A stretch of 64,000 bases of DNA from an uncultured Clostridia bacterium (lineage in GTDB: Bacteria > Bacillota > Clostridia > Oscillospirales > Ruminococcaceae): the NCBI GenBank assembly GCA_947589185.1, contig CANQCK010000005.1:1-64000 (forward strand). The letters are read 5' to 3'. A model generated the notes under the pieces. That model searched no databases. It was not told the DNA's origin and was given only the letters and a program-made list of their open reading frames with translations. Shown piece after piece: positions 1-64,000 of the stretch; position 1 is the stretch's first letter; every line of letters begins with the position of its first letter. A program made the translations under genes and the position numbers.

Positions 1-78
1 ATAATCAAAAGACCTACATACACGACAAATAATAATCTCTAAACAAAATTGATTAGTAGTTGTCGAGTGGGAATAACC

Positions 79-1191
79 ATGAATGGCTGGTTTACAATAG
101 ATAAAATAGACGCAAAGACTTATGTTATCAGTGAATACCATCACCCGGAAGAAACACATTGCTATTTGCTTTGTGGCACAAAGCGAGCCGTTTTAATCGA
201 CACCGGATTAGGCGTTGCAAATATCAAAAAGGTGGTCGAAAAATTGACCGATCTGCCTGTTACCGTTATTACGACCCACGCACATTGGGATCATATCAGA
301 GGACATAAATATTTTCCGGATTTTTATGTCCATAGTGCAGAAATGGATTGGTTAAATGGCAAGTTTCCTTTGCCGTTAGAAATTGCCAAATCGGGATTGA
401 CCGCTGTAGTAGATGTTTTAGAGGAGACGTTAGATATGGATGCTTTAAATGATTTGCTTAAAAGTCTTGTCACACAAAGTCAAAAAATATTAGGAGATAA
501 TCTGATTGGGATTTATCTTCATGGCTCTGCTGTTATGGGATGCTATAATGAGAAAAAAAGTGATATTGATTTGTTAGTTGTAGTAAAGGAAGCTATTCCA
601 AACAACATAAAACATCGCTTCATGGATATGGTTGTAGAATTAAATACATATGCTCCTCCAAAAGGAATCGAACTAAGCATTGTTAAAAGAGGGGTATGCA
701 ATCCGTTTGTTTATCCGACACCTTTCGAATTGCACTTTTCTATTGCACATTTAGAATGGTATAAAACCAATCCTTTAGATTATATTGATAAAATGAAGGG
801 AACAGATAAAGATCTGGCAGCTCATATTACTATTATTTATCACAGGGGAAAATGTCTTTATGGAAACGATATCAAAGATGTCTTTGGAGCAGTCAGTAAA
901 GAAGACTACTTTGATAGTATTTGGAGTGATATTGAGGAAGCTGAAACGGAAATAATGGATAATCCCACTTACATTATTCTAAACTTATGTAGGGTATTAG
1001 CATACAAAAAAGAAGAACTTATCTTGTCAAAACAGGAAGGTGGTAAATGGGGAATATGCAATGTTCCTGAAAAGTATCAAACTTTAATAGTACAGGCACT
1101 GGATGAATATTTATTTAATAAATCAACAGAATATGATGAAAATAATGCCCATGAATATGCTGCATATATGATAACACAGATAAGGAATTAG
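79..1191 (+). CDS. Chimeric protein: N-terminal part of a metallo-beta-lactamase fold hydrolase fused in frame to an ANT(9)/AadA-like aminoglycoside nucleotidyltransferase
   Basis: ORF 49..1191; ATG at 79 more plausible than TTG at 49. THAHWDH metal motif in the N-terminal part; GSAVMGCYNEKKSDIDLLV nucleotidyltransferase motif from about nt 520. Internal ATG at 436 preceded by GAGGAG (421-426). Confidence 0.8.
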   Translation: MNGWFTIDKIDAKTYVISEYHHPEETHCYLLCGTKRAVLIDTGLGVANIKKVVEKLTDLPVTVITTHAHWDHIRGHKYFPDFYVHSAEMDWLNGKFPLPLEIAKSGLTAVVDVLEETLDMDALNDLLKSLVTQSQKILGDNLIGIYLHGSAVMGCYNEKKSDIDLLVVVKEAIPNNIKHRFMDMVVELNTYAPPKGIELSIVKRGVCNPFVYPTPFELHFSIAHLEWYKTNPLDYIDKMKGTDKDLAAHITIIYHRGKCLYGNDIKDVFGAVSKEDYFDSIWSDIEEAETEIMDNPTYIILNLCRVLAYKKEELILSKQEGGKWGICNVPEKYQTLIVQALDEYLFNKSTEYDENNAHEYAAYMITQIRN

Positions 1192-1269
1192 ATAAATTCC
1201 GGTTTGTCATGCAGAAAGATTTAGCTATTATTCCATATATTCGGAGGACGAAGAACTTGCCTTAGCTAT

Positions 1270-1767
1270 AATATAACGGATGCCGCTGCCATTCTTCAAT
1301 TTGAGGCAGTATTTTGTTTGCAATCGCCGTTACCATATCCTCGCTTACCCCAAAACCGTAGAGATCCTCTACAATGTCCGATATTTGTCGTGTGGTCATG
1401 CCTTTAGCGGACATGGCGACGATTTTCTGCTCAATTTCAGATATATCCTTTTTTGCTTAGGTACTATCTGCGGCTCAAAATCTCCGTCGCGGTCCTGCGG
1501 AACCTCAATAGGAATTTCGCCGTAGGAGCTGCGAAGCCTCTTTGGTTTTACTCTGTTGCGATAATCGGAATTGGAACTACGCTCATAACTGCCATAGCCT
1601 AAATGCACGTCGAGTTCCGCTTCGAGCATTTCCTGAATAGTACCGCCGAGCAAGTCTTTTAATGCTTCCTGAATATCCTATGCTGTTTTGATATCGTATT
1701 CCTGAATCAATCCGGCTATGATATTCCTTTTTCCTTAGCTCATTCTTTCTCTTTTTCTTCTTGCCAT
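1270..1767 (-). pseudogene. Degraded IS256-family (Mutator-like) transposase remnant
   Basis: Minus-strand ORF 1396..1653 reads LLGGTIQEMLEAELDVHLGYG..YRNRVKPKRLRSSYGEIPIEVPQDRDGDFEPQIV, typical of the IS256 transposase N-terminus. Homologous reading continues in other frames on both sides (MARRKRERMS* at 1767; GMTTRQISDIVEDLYGFGVSEDMV around 1320-1410). Confidence 0.8.
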
Positions 1768-1890
1768 AAAAAATTCCTCCTATGATTTTATTTTATCATA
1801 GAAGGAATCGTTTTTACAGACTTTTTTTAATACGCTCACTTGACGAGGAATAGTCTATAGTTGCCACTTTTATATTATATTTGGTTTTGA

Positions 1891-3681
1891 TTATCTTTCC
1901 TCACAGTACAGCTGTCCGCAGTTCATATTATCATTTTTATCGGAGCAAAATACGTAAGCCTTTATTCCATTATCCACTAATTTCTGCTTTAGTTCGTCTA
2001 ATTTTGCTTTATCCGTATTTTTCAAATTATTTAGCTTGGTAGCGCTTGTTTCGTTTAATTTTGACACGCGGACAGTTATTTTATCCTTTACAGGCTTCAG
2101 TTTGTCTGTCAGGCGCTCCATATCCTCGGATGAATCGTTTTTTTCACCGATAACAATATAGTTGATACGGAAAAAATGTTTTTCGCTTGTTGATACGAAT
2201 TTCAGAAATTCGTCCAAACCGGGCAACTCCGAAAAGTTATATATGGGAATCAGCTCCTTGACAAGGCCGGGATTATCGCTTACATATGTGTATTGAATAT
2301 AGCGTATCGGTACATATCGGTCCAGAAATATAGTCTGTTCAAGCAAATCTCTGTCCCAGAAATTGGATGAAAATGTTATATGCAGATTACTGTAGTCCTT
2401 TAACATTTTCACAAAGCGAAATACGCTGTATCTGTTAAAACGCAAATCACCCATTCCGGTTATTGAAAGCAACACGTAGGTGTGTTTATGCAACTCCTTT
2501 TTGTCATATATGTAATCGAATAGGGTCTTCATTTGATTTATTTCCAGAGGATAGAACATATTGATATTCGAGGATGCACAATAGGCGCACTTTGAAGGAC
2601 AGCCGAAACTCACAGGCATTTCGATAACCGATTTCTTAAATTCATCCTGAGCGTAATGTTCAAAATACCCCACTTCATACACACCGAACGAATCCTCAAA
2701 AACATATTTAGTTGTTATCTCACGATCCCAGTTGCTGCCCGAATATTTATTTTCCGTAGAAAAAACCTTTTTTAATCGCATATCTGTCATTTCTCCACTT
2801 ACTGTTTGCATTTCCATGTCAATTGGTTCCATTGTTTCGATAAAATCTGCCATATCATCATCTATCAGCTTCGCATATCGCGTTCCGGGCTGCAGTTCTA
2901 TAAGCAAACTGTCCTGCTGCCCACTCGAGTTATGCGTATACGGTGACATAATACACTGTGTATCCGTTCTGATATAAAGATATGTAACAGATATCAAATC
3001 CACGATATATATTTTTAAATTATTCCAATATTCATTATCAACCTTCTCATGCAGCAGCACATAGAAATCAAACAATGTTCTCTCCAATTTGCTCATCACT
3101 TTGGCGTGTTTTCTCTGCTGCCTTAATTCATATTCCCGTTTAACCTTATCAAGCATGATTCGCATTGATTCCGGTGTCAAATTGTCCATCGAAAGGACGA
3201 TATTAACCGTTTTTTTGTCGTTGAGCATACTTGCTATTTTTTTTACGAATATATCTTTGTATTCCGGCTTAAACCATTTGCTCAAGGAATGACCTACCAA
3301 ATCAAGTCTATTTCCGGAGTTGTTTATGATTTCCTTCCAAAATTTTTGTTCACTATCAAAATATGATTTCGGACGTATGCTTATGACTCCCTGCTTGTAT
3401 AATTTATTGCTTTCCTGCAAGCTGGCTTCTATGTCTTTAAGTCCCGCCGACAGCTCGTCGTGGTCATCGTTTGTATATGCGCGCTGCAGTATTGCAAAAA
3501 TACCGGAGGCAATAACCGAGCATGAAATCCCGAGTATGACATCCTTCCATAAAGCCGCTCTATCCGAATAATTCGTTCTTGAATCAACTATAAATACGCA
3601 TATGATCAGCAAAACCGATACAATCGCGAACACAAGCCAAATATTGGGACCTCTGCCCCATACTTTATTTTTCTTTTTCAT
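1891..3681 (-). CDS. Membrane-anchored radical SAM protein with an uncharacterised N-terminal cytosolic domain
   Basis: ORF; two N-terminal hydrophobic helices; CPSKCAYC (CxxxCxxC) cluster motif; GMGDLRFN motif downstream; overlaps the upstream HD gene by 17 bp. Confidence 0.75.
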   Translation of the reverse strand: MKKKNKVWGRGPNIWLVFAIVSVLLIICVFIVDSRTNYSDRAALWKDVILGISCSVIASGIFAILQRAYTNDDHDELSAGLKDIEASLQESNKLYKQGVISIRPKSYFDSEQKFWKEIINNSGNRLDLVGHSLSKWFKPEYKDIFVKKIASMLNDKKTVNIVLSMDNLTPESMRIMLDKVKREYELRQQRKHAKVMSKLERTLFDFYVLLHEKVDNEYWNNLKIYIVDLISVTYLYIRTDTQCIMSPYTHNSSGQQDSLLIELQPGTRYAKLIDDDMADFIETMEPIDMEMQTVSGEMTDMRLKKVFSTENKYSGSNWDREITTKYVFEDSFGVYEVGYFEHYAQDEFKKSVIEMPVSFGCPSKCAYCASSNINMFYPLEINQMKTLFDYIYDKKELHKHTYVLLSITGMGDLRFNRYSVFRFVKMLKDYSNLHITFSSNFWDRDLLEQTIFLDRYVPIRYIQYTYVSDNPGLVKELIPIYNFSELPGLDEFLKFVSTSEKHFFRINYIVIGEKNDSSEDMERLTDKLKPVKDKITVRVSKLNETSATKLNNLKNTDKAKLDELKQKLVDNGIKAYVFCSDKNDNMNCGQLYCEER

Positions 3682-6091
3682 TTACTTGATCCCCCTCGGA
3701 TGAAATGCTACCGTAAACATCCCGGTATTTTTGCAGCATTTTTCTTTTGCTTTCATTTTCATTTTCTGCTCTTTTTTCTTTAGTTTTGTCCGGAGAAAAA
3801 TTCGCCTGAAAGTATACTTCTCCGCGTTGAATAAATTGAGTAGCCACAAAAACAAAGATTTTTTCTATAAGTTTATAATGCCGCCTTAGCTTTTTTAAAC
3901 TCAATTTATCGTCCGGATTGTGCTCCGCATCGGATGAGCCTGGAATCTTGTCCGGAGTAAGCTGACGCAAAAAAATATAGAAACTTTTTTCCGCATATAT
4001 CGAATAGTAGTCCCTCGAAGGAATAATGGTTGTTAACGACTTAATGTAATACTCGTCCGCACTATATTTTACGTCCGCATCATTGCCTGACATTTCATTC
4101 GTTTTCTGCGCCACATCAAGCTCACGGACAGTCTCCGGCTTGCAGAAGCGCGCCGCACGCTGTATCACAAAAAAGTCTCCGTCGTTAAGAGGCTGAATAA
4201 GATCGGTTTCTTTGCCGTATATCTGCTGAGTAATATATCTCACATGCTTTGCAATCTGAGAGCGAAATTCGTCACCCGCAAACTTTTCGGTGTCTCCTTG
4301 TCCTATCCACTGACAAAGCTTCTCGCGGATGTTATCGTCCGGGAAGTTAATTTCAATAAAGCTGTTAAACTCCGAATATGTCTTCCACCAAGGCTTAAGA
4401 TATTTTCTTTTAATACAGTCACCTATTAGACTATATACATGATTTACATTTTTCACGACTTTTTCAAACTCCGAAATTTCATCGTGAGAACCGTCACCGC
4501 TCAAATCATGTACAGCGGACTGTATATCCTCCTCTGTTATGTTTCCTTCACTCAGAGAATTAATTATCTTATAGATTGCCTCTAGCAAAGGATTTCTAAA
4601 GGCGCCGTTTTCATCCTCGGTCGATTTTGCCTCGCTCATCTTGTTGTAAATATCGTTTAGCAAAAAAATCCAATCGCTGTCGGAACGATACCGATCGATA
4701 ATGGCCTCTAGTGAAAATAGGCAGTTTTTCGATATCATTCCCAGTCGGGCGGTTTCTAATTTCTCTATTTCCCGAAATATTTTATTTTCGTCCGCCTTAA
4801 TATTATCAAACTTCTTGCAAAGATTCGTGATTAAATTTTTAAAATCGCACATATTATGATTCAGCCTTCTGAATATGTACGTATTTATGAAATCGGAGTA
4901 CACAACAGCATGATGATTGTATACGTACATATATAAATCGTCTCTCGCCTCGATCATATTTTGCAGTGCGGGTACCGCTCGGTTTGTAAACACTATCGAG
5001 TATTCTCCGTTTAAATGCATATTCCTGAACAAGCGCGAGGTGTCGATTCTGGGTGTTCCTATCTGTGTCATATATGAATCGCGCATAATATAATCAAGCT
5101 TGTCCATATCAAATATGGGCGAATTTATAAGCCGAATCATAACGTTCTTTTTTTGATTTCCTTTTAATATTTCTTCGCCTTTTTCTTCATCGTTTGAAAA
5201 AAGATTTACAGACGTATCATATTCATATCCGAGAATACAGCGAATGATTAATTCTATGTCCGCATATAACTTTTCGTTGGGAACCTGACCGGCACCTCCG
5301 GCATCTCCGGCATCTCCGGCAACTTCGGCAACTTCGGCGCTTCCGGCATCTCCGGCAACTTCGGCAACTTCGGCGCTTCCGGCAACTTCGGCACCTTCGG
5401 CAACTCCGGCAACTTCGGCAACTTCGGCACTTCCGGCAACTTCGGCACTTCCGGCAACTTCGGCACCTCCGGCAACTCTTGTCAATTTATCATAGAATGT
5501 ATCCATAATAATTATACAAGACAGCTTTTCATGAACCTCGCCGGGAATGTTTTTGCCCTCCTCTATAATTTTTTTAAAAGCATTTTCCAAATTTTTTAAA
5601 CCTTGTACTTTTTGGGCTGAAGTCTCGTCTGAAATTTTGTCTGATATTGTAGCAAGCAGTTTATTATCTACTTCTTTTGCATCGTATTGCGTCTCGCCGA
5701 GATGAGAAAACGGGCAATGCCCGACGTCATGCAGCAACGCCGCTTCTGACGCGCTGAATTCCATCCACGGCTCGAATATTTCCCCGTCGTCCCGGTTCGA
5801 TGAAGTCGTCAGCAGACCGGAGTCGTCATTAAGAAGTCGCTCATTATGCTTAAGACTTCTTATTGCGCGCTTCGTCAATTCCATTACGCCTAAGGAATGT
5901 TCAAATCGGGTATGACGCGCTCCGGGATATACCGCCTGACATGTCAGTTGACGAATGTCTTTCAGACGCTGAAACTCTCTTGTGTCAATGATGTCAAGCT
6001 CAAATTTTGTCAGAGATATATATCCGTGAACATGATCTCGTATGGATTTGGCTATTTCCGTGTAGTATTTTTTGTCATTTAGATTGTACAT
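3665..6091 (-). CDS. HD-domain phosphohydrolase of the SAMHD1/YdhJ/dGTPase-like type with an internal low-complexity Ala/Gly/Glu/Val repeat
   Basis: ORF; HTRFEHSLGVMEL, ALLHDVGHCPFSHLGE and FDMDKLDYIMRDSYMTQIG motifs. Confidence 0.85.
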   Translation of the reverse strand: MYNLNDKKYYTEIAKSIRDHVHGYISLTKFELDIIDTREFQRLKDIRQLTCQAVYPGARHTRFEHSLGVMELTKRAIRSLKHNERLLNDDSGLLTTSSNRDDGEIFEPWMEFSASEAALLHDVGHCPFSHLGETQYDAKEVDNKLLATISDKISDETSAQKVQGLKNLENAFKKIIEEGKNIPGEVHEKLSCIIIMDTFYDKLTRVAGGAEVAGSAEVAGSAEVAEVAGVAEGAEVAGSAEVAEVAGDAGSAEVAEVAGDAGDAGGAGQVPNEKLYADIELIIRCILGYEYDTSVNLFSNDEEKGEEILKGNQKKNVMIRLINSPIFDMDKLDYIMRDSYMTQIGTPRIDTSRLFRNMHLNGEYSIVFTNRAVPALQNMIEARDDLYMYVYNHHAVVYSDFINTYIFRRLNHNMCDFKNLITNLCKKFDNIKADENKIFREIEKLETARLGMISKNCLFSLEAIIDRYRSDSDWIFLLNDIYNKMSEAKSTEDENGAFRNPLLEAIYKIINSLSEGNITEEDIQSAVHDLSGDGSHDEISEFEKVVKNVNHVYSLIGDCIKRKYLKPWWKTYSEFNSFIEINFPDDNIREKLCQWIGQGDTEKFAGDEFRSQIAKHVRYITQQIYGKETDLIQPLNDGDFFVIQRAARFCKPETVRELDVAQKTNEMSGNDADVKYSADEYYIKSLTTIIPSRDYYSIYAEKSFYIFLRQLTPDKIPGSSDAEHNPDDKLSLKKLRRHYKLIEKIFVFVATQFIQRGEVYFQANFSPDKTKEKRAENENESKRKMLQKYRDVYGSISSEGDQVNEKEK
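5290..5478 (-). repeat. In-frame 9-nt tandem repeat array (about 21 units) inside the HD phosphohydrolase gene
   Basis: Plus strand shows successive GGCAACTTC / GGCACTTCC / GGCATCTCC units; encodes AEVAGSAEVAEVAGDAG. Confidence 0.9.
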
Positions 6092-6633
6092 ATAAACACA
6101 TCCTCTTTTCTTGCAGATTTCTCATATTTATTTTTTGAGACATTATAGCCACCATAATTATATTCGAACATATTTTAACATAATAATACTATTTTTTCAA
6201 TACATAAATTCATTTAAGCAAATTTATTTGATTTTTCATTTTTATTCCCCCAACCAAAGCCAACGTCGGCAAATAACAATAATTGATATACTTGGGCATC
6301 TTTTTGAACATATCAGCTATGCTTTGCTTACGTTTTGACAGCAAAATAACAAGGCAGTCGGCTGTGATATAAAATATAAATTTATTTGCTCCACAAATTC
6401 GTTTGGGTTATTCAATTATCTTTATTACCATTATCAGCTTATTACTTTGATTGAAAAATTCTATAGCCCAGCGATAATTGAAATTTTTGAAAAATTTTAA
6501 AATATCTTTTTTCAAATTATGGATTTGTGTGTTAAATAGTTATACATGATGCGATAATAGCTCCAGCAATTTTAAACTGTCTGAAATAAGTCTACAATGA
6601 ATATTCAAATCGGCTAAAAAACTACTCAACCGC

Positions 6634-6662
6634 TTGACATTTTAGCAAATAAACAGTATAAT
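6634..6662 (+). promoter_or_regulatory. Perfect-consensus sigma-A-type promoter (TTGACA-N17-TATAAT)
   Basis: TTGACA 6634-6639, TATAAT 6657-6662, 17-bp spacer. Confidence 0.75.
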
Positions 6663-6703
6663 ATTACAATAACAAGGGGCAACTTCCACAGCTAAAACGT
6701 GCC

Positions 6704-6720
6704 GTTATCACCATGATAAC
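6704..6720. promoter_or_regulatory. Palindrome GTTATCA-CCA-TGATAAC, possible operator
   Basis: Perfect 7-bp inverted repeat about 40 bp downstream of the 6634-6662 promoter; half-site TGATAAC repeated at 6725-6731. Confidence 0.5.
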
Positions 6721-6754
6721 AAAATGATAACACAGCTAAGATAGGCTGTATAAT

Positions 6755-6910
6755 ATGGATATATCAAATAATCAAAAGAACCACAAACACGACAGAATGA
6801 TTGGAATAGATTTGAAGTTTTCGCCACTTGCCTTTTTAATGAAGAAAGAGCAATATTATGGTTGGATAGATAAATTTACAAATGAGTTGATAAATTCTTT
6901 GAAAATATAA
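6755..6910 (+). CDS. Small 51-aa ORF, possibly a remnant of a transposon-associated gene
   Basis: MDISNNQKNHKHDRMIGIDLKFSPLAFLMKKEQYYGWIDKFTNELINSLKI, downstream of a consensus promoter; its 5' end resembles the sequence at window positions 1-27. No clear ribosome binding site. Confidence 0.4.
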   Translation: MDISNNQKNHKHDRMIGIDLKFSPLAFLMKKEQYYGWIDKFTNELINSLKI

Positions 6911-6999
6911 GATGGGATATGATTAGAACTTATATGAAGTGTAATAAGTAACGTGTTGGCAACATTTTGGCAACAATGATATAAAATTTATCTAAAAAA

Positions 7000-7018
7000 C
7001 CACCAGTTCTACTGGTGG
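7000..7018 (-). terminator. Hairpin CCACCAG-TTCTA-CTGGTGG followed on the minus strand by TTTTTT
   Basis: Perfect 7-bp stem; T tract on the minus strand only. Confidence 0.55.
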
Positions 7019-7223
7019 AAATAAAAAGCTTAAGCAAAAGGATATAAAAATAACCTCCAAATATGTTAAGATAGAAAAGGTTTGACAAGAGCATTACTAT
7101 CAAACATATAAGGAGGTAAAAGCCAATGAAAAACGAGATAAAATCAGAAGTAGCACTGAGGGTATGAGAAAACGTATATGGAATGTTTTTAACTTTCCAA
7201 ACTGTCAAAAGGAGAGTGTCTGT

Positions 7224-7916
7224 ATGAGATACGAATGGATTGACGAGTATTTACTTGGCAAAGCGGGAGTGAGCAAAGACCTTCAGAAAGATTGGAATTG
7301 GATCCGCTATCAAATCGGCGGAAAGATGTTTGCGGCAGTCTGTCTGGGAGAGAATGACGAGCCGTATTATATAACGCTGAAACTGGAACCGATGGAAGGA
7401 GATTTCCTGCGGCAGCAATATGAGGATATTATTCCCGGCTATTATATGAATAAGATGCATTGGAATTCCGTTAAACCGGATGGAAATGTTCCGGATGACC
7501 TGTTAAAAGATCTGTTGGATAAATCATATCAACTTGTGCTTGACAGCTTCAGCAAGAAGAAACAGCGGGAGATTCTAAATGGTGAGCATTCAGCAGGAAT
7601 AGTAAGCTGCTGTGGAACAGATTGCACGGGATGCGGTTGCTTTGGAACTATGTGTAAGGGGTGTAACGCCTGTCTCGGAAAAGTATTTCATGCACCCGAA
7701 GGGCAGGCATGCCCGATATATGAATGCTCAATAAATCAAAAGGAACTAGGCAGCTGCGGCGGCTGTGAGTGCCTTCCGTGTGATATATGGAAAAACACTA
7801 AGGATCCTTCCTTTTCGGAGGAAGAATTTGAGCGGAATATACAAGAAAGGGTAGCCAGACTGAAGAACTCCAAAACAAGGTTGGAAAATTTTGAAATTTT
7901 GGAGAAAGGAAATTAA
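7224..7916 (+). CDS. MmcQ/YjbR-like N-terminal domain + Cys-rich DUF3795-like protein
   Basis: ORF; start at 7224 (MRYEWIDEYLL) with AAAGGAGAG upstream; MmcQ-like N-terminus; CCGTDCTGCGCFGTMCKGCNACLGK cysteine cluster. Confidence 0.7.
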   Translation: MRYEWIDEYLLGKAGVSKDLQKDWNWIRYQIGGKMFAAVCLGENDEPYYITLKLEPMEGDFLRQQYEDIIPGYYMNKMHWNSVKPDGNVPDDLLKDLLDKSYQLVLDSFSKKKQREILNGEHSAGIVSCCGTDCTGCGCFGTMCKGCNACLGKVFHAPEGQACPIYECSINQKELGSCGGCECLPCDIWKNTKDPSFSEEEFERNIQERVARLKNSKTRLENFEILEKGN

Positions 7917-7937
7917 AAATTATGTCAGCGGTGAGAG

Positions 7938-7969
7938 GTTGCACAATAATGTGCAACTTTTTCTTTTTA
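7938..7969 (+). terminator. Rho-independent terminator
   Basis: GTTGCACA-ATAA-TGTGCAAC followed by a T-rich tract. Confidence 0.8.
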
Positions 7970-7998
7970 TGGTGTAATATTGAAAGGAGGATAGATAT

Positions 7999-8667
7999 AT
8001 GTCAATCAACTATAAAAAATCGCTGGGCAAACGGTTAGCTGACTTTAACAGCAGGTTTTATAAACCGCCGATAAATACCGCCTCAAGAGGTCAGTGCGTT
8101 TGGTATACGCAAGGCAGAGCCTATGAAAAGAAAGGCGTTTATATCGGTGCAAGAGGCAACGCCAAAGACGTTTATCAAAGCTGTAAAAATTCAGGGTTTC
8201 AGGTATCTTGGTATCCTAAGCCTAATTCAATTGCCTGCTTTAACGGAGGCACTTACGGTCATGTAAGATATGTTGAACACGTTATAGCTGACACAGTGTA
8301 TTTCACCGAGGCAAATTGGAACGCTGATAATGCAATCTCAGCTGATGACGGCGTTCTGAAAAAGATGTCGTTGTCTGACTGGATGGCACAGCCGTTTTTA
8401 CAGGGTCACGTTGCGGTTAAGAAAGAAAAGCTGATAACCTTTGAGGTCGTGACGCCAAAAGGTAAGATCGGATTGTATAAATCAAGCAATATTATCAGAA
8501 AAAACAAGGTCAAAAATATAAAGGCAGATAGTATCAAAGCTGTTTCCGGAAGCGGCAGGATTAAAGACGGAAGAGACATTGTAAAGGTTTTGTATAACAA
8601 CAGATATTACTGGTCGATAAGGGTAAACAAATCAGGAGTAAGACAGTTGAAAAGAAAAGATAAATAA
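7999..8667 (+). CDS. CHAP-domain peptidoglycan amidohydrolase without an obvious signal peptide
   Basis: RGQCVWYTQGRA (Cys) and GHVRYVEHV (His) CHAP motifs; GGAGG ribosome binding site. Confidence 0.8.
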   Translation: MSINYKKSLGKRLADFNSRFYKPPINTASRGQCVWYTQGRAYEKKGVYIGARGNAKDVYQSCKNSGFQVSWYPKPNSIACFNGGTYGHVRYVEHVIADTVYFTEANWNADNAISADDGVLKKMSLSDWMAQPFLQGHVAVKKEKLITFEVVTPKGKIGLYKSSNIIRKNKVKNIKADSIKAVSGSGRIKDGRDIVKVLYNNRYYWSIRVNKSGVRQLKRKDK

Positions 8668-8681
8668 ATTTGCCGTTTTTC

Positions 8682-8710
8682 TTGACATTATATGATAGCA
8701 GATGTATAAT
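8682..8710 (+). promoter_or_regulatory. Consensus promoter TTGACA-N17-TATAAT upstream of the yfhO-like gene
   Basis: Exact hexamers with 17-bp spacing. Confidence 0.75.
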
Positions 8711-8765
8711 TGTATTACTGAGATAATACAATTTATTGATTTAAGGTCTTTTAAGGGGAAATAAA

Positions 8766-11435
8766 ATGATCAAAAAGCTGAAAAGTCACAAAACAGACGC
8801 AATATGTATAGGAATATTAATGTTTATATATCTGGCAATAGTACTTATAATAACCAGATTCAAATTTGCATACGGTTCTACTACGGATTGGAACAATCAG
8901 CACTATGTTTTCGCAGAGTATTTCAGAAATCTGTTCTATGAAACAAAAAATTTCTTTCCGAGCTTTGCTCCTCAGATAGGTGCAGGTCAGAATATATATA
9001 ACTTTTCATATTACGGTCTGTTTAATCCGCTGATACTTCCTAGCTATTTGATGCCGTTTGTATCAATGGCATCTTATATTCAGACTGTTAGTATTATTTG
9101 TACTCTTGTGTCGGTTGTAATGTTTTACTTTTGGATAAAAAAACGCTATGAAATCAAAGTCGCTTTTTTCACAAGCTGTTTGTTTTTGCTGGCGTCGCCT
9201 ATTATTTTTCACAGCCACAGACATATAATGTTTGTCTGGTATTTTCCTTTTTTAATAGGTGCATTATTTTGCTGTGACAGATTTTTTGAAAAGAAAAACC
9301 GTGCCGGATTGATTTTCTGCTTGACTATGATAATGCTGACAAGCTACTATTACAGTGTAGGAAGTTATCTTACTGTTTTTGTCTATATTACGGCTGTTTA
9401 TTTGAATGAAAATTCCGCATTCAGGATTAAAGAGTATGTTAAAACAGTTGTGAATTTGGGAATATGTATGCTTGTATCGGTTATGATCTCGGCGGTATTG
9501 TGGCTGCCGACATTAAATGCAATTTTACAGGGCAGAGCCGAGACGAACGCAAATGTTTCTTTGAAGGATATTTTACTTCCTACGCTTGATTATTATGTGG
9601 TTTTGTATAATTTTTATTCTTTGGGACTTACTTTAATTTCTCTTATGGCAATTGTTTTTGCAGTGTTAAGAAAAAATAAAGGCTATAGGTTTATTGGAAT
9701 TGTACTGTCAGCCTTTATAGTTTTTAAGATTTTACCGTATGTAATGAACGGCTTTATGTATAGCGAAAACAAAGCAATTATTCCGCTTATACCTATTGCT
9801 TTGCTGCTGACTGCCGAATTTGTCAAGACGATATTTGATAGAAATATTTCAATGCGTTTCTGGGTGTTAATGAATTTAGCAATCGTTTTAGGCTGCGTTA
9901 TATATTTGCTTATTAATGAGGAAAACAGTATTTTACTGCCTTTGATAATTGATATTGTCTTTTTAAACGCAGCATTTTTAATTTACTATAAAAAGGAGAA
10001 TTCTACAGCGTTTATTTCAATTATTTCTTTAGCTGTGTTTGCTCTTTGTCTGACATTTAATTCCTATGACACTCTCAGCCTTAAAAAAGACGTAGTAAGG
10101 GTTGATAAAGAATATTCCAAAGAGATTGACAGTACAAATTTTTCAAAAAACGATAAGAGTGTATACCGTGTTTCTCTGTTTGCCGACGATGGTGAGACTA
10201 TTAATAAAGTCTACGGTGAGAATTATTATCAAACGACGGTATATTCCTCGCTTCAGAACCAGCTGTATAATCACTTTTATTATGACGAGTTCCAAAATGA
10301 AATGCCGCATAGGATTTCTGCAATGATTTCTGAAACTATAAATCCCTTTTTCTGTTCTTTTATAGGTAATAGGTATTTATTTGTTGATAACAAAACCCTT
10401 GCGAAACAACGTGTAGCTGTTCCGAACGGATATAAAGAGGTAAAAAGGGAAAAAAATATAACTCTGTTTGTGAATGAGAACGTTATGCCTCTTGGTTATT
10501 CGTCATCAAATCTCATAAGCGGCAATCAGTATGACAAACTCACTTATCCTTACAATATGAAAGCACTGATGGATTATATTGTCGTCGACGAAAAATTATC
10601 AGACGTTCCAATAGATGGTGTTGAAGACAAGGGCGTTGATTTGGCAAACGAGCTCTTTGCGGAGCTTCCTGAAAATATCAGGTATGATAAACAGGAAAAT
10701 GCCGTTTATGTTAATACCTATGAAAAAAATAATCGGCGTTTTAAAACATCAGGCACAAAAAATGCTTATGATTCTGACAAATGCGTTGTAAATCTTAAAA
10801 ATCCCATAAATGATTACCTTATTATCACCTGCAATGCCGATAATAAAATTTCTAAAGAACCTACCGACATTTATATGACGATAAACGGTATAAAAAATAA
10901 ACTTACAGAGCCTGAGTGGAAGTATTATAACAATAATAACAGCTTTTGTTTTGTACTGTCATCAAACGAGCCTATAGAAAGTATTACGCTTAATTTTTCA
11001 AGAGGTGAATACAAGCTGTCTGACTGGAGATTCTATACTGTTAAAAAGAGTGAGCTTGAGGGCTTGAAAAACGATATTGATGAGTTTATAATAAATAAGT
11101 CAAAAACCAAAGGCGATGTTTTTCAGGGAACGATAAATGTTAAAAATGACAACAGTTATTTTAAGCTGTCAGTTCCGTATGACAAAGGCTTCAGTGCTTA
11201 TGTTGACGGGAAAAAGACGGATATTGAAACAGTCGATAAAGCGTTTATCGGTTTTGAGATTTCAAAAGGGAAACATAATATTAAAATAGTATATAAAGCT
11301 CCGCTTTTGAAAGAAGCGAAAATAATTTCGCTTTTGGGAGTTTTGATATTCGTTTTCATATTGTCAGTACAAATATTAAAAAGATGTTTTTATTTGAGGT
11401 TGAGTAAAAAATATAATAAACGTCAAAGTAATTAA
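8766..11435 (+). CDS. YfhO-family polytopic membrane protein
   Basis: 889 aa, many TM helices, YfhO-like start (SYYGLFNPLILPSYLMP) and large C-terminal extracytoplasmic part. Confidence 0.8.
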   Translation: MIKKLKSHKTDAICIGILMFIYLAIVLIITRFKFAYGSTTDWNNQHYVFAEYFRNLFYETKNFFPSFAPQIGAGQNIYNFSYYGLFNPLILPSYLMPFVSMASYIQTVSIICTLVSVVMFYFWIKKRYEIKVAFFTSCLFLLASPIIFHSHRHIMFVWYFPFLIGALFCCDRFFEKKNRAGLIFCLTMIMLTSYYYSVGSYLTVFVYITAVYLNENSAFRIKEYVKTVVNLGICMLVSVMISAVLWLPTLNAILQGRAETNANVSLKDILLPTLDYYVVLYNFYSLGLTLISLMAIVFAVLRKNKGYRFIGIVLSAFIVFKILPYVMNGFMYSENKAIIPLIPIALLLTAEFVKTIFDRNISMRFWVLMNLAIVLGCVIYLLINEENSILLPLIIDIVFLNAAFLIYYKKENSTAFISIISLAVFALCLTFNSYDTLSLKKDVVRVDKEYSKEIDSTNFSKNDKSVYRVSLFADDGETINKVYGENYYQTTVYSSLQNQLYNHFYYDEFQNEMPHRISAMISETINPFFCSFIGNRYLFVDNKTLAKQRVAVPNGYKEVKREKNITLFVNENVMPLGYSSSNLISGNQYDKLTYPYNMKALMDYIVVDEKLSDVPIDGVEDKGVDLANELFAELPENIRYDKQENAVYVNTYEKNNRRFKTSGTKNAYDSDKCVVNLKNPINDYLIITCNADNKISKEPTDIYMTINGIKNKLTEPEWKYYNNNNSFCFVLSSNEPIESITLNFSRGEYKLSDWRFYTVKKSELEGLKNDIDEFIINKSKTKGDVFQGTINVKNDNSYFKLSVPYDKGFSAYVDGKKTDIETVDKAFIGFEISKGKHNIKIVYKAPLLKEAKIISLLGVLIFVFILSVQILKRCFYLRLSKKYNKRQSN

Positions 11436-11478
11436 AATAATAATTTGAAAGTATAAATTAAGGAGATTTACACTGACA

Positions 11479-12225
11479 ATGAACAATTCATTAAAAACAA
11501 TCAAAAGCTGGTGCTTATTAAAAAAATTGACAGTTATAATAACTACTGTAGCTATATTGTTTATACTATTAGCAGGTGTGTATTGGGAGAATAGAGTCGG
11601 TAAAAGCTATTATGATAAAAATATTCTTGGAAATGTTGACACTTCTTGTGTAGATAAACTTATGATAGTTGCTCACCCGGATGATGAAACTATTTGGGGC
11701 GGAGGGCATTTGGAAGAAGGAGGATATTTAGTGGTATGCTTTACTGACGGTTATAACAAAGTCAGAAAAGATGAATTTATAAACGCTGTGACTTCTTTAA
11801 ACAACTCCAATATTCCAATCATATTTGATTTTCCGGATAAGACATTCCGCATTAGAGATAATTGGTACGGAATTAAATATAAGGTATTTAAAACTGTCGA
11901 TAATTTGCTGGAAATGAAGGACTGGAATTTGATAGTTACTCACAATAAAAACGGAGAATACGGTCATATTCATCACAAGGCAATCAGTGAGATAGTAAGC
12001 AACGAGTGTAAGAAATTAGAGAAGCAAAATGTTCTTTATTATTTCGGTGAATATCACAGCAGAAAGAAAATACCTAAGTTTGAAAGTAAAATGACGCCGT
12101 TGGATGAAAAATTATACAATAAAAAGATAGAGGTTTGTAAAATGTTTTCGTCCCAACAGTGGGTAATTGACGGCTTGTATCATATGTTGAAATATGAAAA
12201 TTGGACTCAATATAATGGTCAATAA
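11479..12225 (+). CDS. PIG-L family deacetylase with N-terminal membrane anchor
   Basis: AHPDDETIWGGG and HIHHKAI motifs. Confidence 0.85.
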   Translation: MNNSLKTIKSWCLLKKLTVIITTVAILFILLAGVYWENRVGKSYYDKNILGNVDTSCVDKLMIVAHPDDETIWGGGHLEEGGYLVVCFTDGYNKVRKDEFINAVTSLNNSNIPIIFDFPDKTFRIRDNWYGIKYKVFKTVDNLLEMKDWNLIVTHNKNGEYGHIHHKAISEIVSNECKKLEKQNVLYYFGEYHSRKKIPKFESKMTPLDEKLYNKKIEVCKMFSSQQWVIDGLYHMLKYENWTQYNGQ

Positions 12226-12241
12226 TTCGGAGATAGTTTAA

Positions 12242-13228
12242 ATGACGGATAAAGAGAATTCACATTCAGGTAATTCAAAAGAGAAAAGCAAGATCCAGTC
12301 AATTATGACAAGGACTAGTGTTGTTGTATTATGTGCAACGGTGTGCTGTGCATTGTGGGGGAGTGCTTTCCCTTGCGTTAAAATAGGCTACAGGCTTTTC
12401 AGTATAGAAAGCAGCGATACGTTTTCTCAAATTTTATTTGCCGGGATACGATTTTTTCTAGCGGGCGTTTTTACAGTTCTTATGGGAAGCGTCATAGAAA
12501 AAAGACTTCTTCTCCCAAGCAAAAAATCAGCAGGCAAAATAGTTATGCTTTCTTTGTTTCAGACGATTATTCAGTATTTGTTTTTCTATATCGGTCTTTC
12601 GCATACCACAGGGGTCAAGGCTTCTGTTCTCGACGGGGCAAGCGTGTTTATCGCTCTTTTTGTTTCGTGTATGGTATTTAAGCTAGAAAGGTTAAGTGCT
12701 GCAAAAATATTTGGAAGTCTTATAGGCTTTGTCGGAGTAATACTTATAAACCTCACAGGTCTTGACTTTCAGTTTAAGCTTACAGGCGAAGGCTTTATTC
12801 TGCTTTCTGCAATCGGATATGCACTTTCTTCTGTGCTTATGAAAAGGTATTCTTTCGATACAAGCCCGATTCTTTTAAGCGGCTGGCAGTTTATGTTCGG
12901 CGGAGCGGTTATGACATTAGTAGGACTGGTCTTTGGCGGTAGGTTAAAAATTAATTCCGCTAAAGCAGTTATTATGCTCTTATATCTTGCTTTTCTTTCG
13001 GCAGCTGCATATAGTCTTTGGTCTGTGCTTTTGAAGTATAATCCTGTTTCTAAGGTAACGGTTTTCGGATTTCTGAATCCTGTGTTCGGTTCGGTTTTCT
13101 CACTTATTTTTCTTGCCGAAAGTGAGTCTTTCGGTGTTTCGGCTTTTATTTCGATGATCTTAGTCAGCGTTGGAATTTATATAGTAAACCGCAGAGACAC
13201 AGTGAGAAAACAGAAAAAGTATTCATAA
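12242..13228 (+). CDS. EamA/DMT superfamily transporter
   Basis: About 10 TM helices; CALWGSAFPCVKIGY start motif. Confidence 0.85.
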   Translation: MTDKENSHSGNSKEKSKIQSIMTRTSVVVLCATVCCALWGSAFPCVKIGYRLFSIESSDTFSQILFAGIRFFLAGVFTVLMGSVIEKRLLLPSKKSAGKIVMLSLFQTIIQYLFFYIGLSHTTGVKASVLDGASVFIALFVSCMVFKLERLSAAKIFGSLIGFVGVILINLTGLDFQFKLTGEGFILLSAIGYALSSVLMKRYSFDTSPILLSGWQFMFGGAVMTLVGLVFGGRLKINSAKAVIMLLYLAFLSAAAYSLWSVLLKYNPVSKVTVFGFLNPVFGSVFSLIFLAESESFGVSAFISMILVSVGIYIVNRRDTVRKQKKYS

Positions 13229-13250
13229 TATTCTGAAAGAGGTTATAATT

Positions 13251-15554
13251 ATGAATAAGGTCAACTATGAGTATAAGAATTTCAAGATAGGCGGCGGAGG
13301 CTTCGTGACCGGCTTTGTTTTTCATAAGAAAATGCCAAACATTCTTTATGCCAGAACAGACATAGGCGGTGTTTACAGATTCGATTTTGAAAACAGCAGG
13401 TGGGTTTCCCTTATTGACAGCGTTACGTCAGTAGAGCCTGAACAGTGCTATCCCTTGTCGATAGCTTTAGACGAAAACGACGGAAACATTCTTTACATAG
13501 CCTGCGGAGATCATAAAAAAGGCGAGCTTTGCATAAGTCATAATATGGGCGAGAGCTTTGAAATAAAACCCATTCCGTGCGGTATTCACGGAAACTGTAT
13601 GGGCAGGGCAACAGGTGAGCGTTTAATTAAAATCGGGGACGATTTGTTTTTTGCATCTCAATCGTCGGGCCTTTTGCGGTCAAGCGACGAGGGCGAAAGC
13701 TGGGTTAAGATGAATGTAAACGGCGAAATCAATTTAACATTTGTAAACGCTGTTCAGTCGGGCAAAAACCGCACGGTTTTCGTAGGTGCAAGCGGAGGAG
13801 AGAATGTCTTTTCAAACGGCGGAAGAAAATTCAGAGGACATTCGCTATACGTTTCGTATGACAACGGAGAGAGCTTTTTTAAAGTCGCTCAGCCTGAGGC
13901 TGATTATTCTGCTGTTTCGGCTTTAGCGGGGTTTGTTGCCCAGAGAAGTTCTTTCGGCACTGATAAAAAGACCGGCAAGAGGTATTTTTATGCTACGTTC
14001 TGTCAGACGGGTGAGGATAAAGAGCCTTATAGATACACCTGCGATTCGGCTAAAATCGCAAGCGGAAGAATATTCAGATATGAGCTTGATAATCAGGGCA
14101 GGATAATCGAAAACAAGCAAAAGGATATTACGCCTGAAAATGTCTTAGGCGTGGGGCTGAGCGGAGTAGATCTTCGTGACGGAATGTTAGTTCTGTCGGA
14201 AATAGGCGAGGCTCACCCTAACAGCATTTACATAAGTCTTGATAACGGCGATAGCTGGGAACAGATCCTATATGATTTAAGCGTGGGAAAAATGAATTTT
14301 ACAGTGCCTTATATGAAGCCTGAATATAATTCCAACAGGCTTTTGGTTCACTGGATGAGCGACATAAAAATAAATCCGTTCGACCCGGATATGGCGGTGT
14401 TCAATACAGGTACGGGCGTGTTTGTATCAAAGAATTTAACCGTCTCTAAAAACGGCGGTACAGTCGTATGGGAGCCTCTTTGCGAGGGTATGGAGGAAAC
14501 CGTTCATATCAATGTGTACAGCCCCCCTAAAGGTGATATAAGATGTATAGATATTGTCGGCGACTTGGGAGGCTTTGCGTTTTCAAGCGTTGATGATATT
14601 CCTGAAAATTCTTTTGCAAACGAAAACGGAGACAGATATATAACCTGTCTGAATGCTGATTTTACTGATGAGAACCCGTATGTTGTTGCTGCAACTCCCA
14701 GAGGAAACTGGACCGGCGAGACTGTCGGCGGAGTTATTATTTCTCACGACCAATGCAAAACCTGGAGGCACTTGGATTTTCCATACGGATTAAGTGAAAA
14801 GATAGACGCACTTTGCGACAATATAAAAAAGCCGAACACAGACTCAGGCTGGGTAGCTTTATCAGCGGACGGGAAAAGAATAATCTGGGCTATTGCTCAG
14901 CAGCACGAATTTTTGACCGACGGCGTGGTTTACACCGACGACGAGGGAAAGACGTGGAGAAAGTCTGTTTTTATCGGCAGCCGAGATTTTGAAAAAGATC
15001 CTGTACCTTTATTTATTGTTGCAGACAGGGTAAACCCGAATATCTTTATGGCGGTAAATAAAGAGTCTGAAATGTTTATAAGCGTTGATAAGGGTAAAAC
15101 CTTTTATGAGTGTATTCCGAACAAAATATTTGAACTTCCTAAGAGCAGAAGAGAGCTTAAACTTCGGCATATTGAGGTGCGTGCAGAAATCGGAAAGGAA
15201 AAAACCCTTTGGTTATCTTTTGGTTCTGCAGGGCTTTGGCGTCTGCAATTTGACGAAATTGCTAAGACGGTAGACTGCATTCATATTACAAAGCCGAACG
15301 AATTTACTCGCGGCGTGGGATTCGGCAGGCCTAAAGACGGTTCTGATGTGCCTGTTATATATACAAGCGGAACTATTAACGGTAAATACGGCTACTGGAG
15401 AAGCTGCGACTACGGAGAAACCTTCGAGCTTTTAAGTAATGATGATCAGCATTTCGGAACGGTGCTAAGTATTTCGGGAGATCCGAGAGAGTTCGGTACC
15501 TTTTATATTGCAACAGGCTCAAGAGGTCTTTTCTGTGCGAGAGAAGTAAAATAA
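13251..15554 (+). CDS. GH74-like xyloglucanase / BNR-repeat glycoside hydrolase, leaderless
   Basis: GGGGFVTGFVFHKKMPNILYARTDIGGVYRFD start typical of GH74; repeated SxDxGxxW/F Asp-box motifs. Confidence 0.8.
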   Translation: MNKVNYEYKNFKIGGGGFVTGFVFHKKMPNILYARTDIGGVYRFDFENSRWVSLIDSVTSVEPEQCYPLSIALDENDGNILYIACGDHKKGELCISHNMGESFEIKPIPCGIHGNCMGRATGERLIKIGDDLFFASQSSGLLRSSDEGESWVKMNVNGEINLTFVNAVQSGKNRTVFVGASGGENVFSNGGRKFRGHSLYVSYDNGESFFKVAQPEADYSAVSALAGFVAQRSSFGTDKKTGKRYFYATFCQTGEDKEPYRYTCDSAKIASGRIFRYELDNQGRIIENKQKDITPENVLGVGLSGVDLRDGMLVLSEIGEAHPNSIYISLDNGDSWEQILYDLSVGKMNFTVPYMKPEYNSNRLLVHWMSDIKINPFDPDMAVFNTGTGVFVSKNLTVSKNGGTVVWEPLCEGMEETVHINVYSPPKGDIRCIDIVGDLGGFAFSSVDDIPENSFANENGDRYITCLNADFTDENPYVVAATPRGNWTGETVGGVIISHDQCKTWRHLDFPYGLSEKIDALCDNIKKPNTDSGWVALSADGKRIIWAIAQQHEFLTDGVVYTDDEGKTWRKSVFIGSRDFEKDPVPLFIVADRVNPNIFMAVNKESEMFISVDKGKTFYECIPNKIFELPKSRRELKLRHIEVRAEIGKEKTLWLSFGSAGLWRLQFDEIAKTVDCIHITKPNEFTRGVGFGRPKDGSDVPVIYTSGTINGKYGYWRSCDYGETFELLSNDDQHFGTVLSISGDPREFGTFYIATGSRGLFCAREVK

Positions 15555-15608
15555 CAACCGTATTTTTAAGGCTGACGTAAAAAGATTATCACATTTTACA
15601 AAAATATC

Positions 15609-15626
15609 ATTGCATTTTAGTGCAAT
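15609..15626. promoter_or_regulatory. Inverted repeat ATTGCA-N6-TGCAAT, possible operator
   Basis: Lies 18 nt upstream of the -35 box of the 15645-15673 promoter. Confidence 0.4.
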
Positions 15627-15644
15627 ATCACGTTTGGTATATCG

Positions 15645-15673
15645 TTGACGAAATACTTTATAAATGGTATAAT
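15645..15673 (+). promoter_or_regulatory. Promoter TTGACG-N17-TATAAT
   Basis: Hexamers and 17-bp spacing, upstream of the DUF4867-like gene. Confidence 0.7.
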
Positions 15674-15752
15674 TATCTTATATAATAATTGCGGCATTTT
15701 ATAATTCTTTGGCGTTTTGTAAGGTGTTATTGTGATTTAGGAGGATTGTTGT

Positions 15753-16391
15753 ATGGCAAATCATAAAATAAAATCCGTTTTTGATAAGGAGTTCAAAAAA
15801 TACGGAAGAGTTATCGAGGGTTATAATCTCAGCGATGTTTTAGACGCTATGGAAAACACACCGCTTCCGTCTGATGTAGCATATGTTCCGAGTGTTCCGT
15901 CGCTTGAGGCTCTTAATATTAAAAAGGCTCTTATCTCTGAGGTCTACGGAGGACTGCCTTGTCAGGTAGGGTATTGCAACGGCAACAACTATGCACTCAA
16001 TGCACTTGAGTATCACCGTTCAAGCGAAATTAATATTGCGGCGACCGATCTTATTCTTATGCTCGGCTGGCAGCCCGATATTGAGGACGATTTTACATAT
16101 GATACAAGCAAGGTAGAGATGTTTAAAGTGCCAAAGGGAGTTATGATAGAAGTCTATGCTACGACGCTGCACTATGCTCCGTGCAACGCAAACGACGGCG
16201 GTTTTAAATGCGTAGTGGTACTTCCGAAGGATACAAATACAGATCTTTCGGGAAGCGTTGACAAGTCGATAGGAGACAATAAATTGCTGTTTGCTAAGAA
16301 TAAATGGCTTATCGGTCATGAGGAGTCGGGAGTTCAGCAAGACGGCGGATTTATAGGTCTCAAAGGCGAGAACTTAAAACTCGGTAATTAA
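15753..16391 (+). CDS. DUF4867-like family protein
   Basis: ORF; sequence resembles the DUF4867 proteins found next to fucose isomerase genes. Confidence 0.65.
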   Translation: MANHKIKSVFDKEFKKYGRVIEGYNLSDVLDAMENTPLPSDVAYVPSVPSLEALNIKKALISEVYGGLPCQVGYCNGNNYALNALEYHRSSEINIAATDLILMLGWQPDIEDDFTYDTSKVEMFKVPKGVMIEVYATTLHYAPCNANDGGFKCVVVLPKDTNTDLSGSVDKSIGDNKLLFAKNKWLIGHEESGVQQDGGFIGLKGENLKLGN

Positions 16392-16446
16392 TTTCAGTTG
16401 AAAAAGCATTGTGCTTTATAATATTACTAAATATGGAGGAATAATA

Positions 16447-17928
16447 ATGTTTGACAATATGCCAAAAGTAAAAATCGGAATTGTAGCGGTTTCAAGAGAC
16501 TGCTTTCCTGAGAGCCTATCTGTTTCGAGGAGAGAAGCGTTAGTTAAGGCTTACAAAGAAAAATACGGAGCAGACGATATTTATGAATGTCCTATCTGCA
16601 TTGTTGAAAGCGAAATTCATATGGTTCAGGCTCTTGAGGATATAAAGAAAAACGGATGCAACGCTCTTTGCGTTTATCTGGGCAACTTTGGTCCTGAGAT
16701 TTCTGAAACTCTGCTTGCAAAGCACTTCGACGGACCTGCAATGTTCGTAGCGGCAGCAGAGGAGCGTGGCGATAATCTTTGTCAGGGCAGAGGCGACGCT
16801 TACTGCGGAATGCTTAATGCAAGCTATAATCTAAGACTAAGAAACATCAAAGCTTACATACCCGAATACCCTGTGGGAACAGCAGATGAATGTGCCGATA
16901 TGATTAACGAATTCGTACCTGTTGCAAGGGCGATTATCGGACTTAAAGATTTGAAAATAATTTCATTCGGACCGCGTCCGCTTAACTTTATGGCGTGCAA
17001 CGCTCCTATCAAGCCGTTGTTTGACTTGGGTGTTGAAATAGAGGAAAACTCAGAGCTTGACTTGTTTGAAGCTTATAAGCTTCACGACGGCGATGAGAGA
17101 ATTCCCGATGTCGTTAAGGATATGGAAGCAGAACTTGGAGACGGCAATAAAAAGCCTGAAATTCTTCCAAAGCTTGCACAGTATGAGCTTACTCTCTTAG
17201 ACTGGATCGAAACACACAAGGGCTACAGAAAGTATGTTGCTGTAGCAGGAAAATGCTGGCCTGCATTCCAGACGCAGTTCGGATTTGTTCCGTGTTATGT
17301 AAACAGCCGTCTTACTTCAAGGGGAATTCCCGTTTCCTGCGAGGTCGACATTTACGGAGCTCTCAGTGAGTTTATCGGAACCTGCGTAAGCGACGATATA
17401 GTTACGCTTCTTGATATTAACAACACAGTTCCTTACGATATTTATGACGAGGACATCAAGGGCAAGCACGATTATACGTCTAAGGATATATTTATGGGCT
17501 TCCACTGCGGAAATACAAGTTCAAAGAAGCTCACAAGCTGTTCTATGAAGTATCAGATGATAATGGCAAGAAGTCTGCCTGAAGAGGTTACTCAGGGTAC
17601 TCTTGAGGGCGATATTATCCCGGGCGATATTACATTCTTTAGACTTCAAAGTACATCTGACGGGAAGCTGCGTTCATACATAGCTCAGGGAGAGGTTTTG
17701 CCTGTTGCAACACGTTCGTTCGGAGCAATCGGTATATTTGCTATCCCCGAGATGGGACGCTTCTACCGTCACGTTCTTATTGAGGGCAACTTCCCTCATC
17801 ACGGTGCTGTTGCATTCGGTCACTTCGGAAAGGCTATTTTCAGCGTATTCAGATACTTGGGTATTGAAGATATAGGCTTTAATCAGCCTAAGGGAATGCT
17901 CTATAAGAGTGAGAACCCTTTTAAATAA
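16447..17928 (+). CDS. L-fucose isomerase family protein
   Basis: ORF from ATG 16447 with GGAGG upstream; fucose/arabinose isomerase-like sequence (GDAYCGMLNASYNLR, FHCGNTSSKKL). Confidence 0.75.
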   Translation: MFDNMPKVKIGIVAVSRDCFPESLSVSRREALVKAYKEKYGADDIYECPICIVESEIHMVQALEDIKKNGCNALCVYLGNFGPEISETLLAKHFDGPAMFVAAAEERGDNLCQGRGDAYCGMLNASYNLRLRNIKAYIPEYPVGTADECADMINEFVPVARAIIGLKDLKIISFGPRPLNFMACNAPIKPLFDLGVEIEENSELDLFEAYKLHDGDERIPDVVKDMEAELGDGNKKPEILPKLAQYELTLLDWIETHKGYRKYVAVAGKCWPAFQTQFGFVPCYVNSRLTSRGIPVSCEVDIYGALSEFIGTCVSDDIVTLLDINNTVPYDIYDEDIKGKHDYTSKDIFMGFHCGNTSSKKLTSCSMKYQMIMARSLPEEVTQGTLEGDIIPGDITFFRLQSTSDGKLRSYIAQGEVLPVATRSFGAIGIFAIPEMGRFYRHVLIEGNFPHHGAVAFGHFGKAIFSVFRYLGIEDIGFNQPKGMLYKSENPFK

Positions 17929-17977
17929 GGTTAAGTGGTAAAGACCTAGTTAAATAAAAAATCAATAAAGTAACATT

Positions 17978-18019
17978 AAAGCCTCCCAAAATCATAAGTT
18001 TTATTTTGGAAGGCTTTTT
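17978..18019 (+). terminator. Rho-independent terminator
   Basis: AAAGCCTCCCAAAAT...ATTTTGGAAGGCTTTTT. Confidence 0.8.
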
Positions 18020-18048
18020 GTTCAATAAAATAAGTTACGGAGGTAAAA

Positions 18049-18624
18049 ATGAAAAATACAACTAAGCTTCCGGAAGGATATGAGGAAATATATAAAATTG
18101 ATTTTAAAAATGACAAAAAGAAAGCGGCGTTTATATATATAATCGGATTTGCCATCGTAATACTGATGATTATTATTGGTATGATATTTGTTCCTATTAC
18201 GACGTTTTTTGATTATCCAGTAATTCTTTTTATAAAATTTTTAATTATAATTGTAGGACTAATACTTTGTATTGTTTTGCAAAATTTATTATCTATAATA
18301 ATTTTGAAGTGCTTTGCTAAAACAAAAACTAACATTGGTTTGGCTAATGGATTTTCATATGTAGGAAGCGACATTTATTTTAATAAAAAGTTTTATGTTG
18401 CCATAGGATTTGCACCTATGATAATAATTGTAGTTTTATTTCTAATAATTAATGTTATAGCAGGTATCGGATGGTTTTGGTGTATTTATATTATTCAGGT
18501 TTATTGTATTTCCAGTTCGTTTAGCCATATTTACTTAACATATAAACTCTCTAAACTGCCTAAGGATGTATTGATCAAGGATAGTGGATTATCTATGACA
18601 GTGTATTCTCGTACTCATAATTAA
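18049..18624 (+). CDS. DUF3267-like membrane protein with degenerate zincin motif
   Basis: KLPEGYEEIYKIDF start and SKLPKDVLIKDSGLSMTVYS end, as in DUF3267; VLQNLLSIIILK at the usual HExxH position. Confidence 0.65.
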   Translation: MKNTTKLPEGYEEIYKIDFKNDKKKAAFIYIIGFAIVILMIIIGMIFVPITTFFDYPVILFIKFLIIIVGLILCIVLQNLLSIIILKCFAKTKTNIGLANGFSYVGSDIYFNKKFYVAIGFAPMIIIVVLFLIINVIAGIGWFWCIYIIQVYCISSSFSHIYLTYKLSKLPKDVLIKDSGLSMTVYSRTHN

Positions 18625-18818
18625 TATATAAAATTCATAGAAAAATTATTTATTATGTTATTTTTTAATTAATATATTGGTTAAAAAAATCAGTATATTT
18701 AAAGCTGAAATTGAAGTATAATAATATTAGATAATTGTCAAAGAAAAAATTTATGTGTTACAAAAAGTAAAGAAATATTATAAGCTGTGTGGGAATATAA
18801 ATTTAAAAGGTTAGGAAT

Positions 18819-19901
18819 ATGAAAGATTTTATTAAAATATTAAATATTAAACTGCTGTCCTGTGCATTAGCGGTATTTTTGTTGATCGTTTTGCTGTGCA
18901 CTTCAGCTTTGTCAATATTTACAGTAAGAAAAACTGTTCAGCAGCCGGCTGCAAAGAAGGTCAGTGTGAACATTACTAATAATTCAAGTGAAAATAATAT
19001 TGACATAAATAGTTTTCTGAACGCAAAAATCAATTTGTCATTGAAGTCGGATATAAGCGGTTTTAGCCTTGAATATACAGCTGTACCGCACAGTACTGAG
19101 TATGAAATTTTCAGAAAAATAAAAGACGAAAAGGGCTTTACCCTGATAGGTACGACACGAACAAATAAATTCTCAGACAAGACAACTATAACTGGAAATA
19201 CCTATATTTACAAAGTAAGGGCTGTTATTAAGCAAAAGGAAGGTCAACTGTACAGCGGATACTCAAATAACGTCAGGAAAAAGTTTGTGTGGTTTGATAA
19301 AAACAAAAAAATGGTAGCACTTACTTTTGATGACGGACCAGGTAAGTATACAAAGGCAGTTTTAAATTGCTTGGATAAGTATGACGTTCACGCTACGTTT
19401 TTTGTTCTGGGAAGCCAGGTAAAAAAATATAAATCGGCAATTAAAAAATCGGATCTGTTAGGTTGTGAAATAGGAAGTCATACGTTTGACCATGTTTATT
19501 TGACAGGGTTATCTAAAAAAGAAATAAAAAAGCAGATAAATAAAACTGATAAGAGCATAAAAGCTCTGATAGGACACGGAGCTACGCTTGTGCGGCCTCC
19601 GTATGGTTCTGTTAATACGAGGGTAAAGAAAACCGTTAAAAAACCTATAATAACGTGGAACGTCGATACCCGTGACTGGGCAACATTAAGTGCTTCTAAA
19701 ACATATAAAAATGTAATGAACTGTGTGAGCGACGGCGATATTATTCTTATGCATGACATTCACAAGTCTACTAAAAATGCAGTTTTGAAAATTATTCCTG
19801 CTCTTAAAAAGAAAGGCTATCAGATAGTAACCGTCTCTGAGCTTGCAGAGTATAAGAAAACCAAACTCAAAAACGGCGAGGTTTACAGAGAAATTAAATA
19901 A
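18819..19901 (+). CDS. Polysaccharide deacetylase (CE4/NodB) with N-terminal membrane segment and FN3-like domain
   Basis: LTFDDGPGKYT, GSHTFDHVYL, RPPYGSVN motifs. Confidence 0.9.
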   Translation: MKDFIKILNIKLLSCALAVFLLIVLLCTSALSIFTVRKTVQQPAAKKVSVNITNNSSENNIDINSFLNAKINLSLKSDISGFSLEYTAVPHSTEYEIFRKIKDEKGFTLIGTTRTNKFSDKTTITGNTYIYKVRAVIKQKEGQLYSGYSNNVRKKFVWFDKNKKMVALTFDDGPGKYTKAVLNCLDKYDVHATFFVLGSQVKKYKSAIKKSDLLGCEIGSHTFDHVYLTGLSKKEIKKQINKTDKSIKALIGHGATLVRPPYGSVNTRVKKTVKKPIITWNVDTRDWATLSASKTYKNVMNCVSDGDIILMHDIHKSTKNAVLKIIPALKKKGYQIVTVSELAEYKKTKLKNGEVYREIK

Positions 19902-19928
19902 TATATTCATAATTTCTAACTATGTAAA

Positions 19929-19967
19929 AAAGTCTGATGATGCAAAAATATGCGTCATCAGACTTTT
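19929..19967. terminator. Bidirectional terminator hairpin
   Basis: AAAGTCTGATGATGC...GCGTCATCAGACTTTT between convergent genes. Confidence 0.8.
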
Positions 19968-19988
19968 GTGTTTTATTCGTTTTGACTA

Positions 19989-20540
19989 TCAATAGTTTTC
20001 AGCTTTTACCTGAAAATATGACTTAGGATGTGCACATACAGGGCAAACCTCCGGTGCCTTCTTGCCGACAACAATATGTCCGCAGTTTGAACACTCCCAG
20101 ATAACGTCGCCGTCTTTTGAGAACACGCAGTCGCCCTCTATATTGGCAAGCAGCTTTCTGAATCTCTCTTCGTGTGTTTTTTCGATCTCTGCTACCTTTT
20201 CAAATAAGAATGCGATTTGGTCAAAGCCTTCCTCTTTTGCGGTCTTTGCAAAGCCTGCATACATATCCGTCCACTCGTAGTTTTCACCCGCTGCGGCGTC
20301 TGTGAGATTCTTTTCAGTACCCGGCATTGTGCCGTCGTTTATCAGCTTAAACCATATCTTTGCGTGTGCCTTTTCATTGTTTGCAGTCTCTTCAAACAGC
20401 TTACCGATTTGTACATATCCGTCGGATTTAGCCTTCTTTGCGTAGTAGCCGTACTTTGTGTATGCCTGTGATTCGCCTGCAAATGCGGCAAATAAATTTG
20501 CCTCTGTTTTTGTACCTTTCAATTTCTTTGAATCGCTCAT
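19989..20540 (-). CDS. Rubrerythrin
   Basis: Ferritin-like EEXAH pattern plus C-terminal rubredoxin [27 protein letters not shown]. Confidence 0.95.
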
Positions 20541-20639
20541 AAATTTTCCTCCTAAAATTTTATTAACAATCGGTTTCGCCCGATAGTATTACATTTAATT
20601 ATTGGCAATTGTAGGCTGATTAAACATTATTTATAATGC

Positions 20640-22001
20640 TTAAAGCCTTTTTCTTGCATAATTTATCAGATCGCTTTTTGTGTTTGAAAGTCTGTTGTCA
20701 ATCACTAAATTCAGAATTTCGTTCAGCATCTTTCCAATATCTTTGCCTTTAAATCCAAGCTTGATAAGGTCGTTTCCATTTAAGTCAAGCTCTTTCAGAC
20801 TAAGCGGTAAGCCTGATTTTATTATCTCTTCCCCAATTTTATTTACACTGTTGATGATGCTTAGTTTCTCATTTCTCATATAGTCTGATTGTGCTAATGC
20901 GTCGGCAGTTCTTATTTTAACATAGTCTCTGAAAAAATCCCTGCCGTGTCTTGATATGAATTTTTTGACGTTTTTTTCACTTGCCGGAAATCTGTTATCG
21001 TGCTGAGTGATTAGCGAACAGATGTGTTTGATTTCTTTTTTCGGGAACCTGAGACGCTTTAGTATTTTTTCAGCCATCTGCCCGCCTATATATTGGTGGT
21101 TTTTGAAATGGGAAATTCCCTGTCTGTCTGTTGTCAGCGTACTCGGTTTTCCTATATCGTGAAGCAGCATTGTCATTCGCAGATGGGGCAGAGGTTCAAT
21201 ATCAGAAACGGAGTGCACGGTATGCTCATAAACATTATAACAATGGTGGGGTGTGTTCTGAGGCGTTGAATCGCACTTTTTAAGTTCGGGTATTATAAAG
21301 AAAATGACCTCTTTATAATCACTTAAAACAGACAGCACGCCGTTTCCGGTAAGAAGCTTTAAAAACTCGTCACGAATACGTTCGGCAGAAATAAATTCAA
21401 GCAGATTTAATTTTTCATACAACGCAGATTTGGTGTTGGGTTCAATTGAAAAATTAAGCGTTGACGCAAACCTTACTGCACGGAGAATTCTCAAAGCGTC
21501 CTCTTCAAAACGCATTTGAGATTCACCTACACATCTGATGATCCCGTTTTGTAAGTCGTCAAGCCCGCCAAAATAGTCTATAAGACCCGTACTGTTATTA
21601 TAGGCAAGCGAGTTTACTGTAAAATCCCGTCTTGAGAGATCCTCCTTCAGATTTGTAACGTATTCAACATTCAATGGATGACGGTGATCTGTATAACCTT
21701 CGTCCTTTCTGAAAGCCGTTATCTCAAGGGGCATACTGTCAACTATAACGGTGACAGTTCCGTGCTTTAAGCCTGTATCTATTATCTTATATTCAGAGAA
21801 TATCTCCTTAAGCCTTTCGGGCTTACAGCTAGTACAGATGTCCCAGTCGGCAGGCTCTTTGCCCATAAGAGAATCACGAATACAGCCGCCTACACAGTAT
21901 GCCTCATAATCATACTCTTCAAGAATTTCAATGGCTTTCTCTGCCTGCTTTGGAATTCTGATTTTATTTTCATTTATTATATTTTTGTGTTCATATTTCA
22001 T
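20640..22001 (-). CDS. cca: CCA tRNA nucleotidyltransferase with HD domain
   Basis: YCVGGCIRDSLMGKEPADWDICTS, RRDFTVNSLAYN, MLLHDIGKP. Confidence 0.92.
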   Translation of the reverse strand: MKYEHKNIINENKIRIPKQAEKAIEILEEYDYEAYCVGGCIRDSLMGKEPADWDICTSCKPERLKEIFSEYKIIDTGLKHGTVTVIVDSMPLEITAFRKDEGYTDHRHPLNVEYVTNLKEDLSRRDFTVNSLAYNNSTGLIDYFGGLDDLQNGIIRCVGESQMRFEEDALRILRAVRFASTLNFSIEPNTKSALYEKLNLLEFISAERIRDEFLKLLTGNGVLSVLSDYKEVIFFIIPELKKCDSTPQNTPHHCYNVYEHTVHSVSDIEPLPHLRMTMLLHDIGKPSTLTTDRQGISHFKNHQYIGGQMAEKILKRLRFPKKEIKHICSLITQHDNRFPASEKNVKKFISRHGRDFFRDYVKIRTADALAQSDYMRNEKLSIINSVNKIGEEIIKSGLPLSLKELDLNGNDLIKLGFKGKDIGKMLNEILNLVIDNRLSNTKSDLINYARKRL

Positions 22002-22695
22002 TTTGTATATTCCCGCTCTGACTGTTTTTTCTGAATGTTAAAATTAAAAATACAGCTATGAGTATTATGCAGCAGAACCAAATACAATTATAACCGATGA
22101 TTTTTGACAAAACAGTTCCGATGCAAGCACCCAGCATAAAAAGCAGAATTATGCCCATATATTTTAAACAGCTGAAAAGTGCCTGCTTGTTTTTGTGATG
22201 AGTGTACTTAAAAAGATTTTCAAAGCAGTTTCTGAGATTTCCCGTACACATTGTAGAAGCATAAGGTATGCCGTCGATTTTCCTGAAGCTGTTTACTTGT
22301 ATTGAGCATATAAAAGATATTGTCACGTTTACTATCCACGGTGAAACGCTTAAAGGTATATAACCTACTGTAAAAAGAAGCACGGTTTCAATTAGTATAA
22401 CAAATTGTTCGCACTTTATCAACGTCTTGTCATTAAAGCTCGATTTTAAAATTTCCGTTATGTATACTCCGAACGCAAAAGCAAGTATGGGAATTAAATA
22501 AAGACACGCCTTATTATAGGCTCCCCTTGCGATGTTTAAAGCCAGCAGAACTATATTTCCTGTCTGAGCGTTTGCGAACACTCCGCCCCTCAGAATATAT
22601 GTATAAGCGTCTAAAAAACCGCCGACTACTGCTAACAGTCCGCCTGTTAAAAATAATTCTTCAGATGAAATTCTCTCTTTTCTTTTGTCTGACAT
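21991..22695 (-). CDS. YoaK-family (DUF1275) membrane protein
   Basis: GGFLDAYTYILRGGVFANAQTGNIVLL motif. Confidence 0.85.
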   Translation of the reverse strand: MSDKRKERISSEELFLTGGLLAVVGGFLDAYTYILRGGVFANAQTGNIVLLALNIARGAYNKACLYLIPILAFAFGVYITEILKSSFNDKTLIKCEQFVILIETVLLFTVGYIPLSVSPWIVNVTISFICSIQVNSFRKIDGIPYASTMCTGNLRNCFENLFKYTHHKNKQALFSCLKYMGIILLFMLGACIGTVLSKIIGYNCIWFCCIILIAVFLILTFRKNSQSGNIQNEI

Positions 22696-22763
22696 TGGTT
22701 ATTTCACATTCCTTAACAATCGTAATAATTATATTAAAAGCCAAGTAAATATTTTATCTCATT

Positions 22764-24332
22764 ATGCTAAAAATAATTGATATGATAATTATAAACAAAA
22801 ACAAATTAATGAGTTTTATAAAACGAATTTACCTGCCGTGCATATCCGCCGTAATAATGGGACTTCTGCAAACCTGCATTGATATTCCTCTGCTGTGCTT
22901 TGTCGGGCTTGTTCCGCTGTGTATAAGCGTTATAAACGAGCATAGCTTTTCGGTTTATTTAAAAAAATTCGCTGCCTTTGCTGTCTTATATAATATAATT
23001 AATTTCAGCTTTCTGCTGAAAATAGTGGATCTTCTTAGCGTGCCAAAAGCCGTCGGAATAACCGCTGCGGTATTGGCAGTTCTGTTGATGTCCGGGTTTG
23101 TCTCTTTGATTTTGGTATCGGTAATGTCGGTATTTCAAAAAATTACTAAGGGCAGAGTTTTTGATTCTTTCTCATTCGCATTTTTGTTTGTGTTCGGCGA
23201 ATATTTAATGGAAATAATTCCGTTTGTTTCTTTTCCCTGGTCAAGAATTGAGCTCTCATGTATAAGCTTCACGCCCTTTATGCAGATCGCCTCTCTGTTC
23301 GGAGGAAGATTTGCCGGAATAATAATCGTTTCGCTCAATGCACTTATCGCAGTAGGTATAAAGTCTGCCGCTTATAATAAAAAGACCTTTGCTTCCCTTG
23401 CTTCGGCGTTGCTTATTTATCTTTTGGTGTTTTGCTTCGGAATGTTTAAAATAAACTTCGATTTTAATGCCAATGAATATGATAATAATATTAACGTGCT
23501 TATTGCTCAGGGGTCGGTTATGGGCGTTGAAAAATGGTCTATATCCAAAAACAAAGTCTTTTTTGAGTATGATGAGATTTTAAAAAAAGTCGATTTGAAC
23601 AAAGTCGATTTAGCAGTTTTGCCTGAAACTGCCCTGTGCGAAAATATAAACGAAAGCAATGTTGCTTCCTATCTTAAAGGTATTTCAAAAAGCACCGATA
23701 CTGTAATTGCTACGGGCAGTTTCTACTACGACAGAGCAAACGATAAACGGTATAATACCCTTTCGTATACAGACCCGAATACAGATGAGGTTTTATCATA
23801 CTTTAAACAGCGTCTTGTTCCGTTCGGGGAGTATGTTCCGTTCGGGAAACTGCTCACAAACAAAGACAGTCTCGAACCGGGAGACGATAACTCTCCGATA
23901 AACACTTCGCTTGGGAAAATTACGTCTGTTGTGTGTGTTGAGTCTATATATTCTTCAATTTCAAGAAAACAGGTTAAAAACGGCGGTCGGATAATATTGG
24001 TAAGTACAAATGATTCGTGGTTTGAAAACACTTCTGCAAGAGAACAGCACTTTCGTCATTCAAGACTAAGAGCCATCGAAAACGGAAGATTTGTTTTAAG
24101 AGCCGCCAACTGCGGTATCTCAGCTGTTATAACGCCCTGCGGTGAGATTACCGACTTAATAGCTGACAGCGGAAGTGGAAAAATTCTGTCAAAAGCAGGT
24201 TTGATTTCAAAGCGTACACTGTATTCAATGACAGGAGAGCTTTTTTGGTATATTTCGCTGATTATAATACTGTTTGGCATAAATAAAATGATAAAGCAGA
24301 AGTGCAATTACAAATTTCTCAGCAAGGTTTAA
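22764..24332 (+). CDS. lnt: Apolipoprotein N-acyltransferase
   Basis: TM helices plus nitrilase-type domain with LPETAL (Glu), KQRLVPFGEYVPFG (Lys), VVCVESIY (Cys). Confidence 0.85.
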   Translation: MLKIIDMIIINKNKLMSFIKRIYLPCISAVIMGLLQTCIDIPLLCFVGLVPLCISVINEHSFSVYLKKFAAFAVLYNIINFSFLLKIVDLLSVPKAVGITAAVLAVLLMSGFVSLILVSVMSVFQKITKGRVFDSFSFAFLFVFGEYLMEIIPFVSFPWSRIELSCISFTPFMQIASLFGGRFAGIIIVSLNALIAVGIKSAAYNKKTFASLASALLIYLLVFCFGMFKINFDFNANEYDNNINVLIAQGSVMGVEKWSISKNKVFFEYDEILKKVDLNKVDLAVLPETALCENINESNVASYLKGISKSTDTVIATGSFYYDRANDKRYNTLSYTDPNTDEVLSYFKQRLVPFGEYVPFGKLLTNKDSLEPGDDNSPINTSLGKITSVVCVESIYSSISRKQVKNGGRIILVSTNDSWFENTSAREQHFRHSRLRAIENGRFVLRAANCGISAVITPCGEITDLIADSGSGKILSKAGLISKRTLYSMTGELFWYISLIIILFGINKMIKQKCNYKFLSKV

Positions 24333-24642
24333 AGCTTATTTCATTTAATAATATCACATATTAATTAAAAAATCTATCCCTTTGTATAATTATTAAAAAA
24401 TGAGCAATAATATCTACAAGTTCCTCAGAGGGCTTTAAAAAGCATTGCAACGGTGCAATGTCCAAAAGGCGAAGACTTGAAAATTTCAGATCCTTTGGTA
24501 GTATATTTTGTCTTTTTCAGGTATTTCGCTTAATAAAAAACGGTCACAGCGTGAGAAGCGATATTCACGCAGGATTTGTGTTCTAAAGCAGAATGTCTTA
24601 ATTTGCTTTGACACAAATTCCAATATGGAATGGAGGATTTAT

Positions 24643-24927
24643 ATGAAGAAGTTTATTGCAATGGGCTTAAGTCTTGTAGTATGTGCAATGATGCTTGCAG
24701 GCTGCGGTGACAACAAGAATAATAATGATAAGGCTTCAAGCAACGACACAACAACTACAACAGAATCGGAAACTACAACTACCACAGAAAGAGACACAGA
24801 CAGTACTGATACTTCAAGAACAGATAATCTTGAAAGTGACGCAGACGATTTAGGAGACGACGTCAAGGAAGGCGTAAATGACGCAATGGACGGTGCTTCA
24901 GACGCGGTTTCTGATGTTGTAAGATAA
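24643..24927 (+). CDS. Small Thr/Asp-rich lipoprotein
   Basis: MKKFIAMGLSLVVCAMMLAGCG lipobox; GGAGG ribosome binding site; start corrected from the longer ORF. Confidence 0.75.
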   Translation: MKKFIAMGLSLVVCAMMLAGCGDNKNNNDKASSNDTTTTTESETTTTTERDTDSTDTSRTDNLESDADDLGDDVKEGVNDAMDGASDAVSDVVR

Positions 24928-24972
24928 ATTGAAGAATGATCTTCATATATCATTACTAAGCGGAACCCTTTT

Positions 24973-25020
24973 AATTCGCAGCTTTTGTGCAACGGTGCAT
25001 AAAGACTGCGAATTTTTTTT
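24973..25020 (+). terminator. Rho-independent terminator
   Basis: AATTCGCAG...CTGCGAATT followed by poly-T. Confidence 0.75.
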
Positions 25021-25029
25021 GAAAAAGCC

Positions 25030-25058
25030 TTGAAATTTGGATTTTTTTGTGCTATACT
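25030..25058 (+). promoter_or_regulatory. secG promoter TTGAAA-N17-TATACT
   Basis: Hexamers with 17-bp spacing. Confidence 0.65.
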
Positions 25059-25089
25059 TTATGCATTGACTTTATTGGAGGAGTAAATT

Positions 25090-25338
25090 ATGACTAAGGT
25101 TGAAATTATTAGCGGTATTTTACTGTTGATCTCGAGTATATTAATTATTCTTGTAGTTCTCATTCAGGAGGGTAAGGATCAGGGAATGACTTCTGCAATC
25201 GGCGGAGGACAAAATGATTCATTCTATTCGGGAAATATGGGAAACACTCGTGATGCAAAGCTTTCAAAGCTGACAAGAGTTTGTACTGTTATCTTTTTTG
25301 TAGTAACGCTTGTTGTTAATTTTATTACTTATCGTTAA
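25090..25338 (+). CDS. secG: Preprotein translocase subunit SecG
   Basis: 82 aa, two TM, VLIQEGKDQGM..IGGG motif. Confidence 0.92.
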   Translation: MTKVEIISGILLLISSILIILVVLIQEGKDQGMTSAIGGGQNDSFYSGNMGNTRDAKLSKLTRVCTVIFFVVTLVVNFITYR

Positions 25339-25351
25339 CAGTAAACAATTT

Positions 25352-25380
25352 CCCTGCGTAAGTAATTACGCAGGGTTTTT
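25352..25380 (+). terminator. Rho-independent terminator
   Basis: CCCTGCGTAAGTAATTACGCAGGGTTTTTT. Confidence 0.85.
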
Positions 25381-25459
25381 TCATATACATACAAACTGCA
25401 TACAACAGCAGAATAATGTAAAAAATAATCAGGAATAATAAGCTGAGCAAGGTGAAGGT

Positions 25460-27619
25460 ATGTCAAAGAGAAAACATAAATCAAAGCAAAACATAAAGCA
25501 GTACAAAATTCGAAGATTCAATAGAGAATACGCTGATGTTATAATTCGTGCACTGAAAGAAAGTAATACACCTATTTCATATACCAAATTGATAAAGATT
25601 TGTAAAGCTAAAAGTTTTAGTAAGCGATACTTTTCTATGTGTCTTAACCAGATGAAAAAGGATGGGAAAATCAGTAAAGTTATGGGCGGCTTTACTCTTC
25701 CTGAGAAAGTGGAATATATAAAGTGCGAGGTAGTTAAGCTGAATAAAACATATGGCTTTGTCCGTGACTGCAAAACAGACGAGGAGTTTTTCATTTCGGG
25801 GAAATACTTTTTGGGTGCGATGCCCGGAGATATAGTATTGGTAAGACCCTTTAAAAGAAGTCAAGAGCATATTGAGGGAAAAATAGTTGAAATAAAAGAG
25901 AAGAACTTCTCAAAATTCACGGGGAACATAGTTATTGAAAAGGGTGTACACAAAATAGCACCAGACGTTTTATCAAATTATTCAATTGATTTCAGCAACC
26001 GTCACGGAATAGAGTATAAAGAAAATGATAAGGTTTTAGCAAAAATAACTTACAGAGGCAGAAATCACAGCGAACATAAATGCGAGCTTCTTTTTAACTT
26101 CGGAAGCTCATTTAAAGCGTCTTCCTGTGCTATGAGCATTCTTGACTTAAACGGGGTAACTCCTGTTTTTCCAAATGAGGTCATAAGAGAAGCTAAGGCT
26201 GTTTATGATGAGAGACTGTTAAAATACGAGATAAAGAACCGTGTCGATCTAAGGGATTTGCCCATATTTACTATTGACGGCTCTGACACTAAGGATATTG
26301 ATGACGCTATATCTGTATCAGCAGCAAAGGACGGCTTTGAACTGGGTGTTCATATTGCTGACGTTTCGCATTATGTAAAGCCCGGATCTATGCTCGATAA
26401 AGAGGCGTTCAATCGAGGAACAAGCGTGTATTATGCAAACAGAGTTGTTCCTATGCTGCCCAGAGAGCTTTCAAACGGAATTTGTTCACTTAATCCTCAG
26501 ACTGACCGCCTTACCTTTTCGTGTATTATGAATATTGATAAAAACGGAAATATTAAAAGCTACAGATTTGAAAAGTCTGTGATCCGCTCGAGAGTAAAAG
26601 GTGTATATTCGGAAATCAATAAAATTATTTCCGGCACTGCGGATAACAAGATAAAGGAAAAATATCTTGAAGTTTCAGACTCTTTTCCCGTTATGCTCGA
26701 GCTTTTTAAGCTGCTTGAAAGAAACAAAACAGCACGGGGCTGTCCTGATATAAAAACAAGCGAAAGCAAGCTCATTATCAACGAAAAGGACGAGTGCGTC
26801 GGAGTTGAAAGCAAGTCAAGGGGTATCAGCGAGGAGATAATAGAGAATTTTATGCTTGCGGCAAACGAATGTGCGGCTGAATTCGGAAAGAAAAATAATC
26901 TTCCGTTCGTATACAGAATTCACGAAAATCCGCCTAAGGATAAAACCCAGAGGCTCTTTGACGGACTTACAAGGCTGGGTATTCCGTTCAATACTAACGG
27001 TTCGGTCACAGCCGGTTTTTTGCAAAGCGTTCTTAATCAGACTATTGGAACGCCTAAAGAGGGTGTTGTCAACACTCTTGTTCTCAAGAGTATGGCTAAG
27101 GCAAGATATTCGGTCGAGTCTACAGGGCATTTTGGCTTGGTACTTGAAAATTATGCACACTTTACATCTCCTATAAGACGCTATCCCGATTTGACTGTTC
27201 ACAGGATAATGAGCGACTATCTGGAAAATGCAGACCATTCTGAGATAATGAAAAGATACAGTAAGTTTTCATTTGATTCTGCTGACAGGTCAACAAAGAA
27301 GGAGCTTGATGCGATGTCGGTCGAACGCAGCTGTGAGGATTGTTACAAGGCGGAATTTTTAAGTAAACATATAGGAGAGGTATTTGAAGGGGTTATCGTT
27401 TCTGTTTTGGAGTACGGATTTTTTGTTGAGTTGACCAATACCTGCGAGGGTCTGGTGAGAGTTGAATCTCTGCCTGACGGAGAATATGATTATGACGGCT
27501 CAATGACTCTGAAAAATAACCTGACAGGTCAGAGCTTTATGTTGGGCGACGCTGTTAAAGTAAAGGTTACAAACGCTAATGTAAGTTCGGGCAAAGTGGA
27601 TTTTGAACTGAGCGTTTAA
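25460..27619 (+). CDS. rnr: Ribonuclease R
   Basis: RNB motifs FTIDGSDTKDIDDAISV, HFTSPIRRYPDLTVHRI, C-terminal S1 domain. Confidence 0.93.
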   Translation: MSKRKHKSKQNIKQYKIRRFNREYADVIIRALKESNTPISYTKLIKICKAKSFSKRYFSMCLNQMKKDGKISKVMGGFTLPEKVEYIKCEVVKLNKTYGFVRDCKTDEEFFISGKYFLGAMPGDIVLVRPFKRSQEHIEGKIVEIKEKNFSKFTGNIVIEKGVHKIAPDVLSNYSIDFSNRHGIEYKENDKVLAKITYRGRNHSEHKCELLFNFGSSFKASSCAMSILDLNGVTPVFPNEVIREAKAVYDERLLKYEIKNRVDLRDLPIFTIDGSDTKDIDDAISVSAAKDGFELGVHIADVSHYVKPGSMLDKEAFNRGTSVYYANRVVPMLPRELSNGICSLNPQTDRLTFSCIMNIDKNGNIKSYRFEKSVIRSRVKGVYSEINKIISGTADNKIKEKYLEVSDSFPVMLELFKLLERNKTARGCPDIKTSESKLIINEKDECVGVESKSRGISEEIIENFMLAANECAAEFGKKNNLPFVYRIHENPPKDKTQRLFDGLTRLGIPFNTNGSVTAGFLQSVLNQTIGTPKEGVVNTLVLKSMAKARYSVESTGHFGLVLENYAHFTSPIRRYPDLTVHRIMSDYLENADHSEIMKRYSKFSFDSADRSTKKELDAMSVERSCEDCYKAEFLSKHIGEVFEGVIVSVLEYGFFVELTNTCEGLVRVESLPDGEYDYDGSMTLKNNLTGQSFMLGDAVKVKVTNANVSSGKVDFELSV

Positions 27620-27659
27620 AAGATATTTAAACAAATGTAATGTTTACAGGGGTGGTGAA

Positions 27660-29564
27660 ATGAAAGCACAGCATCAGATCTCAGTAAAGGCATTTAAGGC
27701 TGAGGGGTTTATTGAAAAATATCAGCGTTTAATAAGTGAAACGGTAATTCCGTATCAGTATAGTGTTTTGAATGATAAATCTCTTGATACAGAAAAAAGC
27801 CATGCGGTTCAAAATTTTATCAATGCCGGTAAAGCTCTTAAAGGAAATACAAATCACGACGGATTTTACGGAATGGTTTTTCAAGACAGCGACGCTGCCA
27901 AATGGATAGAAGCGGTTGCGTACTCGTTATCAAATTATCCTGATAAAGAACTTGAGAAAACCGCAGATGAACTTATTGACATAATTTCAAATGCTCAGGA
28001 CAAAGACGGTTATCTTAACACATATTATACGATAAAGGATAAGGAAAAACGCTGGACAAATCTGCTTGAAGGTCACGAGCTGTATTGCAGCGGTCATATG
28101 ATCGAGGCGGCATGTGCGTACTTTGAGGTCACGGGAAAGGATAAGCTACTCAAGGTTATGCTTAAAAATGCCGAACATATTTATAAGGTCTTTGTTACCT
28201 GCGGTCACGAGGGGTGTCCGGGACACCCTGAGATCGAACTTGCACTGCTGAAGCTCTACCGTACAACGGGTAATAAGCATTGTCTTGAACTTGCCGAGCA
28301 TTTTATTAATATAAGAGGCGTAGACCCTGATTATTATAAAAAAGAAAAAGAAAAGCGTGATTGGACAGTTTGGGGGAACAACGCTGAGGATAATAATTAT
28401 CAGCAGAGCGGAATGCCTGTCAGAAAAATGAGCGACGCAGTCGGTCATGCGGTTAGAGCCGTTTATTTATACACAGGAATGGCGGATCTTGCGTCTTTAA
28501 CAGAGGATAAAGAGCTGTTTTCTGCCTGCCGCAGACTATGGGAAAGCATTACTCAAAGGCGAATGTATATTACAGGCGGAATCGGTTCAACGGTGCTTGG
28601 AGAAGCATTCAGCGTTGATTACGACTTGCCCGGCGATACTGCTTATGCGGAAACCTGTGCTTCAATTGGTCTGATGTTTTTTGCATCGAGAATGCTCGAA
28701 ATTGATATTAGTAATGAATATGCAGATGTTATGGAGCAAGCCTTTTATAATACTGTTCTTGCAGGAATACAGCTTGACGGAAAACGCTTTTTCTATGTGA
28801 ATCCGCTTGAGGTCACTCCCGGTATATCAGGTGTTTCTCCTACACACCGCCATGATTTGACCTTGCGTCCGAAATGGTATGCCTGTGCTTGCTGCCCGCC
28901 GAATGCAGCAAGATTGATTTCATCAATCGCTGTGTATGCTTACGGAGAAAATGTCGATACTGCGTTTTGTCATATGTTCGCCGCAGGTAAGATTTCTTTT
29001 GAAAACGGTATCAAGATGTGCTGCAAGACATCGTATCCGTATGATTTCAATATTACATATGAAATTGAAAAAGGCGGCAGACTTGCAATAAGAATTCCTC
29101 ATTGGAGCAAAACATTTACATTGAAGATCAATGAAAAAGCTATTGAAATTACACCGGTAAAAGGGTATGTTTATCTTGAAGTTTCAAACGGCGATACCGT
29201 TAAATTAAAGCTCGACGAAAAGCCGAGATTTATATATGCCTCTTCAAAAGTTCCCGAGCTTAGCGGGCGTGTAGCCCTTTGCAGGGGTCCTCTTGTGTAT
29301 TGCTTTGAGGGAATCGACAATAACGGAGATGTATTATCTGTTTCACTTAAAAGAAACGGAAAAGTTAGTGTTTCAGAAGCTGACGAGTGTTTAGGAGGAG
29401 CGGTCAAGCTGAAAGCTGAAGCCGTTTGCGTTCAACAAACTGATAAGCTGTATTCAGACGCCGTACCTGTACAAAAACCGTTTACGGCGGTTGCAGTGCC
29501 TTACTATGCTTGGGGAAATAGGGGAGAAAATCAAATGCGTGTGTGGATGAATGAAATTATTTGA
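27660..29564 (+). CDS. GH127-like beta-L-arabinofuranosidase (DUF1680)
   Basis: YITGGIGST, YAETCASIGLMFFASRML, YACACCPPNAARLISSIAVYAY. Confidence 0.88.
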   Translation: MKAQHQISVKAFKAEGFIEKYQRLISETVIPYQYSVLNDKSLDTEKSHAVQNFINAGKALKGNTNHDGFYGMVFQDSDAAKWIEAVAYSLSNYPDKELEKTADELIDIISNAQDKDGYLNTYYTIKDKEKRWTNLLEGHELYCSGHMIEAACAYFEVTGKDKLLKVMLKNAEHIYKVFVTCGHEGCPGHPEIELALLKLYRTTGNKHCLELAEHFINIRGVDPDYYKKEKEKRDWTVWGNNAEDNNYQQSGMPVRKMSDAVGHAVRAVYLYTGMADLASLTEDKELFSACRRLWESITQRRMYITGGIGSTVLGEAFSVDYDLPGDTAYAETCASIGLMFFASRMLEIDISNEYADVMEQAFYNTVLAGIQLDGKRFFYVNPLEVTPGISGVSPTHRHDLTLRPKWYACACCPPNAARLISSIAVYAYGENVDTAFCHMFAAGKISFENGIKMCCKTSYPYDFNITYEIEKGGRLAIRIPHWSKTFTLKINEKAIEITPVKGYVYLEVSNGDTVKLKLDEKPRFIYASSKVPELSGRVALCRGPLVYCFEGIDNNGDVLSVSLKRNGKVSVSEADECLGGAVKLKAEAVCVQQTDKLYSDAVPVQKPFTAVAVPYYAWGNRGENQMRVWMNEII

Positions 29565-29573
29565 TGTGTGAAA

Positions 29574-29605
29574 AAGAGCGTTCAGAATTTTTCTGAACGC
29601 TCTTG
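29574..29605 (+). terminator. Rho-independent terminator
   Basis: AAGAGCGTTCAGAATTTTTCTGAACGCTCTTG. Confidence 0.75.
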
Positions 29606-29620
29606 TTGCATACAGAAAAC

Positions 29621-29880
29621 GGAGACAAAAGAGCCACTAGAGGTTCGCTGGTAACCGTTGACTTCCCTACCATTTATCAAAGTACAAACCCGCCGTTGTA
29701 CAAACTATAACATTTATCAAACTACTCAAAGGCGGCAGAGCCACCGGAGGTTCTCCGGTCTTGCTTCTAGCAGTATCTAATTCTATGTACTAGTCCGCCG
29801 TTTTGAAATGATACACATTAAATTAAATTTCTAATAGGCGGCAAAGCCACCGGCGGCTCGCCGGACATATTTATGCCCGT
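29621..29880. repeat. Three imperfect copies of a structured intergenic repeat
   Basis: AGCCAC(C/T)(G/A)G(A/C)GG(T/C)TC(G/T)C(C/T)GG cores at ~29631, 29738 and 29843; copy 2 has ACCGGAG-GTT-CTCCGGT hairpin and outer GGCGG/CCGCC pairing (29731-29800). Confidence 0.7.
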
Positions 29881-29930
29881 ACTTTCATATACATAAATGA
29901 AAAACTGTATAGAAAGCGGGGCATTAATTT

Positions 29931-30716
29931 ATGATTGTAAAAACATTCAAGGTAAGGAAAAAAGGGTTAGTTATTTGCGGCGGAATACTTATTGCACTTT
30001 TGGTAATACTTATTGTTTGCGGAATAGTGCATAAAGCTACGTCAAAAACCTATCCTATGAAAACCGAGAGCGAAAGACAGGCATTTATGAGTGAAATGGG
30101 CTGGGATGTCTCAGAGGAATATACAAGCTGTAAGGTAGTGTCGATACCTGAGGAGTTTAACGAAACATACGAAAGCTATAACGAGCTTCAGAAGGAGCAG
30201 GGATTTAATCTTAAGAAGTATAAGGGCGAAATGGTTGAAATTTATACATATGCGGTGTATAATTATCCCGGAAACTCTGAGAATGTTGTTATTAATTTGA
30301 TGGTGTTTGACGGTAATTTGATAGGCGGAGACGTATCTTGTAACGAGCTTGACGGATTTATGCAGGGACTGAAAAACCCCGACCCTGATTCTAAAGCGTC
30401 ATTAGATGAAAAGGAATCTGAGGAGGAGATCGTTGAAGAAGAATCAGAGGATTCTGAAAGTTCAGAGGCGAAATCTAAAAAGGATAAGGAAAAAGCTGAT
30501 AACAGCAGTTCAGATGTTAATTCTAAATCTGACAAAAAGCAAGCTAAGAACGCTTTCGACAGCAGTGCTGATAGCAGCAGTGAGGAGTCGGATATGAACG
30601 ATGAAGAAACAGAAACAGAGACTGCCAATGTAACCGATAGCAATGATACAGAGGAAAGCAGTACTGAGCCGTCATCTGAAAATACATCAGCAGAAAGCAG
30701 TTCTCAGCAGTGGTAA
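29931..30716 (+). CDS. DUF4830-like membrane-anchored protein with acidic Ser/Glu/Asp-rich tail
   Basis: N-terminal TM; ERQAFMSEMGWDVSEE...; low-complexity C-terminal ~110 aa. Confidence 0.6.
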   Translation: MIVKTFKVRKKGLVICGGILIALLVILIVCGIVHKATSKTYPMKTESERQAFMSEMGWDVSEEYTSCKVVSIPEEFNETYESYNELQKEQGFNLKKYKGEMVEIYTYAVYNYPGNSENVVINLMVFDGNLIGGDVSCNELDGFMQGLKNPDPDSKASLDEKESEEEIVEEESEDSESSEAKSKKDKEKADNSSSDVNSKSDKKQAKNAFDSSADSSSEESDMNDEETETETANVTDSNDTEESSTEPSSENTSAESSSQQW

Positions 30717-30750
30717 TGTAATAGTTTCAAGAATAATAAAGGAATTAAAA

Positions 30751-31470
30751 ATGAAATCGGAAATAATGCGTGTTGATAAGTATATTTCAAGTCAGTTGAA
30801 CGGCGTCTCAAGAAAAGACGCTAAAGCCCTTTGCAGAAAAGGCGAGGTCGTGGTGAACGGGTCTGTTGTGAAAAACGGCGATGAAAAAATTGCTGCGGGT
30901 AAGGATACCGTTACCGTTCAGGGCGAGAATGTAGCTTATAAAAAGTATGTGTATATTATGCTGAATAAGCCGCAGGGATATGTTTGTTCCACAAAGGACG
31001 GTAAATCTCCTACTGTGCTGGAGCTTGTTCCGCCTGAGCTTTATCAAAATGGACTTTTTCCAGCTGGCAGGTTAGATAAGGATACCGAGGGGCTTGTGAT
31101 TTTGACCAATGACGGAGAGCTTGCTCATAAAATGCTGTCGCCTAAAAGCCATGTTGAGAAAAAATACTACGTCGAGCTTGAATACCCTGTTCAGGATTGT
31201 TATATTAAAGAATTTGAAAAAGGTATGGAAATCGACGGCGGTGACGTTTGTCTTCCTGCGAGAATAGAATTTATTCCGGAAAATGATAAGACTTGTTATG
31301 TGTACCTCAAGCAGGGTATGTACCATCAGGTTAAAAGAATGTTTGGAAAATTGTCAAATAATGTTGTTTATTTGAAGCGTGTTAAGATAGGTGATCTTGA
31401 TCTTAACTCTAATCTTGAACTTGGTCAGTGTTTGGAACTTTTGCACAAAGATGTTGAAAAGATTTTGTAG
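30751..31470 (+). CDS. RsuA/RluB-family pseudouridine synthase
   Basis: S4 domain; MLNKPQGYVCST, GRLDKDTEGLVILTNDGELAHKM motifs; start at 30751 after GGAATTAAAA. Confidence 0.92.
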   Translation: MKSEIMRVDKYISSQLNGVSRKDAKALCRKGEVVVNGSVVKNGDEKIAAGKDTVTVQGENVAYKKYVYIMLNKPQGYVCSTKDGKSPTVLELVPPELYQNGLFPAGRLDKDTEGLVILTNDGELAHKMLSPKSHVEKKYYVELEYPVQDCYIKEFEKGMEIDGGDVCLPARIEFIPENDKTCYVYLKQGMYHQVKRMFGKLSNNVVYLKRVKIGDLDLNSNLELGQCLELLHKDVEKIL

Positions 31471-31622
31471 GACTTGGTAATAGAATAATACAGATTTAGT
31501 AATTATAAATAATTTCTGTGTTAAAACTTTAGTGAAAAAACCGTTGAAATTACTCTTGCAAATTTGTTATTATAATATTGAGCAAATTTACTTCAAATAT
31601 ATTAACGGGAGGTCATACATAA

Positions 31623-32765
31623 ATGGCAAGTGTATCACTAAAGGGTATTTATAAAAAATATCCGGGTAATGTTGTAGCTGTTTCAGACTTCAACATCGAA
31701 ATTAAGGATAAGGAATTTATCATTCTTGTTGGTCCGTCAGGATGCGGAAAGTCAACAACATTGAGAATGATCGCCGGTCTTGAGGAAATCAGCGACGGCG
31801 AACTCTATATCGGTGACAGATTAGTCAACGATATAGCTCCTAAGGACAGAGATATTGCTATGGTTTTCCAGAACTACGCCCTCTATCCTCATATGACTGT
31901 TTTTGAGAATATGGCGTTCGGTTTGAAACTCAGAAAAGTTCCTAAGGACCAAATTGCTAAAAAGGTTGAGGAAGCTGCTAAAATTCTCGATATTGCTCAC
32001 CTGCTCGACAGAAAACCTAAGGCTTTGTCCGGAGGTCAAAGACAGCGTGTTGCTTTGGGTAGAGCTATCGTTCGTGAACCGCAGGTGTTCTTGCTCGACG
32101 AGCCGCTTTCAAACCTCGACGCTAAATTGAGAGCTCAGATGAGAACTGAGATCTCTAAACTGCATAAGAGATTGGGTACTACGTTCATCTACGTTACCCA
32201 CGACCAGACTGAGGCTATGACTATGGCTGACAGAATCGTCGTTATGAAGGACGGCTTCATTCAGCAGGTCGATACCCCGAATAACCTCTATCAGCATCCT
32301 GTTAATCAGTTCGTTGCCGGATTTATCGGTTCGCCTCAGATGAATTTTATCGACTCAAAACTTATTAAGGTAGACGGAAAATATGTTATCGAGTTCGGTA
32401 CTGAGGATACTAAGGAAACTCGTGGCGTTAAATATACTGTCGAGGTACCTGAGTCTAAGTCAGATGAAAAACTGCTTGAGCCGCTCGTTGGTAAGGAAGT
32501 AGTTTTGGGTATCCGTCCTGAGTGTATTCACGATGAGGAAATGTTTATTTCTGCCGCTAAGACAGGTGTTATCGATACTACCGTCGAGGTTGCCGAAATG
32601 ATGGGTGCTGAAACCTATCTGTACCTCAATTGCGTTGGTATTCAGATGACCGCCAGAGTTTCTCCAAGAAATAATGTAAGACCACAGGATAAAATTAAAG
32701 TTGCTATCGACCCGAATAGAATCCATATCTTTGAAAAGGATACCGAAAAAGCAGTTATTAATTAA
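31623..32765 (+). CDS. msmK: Carbohydrate ABC transporter ATP-binding protein, MsmK/UgpC/MalK type
   Basis: [52 protein letters not shown]-terminal TOBE-type regulatory region. Confidence 0.93.
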
Positions 32766-32792
32766 GGTTTCATTTGAATTCCGATATATAAA

Positions 32793-32828
32793 CCCCCGTG
32801 GCTAGGTTTCGTTCCGGCTTCGGGGGCT
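32793..32828 (+). terminator. Rho-independent terminator
   Basis: CCCCCG...CGGGGG followed by CTTTAGTTT. Confidence 0.6.
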
Positions 32829-32893
32829 TTAGTTTAATTAAGTATGCAGATTGTAAAGTGTTTGGATTATTTAAAAAAATGTAAAATTGGGTA

Positions 32894-32922
32894 TTGATTT
32901 TTTTTGGCAATAGTGTTATAAT
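32894..32922 (+). promoter_or_regulatory. Upstream promoter P1 of giant paralog A (TTGATT-N17-TATAAT)
   Basis: 17-bp spacing; equivalent site in paralog B. Confidence 0.6.
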
Positions 32923-33022
32923 AGCACTTGCTTTCAGATAAGTTTAACAATAATTAGAACTTTTTTTGAATAGCGCAGGCTGTTGGCGAAATTTGAAAAG
33001 TAAAATTGTTAATAATTAAGTA

Positions 33023-33051
33023 TTGCAATTTTATATTCCATATGATATAAT
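33023..33051 (+). promoter_or_regulatory. Promoter P2 of giant paralog A (TTGCAA-N17-TATAAT)
   Basis: Same hexamers and spacing in paralog B, with a diverged spacer. Confidence 0.7.
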
Positions 33052-33125
33052 AAACCTACAGTTTTGAGATTTGTGTATCATAATTTATTAGAATTATTGT
33101 CGAACAGTTAATTTTGCAACGTATT

Positions 33126-33301
33126 CAATCTAATTCACACAAATGTAAAAATAAGTTTTTAAAATTTTTACTTGTTTAATTAGTCAATACTGTATACTTA
33201 ATTTAGTTATAATTCTAGGCGTTATTCCACGTTTAGTATTATATATACATTTTATAATGAATCAAATTAATAAAAGAAAAGAGGTAAACAACATTGAAGA
33301 T
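33126..33301 (+). repeat. 176-bp leader segment identical to 39267-39442 (5' UTR, RBS, first codons)
   Basis: Direct comparison by eye; includes GAGGTAAACAACATTG. Confidence 0.9.
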
Positions 33302-36300
33302 CAAAAGAATAGCTTTGAATTTAATAAGCTGTTTTGCGCTGTTGGTTAGTTCAATACCTTCTACGGCGGTTTTTGTTTCTGCTGAGGAAGTTACTACAGT
33401 GCCCGGCGTTCCAAAGTATGTAACAATTAGTGGAACTGACGGAAAGGGTGCTGGGAAGACAAAAAGCGCTGTATTTGCAAATGGTACAGATATTGAGGTT
33501 ACTTATGATGCAGGTACCGATACTAATACCGTAACGTATGCAGGCGGATCTATTCCAGGAGTGGCAAAGGATGCAGATGTGTTCGCCGGATGCCACGGCA
33601 GTGCCACACCGGTTGGTACTGAGGAAGATCCTGTGGAAATCGTAATCAATGGAGCAAAATTAAACACTGTTTACGGCGGAGGACTTCATGAGTCAACTGT
33701 TGATAATGTAAAAATAACAGTTAAAGGCAATGCAGAACTAAAGTGGGTTTGCGGAGGAGGAGCTAACTGCTTAATCAAGGACAGCGTTTGCTCAGAAGGT
33801 GCTGATTATTGGCAATCTGGTAATTCAGAATCCTCTAAGACTGTAGTTAAAAATGCGGAGATTAATATTGAAGATGGTACGTTCGCAAATTGTGTTTATG
33901 GCGGCGGTGAAGGTTTCAGCAAAACTGAAAATACAGCCATAAATATTAAGGACGGTACAATTCTTGCTGTATCTTCCAGCGGTTCTAACGGTTATACCGG
34001 TAATTCTAATGTAAACATTGAGGGCGGTAATATTACAGAAGTTAGGTCTGTAACTAGAGGTACTATTGCAAGCTCAGATGTTGCAGTTTCAGGCGGTACC
34101 ATAACTAATCTTTACATAGGCGGAAGCAAGGGTGATACTGTCAATGGTACTGTTAAAAAATCAACTGTAAATGTTACCGGCGGTGAAGTAGCAAAACTGT
34201 ATCCAGGTACTTCAGACGGAAGAGATATTACAGTATCTGAAAGTGAACAGTATTCATTTGGACTTTCAGGAGACGGTAAAATTACTGAGTATGATACAGG
34301 CATCACTGAAGAGGATAACAGTGCTTCGGTTAATGAGATGACATACTTAGAAAGTAAAGACTTCCAGGACGCTCCTAATATTGCTCCAATCCTGTTTACT
34401 AATGGTAAGTCTGTTACTGTTACTTATGATGAAGTAAGCGGTCAGAATATTGTAACTTGTGAAGACGGAAGCATTAAGAAAATTCCTACCAATGCAAATA
34501 TTTTTGCAGGCAGCCATAATAGTGATAGTGAAATCTCAGATAAGGTTACAATAACAATCGACGGTGCAAAGCTGAACTCAGTTTGGGGCGGTGGAATGCA
34601 CAAGTCTCATGTTAAAAATGCAGAAATCGTTGTAAAGAGCGGTTCAAAAATAGGATTTATACAAGGCGGCGGCGCAGCTATAAACTCTGCTATTAAGCAG
34701 TGTGTCGAGGGTTGCGACGGAGCTATCAAGGATTCAGACGCTAAAAACTCTACATGTGTAGTTGATGAAGTAGCTATTACTATTGAAGATGGTGCTACCG
34801 TAACTGATATATACGGCGGCGGCGAAGGCTATAGTAAAACTGTTAAGACAACAGTTAACATTAAGGGCGGAGACATTGAATTTTTAGGAGCAGGCGGTTC
34901 TAACGGTTATACCGGTACAGCTAATGTAAAAATTGAAGGCGGAAATATCGGTCTTGTTCAGTCTGTAAACAGAGGAACAATGGATTCTGCTGAAATTGAT
35001 GTTAGCGGCGGTACTATTGACGAACTCTTCATCGGCGGAGAAGATGCTGATGACGTTAAAGGAACAATCACTTCTTCTACTGTAAAGGTAACAGGCGGTA
35101 CAGTTGAAAGTTTGGCTCCTGGTAAATCAGGCGGTAATGTAATTGACGACGAGTCTGGTGGTACGTTTAAAGTTGAGATATCAAGTGAAGCTGATGTTGA
35201 TTTAGATGCAGAAAGCAACTTTAAGGGTATTGAGCTTTCATGCACACATAAATTGCCATTGATTAAGGTTTCAACTAAGACAGATGCAACCTGCACAGCT
35301 AATGGAGCAATAGACGTATGGCAGTGTTCAAACTGTAATCAGTACTTTACTGATAAAGATGCTAAAACACCACTTGAAGATCAAAATGAAGATAGCATTG
35401 TTAATGAAGAAGATTTCAAGACTGATATGATAGCTCACAACTATGTTGAGCATACTTTAAAGAAGTGCGATGGAACTACAAGTGATTTCAAATATTATAC
35501 TTGTTCTGTATGCGGAAAATTCTTTGAGGAAAAGAACGGTCCTGAGGTTGAAATAGAAACACTTAAAACTAAAATTGAAGCCGCAACTGAACACAAGACA
35601 AGTGTATTAAAAGGTGTAAAAGCTACATGTTCAGAGGTTGGTTACACAGACGGTTTACAATGTACTGTATGCGGTGAAACAATTGTGAAAAAACAATTAA
35701 TTAACCGTGATAGTTCAAACCATATGAAAGGCGATGCAAGCACATGGCCTGAAACTTGGAGTGATTTAACTCAGGCTGATATGGATGCAACCGGCTATTT
35801 CAATGTTGAAGATTGTACAAAAGGCGGATGGAAAGTTCGTGAATGTACACAATGTGGAGCTAAACAGTATAAATATATTGACAAAACAACACATACATGG
35901 GGCGAACCAGTTGTTGAAGCTGCTGATGATAAGGAAGCAACCTGTACCGAGCCTGGAAAGAAAACAAAAACCTGTTCGGTATGCCATATGAAGGAGCAGG
36001 TAGAAATTCCTGCAAAAGCACATAAGAAGTCTACTGGCGAAACTGCAATTGAGATAGTTCCTGCTAAAGACGCTACATGTACAGACAGCGGAAATGACCG
36101 TTACTGGAAGTGCTCGGAATGTAATGCTTGCTTTAGTGATAAAGACGGAGAAACCGTAATTGACGAAACAACAACACATAAAGATGCGTTAGGTCATGAA
36201 TATGAAGAAGTTAAAGAAATCCCTCCGACATGTACAGATTCAGGTGTTTCGGCATATAAACAGTGCAAGAGATGCGGAGTATATGAGGAAGGACACGAAA

Positions 36301-38867
36301 GGACAATACTTCCTGTAAATTCTAACGGACACGTTTATACGGAATTACTTGGTGAAGCTAAGGAAGCTACATGTACTGAAACAGGTTTATATGCATATTT
36401 CCAATGTACAGCTTGCAAGAAGTATTACAAGATAACAGCTACAAGCGACGAAGGAGATACGTATGAAGAGATTACATTGCAGGGCGGCAGTGCTAATCCA
36501 GAAGATTTGACAATTCCAGTAGTAGATCACAAATATAGTGAGAGCCCAACTGCATATAAAGCTCCTGACTGCACAAACAAGGGAAATTATGGTTCAGTTG
36601 AATGTACAGTATGCAATCACAAGTTTAAGACAACTGATGCAGAGGGCAATCCACTTGCTGAAAATGAATACATTGATGTTGAAAGTGATGAATCTCAGCT
36701 AGAAATCGCTGCATTAGGTCATGATTGGGTGAAGCAAAAAGAGACATGCACAAGAGACGCATATTATGATTGCAGTCGTTGTGATAAAAACGCAAAGATT
36801 TTACAGGATAGCTCTGGTTCTGACGAGACAATTGAAGATGGCGGAACAGTTTATCTGAAATATATTGAGTCTCTTGATGATTTAAACAAGCCGGAAGCTT
36901 CTCATCACTGGGTAGATAAGGTAGCTACTGCAAAAGATGCAACTTGCACTGAAGATGGTAGTTACGCATATGCACAGTGTGATAAGTGCGAAGTATTCGC
37001 AGAGAAATTACCTGATGGAGCTTATAAAGAGTGGACCGTTGCTGATGATAAAAACAACGATGGCGTAATCACTGCGGATGACTTTGTTAAAAAGGCAACA
37101 GGACATAACTTTGAAGATGGTTTTGTTAAAGGTTATGCATCTCCTGATCCATGTACACAACCTGGTCTCAAATCATATGCAGTATGTAAGAATGACGGCT
37201 GTGGAGTTTATGCTTTAGCAACTCTAAAAGCTGAGGCTAGTGATGGTTCGGAGAATCCGGCAGATTACGATTATACACCATGGACTGTTCAGGATAATGA
37301 TAAGAACAGCGACGGCAAAATTGATGCAGATGATTTTGTTATTGACGTAGTAGGTCATATTTATGGTGAACTACATCCGGCATATATTCCTGAGGGAGCT
37401 GCTGCTTGTACAGAAAACGGCAAGAAAGCATATTATAAGTGTTCAGTATGTAATAAGCTGTTTATAGATGAAGGCAGCGATAAGAAGGAAGTAACTGAAA
37501 ACGAGTTAATAGTTCCTGCACCGGGACATAAAGATGAAGCTATACCTGCATCTGAAGATGTAGCAGCTACATGTACCGACCAGGGTCTTACGGGCGGAAC
37601 TAGATGTTCAGTCTGCAAGACAATACTCACACCGAGAACGGTAATTCCTGCACTTGGACACGACTTTAAGGAAGAAAGTTATAAGACAAAAACTCCTGCA
37701 ACTTGCGAGACCAAAGAAATTCAGGAGGCTAAATGTTCACGCTGCGACGTAACGCAGACAAGAGAGAAGCCTAACTCAGAACCACTTGGTCACGATTATC
37801 AAAAGGTTGAAGCTAAGGAAGCAACCTGCGCAGAACCTGGTAACATTGAGCATTACAAGTGTTCAAGATGTTCTAAGCTGTTTATTGATGAAGAAGGCGC
37901 TAAGAAAGAGGTAACTGCTGACAAGGTAGTAACTACAAAAGATCACGAATATGGTGAGCTTATTGCTGAAGTAGCTGCAACTTGTACAAAGGAAGGTACT
38001 AAGGCACACTATAAGTGTTCTGTATGTGAGAAGCTGTTTGTAGATGAAACTACAATGCAAGACGACGCTCCTGTAACGATTAAGAAAGAAGTTACAGCAG
38101 AAGACTTAGTAATCGAAAAGATTGCTCATACACCAAAAGCAGTTGATGCTGTAGTTGCTACTTGTACAAAGCCAGGTTTGACAGAAGGTTCAGTTTGTGA
38201 TGTATGCGGTGAAGTACTTGTTGCTCAGACAGTAACACCTATGATTGACCATACACCTGTAACTGATGCTAAAGTTGATCCGACTTGCACAAAAACAGGT
38301 TTAACAGAGGGTAAACATTGCTCAGTATGCGAGGGAACTCTTGTTGCACAAGCAGTAATACCTGCACTTGGTCATAATTTTGTAAACGGCGTCTGCACAA
38401 GATGTAACGAAAATGCGCCAAGCTATAGCGATGATACACCAGTTAACAATGGTAATTCTAATCCAAGCGTAAACCAACCTAACAACAATACTATAAATAA
38501 TAATAATAATAATGTAACTAAACCTGCAAATAAGATTCCTGCAAGTGCATTAAAGGTAAAGCAGGCTAAGGTTAAAAATCTGAAGGTTAAGAGCAAGGCT
38601 AAGAAGACTATTAAAGTTAAATGGAAGAAGGTTAGCGGTGCTAAGGGCTACAAGATTGAAGTTTCTAAGAACAACAAGTTTAAGAAAAAAGCTATAGTAA
38701 TCAAGAAAACTACTAAGAAGCTGAAACTTAAAATCAAGAACAAGAAGCTCAAGAGCAAGAAGACCTACTATGTACGTGTAAGAGCATACACAACATACAA
38801 GGCTAACGGTGCTACAAAGAAGGTTTATAGCAGTTTGAAGGCTATAAAGAAAGTTAAGGTTAAATAA
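33294..38867 (+). CDS. Giant secreted repeat protein A (1857 aa), TTG start
   Basis: Signal peptide; two Gly-rich beta-solenoid-like blocks (NVNIEGG..VSGGTI); >15 CT..G....CSVC repeats; Asn-rich linker; Lys-rich FN3-like C-terminus. Confidence 0.85.
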   Translation: MKIKRIALNLISCFALLVSSIPSTAVFVSAEEVTTVPGVPKYVTISGTDGKGAGKTKSAVFANGTDIEVTYDAGTDTNTVTYAGGSIPGVAKDADVFAGCHGSATPVGTEEDPVEIVINGAKLNTVYGGGLHESTVDNVKITVKGNAELKWVCGGGANCLIKDSVCSEGADYWQSGNSESSKTVVKNAEINIEDGTFANCVYGGGEGFSKTENTAINIKDGTILAVSSSGSNGYTGNSNVNIEGGNITEVRSVTRGTIASSDVAVSGGTITNLYIGGSKGDTVNGTVKKSTVNVTGGEVAKLYPGTSDGRDITVSESEQYSFGLSGDGKITEYDTGITEEDNSASVNEMTYLESKDFQDAPNIAPILFTNGKSVTVTYDEVSGQNIVTCEDGSIKKIPTNANIFAGSHNSDSEISDKVTITIDGAKLNSVWGGGMHKSHVKNAEIVVKSGSKIGFIQGGGAAINSAIKQCVEGCDGAIKDSDAKNSTCVVDEVAITIEDGATVTDIYGGGEGYSKTVKTTVNIKGGDIEFLGAGGSNGYTGTANVKIEGGNIGLVQSVNRGTMDSAEIDVSGGTIDELFIGGEDADDVKGTITSSTVKVTGGTVESLAPGKSGGNVIDDESGGTFKVEISSEADVDLDAESNFKGIELSCTHKLPLIKVSTKTDATCTANGAIDVWQCSNCNQYFTDKDAKTPLEDQNEDSIVNEEDFKTDMIAHNYVEHTLKKCDGTTSDFKYYTCSVCGKFFEEKNGPEVEIETLKTKIEAATEHKTSVLKGVKATCSEVGYTDGLQCTVCGETIVKKQLINRDSSNHMKGDASTWPETWSDLTQADMDATGYFNVEDCTKGGWKVRECTQCGAKQYKYIDKTTHTWGEPVVEAADDKEATCTEPGKKTKTCSVCHMKEQVEIPAKAHKKSTGETAIEIVPAKDATCTDSGNDRYWKCSECNACFSDKDGETVIDETTTHKDALGHEYEEVKEIPPTCTDSGVSAYKQCKRCGVYEEGHERTILPVNSNGHVYTELLGEAKEATCTETGLYAYFQCTACKKYYKITATSDEGDTYEEITLQGGSANPEDLTIPVVDHKYSESPTAYKAPDCTNKGNYGSVECTVCNHKFKTTDAEGNPLAENEYIDVESDESQLEIAALGHDWVKQKETCTRDAYYDCSRCDKNAKILQDSSGSDETIEDGGTVYLKYIESLDDLNKPEASHHWVDKVATAKDATCTEDGSYAYAQCDKCEVFAEKLPDGAYKEWTVADDKNNDGVITADDFVKKATGHNFEDGFVKGYASPDPCTQPGLKSYAVCKNDGCGVYALATLKAEASDGSENPADYDYTPWTVQDNDKNSDGKIDADDFVIDVVGHIYGELHPAYIPEGAAACTENGKKAYYKCSVCNKLFIDEGSDKKEVTENELIVPAPGHKDEAIPASEDVAATCTDQGLTGGTRCSVCKTILTPRTVIPALGHDFKEESYKTKTPATCETKEIQEAKCSRCDVTQTREKPNSEPLGHDYQKVEAKEATCAEPGNIEHYKCSRCSKLFIDEEGAKKEVTADKVVTTKDHEYGELIAEVAATCTKEGTKAHYKCSVCEKLFVDETTMQDDAPVTIKKEVTAEDLVIEKIAHTPKAVDAVVATCTKPGLTEGSVCDVCGEVLVAQTVTPMIDHTPVTDAKVDPTCTKTGLTEGKHCSVCEGTLVAQAVIPALGHNFVNGVCTRCNENAPSYSDDTPVNNGNSNPSVNQPNNNTINNNNNNVTKPANKIPASALKVKQAKVKNLKVKSKAKKTIKVKWKKVSGAKGYKIEVSKNNKFKKKAIVIKKTTKKLKLKIKNKKLKSKKTYYVRVRAYTTYKANGATKKVYSSLKAIKKVKVK

Positions 38868-38920
38868 TTTTTCTACTTGATTTCAAGTACACAGATTCAA
38901 TTGATTTGTTTACTTCCAAA

Positions 38921-38951
38921 AGAGAGACTAAGTATATTACTTAGTCTCTCT
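38921..38951 (+). terminator. Rho-independent terminator
   Basis: AGAGAGACTAAG...CTTAGTCTCTCT. Confidence 0.75.
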
Positions 38952-39031
38952 TTGCATTTTCGTTTTAGCACAGCAATTTTAGCTTTTTTCGTAAAAAAAT
39001 AATTAAAATTCAAATTTTAGTAAATTTACTA

Positions 39032-39060
39032 TTGCATTTTATGTCTGATAGTGGTATAAT
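39032..39060 (+). promoter_or_regulatory. Promoter P1 of giant paralog B (TTGCAT-N17-TATAAT)
   Basis: 17-bp spacing. Confidence 0.6.
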
Positions 39061-39164
39061 TGTAATACTAAATTGTTCATATTTTACAAGTTAATGATTA
39101 GCCTTTTGACAGTTTTAATGAGTTCTGGTGTTAATAGTAAAATAAAATTGTTAATAATTAAGTG

Positions 39165-39193
39165 TTGCAATTTGGTTTACAATATGATATAAT
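39165..39193 (+). promoter_or_regulatory. Promoter P2 of giant paralog B (TTGCAA-N17-TATAAT)
   Basis: Matches P2 of paralog A. Confidence 0.7.
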
Positions 39194-39266
39194 AAACCTA
39201 CAGTTTTGAGATTTGTCTTTCATATATACTTAAATTATTGACTAATAGTCAATTGTGTTATGAACA

Positions 39267-39442
39267 CAATCTAATTCACACAAATGTAAAAATAAGTTTT
39301 TAAAATTTTTACTTGTTTAATTAGTCAATACTGTATACTTAATTTAGTTATAATTCTAGGCGTTATTCCACGTTTAGTATTATATATACATTTTATAATG
39401 AATCAAATTAATAAAAGAAAAGAGGTAAACAACATTGAAGAT
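39267..39442 (+). repeat. Second copy of the 176-bp identical leader segment
   Basis: Identical to 33126-33301. Confidence 0.9.
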
Positions 39443-42400
39443 TAAAAGAATGGCTATAAGCTTATTAAGTTGTTTAGCGCTTATTGCTAGTTCAATACCT
39501 TCTACGGCGGTTTTTGTTTCTGCTGAAGCGAATACCCTTACTACACCGGGTGTTCCAAAGCAAGTAACAATTAAGGGTTCCCCTAGTGACATAACTGCTG
39601 TATTTGCAAATGGTACAGATATTGAGGTTACTTATGACGATGAAAGTGATTCAAATATTGTATCTTGGACTGACGCAGAAGGTGCTAAGAATACGATACA
39701 GTCTGTTCCTACAAATGCAGAAGTGTTCGCCGGATGCCACGGCAGTTCTGAAGCAGTTGGTAGTGATGCTGATCCTGTAGAAATCGTAATCAATGGAGCG
39801 CACTTAAACACTGTTTACGGCGGAGGACTTCATGAGTCAACTGTTAATAATGTAAAAATAACAGTTAAAGGTGATTCAGACCTTAAATGGGTTTGCGGAG
39901 GCGGAGCAAATTGTCTTGTTCATTGCGATCAAGGTGCATGTGCTGAAAAAGGTTGGAAGGACAATGGAGCTGATTCCGCAACTTTAGTTAAAAAGGCAGA
40001 GGTTAATATCGAAGCTGGTACAGTTGCAAATGACGTTTATGGCGGCGGTGAAGGCTACAGCAAAACTGACAGCACAACCGTAAATATTAAGGGCGGTACA
40101 CTTAGTTCTGTATGTGCCGGCGGTTCTAACGGTGCTACCGGTAATTCTGAGGTTAACATTGAAAACGGTACTATTAAATGGGTTTACTCTGTAAACAGAG
40201 GTACTATGGGCAGCTCAGCAGTTACAGTTACAGGCGGTGAAATAGAAAACCTTTATGTAGGTTCAGCAGGCTCAAACTATCCGAGTATTACAGGTACTGT
40301 TAATGCGGCAAGTGTTGATATTAAAGGCGGTACTGTTAAAGAGTTACATGCCGGTAATTCTTCAAACGGGAAGCCTTTGGATGTATCACAGCCGAATTAC
40401 TCATTCTCAGCTAATCCAAGTTCTGTTGAAAAGTACAACGAAGACATTGAAGAGAATAAGGACAAGGAAAATGCTTATTACTACTTTAATGCTTATCTAA
40501 ATAATGATGAGAAGGATAATCTAGGAAACAGCGCTGCAAGCAAAGTTACTCCTATCATACAAATAATGCAAGGTAGCAACGGAAAAACATATCAGGCTGT
40601 ATTTGCTATGGCAAACGGAACTAAAGTTGTAGCTACTGATGTTAAAAATGCAGACGGAACATGGAAAGAAACTAAATTAGCATGTGGAGATGACGGTAGC
40701 TATATTCTTACAAACTATGACATTGTTAATCTGTTTGGCGGAAGTCATAATAGCGATACATTAGTTCCATCAACTGACGTTACATTAGACGGAACTACCC
40801 ACGTACAAAGCGTATGGGGCGGCGGCTGGCATAAATCTAAGACCGGCACAACTAAGGTAACAGTAAAGGGCAACGCAGAGGTTAAGGGTATCCAAGGCGG
40901 AGCTGCTAACTTCTTTGCAGGTACAAACTGCGGAACTGAGGGTTGCACAGGTTACAATGGAAGCAATTCAAGCAAGCCATGTATTGAAAAGCCTGGGGCA
41001 AATACACCAGAAGCATACAATGTTAGTGGTAACGCATGCGTTGATAGTGCAACTGTAGTAGTTGAAAGCTGCAAGCCATATACAACGCCAAGCGGTGTTG
41101 AACAAGATACACTGATTTTTGGTGGCGGTGAATGTTATGCTTACACAGGCACTGTTAACGTAACAGTTAGCGGCGGCGAGTTTACTAAAGATTCAATTGT
41201 ATATCCTGCCGGCTCAAACGGTTACACAGGCGAATCTTCTCTTGTAGTTGACGGAGAGGTTACAATTCCAAATGTTGCTTCTGCAAAGAGCGGAATCGTT
41301 AAGAGTGCTGATATTGAAATAAAGAACGGTACAGTAGAAAATCTTACTGTCGGCATGATTGAAAGTAAAGAAGGCTATGGTGAAATAGAAGCTAGCGATG
41401 TAAAAGTATCATCAGGCGGTACAGTTAACGATGTTACGTTTGGTCATAAGAATGATAGTGAAACAATTAAACCTGAAAATGATGAAGGTTATACTTTAAC
41501 GGCTGACGGCGGAAAGATTGAACAAGTCGACGGCGAAGAAGTTGATTATTCAAAAGTTGAGTGTACCCACAACGCATACCTGCCTCATTTAATGGAAGTA
41601 GAGGAAATACCTGCTACATGTGTACCAGGAAAGTATGCTTATTGGAAGTGTGCTAACTGTCTGCACTATTATGCTACAATTAAAGGCGCATTAACTGACG
41701 TTACTGCTAAAGATGAAGATGGAAATTTCCTCGACAAAGTTGACGAAGATAAAATTAAGATTGAAGCAACTGCTTCTCACAAATATGTTGAGCATCAAAT
41801 ACTCGCTTGTGACGGTGATTCAGTTGCAGCAACCTACTATACATGTGAAACTTGCACAAACTACTTTGAAAAAGAAGAAGGTCCCGGTGAAACTTATAAG
41901 CAAATTACCTTTGAGGAAGTTCAGTCAAAAATGACTACAGCCGGACATACGACAGAAAAAGTACCTGGCAAAGCTGCTACATGTAGTGAAGTAGGTTACA
42001 CTGACGGATTAAGATGTCAAAAATGCGGTATAACAATTGTTGAAAGACAGAAGATTAACCGTGACAACACAAACCACGTAGACGCTGAGGGCAACTCAAC
42101 TTGGGGCGATGCTGTTCGTGTTCCTGATGATGATGATCACGCTAATATTTATCCGGGCTTGACAGATTGTGCAAAGGGCGGATGGAAAGTTCGTGAATGT
42201 ACACAATGTAATGCTAAACAATATGTGTATGTAGACCCGACAGATCATAAATGGGGCACGCCGGTTGTTGAAGCTGAAGGAGATAAAGAAGCTACTTGTA
42301 CCGAAGCTGGACAGAAAACAAAGACTTGTTCGGAATGCGGTAAGAAGGAGCAGGTAACTATTGACGCATTAGGCCATGATTTGACAGGCGAGGGCAACCC

Positions 42401-45104
42401 GGTACAGGCTAAGGATGCTACATGTACGGAAGCTGGTATGCAGCTTCATTGGGTATGCCAAAGATGCGGTGATTATTTCGCTGACGCTGCAGGTAATCAG
42501 AAAATTGAAGATAAAGATTCAGTAAATCTTAAGGCACTAGGTCACGACTATCAGAAGGTTGAAGCAATTCCTCCAACCTGTGTAGAAACAGGTGTGTCTG
42601 AGTATTGGGCATGTTCAAGATGTGGATTGATGGATACTGAGAATCCTGAGCATACACCAAAGACAACACTTCCGGTAGATTCTAACGCACACGTTTATTC
42701 AGACTTGATTGGGGAACGTGAGGAACCAACTTGTACTGAAGCAGGTAAGTACGCTTACTTCCAATGTACAGCTTGCAATAAGTATTACAAGATAACAGCT
42801 ACAAGCAGCTCAGGAAATACATATGAAGAGCTTACATTGCAAGATGGCAGAGTTAATGAGGAAGATTTAGTAATTCCTCCGACAGGACACAAGTGGGGAG
42901 CTGTAACGCCTAAGAAGCCTGCAACCTGTACTGAGGAAGGTAAAGAAGCTTATGCTATGTGTACAGCATGTAACAAGTACACTAAGGTTACATATGCTGC
43001 GGAAGATACAGAATTAGCTAACCCACAATATGATAGTAATTTGTTTGAAGATCCAGCAGTTGAAGAGTCAATAAAAATTGACGCATTAGGTCATGATTGG
43101 CAAAAAGTTGAGGCTTCATGTACAAGAGAAGCATATTACTACTGTAAAACATGCGGTAAGCTTGCAAAGATTCTAAGTTCAGACGTTGGTAAAGACGAAG
43201 AACTTGAGGGTTCTATATATCTACAGTATATTGATTCAATTACTGAAGTGCTCAAGGCTGGTCAACATACATGGAAACCCGATAGTGTAGCTTATAAAGC
43301 TCCGACCTGCGAAGACACTGGTAATTATGGTTCAGTTACATGTTCAACGTGTAATGCAACATACAAAACAACTGATGACAAGGGCAATCCTATTGAAAGT
43401 GAATTAAATTACGTTGAGATTTCTAATCCTGATGAGCTTGTAATTGCTGCATCAGGCCACGATTACGGCGAACTCATTGACGAAGTTCCTGCTACTTGCA
43501 CAGATGAAGGAACTGCCGCACATTACAAGTGTTCAGTATGTAATAAACTCTTTAAGAATGATGATGATAAGACGGAAACAGACGCAAGCGGTTTAGTAAT
43601 TACTGCAAAGGGACACCAGTATGGCGATCTTATTGCTGAGGATAAAGACCGTAATGTTTGTACAGAACCGGGAATGAAGGATCACTATCAGTGTTCAGAA
43701 TGTGAAAAGTACTTCACAGACAAGAACCCAGAGAGTGAAATTGAAAGAGAGAAATTAGTAATTCCTGCAAAGGGACACCAGTCTGAAGTTTACGTTCAGG
43801 CTAAGGCAGCTACCTGTACAGATCCTGGTTCAACAGAAGGTACAAGGTGTAGTGTTTGTAAAACAGTACTTATCCCACCGACAGTAACTCCTAAATTGGG
43901 ACACGAATTCAAAGAAGAAAATTATAAGACAAAAACTCCTGCAACCTGCGAGGAAAAAGAAATTCAGGAAGCTAAATGTACTCGCTGCGATGTAACGCAG
44001 ACAAGAGAAAAGCCTGAATCAGAACCGCTTGGTCACGAATATCAAATGGTTGAAGCTAAAGAAGCAACCTGCACAGAACCTGGTAACATTGAACATTACA
44101 AGTGTTCAAGATGTTCTAAGCTGTTTATTGATGAAGAAGGCGTTAAGAACGAGGTAACTGCTGACAAGGTAGTAACTACAAAAGAACATGAATATGGTGA
44201 GCTTATTGCTGAAGTAGCTGCAACTTGTACAGAGGAAGGCACTAAGGCACACTATAAGTGTTCTGTATGTGAGAAGCTGTTTGTAGATGAAAATACAACA
44301 CAAGACGACGGTACTTCTGTAACGATTAAGAAGGAAGTTACTGCTGCTGAATTAGTAATTGAAAAGACAGCTCATACAGTTGTAGTAGATGAAGCAGTTG
44401 AGGCGACATGTACAAAGATTGGATACACAGAGGGTTCGCACTGTTCAGTCTGCAACACTGTAATCAAGGAACAGATTGTAATACCAATGAAGTTACACAC
44501 ACCTGTTACTGATGAAGCAGTTGAAGCAACTTGTACGAAGTCTGGTTTAACAGAAGGTAAACATTGTTCAGTATGCGGTGGAGCTATTGTAGTACAGTCA
44601 GTAATTCCTGCATTAGGACACAATTATAAGAATGGTGTTTGCACAAGAGACGGTGCAAAGGATCCTAACTATGTAGCTAATTCATCAGTTGACAATGGCA
44701 ATTCTAAGCATGGCAACAATATTAATAATAACAATAACAACAACAATATAACTACTGCACCTGCAAATAAGATTCCTGCAAATGCATTAAAGGTAAAGCA
44801 GGCTAAGGTTAAAAATCTGAAGGTTAAGAGCAAGGCTAAGAAGACTATTAAAGTTAAATGGAAGAAGGTTAGCGGTGCTAAGGGCTACAAGATTGAAGTT
44901 TCTAAGAACAACAAGTTTAAGAAAAAAGCTATAGTAATCAAGAAAACTACTAAGAAGCTGAAACTTAAAATCAAGAACAAGAAGCTCAAGAGCAAGAAGA
45001 CCTACTATGTACGTGTAAGAGCATACACAACATACAAGGCTAACGGTGCTACAAAGAAGGTTTATAGCAGTTTGAAGGCAATAAAGAAAGTTAAGGTTAA
45101 ATAA
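39435..45104 (+). CDS. Giant secreted repeat protein B (1889 aa), TTG start
   Basis: Same architecture as 33294..38867. Confidence 0.85.
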   Translation: MKIKRMAISLLSCLALIASSIPSTAVFVSAEANTLTTPGVPKQVTIKGSPSDITAVFANGTDIEVTYDDESDSNIVSWTDAEGAKNTIQSVPTNAEVFAGCHGSSEAVGSDADPVEIVINGAHLNTVYGGGLHESTVNNVKITVKGDSDLKWVCGGGANCLVHCDQGACAEKGWKDNGADSATLVKKAEVNIEAGTVANDVYGGGEGYSKTDSTTVNIKGGTLSSVCAGGSNGATGNSEVNIENGTIKWVYSVNRGTMGSSAVTVTGGEIENLYVGSAGSNYPSITGTVNAASVDIKGGTVKELHAGNSSNGKPLDVSQPNYSFSANPSSVEKYNEDIEENKDKENAYYYFNAYLNNDEKDNLGNSAASKVTPIIQIMQGSNGKTYQAVFAMANGTKVVATDVKNADGTWKETKLACGDDGSYILTNYDIVNLFGGSHNSDTLVPSTDVTLDGTTHVQSVWGGGWHKSKTGTTKVTVKGNAEVKGIQGGAANFFAGTNCGTEGCTGYNGSNSSKPCIEKPGANTPEAYNVSGNACVDSATVVVESCKPYTTPSGVEQDTLIFGGGECYAYTGTVNVTVSGGEFTKDSIVYPAGSNGYTGESSLVVDGEVTIPNVASAKSGIVKSADIEIKNGTVENLTVGMIESKEGYGEIEASDVKVSSGGTVNDVTFGHKNDSETIKPENDEGYTLTADGGKIEQVDGEEVDYSKVECTHNAYLPHLMEVEEIPATCVPGKYAYWKCANCLHYYATIKGALTDVTAKDEDGNFLDKVDEDKIKIEATASHKYVEHQILACDGDSVAATYYTCETCTNYFEKEEGPGETYKQITFEEVQSKMTTAGHTTEKVPGKAATCSEVGYTDGLRCQKCGITIVERQKINRDNTNHVDAEGNSTWGDAVRVPDDDDHANIYPGLTDCAKGGWKVRECTQCNAKQYVYVDPTDHKWGTPVVEAEGDKEATCTEAGQKTKTCSECGKKEQVTIDALGHDLTGEGNPVQAKDATCTEAGMQLHWVCQRCGDYFADAAGNQKIEDKDSVNLKALGHDYQKVEAIPPTCVETGVSEYWACSRCGLMDTENPEHTPKTTLPVDSNAHVYSDLIGEREEPTCTEAGKYAYFQCTACNKYYKITATSSSGNTYEELTLQDGRVNEEDLVIPPTGHKWGAVTPKKPATCTEEGKEAYAMCTACNKYTKVTYAAEDTELANPQYDSNLFEDPAVEESIKIDALGHDWQKVEASCTREAYYYCKTCGKLAKILSSDVGKDEELEGSIYLQYIDSITEVLKAGQHTWKPDSVAYKAPTCEDTGNYGSVTCSTCNATYKTTDDKGNPIESELNYVEISNPDELVIAASGHDYGELIDEVPATCTDEGTAAHYKCSVCNKLFKNDDDKTETDASGLVITAKGHQYGDLIAEDKDRNVCTEPGMKDHYQCSECEKYFTDKNPESEIEREKLVIPAKGHQSEVYVQAKAATCTDPGSTEGTRCSVCKTVLIPPTVTPKLGHEFKEENYKTKTPATCEEKEIQEAKCTRCDVTQTREKPESEPLGHEYQMVEAKEATCTEPGNIEHYKCSRCSKLFIDEEGVKNEVTADKVVTTKEHEYGELIAEVAATCTEEGTKAHYKCSVCEKLFVDENTTQDDGTSVTIKKEVTAAELVIEKTAHTVVVDEAVEATCTKIGYTEGSHCSVCNTVIKEQIVIPMKLHTPVTDEAVEATCTKSGLTEGKHCSVCGGAIVVQSVIPALGHNYKNGVCTRDGAKDPNYVANSSVDNGNSKHGNNINNNNNNNNITTAPANKIPANALKVKQAKVKNLKVKSKAKKTIKVKWKKVSGAKGYKIEVSKNNKFKKKAIVIKKTTKKLKLKIKNKKLKSKKTYYVRVRAYTTYKANGATKKVYSSLKAIKKVKVK
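44760..45104 (+). repeat. 345-bp 3' coding module nearly identical to 38523-38867
   Basis: About two differences seen over 345 nt by eye. Confidence 0.9.
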
Positions 45105-45156
45105 TTTCCGAGTAGCAACCGAGTATACAATTCAAATGATTGTTTACTTCAAAATA

Positions 45157-45190
45157 AAGGAGACTGAACTATATGTTTAGTCTCCTTTTT
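45157..45190 (+). terminator. Rho-independent terminator
   Basis: AAAGGAGACTGAAC...GTTTAGTCTCCTTTTT. Confidence 0.75.
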
Positions 45191-45316
45191 GTGCATAATC
45201 TAATTGATTTGGTATTATGTAAATATAATATTGTAGCGTCACCATTATCGGAGAGGCATAATAAAACTAATTCATTAGCAAATGAAGTAAAGGCATAGTA
45301 TTTTTACAGCCATATG

Positions 45317-45348
45317 AAAACCCCGATAAGGAAATCCTTATCGGGGTT
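45317..45348. terminator. Terminator hairpin at the end of rny
   Basis: AACCCCGATAAGGAAATCCTTATCGGGGTT. Confidence 0.8.
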
Positions 45349-45360
45349 CATTATAAAGCA

Positions 45361-46926
45361 TTATTTAGCGTATTCAACTGCTCTGCTTTCACGAATAAGA
45401 TGAACTTTAATTTGTCCGGGGTAATCCAATTCGTTTTCGATTTTATTGACTATTTCGCGAGCAATTATAATCATTTTTTCATCGTTGATCTTTTCAGGCT
45501 GAACCATTATTCTTACCTCACGGCCTGCCTGAATAGCATATGATTTATCTACGCCGTCATATGATGAACATAACTCTTCAAGTTTCTCTAAACGTTTAAT
45601 GTAGTTTTCATAGTTTTCGCTTCTAGCAGCCGGTCTTGCAGCTGAGATAGCGTCAGCCGCCTGAACAAGTGCTGCAACAACAGTTCTTGTTTCAACGTCT
45701 CCGTGGTGGGCTTCAATAGCATGAATAATATCTGGATTTTCCTTGTATTTCTTACACACATCTACGCCTATCTGAACGTGTGAACCTTCAATTTCATAGC
45801 TGAGAGCCTTACCAATGTCGTGGAGAAGACCTGCTCTTCTTGCGAGGTTGGCGTCAACGCCAAGCTCTGAAGCCATCATACCTGCGAGATGTGAGACCTC
45901 AATTGAATGATTAAGAACATTCTGTCGATAGCTTGTTCTGTAATGGAGTCTTCCCAGAAGTTTAATTAACTCGTTGTTTATGCCGTGAACGTTAGTTTCA
46001 AGTATTGCACGTTCACCCTCTTGTTTGATTTTGTACTCTACTTCGCGTCTTGCCTTTTCAACAGCTTCTTCTATTCTGGTCGGATGTATACGACCGTCCT
46101 GAATGAGCTTTTCAAGTGCAATTCTTGCAATTTCACGTCTTACCTGATCAAAACAGGATAACGTAATTGCTTCAGGAGTATCATCGATAATTAAATCGAC
46201 GCCTGTCAGTGTTTCAATTGTTCTTATATTTCTTCCTTCACGGCCGATGATTCTTCCTTTCATCTCGTCGTTCGGAAGCGGAACTACCGATACCGCTGTT
46301 TCAGATACCTGATCAGCAGAGCATCTGGCAATTGCAAGTGAAATATATTGTCTTGCTTTATTTTCACATTCCTCTTTGATTTTAGCTTCGTATGCTTGAA
46401 TTTTAACAGCCTTTTCGTGTATCAGCTCATCTTCAAGACTAGACAAAAGATGTTCTTTTGCCTGTTCTTTTGTGAACTCGGAAATTTTCTCGAGCATATC
46501 AAGCTGACTCTTCTTGATTCTGTCTGATTCAGCTAATGTTTCGTCGGCTTTCTTAAGCTTTGACTGTAAAGTTTCCTCTTTCTTTTCAATGTTATCCAGC
46601 TTTCTGTCCATAGTCTCTTCTTTTTGCTGGATACGTCGCTCTTGTCTGGATACTTCATTGCGGCGGTCTTTAATTTCTTTTTCAGCTTCAAAGCGATGTT
46701 TATGTATCTCTTCTTTAGCTTCAATTAAAGTTTCTTTTTTAATGTTTTCCGCATTCTTTTTTGCTTCAGTAATAATGCGTTCTGCTTCTTTTTCAGCAGA
46801 GCCTATTTCGGCTTCCGCAGTACGCATTCTTGATTTTATACCTTGCTTAAACGCAATAAATCCGCATACAAGAGCACCAACTAAAAAAGCACCGCAACAC
46901 AATAGTATTATCAACCATGTGTCCAT
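45361..46926 (-). CDS. rny: Ribonuclease Y
   Basis: N-terminal TM, coiled coil, KH domain [33 protein letters not shown] domain [12 protein letters not shown]. Confidence 0.95.
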
Positions 46927-47289
46927 TTAACAGCTTCCTCCTTCTATAAGTAATATTACTTAGGAAGGCATGCCCTATTCGCTTATTAAATTGTAAATTA
47001 ATTTTATAGTAACATTTACCTTCAAAAGTAAAGTGTAATAAAGTAATAATATCTATACGTCAATAAGGATTATTTCATTTGAAATCAGCCCTTGTTGTAT
47101 AAATACAATAATATACGCATTCATTATACAATATTTTGTGTATTATGTCAAGACTAAAAGGACAAATATTTATTAAGCGAAAAAATAAATTTTGATAATT
47201 TGTGTAGAAATTGAATAGAATTTATTGAAGTTAAATGTATTGACTTTTATGACTATTAGTGTTAAACTATTAATGTGTTAATATTAAAT

Positions 47290-47510
47290 GCAATGATAAG
47301 GAAGCTGAATTTCAAAATCATATTCTAAAGAGAATTTCGTCAAGGCTGAAAACGAAATGGATGTGTGATTTTCAGACACCGCCTTTGAGCATCGTTTAAT
47401 AAGCGACGTAAGCCTGCGTTAGAGGCGTTAATGAGTTACAGTCCAGGCTGTGAGAAATTGGGTGGAACCACGATTTATCGTCCCAAGGGGTTATCCTTGG
47501 GACTTTTGTT
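47290..47510 (+). ncRNA. T-box leader, tRNA-Thr type
   Basis: T-box sequence GGGTGGAACCACG (47460-47472), specifier ACC before GCCTTTGAGC (47378-47380), terminator TCCCAAGG...CCTTGGGA (47481-47502), upstream of thrS. Confidence 0.9.
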
Positions 47511-47532
47511 TTTCTATTAAGGAGGACGCTCT

Positions 47533-47862
47533 ATGAATTTAAAGAAAAAAGGAGCATTTATAACTTTTTTTGCGTCGATTGCTGCTGAGATTGCAATTAT
47601 GGTAATGTTTTTACTTGCAGTCAATCACAAAATGATTATGTATGTTGCACTTCTTTTGTCGATAATGCTCTTTGTTTTTGTTTATTGGTCTAACACAGCG
47701 TTCAACGAGTTGAGCGTCAATAAAGAAGGCGAGAGTATTTTCTCAAAACGAACAAGAATTGTTTTTAATATAGTAAGTGCAATTTTCAGTATAGCTCTTT
47801 TGGTCGTTGGAGCTCTTGTATTTTTGGATTATTACTATTATCCCATTTTCAGTAAGCGATAA
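47533..47862 (+). CDS. Small membrane protein (109 aa)
   Basis: Four hydrophobic segments; GGAGG ribosome binding site; between T-box and thrS. Confidence 0.65.
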   Translation: MNLKKKGAFITFFASIAAEIAIMVMFLLAVNHKMIMYVALLLSIMLFVFVYWSNTAFNELSVNKEGESIFSKRTRIVFNIVSAIFSIALLVVGALVFLDYYYYPIFSKR

Positions 47863-47896
47863 AAATTGATTTATATTAATAGAGAGGAAGAAAAAT

Positions 47897-49807
47897 ATGA
47901 TTAAGTTAACATTAAAGGACGGAAGCGTTAAAGAGGTCGAAAGCGGTATTTCGGCTGCCGAGATCATTAAAGGTATCGGAATGGGTCTTTATAAGGCAGC
48001 TTGCTCAGTCAAAATCAACGGTGAAGTCAAGGACATCAGAACTATTATTAATGACGACTGCGAATTTGAGGTTCTGACCTTTGACGACCCAGACGGAAAG
48101 AAAACTTTCTGGCATACGGCATCTCATATTCTTGCACAGGCTGTTAAACGTCTTTATCCTGAAACTCTGCTTGCAATAGGACCTGCTATCGATAACGGTT
48201 TCTATTATGATTTTGACAGGGAGACGCCTTTTACAACTGAGGAACTTGAAAAAATTGAGGCAGAAATGAAAAAAATCGTTAAGGAGGGTCTTGAGCTTGA
48301 ACAGTTTGAGCTTCCTCCTGATGAGGCTATAAAATATCTTGAAGACAAAGGCGAAATATATAAAGTCGAATTATGTCAGGAACATTCAGACAAGGGCGAG
48401 CCGATTTCTTTTTACAAGCAGGGAGAGTTCACTGACCTTTGTGCAGGTCCTCACCTTATGACGACAGCTCCTGTCAAAGCGTTTAAACTGACCTCTTGTA
48501 CAGGTGCATATTGGCGGGGCAGCGAAAAGAACAAGATGCTTTCAAGAATTTATGCAACGGCATTTCCTAAAGCAAGCGAGCTTCAGGAATATCTCGACCG
48601 TCTTGAGGAAGCTAAAAAGAGAGATCACAGAAAGCTGGGAAAAGAACTGGGACTTTTCGCTCTTATGGACGAGGGTCCGGGATTTCCGTTTTTCCTGCCA
48701 AAGGGAATGATTTTAAAGAATACGCTTATTGATTACTGGAGAGAGGTTCACACAAGAGCAGGGTATCAGGAAATTTCTACTCCGATGATGATGAACAGGG
48801 CTTTATGGGAGCGTTCGGGACACTGGGATCACTACAAGGATAATATGTATACCACCGTGATTGATGAGACCGATTTTGCGATAAAACCTATGAACTGTCC
48901 CGGAGGACTTCTGGTTTATAAAACTCAGCTTCATTCGTACCGTGACCTGCCTTTGAGATTGGGAGAATTGGGTCTTGTTCACCGTCACGAGCTTTCGGGA
49001 GCATTGCACGGACTTATGAGAGTGCGTTGTTTTACTCAGGACGACGCTCATATCTTTATGACAAAGGAACAGATAAAGGACGAGATAAAGGGTGTAGTTG
49101 CACTTATCGACGAGGTTTACAGTCTGTTTGGGTTTAAGTATCATGTAGAGCTTTCAACCCGTCCTGAGGATAGTATGGGAAGTGATGAGGATTGGGAGAT
49201 CGCTACTAACTCCCTTAAAGACGCACTTGAAGAAATAGGTCTTGACTTTGTTATAAACGAGGGAGACGGAGCCTTCTACGGACCTAAGATAGACTTCCAT
49301 TTAGAGGATTCGCTGGGAAGAACATGGCAGTGCGGAACTATTCAGCTTGACTTCCAGCTTCCTGAGAGATTTGAGCTTGAATATACAGGCGCTGACGGAG
49401 ATAAGCACCGTCCGGTAATGATACACCGAGTTGTGTTCGGAAGTATAGAAAGATTTATAGGAATTTTGATTGAACACTTTGCCGGAGCATTTCCGCTTTG
49501 GCTTGCACCTGAACAGGTTAAAATCATTCCTGTGTCGGATAAGCAGCTTAATTATGCTGAGAATTTGCTGTCAAAGCTACAAGCCGCTCATATCAGGGCT
49601 TCAATAGACGACAGAAGTGAGAAGATGGGATATAAGATCCGTCAGGCTCAGCTTGAGAAAATTCCGTATATGCTTGTTGTCGGCGATAAGGAGATGGAGG
49701 ACGGTACTGTGTCTGTTCGTTCCAGAAAAGACGGCGATGTTGGAAAAATGCCTATAGATGATATTGTTTCAAAGCTGATAACAGAAATTGAATCAAAGGC
49801 AAGATGA
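47897..49807 (+). CDS. thrS: Threonine--tRNA ligase
   Basis: TGS domain, class II motifs, TASHILAQAVKRLYPE, MNCPGGLLVYK. Confidence 0.97.
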   Translation: MIKLTLKDGSVKEVESGISAAEIIKGIGMGLYKAACSVKINGEVKDIRTIINDDCEFEVLTFDDPDGKKTFWHTASHILAQAVKRLYPETLLAIGPAIDNGFYYDFDRETPFTTEELEKIEAEMKKIVKEGLELEQFELPPDEAIKYLEDKGEIYKVELCQEHSDKGEPISFYKQGEFTDLCAGPHLMTTAPVKAFKLTSCTGAYWRGSEKNKMLSRIYATAFPKASELQEYLDRLEEAKKRDHRKLGKELGLFALMDEGPGFPFFLPKGMILKNTLIDYWREVHTRAGYQEISTPMMMNRALWERSGHWDHYKDNMYTTVIDETDFAIKPMNCPGGLLVYKTQLHSYRDLPLRLGELGLVHRHELSGALHGLMRVRCFTQDDAHIFMTKEQIKDEIKGVVALIDEVYSLFGFKYHVELSTRPEDSMGSDEDWEIATNSLKDALEEIGLDFVINEGDGAFYGPKIDFHLEDSLGRTWQCGTIQLDFQLPERFELEYTGADGDKHRPVMIHRVVFGSIERFIGILIEHFAGAFPLWLAPEQVKIIPVSDKQLNYAENLLSKLQAAHIRASIDDRSEKMGYKIRQAQLEKIPYMLVVGDKEMEDGTVSVRSRKDGDVGKMPIDDIVSKLITEIESKAR

Positions 49808-49820
49808 TTTTATGTAAATT

Positions 49821-49855
49821 AAAAGAGCAGTCTGAATTTCAGATTGCTCTTATTT
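49821..49855 (+). terminator. Rho-independent terminator
   Basis: AAGAGCAGTCTGAATTTCAGATTGCTCTTATTTTT. Confidence 0.75.
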
Positions 49856-50112
49856 TTATAAGCAGATAAATTGAATATATGATACTTTATCAATAAATTC
49901 ATTAGCTTATATGAATTATTGTCAGTTTTATAATTTAAAACACTTAATAAATTGTGAATAAGATTTGTTTTTGAAGTTAGAATAGATAAATTTATAAATT
50001 ATTTATTAATTTGGGGGCATATTACACAAAGAAACAATTATATATTTGTATAAAGTGAACAGTTTGTGTTAAATTGCACAAAAAAAGAATATTATTAAAA
50101 TAAGTAAAAACC

Positions 50113-50141
50113 TTGACAAACAGTAGTAATATTGCTATAAT
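50113..50141 (+). promoter_or_regulatory. Perfect-consensus promoter TTGACA-N17-TATAAT for the 50.3-63.7 kb locus
   Basis: Exact hexamers with 17-bp spacer. Confidence 0.75.
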
Positions 50142-50321
50142 TATAACTAGAAAATTATATCTATTTTGAGCAAAATCACAATAACATACATGAGAAAATG
50201 TGTTTTTACAGCATCTTTGAGACGATTTTCTCTAAATGTGGTACATATTTTGTTGAAAATATACAATATGTGCAAAATGCACAAAAAGCATATTAATTAT
50301 AATGTATGCTGGAGAGAAGTT

Positions 50322-51002
50322 ATGGGCACTATTCTTTCTACAAAAGACGTTTGTCGGGACTTCACGACAGGAAATAATATTGTTGTAAATGCGTTGAAGA
50401 ATATCAGCATTGATATTGAAGAAGGCAAACTTACGGTTTTGAGGGGACCTTCAGGAAGCGGCAAGACAACGCTTATTAACATTCTGGGTGCACTTGATAA
50501 GCCTTCAAGCGGCGAGGTTTGGTTCGATGGCAAGGATATTACAGAGCTGTCTGAAAAGAAGCGGGATAAACTAAGGCGATATGATATGGCATTTGTTTTC
50601 CAGTCGATCGCTCTTATGTCGAGTATGACTGCGTATGAAAATGTTGAGTTCGGACTTAGGCTTGCAGATGTTCCCTTTTCTGAACGTGACAAGCGTACCC
50701 GTGAGGTTATGAAAAATGTCAATCTCGAAAAGCGTATGTTCCACCGTCCTGGGGAAATGTCAGGAGGAGAGCAGCAGAGAACGGCTATTGCAAGGGCGAT
50801 TGCTCACAAGCCGAAAATAGTTTTTGCTGATGAGCCTACCGCCGAGCTTGATTCAACGACCTCTTTGCATATAGTAAAGCTGTTTAAAGAGCTTGTAGAA
50901 AAAGAGGGTATGACAATAGTTATGACCACTCACGACCCGAGTATGATGGAGGTCGCAGACAGGGTTTATACATTAGAGGACGGTGAGATTGTTGGCAGAT
51001 GA
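50322..51002 (+). CDS. ABC transporter ATP-binding protein, LolD/MacB type
   Basis: GPSGSGKTTLIN, MSGGEQQRTAIARAI, VFADEPTAELD; start at 50322 (MGTILSTKDV) with GGAGAGAAG upstream. Confidence 0.88.
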   Translation: MGTILSTKDVCRDFTTGNNIVVNALKNISIDIEEGKLTVLRGPSGSGKTTLINILGALDKPSSGEVWFDGKDITELSEKKRDKLRRYDMAFVFQSIALMSSMTAYENVEFGLRLADVPFSERDKRTREVMKNVNLEKRMFHRPGEMSGGEQQRTAIARAIAHKPKIVFADEPTAELDSTTSLHIVKLFKELVEKEGMTIVMTTHDPSMMEVADRVYTLEDGEIVGR

Positions 51003-52032
51003 TTTCACTTTGAATGGTACAGCTGACAATGTTGACAAGGATTTTGATAAGCAAACAGAAGTTGAAAATCCTGTTGATTTGCCGGAGAACAATTTATCCG
51101 ATGATGAAACAGTACCATCCGAAAATGATAAATATATGATAAGATGTGAAAATCTGGTTAAAATTTATAAGACGTCGGAAGTTGAGGTCGTTGCTCTTCA
51201 GGGGCTGGATCTGGATGTTGAAAAGGGCGAGCTTGTAGGAATTGTAGGAAATTCGGGAAGCGGAAAGTCAACGCTTTTGAATATGCTGGGCGGACTTGAT
51301 AAGCCGTCTGCGGGAAAGCTGATAGTTGACGGGAAGAATCTTCTTAAGTTTTCGGATAAGGATTATATGAACTACAAGCGAAATACTGTCGGATTTGTAT
51401 GGCAGAACAATGCGAGAAATCTTATTCCGTATCTTACGGCACTTCAAAATGTTGAGATGCCGATGCTTTTAAAAGGTTCTAAAAAGAGACGGGAAAGGGC
51501 TTTGGAACTTTTAGACAAGGTCGGTCTTTCACACAGGGTCAATTCAAAGCTTGATCAGCTTTCGGGCGGTGAACAGCAGAGAGTTGCAATTGCGATAGCT
51601 CTTGCAAACGATCCTAAGCTGATTCTCGCTGACGAGCCTACGGGTGCAGTTGATACAAAGACGTCGGAAATGATTTTGAATATCTTTAAAAATCTGAATA
51701 AAACTGAGGGCATTACAATAGTTATAGTTACCCACGATTTAAAGCTGGCTAAACATATAGACCGTGTGGTTGCTATAAGAGACGGCAGGACCAGTTCTGA
51801 GATTATACGTAAAAGGTCTATGGCGGAAGAGCTAGGTGAGCTTGGCGATATTGTCAATGCTGATGAGGATCCTGAAGATTCGCATGAAGAGCTTATCGTT
51901 CTTGACAGAAGCGGAAGACTTCAGATACCAAAAGACTATATCAAGGCACTTGGCATAAAGGGCGGAGATAAGGTCAAGGCAGAGCTTGATGAGAAAACGG
52001 GTAAAATTGAGATTTTCAAATCGGGCAATTAA
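50983..52032 (+). CDS. ABC transporter ATP-binding protein, LolD/MacB type, with C-terminal AbrB/SpoVT-like domain
   Basis: GNSGSGKSTLLN, LSGGEQQRVAIAIAL, LADEPTGAVD; C-terminal VLDRSGRLQIPKDYIKALGIKGGDKVKAELDEKTGKIEIFK. Confidence 0.85.
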   Translation: MRLLADDFTLNGTADNVDKDFDKQTEVENPVDLPENNLSDDETVPSENDKYMIRCENLVKIYKTSEVEVVALQGLDLDVEKGELVGIVGNSGSGKSTLLNMLGGLDKPSAGKLIVDGKNLLKFSDKDYMNYKRNTVGFVWQNNARNLIPYLTALQNVEMPMLLKGSKKRRERALELLDKVGLSHRVNSKLDQLSGGEQQRVAIAIALANDPKLILADEPTGAVDTKTSEMILNIFKNLNKTEGITIVIVTHDLKLAKHIDRVVAIRDGRTSSEIIRKRSMAEELGELGDIVNADEDPEDSHEELIVLDRSGRLQIPKDYIKALGIKGGDKVKAELDEKTGKIEIFKSGN

Positions 52033-52133
52033 CTTTCTTTATTAATCCTATGGTGAATATATCAGAGGTTTTTATTGAGTCGTAGCTTGACTTAAACCAA
52101 AAGCAGAATTTATTTTAGAAAGGTGGATTTATA

Positions 52134-55091
52134 GTGAAGAAAAAATTGTTCAAGCGTACGCTTTCTTTTGTGTTGGCACTTTCTATGACAGCAGCATTCG
52201 TTCCTTCTGCAATGGCGGATGACGCTGCAAATTCTAATGCTGATACAAGTGTACAGACAACTTCTAATGAAGATATTGAACTTGCGTCAGCATCTTCAGG
52301 CGATACTATTTCTTACACTGAGTACCGTGAACAATATGCTGAAGCAGAAAGACCTGCTGTTTCAGATAATGAAGGGTACATCTACGGGGGAAATCAAACA
52401 AAATTTGAAGCCGGTAACGGAGCAAAGATTTCTCGGAAAACTGTTGACGGAAGAAATGCTCTTGAATGGGCTAATCAGGAGGGAAAGGTTTCTTTTCCTA
52501 TTAAAGTTGACAAAACCGGCGTTTATAACATAAAGATAGTTTATGAAATTCTTGCAGGAGGAGCAACTGAGGTTGAGTTTGATCTTAAAATAGACGGCAA
52601 AACTCCTTATGATACTGCTTCGAGAATTACTCTGGATAAAAGATGGGTAAATAAAAATGAGATACAGCAGGACTATCACGGTAATGATATAAGACCGGGA
52701 CAGGTTGAACAGGTATGCTGGCAGGAAAGGTACTTTGCAGATATAGACGGACTTTATGATGATCCTCTTTGGTTCTATCTTGAACAGGGTAAGCACACTG
52801 TTACTATAGAATCAACAAAAGCTATGTTTGCAATTGAGAGTATGAAACTGTATCAGCAGGCAGAACCTGACGCTTATCAGGCACCGTCTGAATCAGAGCT
52901 TTCTCAAAATAAAGACGCTGATATTATTAAGCTTGAGGGTGAAGAGGCAGCATATAAAACAGACAGAGTTTTATATCCTACCAGTGATAAGGATTCTTAT
53001 CTGACATCTCCTTCAGACCCGAACAAAACAAAGTATAATACTATCGGCTCTGCAAACTGGACGCAAGCTACGCAGGCAATTACCTGGAAGGTAAATGTTA
53101 AAACCTCAGGTTATTATAAAATCGGAATAAGAGGCAGACAAAACCAGATGAGAGGATTCTATTCAAACAGAAGAATTCTCATAGACGGAGTTGTTCCTAA
53201 TGCTGAATCAAATCAGGTTAAGTTTTATTACAATACTGAATGGGTTGTAACAACTCCGAAAGACGCTGACGGAAACATTATTTACTACTACCTAGAAGCC
53301 GGAGAGCATGAGTTCACAATGGAAGCTGTTCCGGGTGAGATCGGCGAGGTTATGTCAGAGCTTGACGATGTAGTTTATGAAACGACAAGCTATTACAGAA
53401 GAATAAGACAGATAACAGGACCTGATCCTGACGAGTATAACAACTATATGATAGATGTTGCTATTCCGTCTATCGTTCCTGATTTCAAAAAGCTGGCTAA
53501 TACGTTAAGAGATACAAAGGCATATATCGAAGGCTTGACAGGTACTGCCGGAACAGAAGCAGTTACGCTTGAGAAAATGGCGTTGGTTCTTGACCAGTGT
53601 ATAGAAAGACCTGATGATATTCCGTCGCTTCTTTCGCAGATAAAGGATAACATCACGTCAGTTTCATCGTGGGTCAGAGAATACAGAGGTCAGCCGCTTG
53701 AGGTCGATATGATTGAGTTTGCTCCAGCAGGAAAGGATTTCACTTCTGCTAAAAAGACTTTCTTCGGAGGACTTAAGTTCGGATTCGATGCATTTATAGG
53801 CTCGTTCTTCTCAGACTATAACTCACTTTCTAAAGAGAGTGAGGACAGCATTACTGTCTGGGTTTCGCTTGGACGTGACCAGGCACAGGTCGTAAACCAG
53901 ATGGTTGACAGCGACTTCAATCCTAATTCGGACACAAAGGTTTCAATCAACCTTGTACAAGGAGGAGTTGTTGAGGCAACACTTGCAGGAAAGGGTCCGG
54001 ATGCGGTATTGTTCCTCGGCGGAGACTTCCCGATACAGCTTGCTGCAAGAGGGGTTTTGACCGACTTAACTAAGTTTGATGATTATGATGAAGTTATGAC
54101 GCGTTTCCAACCTGACGCATCTACATTATATAAATATAGTAAAGGAGTTTACGGACTTCCTATAAGCCAGCTTGTTCCTATGATGTTCTATCGTACAGAC
54201 ATTCTGGCAGAGCAGGGAATTAACCCTGAACGTGATTTGCAGACGTGGGATCAGCTGATTTCAATACTTCCTCAGCTTCAGAGAAACTATATGGAGGTAG
54301 GATTGATACTTCCGATCGCACAGAACTTAGGTAACGGTATTACTACCGTATCTACAACTACCGAGTGCGGAAGCACATTCGCATCGCTGATTTTACAGCA
54401 GGGCTTGAACTACTATACTGAGGACGAGACAAAGACTACGTTCGATACTCAGGAAGCAGTTTCTGCATTTGAAAAGTGGACGAAGTTCTATACTACATAC
54501 AGCTTTGACCAGACTTATGACGCATTCTCGAGATTCAGAACGGGAGATATGCCGATTTTGATTAAGGAATACAACTTCTACAATCAGTTGGCTGTTGCGG
54601 CTCCTGAAATCAAGGGTTGCTGGAACTTTAAACAGATCCCTGGAACAGTTCAGGAGGATGGCTCGATAAGCCACGCTTCAAACTCTTCGGGAACTTGCGG
54701 AGTTATCTTCAAGAAGTGCAAGAACCAAGAGGCTGCATGGAATTTCTTAAAGTGGTTTACTTCTACCGAATCGCAGGTTGAATATGCAAATGATATTGAA
54801 GCTATTATGGGTACAATGGGTAGATTTGATACTGCCAACCTTGAGGCATTAGATGGAGAGTCATGGTCTACCACCGAAGTTTCAAAGATCAAGTCTCAAT
54901 TTGCAGAACAGGTTGAAATTCCGGTTATACCGGCTTCATATGCGGTTACAAGAAACGTAATGAACGCATTCAGAGAAACTGTAAACAACGCGTCTAATCC
55001 AAGAGATACGTTAATGTGGTACAACAAGGATATTAATGCCGAGATTACTCGTAAGCTTAAAGACCTTAGTATGTACAACTATGATGAATAG
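52134..55091 (+). CDS. Extracellular solute-binding protein with two N-terminal carbohydrate-binding-like jelly-roll domains, GTG start
   Basis: Signal peptide; two domains ending in YLEQGKHTVTIES and YLEAGEHEFTMEAV; C-terminal SBP (GKGPDAVLFLGGD, YGLPISQLVPMMFYRTDIL). Confidence 0.82.
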   Translation: MKKKLFKRTLSFVLALSMTAAFVPSAMADDAANSNADTSVQTTSNEDIELASASSGDTISYTEYREQYAEAERPAVSDNEGYIYGGNQTKFEAGNGAKISRKTVDGRNALEWANQEGKVSFPIKVDKTGVYNIKIVYEILAGGATEVEFDLKIDGKTPYDTASRITLDKRWVNKNEIQQDYHGNDIRPGQVEQVCWQERYFADIDGLYDDPLWFYLEQGKHTVTIESTKAMFAIESMKLYQQAEPDAYQAPSESELSQNKDADIIKLEGEEAAYKTDRVLYPTSDKDSYLTSPSDPNKTKYNTIGSANWTQATQAITWKVNVKTSGYYKIGIRGRQNQMRGFYSNRRILIDGVVPNAESNQVKFYYNTEWVVTTPKDADGNIIYYYLEAGEHEFTMEAVPGEIGEVMSELDDVVYETTSYYRRIRQITGPDPDEYNNYMIDVAIPSIVPDFKKLANTLRDTKAYIEGLTGTAGTEAVTLEKMALVLDQCIERPDDIPSLLSQIKDNITSVSSWVREYRGQPLEVDMIEFAPAGKDFTSAKKTFFGGLKFGFDAFIGSFFSDYNSLSKESEDSITVWVSLGRDQAQVVNQMVDSDFNPNSDTKVSINLVQGGVVEATLAGKGPDAVLFLGGDFPIQLAARGVLTDLTKFDDYDEVMTRFQPDASTLYKYSKGVYGLPISQLVPMMFYRTDILAEQGINPERDLQTWDQLISILPQLQRNYMEVGLILPIAQNLGNGITTVSTTTECGSTFASLILQQGLNYYTEDETKTTFDTQEAVSAFEKWTKFYTTYSFDQTYDAFSRFRTGDMPILIKEYNFYNQLAVAAPEIKGCWNFKQIPGTVQEDGSISHASNSSGTCGVIFKKCKNQEAAWNFLKWFTSTESQVEYANDIEAIMGTMGRFDTANLEALDGESWSTTEVSKIKSQFAEQVEIPVIPASYAVTRNVMNAFRETVNNASNPRDTLMWYNKDINAEITRKLKDLSMYNYDE

Positions 55092-55107
55092 GAGGGAGTA
55101 ATTAATA

Positions 55108-56061
55108 ATGGCTAAAACAGATACGGCTGTTGCAGAAAAGCCTGTATTGATGAGAGATCAGGGTAAAGTCAGATACACACTGCATCAGATGAGAGTAAAT
55201 ATCGGTTGCTATGGAATGCTTGCTCCTTTTATGATATTGTTTACAATATTTATGATAATCCCTGTTATAATGTCTCTTCCTATGGGATTTACAAACTTTA
55301 ATATGGTGCAATTTCCAAAGTTTATCGGTTTATCAAACTTCTACACACTGTTTTTGAATGACGATATATTCTTAACAGCGGTTAAAAACACATTGGTATT
55401 TGCAATTTTTACAGGTCCGTTCAGTTATGTTCTAAGCTTTTTCTTAGCTTGGCTCATAAATGAAATGCATCCTGCATTGAAAACAATTTTTACATTTGTA
55501 TTCTACGCTCCTTCAATGACGCCTTCTGTTTATGTAATATGGCAGTTGCTGTTCTCGGGAGATACATACGGATATTTCAACTCGGTATTACTGGACTTAG
55601 GCTTTATAAACGCACCTGTTCAGTGGCTGACAGATACGGCTTATATGTTCGGAGTTGTTATTGTGGTTCAATTATGGATTTCAATGGGTGCAGGATTCTT
55701 GGCACTCCGTGCAGGTTTCCAGAACATTGACAAGTCGATGTACGAAGCAGGAGCAATCGAGGGAATTAAAAACAGGTGGCAGGAGCTTTTCACTATCACT
55801 ATTCCTTCAATGGGACCGCAGCTGTTATTCGCAGCTGTACTCCAGATCTCAGCGGCATTCACAGTCGGAGTTGTAGGACAATCGCTTATCGGTTTGCCTT
55901 CTACAGACTACAAGGTTCACACAATAATGAACCACGCTACCGACTACGGAACAATTCGTTACGAAATGGGATATGCTTCGGCAATATGTTTCGTTTTATT
56001 TGCGGCGATGCTTCTGGTAAACAAGTTTATTAACTGGCTGCTTGCCAAATACTTAGATTAG
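55108..56061 (+). CDS. Sugar ABC transporter permease (MalF/UgpA type) 1
   Basis: Six TM helices; EAA loop YEAGAIEGIKNRWQELFTITIPSMGP. Confidence 0.88.
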   Translation: MAKTDTAVAEKPVLMRDQGKVRYTLHQMRVNIGCYGMLAPFMILFTIFMIIPVIMSLPMGFTNFNMVQFPKFIGLSNFYTLFLNDDIFLTAVKNTLVFAIFTGPFSYVLSFFLAWLINEMHPALKTIFTFVFYAPSMTPSVYVIWQLLFSGDTYGYFNSVLLDLGFINAPVQWLTDTAYMFGVVIVVQLWISMGAGFLALRAGFQNIDKSMYEAGAIEGIKNRWQELFTITIPSMGPQLLFAAVLQISAAFTVGVVGQSLIGLPSTDYKVHTIMNHATDYGTIRYEMGYASAICFVLFAAMLLVNKFINWLLAKYLD

Positions 56062-56077
56062 GGGAGGTGAATACGAT

Positions 56078-56974
56078 ATGTCAAAAAAGAGAAAGAAGAA
56101 GGATATAGAAAAGCTGAGGGTTAAAGACAAGAAAAAGAGAGTAAACGGTTCTCTCGGCGGAGATATAGTGATTTTCTTATTTCTGTGTCTGCTCGGAATA
56201 TTTATGATTTTCCCTATTTACTATGCACTTATTCAATCCTTCAAACCTGTGCATGAGCTATTCGTATTCCCGCCTAAGCTTTATGTTTTAGACCCTACTT
56301 TAACTAACTATTCGGATATGTTTAAAATAGCTGCAAGCCTTTGGGTTCCGCTTTCCAGATACATTTTCAACAGCGTATTTGTTACGATTGTTGTAACGGT
56401 TGCCAATCTGTTTGTATCTTGTATGGCAGCTTTCGTACTTGCAAAATGCAGATTCCCTGGAAGCAATGTAATTAACAAAATTATTGTAACAGCACTTTTG
56501 TTTACATCGCAGGCATTGTGGATCATGCAGTTCTTAGTAATGGCAAAACTCGGTATGATCGATACATATTGGGCACTTATACTTCCGAGCATTGCAACTC
56601 CTATGAACTTGTTCTTGATGAGACAGAGTATTTCAACAATCCACGATTCGATGATAGAAGCCGCTAAGGTTGACGGTGCGGGACTTTTTAGAATCTGCTG
56701 GGGAATAGTCATACCGAACTCAAAGCCTGCATTGATGACGCTTATCATCTTTGCATTCCAGGCAGCATGGCAGATTCAAGGCGGATCTCTGATTTACTCA
56801 GAGGAACTTAAAACACTTCCGACAATTTTGCAGCAGATAACGGCTGCGGGTATTGCCCGTCAGGGCGTAACGTTTGCGACAGCAGTATTGCTTTTAATTC
56901 CACCGCTGGTCGTATTCATGATAGCTCAAGGTAACGTAATGGAAACAATGGCTAATTCAGGAATTAAAGACTAA
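56078..56974 (+). CDS. Sugar ABC transporter permease (MalG/UgpE type) 1
   Basis: EAA loop IEAAKVDGAGLFRICWGIVIPNSKP. Confidence 0.88.
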   Translation: MSKKRKKKDIEKLRVKDKKKRVNGSLGGDIVIFLFLCLLGIFMIFPIYYALIQSFKPVHELFVFPPKLYVLDPTLTNYSDMFKIAASLWVPLSRYIFNSVFVTIVVTVANLFVSCMAAFVLAKCRFPGSNVINKIIVTALLFTSQALWIMQFLVMAKLGMIDTYWALILPSIATPMNLFLMRQSISTIHDSMIEAAKVDGAGLFRICWGIVIPNSKPALMTLIIFAFQAAWQIQGGSLIYSEELKTLPTILQQITAAGIARQGVTFATAVLLLIPPLVVFMIAQGNVMETMANSGIKD

Positions 56975-57017
56975 CGGATAATTATTAAGATAAAATATAA
57001 AAAGGAAAAAGGTGATA

Positions 57018-58646
57018 ATGGTGTCGAGAATGAAAAAACACATAAAAAATATTATCTCAGTCGGACTCGCACTAAGCATAACAGCAGCAATGACCTTGAC
57101 TGCTTATGCGGGTGAACCGTATGTATCATACAACTACGATGCTTGGGGAGACGCTATTCCGTCTCAGAGCGGATACAGAGTTGATGAGACTATTACCGGC
57201 TATGAGATGGAGCTTGATAAGCTGGCTGATCCTAAGAGTGATCTGTTTGTCAGTGAAAACGAGCCTACTGATCTTTCAGGTGCTTCCGATATCTTTTATG
57301 AGGAGAACACAAAAGAGTTCTGGATAGCAGATTCGGGTAATGACAGAATTCTGAGGACCGACTCTAATCTAAAGGTCATCGGATGCTATAAGGGAGTTTC
57401 AAATTCCCAAACATCACTTGATGCAGAAACAGGTCTTTCGACCTTTTCAAATCCGACGGGTATATATGTATATATAGACAAGGCAACTAACAAGCCTATA
57501 CTCTTTGTTGCGGACAATAAAAACGCAAGAGTTGTAAAGGCTGTGGTGGAGTCAAAGAATTCGGCAAAATGTACGCTTGAGTATACAAAACCTGATTCAG
57601 AGCTTTATGCAAACGCTTCACGAACATTTAACCCGTCAAAGATTTTGGTTGACAGTGCAGGAATTTTATATGTAGTTGTTTCATCAGTAACAACGGGAGC
57701 AGTTGTATTCAGCGAAACAGGAGAATTTACAGGCTTCTACGGAGCTAACAGAGTTGAACAGACGGCTGCTGTTATTCGTCAGGCAATCTGGAGAAAATTT
57801 GCTTCAAACGAGCAGATAGCTTCAATGACGAGAAACGTTCCGGTTGAATATGCAAACTTTGATATTGACAGCGAAGGATTTATTTACACCGTAACAGAGG
57901 CTGCAAACGCGTCTACCGACGCAGTTAAAAAGCTGAATCCTGCCGGTGAAAACATCTGGAATACCGCTACCGGAAACGAGTATGAATTCGGTGATTTACC
58001 TGAGTTTGCGGATTGCGATACAAGCAAATATGCTTCAAGACTTACGGATATTGTAGTCGGGGATGACGGAATTATAAATCTTTTGGACTATGAAACAGGA
58101 CGTGTATTCCAGTACACTCAGGACAATGATTTGCTGTTCATATTCGGTACAAAGAACGGAACGTCAGATCAGAGAGGTACTTTCACAGCACCGAACGGTA
58201 TCGAAGCGATTGGCGAAAAGATTTATGTTATTGACGGTAAGAAAAACGATATAACAATTTTCGTTGAAACGACCTTCGGAAAATATGTTCACGAGGCGGC
58301 TGCTCTCTACGAAAAGGGACTTTATGAGCAGGCTATCGACCCGTGGAACGAGGTAATCAAGAGAGACGGCGGATATTCATTAGCATATTACGGTCTCGGA
58401 AAGGCTTATCTTAACACGGGTGAATATGATAAGGCTATGGAAAACTTCAAGGTATCTGTTGCAAAAAGCTCATACGACAGAGCCTATAAATATGAACGTG
58501 ACGATTTTCTTAGAGCGAATTTCACGCTGATTATAATAATTTTACTTATTATAATAGTTGCGATCATAGTATTGCGGAAGTTATTCAAGAAAGGCATAAT
58601 AAAAATGCCTAAGCTAAAAAAGAAACCGGAAAAGGAGGGTAAATAA
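57018..58646 (+). CDS. Secreted beta-propeller (NHL-like) + TPR protein with C-terminal TM anchor
   Basis: Signal peptide; repeats such as NPTGIYVYIDKATNKPILFVADNKNARVVK; TPR YSLAYYGLGKAYLNTGEYDKAMENFK; C-terminal TM and basic tail. Confidence 0.75.
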   Translation: MVSRMKKHIKNIISVGLALSITAAMTLTAYAGEPYVSYNYDAWGDAIPSQSGYRVDETITGYEMELDKLADPKSDLFVSENEPTDLSGASDIFYEENTKEFWIADSGNDRILRTDSNLKVIGCYKGVSNSQTSLDAETGLSTFSNPTGIYVYIDKATNKPILFVADNKNARVVKAVVESKNSAKCTLEYTKPDSELYANASRTFNPSKILVDSAGILYVVVSSVTTGAVVFSETGEFTGFYGANRVEQTAAVIRQAIWRKFASNEQIASMTRNVPVEYANFDIDSEGFIYTVTEAANASTDAVKKLNPAGENIWNTATGNEYEFGDLPEFADCDTSKYASRLTDIVVGDDGIINLLDYETGRVFQYTQDNDLLFIFGTKNGTSDQRGTFTAPNGIEAIGEKIYVIDGKKNDITIFVETTFGKYVHEAAALYEKGLYEQAIDPWNEVIKRDGGYSLAYYGLGKAYLNTGEYDKAMENFKVSVAKSSYDRAYKYERDDFLRANFTLIIIILLIIIVAIIVLRKLFKKGIIKMPKLKKKPEKEGK

Positions 58647-58647
58647 T

Positions 58648-59277
58648 ATGTATGAATTTTCAGAGCTCGGTTGGTTGAAGCATGTTATTTTCCATCCGGT
58701 TGAGGGATATGAAGATTTAAGGTGGAAGAAAAAAGGCTCAATGAAAATATCCTTGGTAATTGTATTATTGCTTTTTGTAGCCATGGTTGTTAACAGACAG
58801 CTTACAGGATTTCAGTTTAATGATTCATATGTAAAGATATTTAATGTAGTTCCGTTATTTGTGCAAAGTATCGTTTACTTCTTTACATGGGTAGTAGCAA
58901 ACTGGGCTTTATGCACACTCTTTAACGGAGAGGGAACAATTAAGAGAATTTGCATTTATTCGGCATATGCATTAGTACCGTATATCGTTGGTACATATTT
59001 AAGCGTGTTTATCTCAAACTTTATAGTAAGCGACGAGATAGTTTGGATGAATGTAATTTACTATGTCGGACTGGGATGGTCGGTTGTTCTGATGATTCAG
59101 GCGATAAGGACTGTTCATCAGTACTCGTTCCCGAAAACGCTTTTATCAATAGTATTCACGCTGGTGGCAATGCTTATAATTCTGTTCTTATTGGTTCTTT
59201 TGATAAGCTTGTTCCAGCAGGTATATGTGTTTATCGCGTCGATCTACACAGAGTTGACATATCGGTTCAGGGGATAA
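58648..59277 (+). CDS. Yip1-family-like membrane protein
   Basis: HPVEGYEDLRWKKKGS N-terminus and five hydrophobic segments. Confidence 0.7.
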   Translation: MYEFSELGWLKHVIFHPVEGYEDLRWKKKGSMKISLVIVLLLFVAMVVNRQLTGFQFNDSYVKIFNVVPLFVQSIVYFFTWVVANWALCTLFNGEGTIKRICIYSAYALVPYIVGTYLSVFISNFIVSDEIVWMNVIYYVGLGWSVVLMIQAIRTVHQYSFPKTLLSIVFTLVAMLIILFLLVLLISLFQQVYVFIASIYTELTYRFRG

Positions 59278-59290
59278 GGAGGTAATAATT

Positions 59291-61678
59291 ATGCATGAGA
59301 AATTAAGAAAAATCATTATATCTGCATTAGTTGTTACTATGATGCTTCCTATCGGAACTTTGATAGGTTCAACTGACGAAGAGACTGATGCAGCAAATAA
59401 AAGTACTTCTTCAACGACTCAAAGTACAAGTACAAATGAGCTTCCGGCAAAGGTTACAGACGAGCAGGCGTTAAAAAACTGTAAAAAGGCTGCACAAGCC
59501 GGAAACCTTGAGCTTTGGTACGACGAAGAAAATGAAAGGGTTTGTCTTCTTGATAAATCGTTGTCTACACCTAATTATTGGTGGAGCACTCCTATTAATG
59601 CTTTAGCCGACGATACGCCGCTCGGCAAGACGTCAAGAGGAGATTCTTATATGAAGGATACTCAGAGGCAGCAGCTAAATTCAGGTCTGGCACTTGAATA
59701 CGGCGATCAGGTTAAGAGAACAACTTCTCCCCTGTATTCGGGAGTATCTTCAAGAACAAGAGATATTTGCAAAACTAAAATAGAAACTAAAAACGACGGA
59801 GTCATTTTTACATATGATTTCACAGAAGGTTTCACGATCCCGGTGGAATACACCTTAGGCGAGGCCTCATTGAAAGTTTCGTGTGATACTTCAAAGATAA
59901 AAGAGGATAACATTTCAGTTGAGGACGGAGATGTTATAACTCAGATCCAGTTAACGCCTTCATTTGGTGCGGCACCTGCTAAAGACTTAAATGGAAAAAC
60001 AGTCAACGGTTATATGATAGTTCCTGACGGAAGCGGTGCTGTTATTGAATTTAACAACGGAAAATCAAGTTATGCAAGTTCATATTCTCAAAAGGTTTAC
60101 GGAAGAGACTACACAACTGTTCCGCTGACAGCTTCTAAAACTACAGAGCAGGCTTATATGCCGGTGACTGCAACGGTTTCAGGCAATAAGGCACTCGTAG
60201 CTGTTGCAACGAGCGGTGACGCAAATGTTTCTGTAAATGCACAGGTAAGCGGACAAAACAATCAGACTTATAATAATTCTTATTTTAGCTTTGAGGTAAG
60301 AACTTCTGACGATTACTATTTAAGCGGTGAGTCAGATCCTCTGAAGGTTTTCCAGAAGGGCAAAATTGTTCAGGAGGAAATCGCAGTAACTTATTATCCA
60401 ATCGCTAAGAAGGACGACGTAAACTATGCAGACTGTGCAAAGGTTTACAGAGACTATCTGATTGAGAATAAGGGTCTTAAATCTAAAGTAGAGGAAAACC
60501 AATCAAATCTTTATGTAGACTTGTACGGCGGAGTTGTAATGCAGAAATCAATTCTCGGAATACCGTTTGATTTGAAAACTTCGGTTACTTCATTTGAACA
60601 GGCAAAAACCATTCTTGAGAAGCTGCAGGATAACGGAGTAACTGATATAATTGCAAACTATAACGACTGGACGGATAAGTCTATAGCAAAGAAAATTTCC
60701 ACAAAGGCAAAGCCGGCGGGAACTCTCGGCGGAAGAGGAGATTTTGAAGATTTGATGTCCTTTGCCGAGTCTAACGGAATTAAGATCTATCCGGCTCTTG
60801 ACAATATGGAGATGGAGAGCAGCTCGTGGGGATATTGGACATTCTCCAACACAGCTACCAGAGTTTCAAACGCTTACTCGAGACAGATTCAGTACAATCC
60901 GGCATTCGGCGGAGCTACTGATACTGCTCCCGCACTTTTGACGCCAACGGTTTATTCAAAGGTGTTTGATGAGATTATTACAAGCTATAAAGATGAAGAA
61001 TTGAAAAATATTTCATTCGGCGGTTTCTCATCAAAGTTGGTTTCAGACTTCTCACTTAAAAACTTCTCCAGCAGGCAGGATACGATGAACACCATTCTTG
61101 AGGGTTATGAAAAGGCCAATGAAAATGTAGGTTCGGTTTTGGCAGACGGGGCAAATTCTTATATTCTCCCATATGTTGACCATGTTACAAATGTTCCTGT
61201 TAATTCGAGCGGTTTCAACGTTGTTGACTATGATATACCCTTCTATCAGATGGTAGTTCACGGATATGTACCTTATTCAACTCAGGCAATAAACAAGAGC
61301 TCAAATTCAGAAGAAACATTCTTGCTGGCACTTGCATACGGTTCGTCGTTGCACTATGATATGCTTTATGAGCAGAGCTCTAAGCTGTCTGATACCGCAT
61401 ACAGTGATTTGTACTATGCAAATTATGAGGGCTGGATCGACACTGCCGCTGCTGAATCAAAGGCTGCAAAACAGGTTTTGGGAGCAGTAAGCAATAAGGT
61501 AATCACTAATTTTGAAGTTGACAGACAAAACAACATTTTGAAAACAACCTATGGCAGCGAGGACGGAAGTGCAGCAGAATCGGTTGTTCAGGTTGATTTG
61601 AATAAGGGAATAGTTTCAATTGACGGAGTTAATGTTGATGTCAGTCAGGTTATTAAGGAAGGAGGCGTACAAGGCTAA
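59291..61678 (+). CDS. Secreted DUF5696-like protein, possible TIM-barrel glycoside hydrolase-like fold
   Basis: Signal peptide; ENERVCLLDKSL...YWWSTPIN start; GYMIVPDGSGAVIEFNNGK; DIIANYNDW...IKIYPALDNMEM barrel-like region. Confidence 0.65.
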   Translation: MHEKLRKIIISALVVTMMLPIGTLIGSTDEETDAANKSTSSTTQSTSTNELPAKVTDEQALKNCKKAAQAGNLELWYDEENERVCLLDKSLSTPNYWWSTPINALADDTPLGKTSRGDSYMKDTQRQQLNSGLALEYGDQVKRTTSPLYSGVSSRTRDICKTKIETKNDGVIFTYDFTEGFTIPVEYTLGEASLKVSCDTSKIKEDNISVEDGDVITQIQLTPSFGAAPAKDLNGKTVNGYMIVPDGSGAVIEFNNGKSSYASSYSQKVYGRDYTTVPLTASKTTEQAYMPVTATVSGNKALVAVATSGDANVSVNAQVSGQNNQTYNNSYFSFEVRTSDDYYLSGESDPLKVFQKGKIVQEEIAVTYYPIAKKDDVNYADCAKVYRDYLIENKGLKSKVEENQSNLYVDLYGGVVMQKSILGIPFDLKTSVTSFEQAKTILEKLQDNGVTDIIANYNDWTDKSIAKKISTKAKPAGTLGGRGDFEDLMSFAESNGIKIYPALDNMEMESSSWGYWTFSNTATRVSNAYSRQIQYNPAFGGATDTAPALLTPTVYSKVFDEIITSYKDEELKNISFGGFSSKLVSDFSLKNFSSRQDTMNTILEGYEKANENVGSVLADGANSYILPYVDHVTNVPVNSSGFNVVDYDIPFYQMVVHGYVPYSTQAINKSSNSEETFLLALAYGSSLHYDMLYEQSSKLSDTAYSDLYYANYEGWIDTAAAESKAAKQVLGAVSNKVITNFEVDRQNNILKTTYGSEDGSAAESVVQVDLNKGIVSIDGVNVDVSQVIKEGGVQG

Positions 61679-62664
61679 TGACAAACACAGAAAATGTTGT
61701 TTCAACACCTACAAAGGAAGAAGTAAAGGCCCTGAAACCTCCAAAAGGCGTTAAGCAAAGAGGTATAAAAATTCCGTATGAAAGAAGAAAGGCTCTTTAC
61801 GGATACGCATTTATTGCATTGTGGCTTATAGGAACGATTTATTTCTTCATATTGCCGCTGTTTGAGTCGCTGGTTTATTCGTTTAACGAGACTCAGCCTC
61901 AAAGAGGAGTTATGCAGCTTGAATGGAACGGTCTTGGCCACTATCGTGATGCCTTTAGAAAAGACCAGTATTATTCACAGTTCTTAGTTGAAATACTTGG
62001 CTCTACAGCTTTAAAAACGCCGCTGATCATTATATTCTCGATTTTCGTGGCAGTTATATTAAATCAGAAGTTCAGAGGAAGAACTTTTGCAAGAGCAGTT
62101 TTCTTCCTGCCTGTTATTATCGCAACAGGACCTGTAATTGAAGTAATCAACGGTAATATGGATACCGGCGGATATGCAGCAGGAGGCGGAGAGCAATTCA
62201 ACACGCTCTTTGAAACCGATCTGGTCGATCAGTTGCTGGAGTTTCTCGGAATATACGGAATAAGCGATGCTCTAACCAATACGATCACATCGGTAACTTC
62301 TGATATATTCAACCTTGTATGGAACTCAGGAATTCAGATACTTCTATTCCTTGCGGCTTTGCAGAACATACCGTTCTCTGCAAAGGAAGCAGCTCAGATG
62401 GAGGGTGCTACTGCTTGGGAATATTTCTGGAAGATTACAATTCCGTACATAAGCCCGATGATATTAGCAAGCTTAGTTTACACGGTTATCGACTCGTTCG
62501 TCGATCCTGAGAATAAGGTTATGAAACTTATTCTGACGCAGGGAAGCGACTGGAACTACGGATATATGTCTGCGATGGCTTGGGCATACTTCCTGATAGT
62601 CGGATTGGCGTTGGCGATACTTGTTGCTATTATCAACAAGTTTGTATATTACGAAGTAGGATAA
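61678..62664 (+). CDS. Sugar ABC transporter permease (MalF/UgpA type) 2
   Basis: EAA loop KEAAQMEGATAWEYFWKITIPYISP; ATG overlaps the preceding stop. Confidence 0.88.
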   Translation: MTNTENVVSTPTKEEVKALKPPKGVKQRGIKIPYERRKALYGYAFIALWLIGTIYFFILPLFESLVYSFNETQPQRGVMQLEWNGLGHYRDAFRKDQYYSQFLVEILGSTALKTPLIIIFSIFVAVILNQKFRGRTFARAVFFLPVIIATGPVIEVINGNMDTGGYAAGGGEQFNTLFETDLVDQLLEFLGIYGISDALTNTITSVTSDIFNLVWNSGIQILLFLAALQNIPFSAKEAAQMEGATAWEYFWKITIPYISPMILASLVYTVIDSFVDPENKVMKLILTQGSDWNYGYMSAMAWAYFLIVGLALAILVAIINKFVYYEVG

Positions 62665-62676
62665 GGGGGGATATAG

Positions 62677-63723
62677 ATGGCAACTAAAAAAGAAGAAAAG
62701 CGCTTTGAAAAAGAAATGAAAGCTGCTAAAAAAGCTAAGTTAAAAGCAATGAAAGAAGCCGGAATCACTATAGAGATCACCCCCGAACAAAAAAGGTATA
62801 ACAGACGTAAAGCCTTTACAAGTTCAGTTTGGCCGATATTCAGATTTTTAATTCTGTTTGGTTTGTGTTTTATCATTCTATATCCCTTGATATTTATGGT
62901 TTCGACGGCGTTCAGACCTAATGCACAGATGAATGACCCATCAATTGTATGGATTCCAAAGAGCCTGACACTTCAGAACATTCAGGAAACATGGGATGTT
63001 ATGAAGTACGGTGCAACCGTTCTCAATACCATAAAGCTGAACCTTGTGGCTTCAATTCTTCAGGTTATTACCTGTGCGATTACAGGTTATGGATTTGCAA
63101 GATTTAACTTCAAGGGCAAAGGCTTGCTGTTCGTAATTGTTGTACTGATGATTATAGTACCTCCTCAAATCACTACCATCCCGCTTTATATGCAGTATTC
63201 ATACTTCAACCCGCTGGGATTGGTTAAGCTGTTCACAGGCGATACGATCTCACTCATCAACAGCGGTCTTACAATGTACTTACCGGCGTTGTTCGCTAAC
63301 GGCTTGAGAGCCGGATTGTTTATCCTTATATTCAGGCAGTTCTTCAGGGGACTTCCAAAGGAACTCGAGGACGCAGCTTATCTTGACGGATGCGGACCGC
63401 TTAAAACATTTATCGTTGTAATGGTTCCTAACGCTGCATCGTCATTCTTGACAGTATTCCTGTTCTCGGTTGTATGGTACTGGAATGACTACTATGTATC
63501 GTCTTCATTCTTTAATCAGAATGATACCGTTGCATTGATGCTTAAAAACCTGACTGCAACGCTTCAGTCGGAGTTGTTTGATAACCAGACAGTAGGTCCT
63601 CGTCAAATGATTGTTTGGCTTGAATCAGGATGTATTCTTGCAATAACTCCTATACTTGTTATGTATGTATTCTTACAGAAATACTTTACAGAAGGTATTG
63701 AGCGTTCGGGACTTGTTGGATAA
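62677..63723 (+). CDS. Sugar ABC transporter permease (MalG/UgpE type) 2
   Basis: EAA loop EDAAYLDGCGPLKTFIVVMVPNAAS. Confidence 0.88.
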   Translation: MATKKEEKRFEKEMKAAKKAKLKAMKEAGITIEITPEQKRYNRRKAFTSSVWPIFRFLILFGLCFIILYPLIFMVSTAFRPNAQMNDPSIVWIPKSLTLQNIQETWDVMKYGATVLNTIKLNLVASILQVITCAITGYGFARFNFKGKGLLFVIVVLMIIVPPQITTIPLYMQYSYFNPLGLVKLFTGDTISLINSGLTMYLPALFANGLRAGLFILIFRQFFRGLPKELEDAAYLDGCGPLKTFIVVMVPNAASSFLTVFLFSVVWYWNDYYVSSSFFNQNDTVALMLKNLTATLQSELFDNQTVGPRQMIVWLESGCILAITPILVMYVFLQKYFTEGIERSGLVG

Positions 63724-63742
63724 ACTTAATACTTAATAACTA

Positions 63743-63772
63743 GCCGACCGATTTATTCGGTCGGATTTTTTG
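63743..63772 (+). terminator. Rho-independent terminator of the transport locus
   Basis: CCGACCGATTTATTCGGTCGGATTTTTT. Confidence 0.85.
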
Positions 63773-63919
63773 TTATTTGTAAAAATTATTGATGAAAATA
63801 CAAAAACACCGAATATGGAGTTGTAAAGAATATTGAGAATATGGTATAATGATTTCAGAATAGTTATTTCTGCAAATTAATGAACAAACAGTAACAAACC
63901 GGAATATGAGGAGTAAATT

Positions 63920-64000
63920 ATGAAAACATCAACAGAGCTTTGGTATAATAAATGGGCTGAGGACTGGAATGAGGCACTTGCAGTCGGAAACGGAAGAATA
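63920..64000 (+). CDS. Partial CDS: probable GH95-like alpha-L-fucosidase (truncated by window end)
   Basis: MKTSTELWYNKWAEDWNEALAVGNGRI resembles the GH95 N-terminus; GGAG ribosome binding site. Confidence 0.6.
   Translation, partial: MKTSTELWYNKWAEDWNEALAVGNGRI

What the first reader, a model, noticed from the sequence alone, without database searches (positions are those of the whole stretch)
1891..6091. Two-gene operon: SAMHD1/YdhJ-like HD phosphohydrolase + membrane-anchored radical SAM protein, candidate undescribed (defense?) system
Seen: the two genes overlap by 17 bp (3665-3681). The first has HD motifs and the SAMHD1-like FDMDKLDYIMRD motif; the second has two TM helices, an unrecognised ~300-aa domain and a CxxxCxxC radical SAM core. 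Established: SAMHD1/dGTPase-type HD enzymes deplete dNTPs and some bacterial dGTPases are antiviral; radical SAM enzymes such as viperins also act in defense. This radical SAM is not obviously a viperin. Inference: position in an accessory segment next to a resistance gene and an IS remnant suggests a horizontally acquired defense or nucleotide-modifying module.
Basis: partly seen in the sequence, partly recalled or inferred. Interest (0 to 1): 0.75.

Follow-up and report, generated by a model that had tools for sequence, protein, structure and literature searches.

The report
Membrane radical-SAM enzyme paired with SAMHD1-like hydrolase
A mobile two-gene unit in gut Clostridia pairs a SAMHD1-like nucleotide hydrolase with a membrane-anchored relative of the RNA-methylating enzyme RlmN that has kept one of RlmN's two key cysteines and lost the other; it looks like an undescribed, possibly anti-phage, module, but its function is untested.

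Summary
HD gene (3665-6091, -) and radical SAM gene (1891-3681, -) overlap by 17 bp, both open, under purifying selection. The defence reading is plausible, not proven. New facts: (1) The rSAM core is RlmN/Cfr-like by sequence and predicted fold. It keeps CxxxCxxC and the C-terminal CGQL cysteine that RlmN methylates, but the resolving cysteine (C118 in E. coli) is Glu in all four family members found, versus Cys in every one of 27 true RlmNs examined; RlmN's RNA-binding N-terminal domain is absent. (2) The N-terminus is two TM helices plus a predicted phospholipase-D-like fold without the HKD motif (TrmB/FAM83-like), so a probable sensor. (3) The pair recurs 86-90% identical in an unrelated rabbit-gut Clostridia genome, inside a mobilizable island between DpnII and AlwI restriction systems and a ThsB-like TIR gene, and at ~50% identity in a third genome, where the HD gene is broken. 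A fourth genome has sensor and rSAM as two adjacent genes without HD. (4) It is rare and absent from the plasmid, phage and viral collections searched. Best guess: membrane-sensing accessory (probably defence) module using S-methyl-cysteine radical chemistry plus (d)NTP hydrolysis. Substrate and phenotype unknown.

The parts
3665..6091 (-). HD gene: SAMHD1-like HD phosphohydrolase, 808 aa, first gene of the pair
   Evidence: ORF; PDB matches 2o6i, 2q14, SAMHD1; Pfam HD
5888..5905 (-). FEHSLG motif (H65, metal-ligand position by homology to SAMHD1)
5726..5731 (-). HD dyad (H121-D122)
5078..5113 (-). FDMDKLDYIMRD motif (distal Asp metal ligand)
5289..5478 (-). 21-copy, 9-bp in-frame tandem repeat (Ala/Glu/Val/Gly-rich insert), absent from the L005 orthologue
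1891..3681 (-). Sensor-rSAM gene, 596 aa, second gene, overlapping HD by 17 bp
   Evidence: ORF; profile and structure
3568..3657 (-). TM helix 1 (residues 9-38)
3481..3546 (-). TM helix 2 (residues 46-67)
2827..3393 (-). PLD-superfamily-like domain without HKD motif (residues 97-285), probable ligand sensor
   Evidence: model pLDDT 76, Foldseek to TrmBL2, FAM83, PS synthase, Zucchini, NucT; weaker in the full-length model
1894..2784 (-). RlmN/Cfr-like beta-extension and radical SAM core (residues 300-596)
   Evidence: TIGR00048 E=5e-8 below cutoff; profile to Cfr/RlmN; Foldseek RlmN 2.5e-14
2620..2622 (-). Glu354 at the position of RlmN C118 (resolving cysteine)
2578..2601 (-). CxxxCxxC [4Fe-4S] motif CPSKCAYC (C361, C365, C368)
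1909..1920 (-). CGQL: C588, equivalent of RlmN C355 (S-methylated cysteine)
1838..6779 (.). DNA block shared with L005 (87-91% identity): the transferred unit, genes plus about 690 bp upstream of HD

Best explanation
A horizontally mobile two-gene accessory module, most likely anti-phage/anti-MGE. Inferred working: a membrane-anchored PLD-like (pseudo-enzyme) domain senses a ligand or membrane change and gates an RlmN-like radical SAM core. The core would be S-methylated on C588, make a thiomethylene radical with a second SAM, and add it to an sp2 carbon of an adenine-type (nucleotide or RNA) substrate; Glu354 replaces the cysteine that in RlmN takes the proton and helps release the product. 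The co-encoded SAMHD1-like HD protein would hydrolyse (d)NTPs or the modified nucleotide, attacking nucleotide pools in parallel. Shown: gene anatomy, motifs, gene-pair conservation, mobility, purifying selection, defence-island context in one locus. Predicted by model: folds. Inferred: enzymatic activities, substrate, sensing and defence. My sub-estimates: mobile accessory module ~0.9; HD is a (d)NTP phosphohydrolase ~0.75; rSAM uses mCys588 chemistry ~0.6; defence role ~0.5.
For: Pair in 3 of 4 family loci; in a 394-genome order sample the only close HD relatives (E<1e-70) are in the two genomes that have the rSAM. Unit transferred between lineages as a 5-kb block. No rSAM match in 14 same-genus genomes. 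In G041 the pair (C2:66676-70765) lies between Mob/integrase genes, with DpnII MTase/REase/MTase and a ThsB-like TIR protein on one side and two D12 MTases + AlwI REase on the other. In L044 it lies between IS3-type transposases, next to a Fic protein. Core is RlmN/Cfr-like, with CxxxCxxC and CGQL invariant. Split sensor/rSAM genes in L037 show they are two functional units. HD catalytic motifs intact. dN/dS ~0.33 for both genes.
Against: No phenotype. L037 lies among housekeeping-looking genes and has no HD; in L044 HD carries an in-frame stop (TAA, 3730-3732) and a frameshift while the rSAM is intact, though MAG assembly error cannot be excluded. Window flanks show no defence genes. Core is less basic than RlmN (net charge -9 to +1 versus a median of about +5) and lacks the HhH2 RNA-binding domain, so a large-RNA substrate is uncertain. 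Only four family members were found.
Confidence: 0.42

Rival explanations
1. Nucleotide-antimetabolite pathway, working like OxsA/OxsB (oxetanocin) or viperin: the rSAM modifies a free adenine (d)NTP and the HD enzyme removes phosphates from the product or from competing natural nucleotides.
For: HD + rSAM operon logic is precedented by OxsA/OxsB (own knowledge; papers naming both listed); the core has lost RlmN's RNA-binding N-domain and basic charge, which suits a small substrate.
Against: No cobalamin-binding domain and an RlmN-like, not OxsB-like, core; HD is SAMHD1-like and far larger than OxsA (own knowledge); two rSAM loci have no intact HD; membrane anchoring is unexplained.
Confidence: 0.2
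2. Covalent RNA trap: because the resolving cysteine is Glu, the rSAM stays thioether-linked to an adenosine of tRNA or other RNA, tethering it at the membrane and stopping translation when the sensor fires. HD is a second effector.
For: C118A RlmN and C105A Cfr give stable protein-RNA crosslinks (PMC13001441; PMC5130265); the new family has kept the methylated Cys and lost the resolving one in 4/4 members.
Against: HhH2 RNA-binding domain missing and core not basic; Glu might act as the base that C118 provides, and product release by another route is possible; several other RlmN residues differ (M to T408, E to D412, H to V467).
Confidence: 0.13
3. Housekeeping-type or regulatory membrane enzyme (e.g. 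modification of a protein or lipid) that happens to travel on mobile elements, with HD a neighbouring dNTPase.
For: L037 context is not defence-like; the predicted core also resembles PFL-activase-type rSAMs that act on proteins.
Against: Sporadic distribution: close members in about 1 of 390 genomes in the order and class samples and none besides the window in 399 of the phylum; mobile-island contexts; horizontal block transfer.
Confidence: 0.2
4. Decaying remnant without function in this genome.
For: IS256 remnant and chimeric ORF next door; an expanding 9-bp repeat inserted in HD; HD broken in L044.
Against: Both window ORFs intact with all catalytic motifs, dN/dS ~0.33 versus L005.
Confidence: 0.05

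Closest known systems
RlmN / Cfr radical SAM RNA adenosine methyltransferases
   Same: beta-extension + radical SAM fold, CxxxCxxC, C-terminal CGQL methylatable Cys
   Different: Resolving Cys (C118/C105) is Glu; HhH2 RNA-binding N-domain absent; TM + PLD-like sensor added (fused, or as a separate gene in L037); far below family cutoffs; the genome has its own true RlmN at 407 bits
SAMHD1 / bacterial SAMHD1-like HD phosphohydrolases (2o6i, 2q14) and anti-phage dGTPases
   Same: HD fold segment with all metal-ligand motifs and the DxDKxDYxxRD motif
   Different: About 400-residue C-terminal extension without PDB sequence match; anti-phage dGTPase models only weakly matched
Clover (CloA dNTPase + CloB nucleotidyltransferase)
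   Same: Defence operon with an HD dNTPase and a partner (PMC12265719)
   Different: Partner is a membrane rSAM, not a nucleotidyltransferase
OxsA/OxsB oxetanocin pair
   Same: HD phosphohydrolase + radical SAM enzyme (own knowledge)
   Different: No B12 domain, different HD subfamily, membrane anchor
TrmB/TrmBL2, FAM83 pseudo-PLD domains
   Same: Predicted PLD-like fold lacking the HKD catalytic motif
   Different: Attached to two TM helices and an rSAM enzyme; TM-scores about 0.5, so distant
Prokaryotic viperins (pVip)
   Same: Radical SAM CxxxCxxC
   Different: No PADLOC match at E<=1; core is RlmN-like

Membership tests
RlmN/Cfr | CxxxCxxC radical SAM cluster motif | tested here: met
   4/4 members
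RlmN/Cfr | C-terminal methylatable Cys (C355, CGQL) | tested here: met
   4/4 members
RlmN/Cfr | Resolving Cys C118/C105 | tested here: not met
   Glu in 4/4; Cys in 27/27 RlmNs
RlmN/Cfr | N-terminal HhH2 RNA-binding domain | tested here: not met
   Replaced by TM + PLD-like domain, or absent (L037):
RlmN/Cfr | Score above NCBIfam cutoff | tested here: not met
   32-40 bits vs 290
RlmN/Cfr | Methylates C2/C8 of RNA adenosine | not testable with these tools
   needs enzymology
SAMHD1-like HD phosphohydrolase | HD metal ligands and DxDKxDYxxRD motif | tested here: met
SAMHD1-like HD phosphohydrolase | dNTP triphosphohydrolase activity and allosteric nucleotide sites | not testable with these tools
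   needs assay
Anti-phage dGTPase (PADLOC dGTPase, NF041026) | Model match over most of the protein | tested here: not met
   30.5 bits over residues 34-135 only; 16.6 vs cutoff 400
Viperin (pVip) | Viperin family profile match | tested here: not met
   no PADLOC match at E<=1
Clover | CloB nucleotidyltransferase partner | tested here: not met
   partner is rSAM
OxsA/OxsB | Cobalamin-binding domain on the rSAM | tested here: not met
   no such Pfam match
Phospholipase D superfamily | PLD-like fold | tested here: met
   Foldseek E about 3e-5 on a model of pLDDT 76
Phospholipase D superfamily | HKD catalytic motif | tested here: not met
   no HxKx4D in the domain; TYLYIRTDTQ at the corresponding region by my reading
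Defence system (operational) | Defence-island context and mobility | tested here: inconclusive
   strong in G041, weak or absent in the other three loci
Defence system (operational) | Reduces phage or plasmid success | not testable with these tools
   needs challenge assay

The most novel reading that the evidence does not exclude
A membrane-tethered, sensor-gated RlmN-like enzyme that by design lacks the resolving cysteine and therefore forms a lasting thioether crosslink to an adenosine of RNA (or of a nucleotide), i.e. a natural version of the C118A trap used as a suicide effector in immunity, together with a SAMHD1-like dNTPase.
Probability: 0.12. Interest if true: 0.92.

Novelty: new variant of a known kind. 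Interest (0 to 1): 0.6.

Why it matters
I found no description of this pair in PADLOC, NCBIfam, Pfam or PHROGs, or in the papers searched (open-licence PMC only). A radical SAM enzyme that keeps RlmN's methylated cysteine but replaces the resolving one by Glu makes a clear chemical prediction (crosslink, or a new proton-transfer route) that can be tested directly. If it is immune-related, it would be a radical SAM defence chemistry distinct from viperins, coupled to dNTP hydrolysis and membrane sensing.

Tried and rejected
Rejected: viperin; membership in RlmN/Cfr (resolving Cys and N-domain missing); the window rSAM being the genome's RlmN (a 407-bit RlmN exists elsewhere). Led nowhere: plasmid and phage tblastn with the rSAM and the L037 core, plasmid tblastn with the sensor; five IMG/VR scans (two pattern hits were unrelated rSAMs); sensor-domain profile versus PDB sequences; family searches around G706 and G124; the weak hits G264/G221/G119 are ordinary RlmNs with C118; L038 and L039 were chance hits. 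Distant HD relatives on Klebsiella and Rhizobium plasmids and a Klebsiella phage have no annotated rSAM neighbour in the stretches read; a Fusobacterium relative has none among its ORFs. Literature searches for HD+rSAM or RlmN-like defence systems found nothing. Only one full scan of genome contigs was allowed, with short peptide patterns, so distant members were missed there.
Full report
Observation. A Shine-Dalgarno-like GAGGGGG lies upstream of the rSAM start inside the end of HD. The window is the start of contig C5 of a 1.9-Mb genome, so what lies to the left of position 1 is unknown.

HD protein. Pfam HD is matched (2.6e-5). Sequence search of the PDB gives bacterial SAMHD1-like proteins (2o6i, 2q14) and SAMHD1 itself; in the best of them two stretches match, the second containing the distal FDMDKLDYIMRD motif. 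All motif residues are present. The anti-phage dGTPase models match only about 100 residues around the HD motif. The window copy carries a 21-copy, 9-bp in-frame tandem repeat that its orthologue lacks. A looser relative (517 aa, 35% over the HD part) sits elsewhere in the same genome, about 1 kb from type IV pilus/type II secretion-like genes.

rSAM protein, core. TIGR00048 (RlmN) is matched at 4.8e-8, 32 bits against a cutoff of 290, and the relatives match RlmN and Cfr models similarly. A four-sequence profile finds Cfr (4e-8) and RlmN in the PDB. The AlphaFold2 model has high confidence over residues 300-590 and Foldseek returns RlmN first (6fz6 2.5e-14; E. coli C118A RlmN 8.5e-13). The genome has a separate true RlmN (407 bits).

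The cysteines. In 27 of 27 RlmNs taken from genomes of the same class both the C118-type motif and CGQL are present. In the four new proteins (window, L005, L044, L037) CxxxCxxC and CGQL are invariant, but the C118 column is Glu in all four; further columns change with it (Q to S/G, M to T, E to D in GEP, H to V/I). No other Cys is invariant in the core; a Cys in the sensor domain (C243) is conserved in all four. In RlmN/Cfr the second Cys takes the substrate proton and starts breakdown of the protein-RNA crosslink, and C118A/C105A trap it (PMC13001441; PMC5130265). The HhH2 RNA-binding domain described for Cfr is absent, and the core is less basic than RlmN. So the enzyme probably keeps the S-methyl-cysteine radical start of the reaction but not RlmN's ending, and its substrate may not be a large RNA. 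That is inference.

rSAM protein, N-terminus. Two hydrophobic helices and a linker helix precede an alpha/beta domain. The isolated domain, modelled from four sequences (pLDDT 76, one of five models clearly better than the rest), matches TrmBL2, FAM83, phosphatidylserine synthase, Zucchini and NucT, i.e. the PLD superfamily (E 3e-5 to 1e-3, TM about 0.5). The full-length model gave TrmBL2 and a PLD independently. No HKD motif remains by my reading, so a non-catalytic, TrmB-like ligand-binding role is the natural guess. In L037 the TM/sensor (271 aa) and the rSAM (341 aa) are separate adjacent genes, which argues that they work together.

Distribution. Close pair in rabbit-gut Clostridia MAG CANQKM010000002.1 (L005, rSAM 90%, HD 86% per matched segment). 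DNA identity of 87-91% runs from window 1838 to 6779 and stops: the genes plus about 690 bp upstream moved as a unit. dN/dS is about 0.33 for both. A third pair (L044) has rSAM 45% identical overall (53% in the core) and HD about 50%, but HD there has an in-frame TAA (3730-3732) and a frameshift near 4250-4320; the rSAM is intact. L037 has no HD nearby. Sampling: apart from the window's genome, 1 of 391 class genomes held a close relative, 1 of 394 order genomes, none of 399 phylum genomes; no rSAM match in 14 same-genus genomes. In the order sample, strong HD homologues occur only in the two genomes with the rSAM.

Context. In G041 the pair (C2:66676-70765) lies in an island with MobA/L, Mob_Pre and integrase genes, DpnII MTase/REase/MTase, a DUF1883-TIR protein matching ThsB and PDC-S66 models, a caspase-like peptidase, and an AlwI-type restriction system. 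L044 has IS3-type transposases (by eye), Fic, and a P-loop protein with a NUDIX-like tail by eye. The window has an IS256 remnant and a chimeric MBL/ANT(9) ORF. L037's neighbours are not defence-like.

Verdict. A real, mobile, conserved gene pair; best read as a sensor-gated accessory module with probable defence function (about 0.5). It is not a member of RlmN/Cfr, viperin, Clover or Oxs, by tested features. The defence role and the substrate remain inferences; the natural C118-to-Glu change is the most useful new fact because it gives a sharp biochemical test.

Noticed in passing
window 5289-5478: In-frame 9-bp tandem repeat, 21 copies, adding an Ala/Glu/Val/Gly-rich insert to the HD protein that the L005 orthologue lacks: a recent expansion inside an enzyme gene.
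   Followed up: partly
window 7-75 and 6779; L005 4865-4933: The first bases of the contig match L005 right next to the point where the 1838-6779 homology block ends, so the contig start may be an element junction.
   Followed up: no
window 49-1191: Chimeric ORF: N-terminal metallo-beta-lactamase-fold fragment followed by an ANT(9)-like aminoglycoside adenylyltransferase.
   Followed up: partly
L044:3088-5228: HD orthologue broken by an in-frame TAA (3730-3732) and a frameshift (about 4250-4320) while the downstream rSAM gene is intact; intact copies exist in the window and L005.
   Followed up: partly
L071:8234-9787 (G000:C12): A second, 517-aa SAMHD1-like HD protein in the same genome, about 1 kb from type II secretion/type IV pilus-like genes.
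   Followed up: no
L040:1455-2222 and 7379-8140 (G041): Caspase-domain protein and DUF1883-TIR protein (ThsB/PDC-S66-like) flanking a DpnII restriction system in the same island.
   Followed up: partly
L044:8365-9774: 469-aa P-loop nucleotide-kinase-like protein with a NUDIX-like C-terminus (by eye), next to a TM protein, between IS3-type transposases.
   Followed up: no
window 33294-38867 and 39435-45104: Two adjacent, similar giant (about 1860-1890 aa) probably secreted proteins with many repeated 'C..C'-type motifs and a near-identical C-terminus.
   Followed up: no
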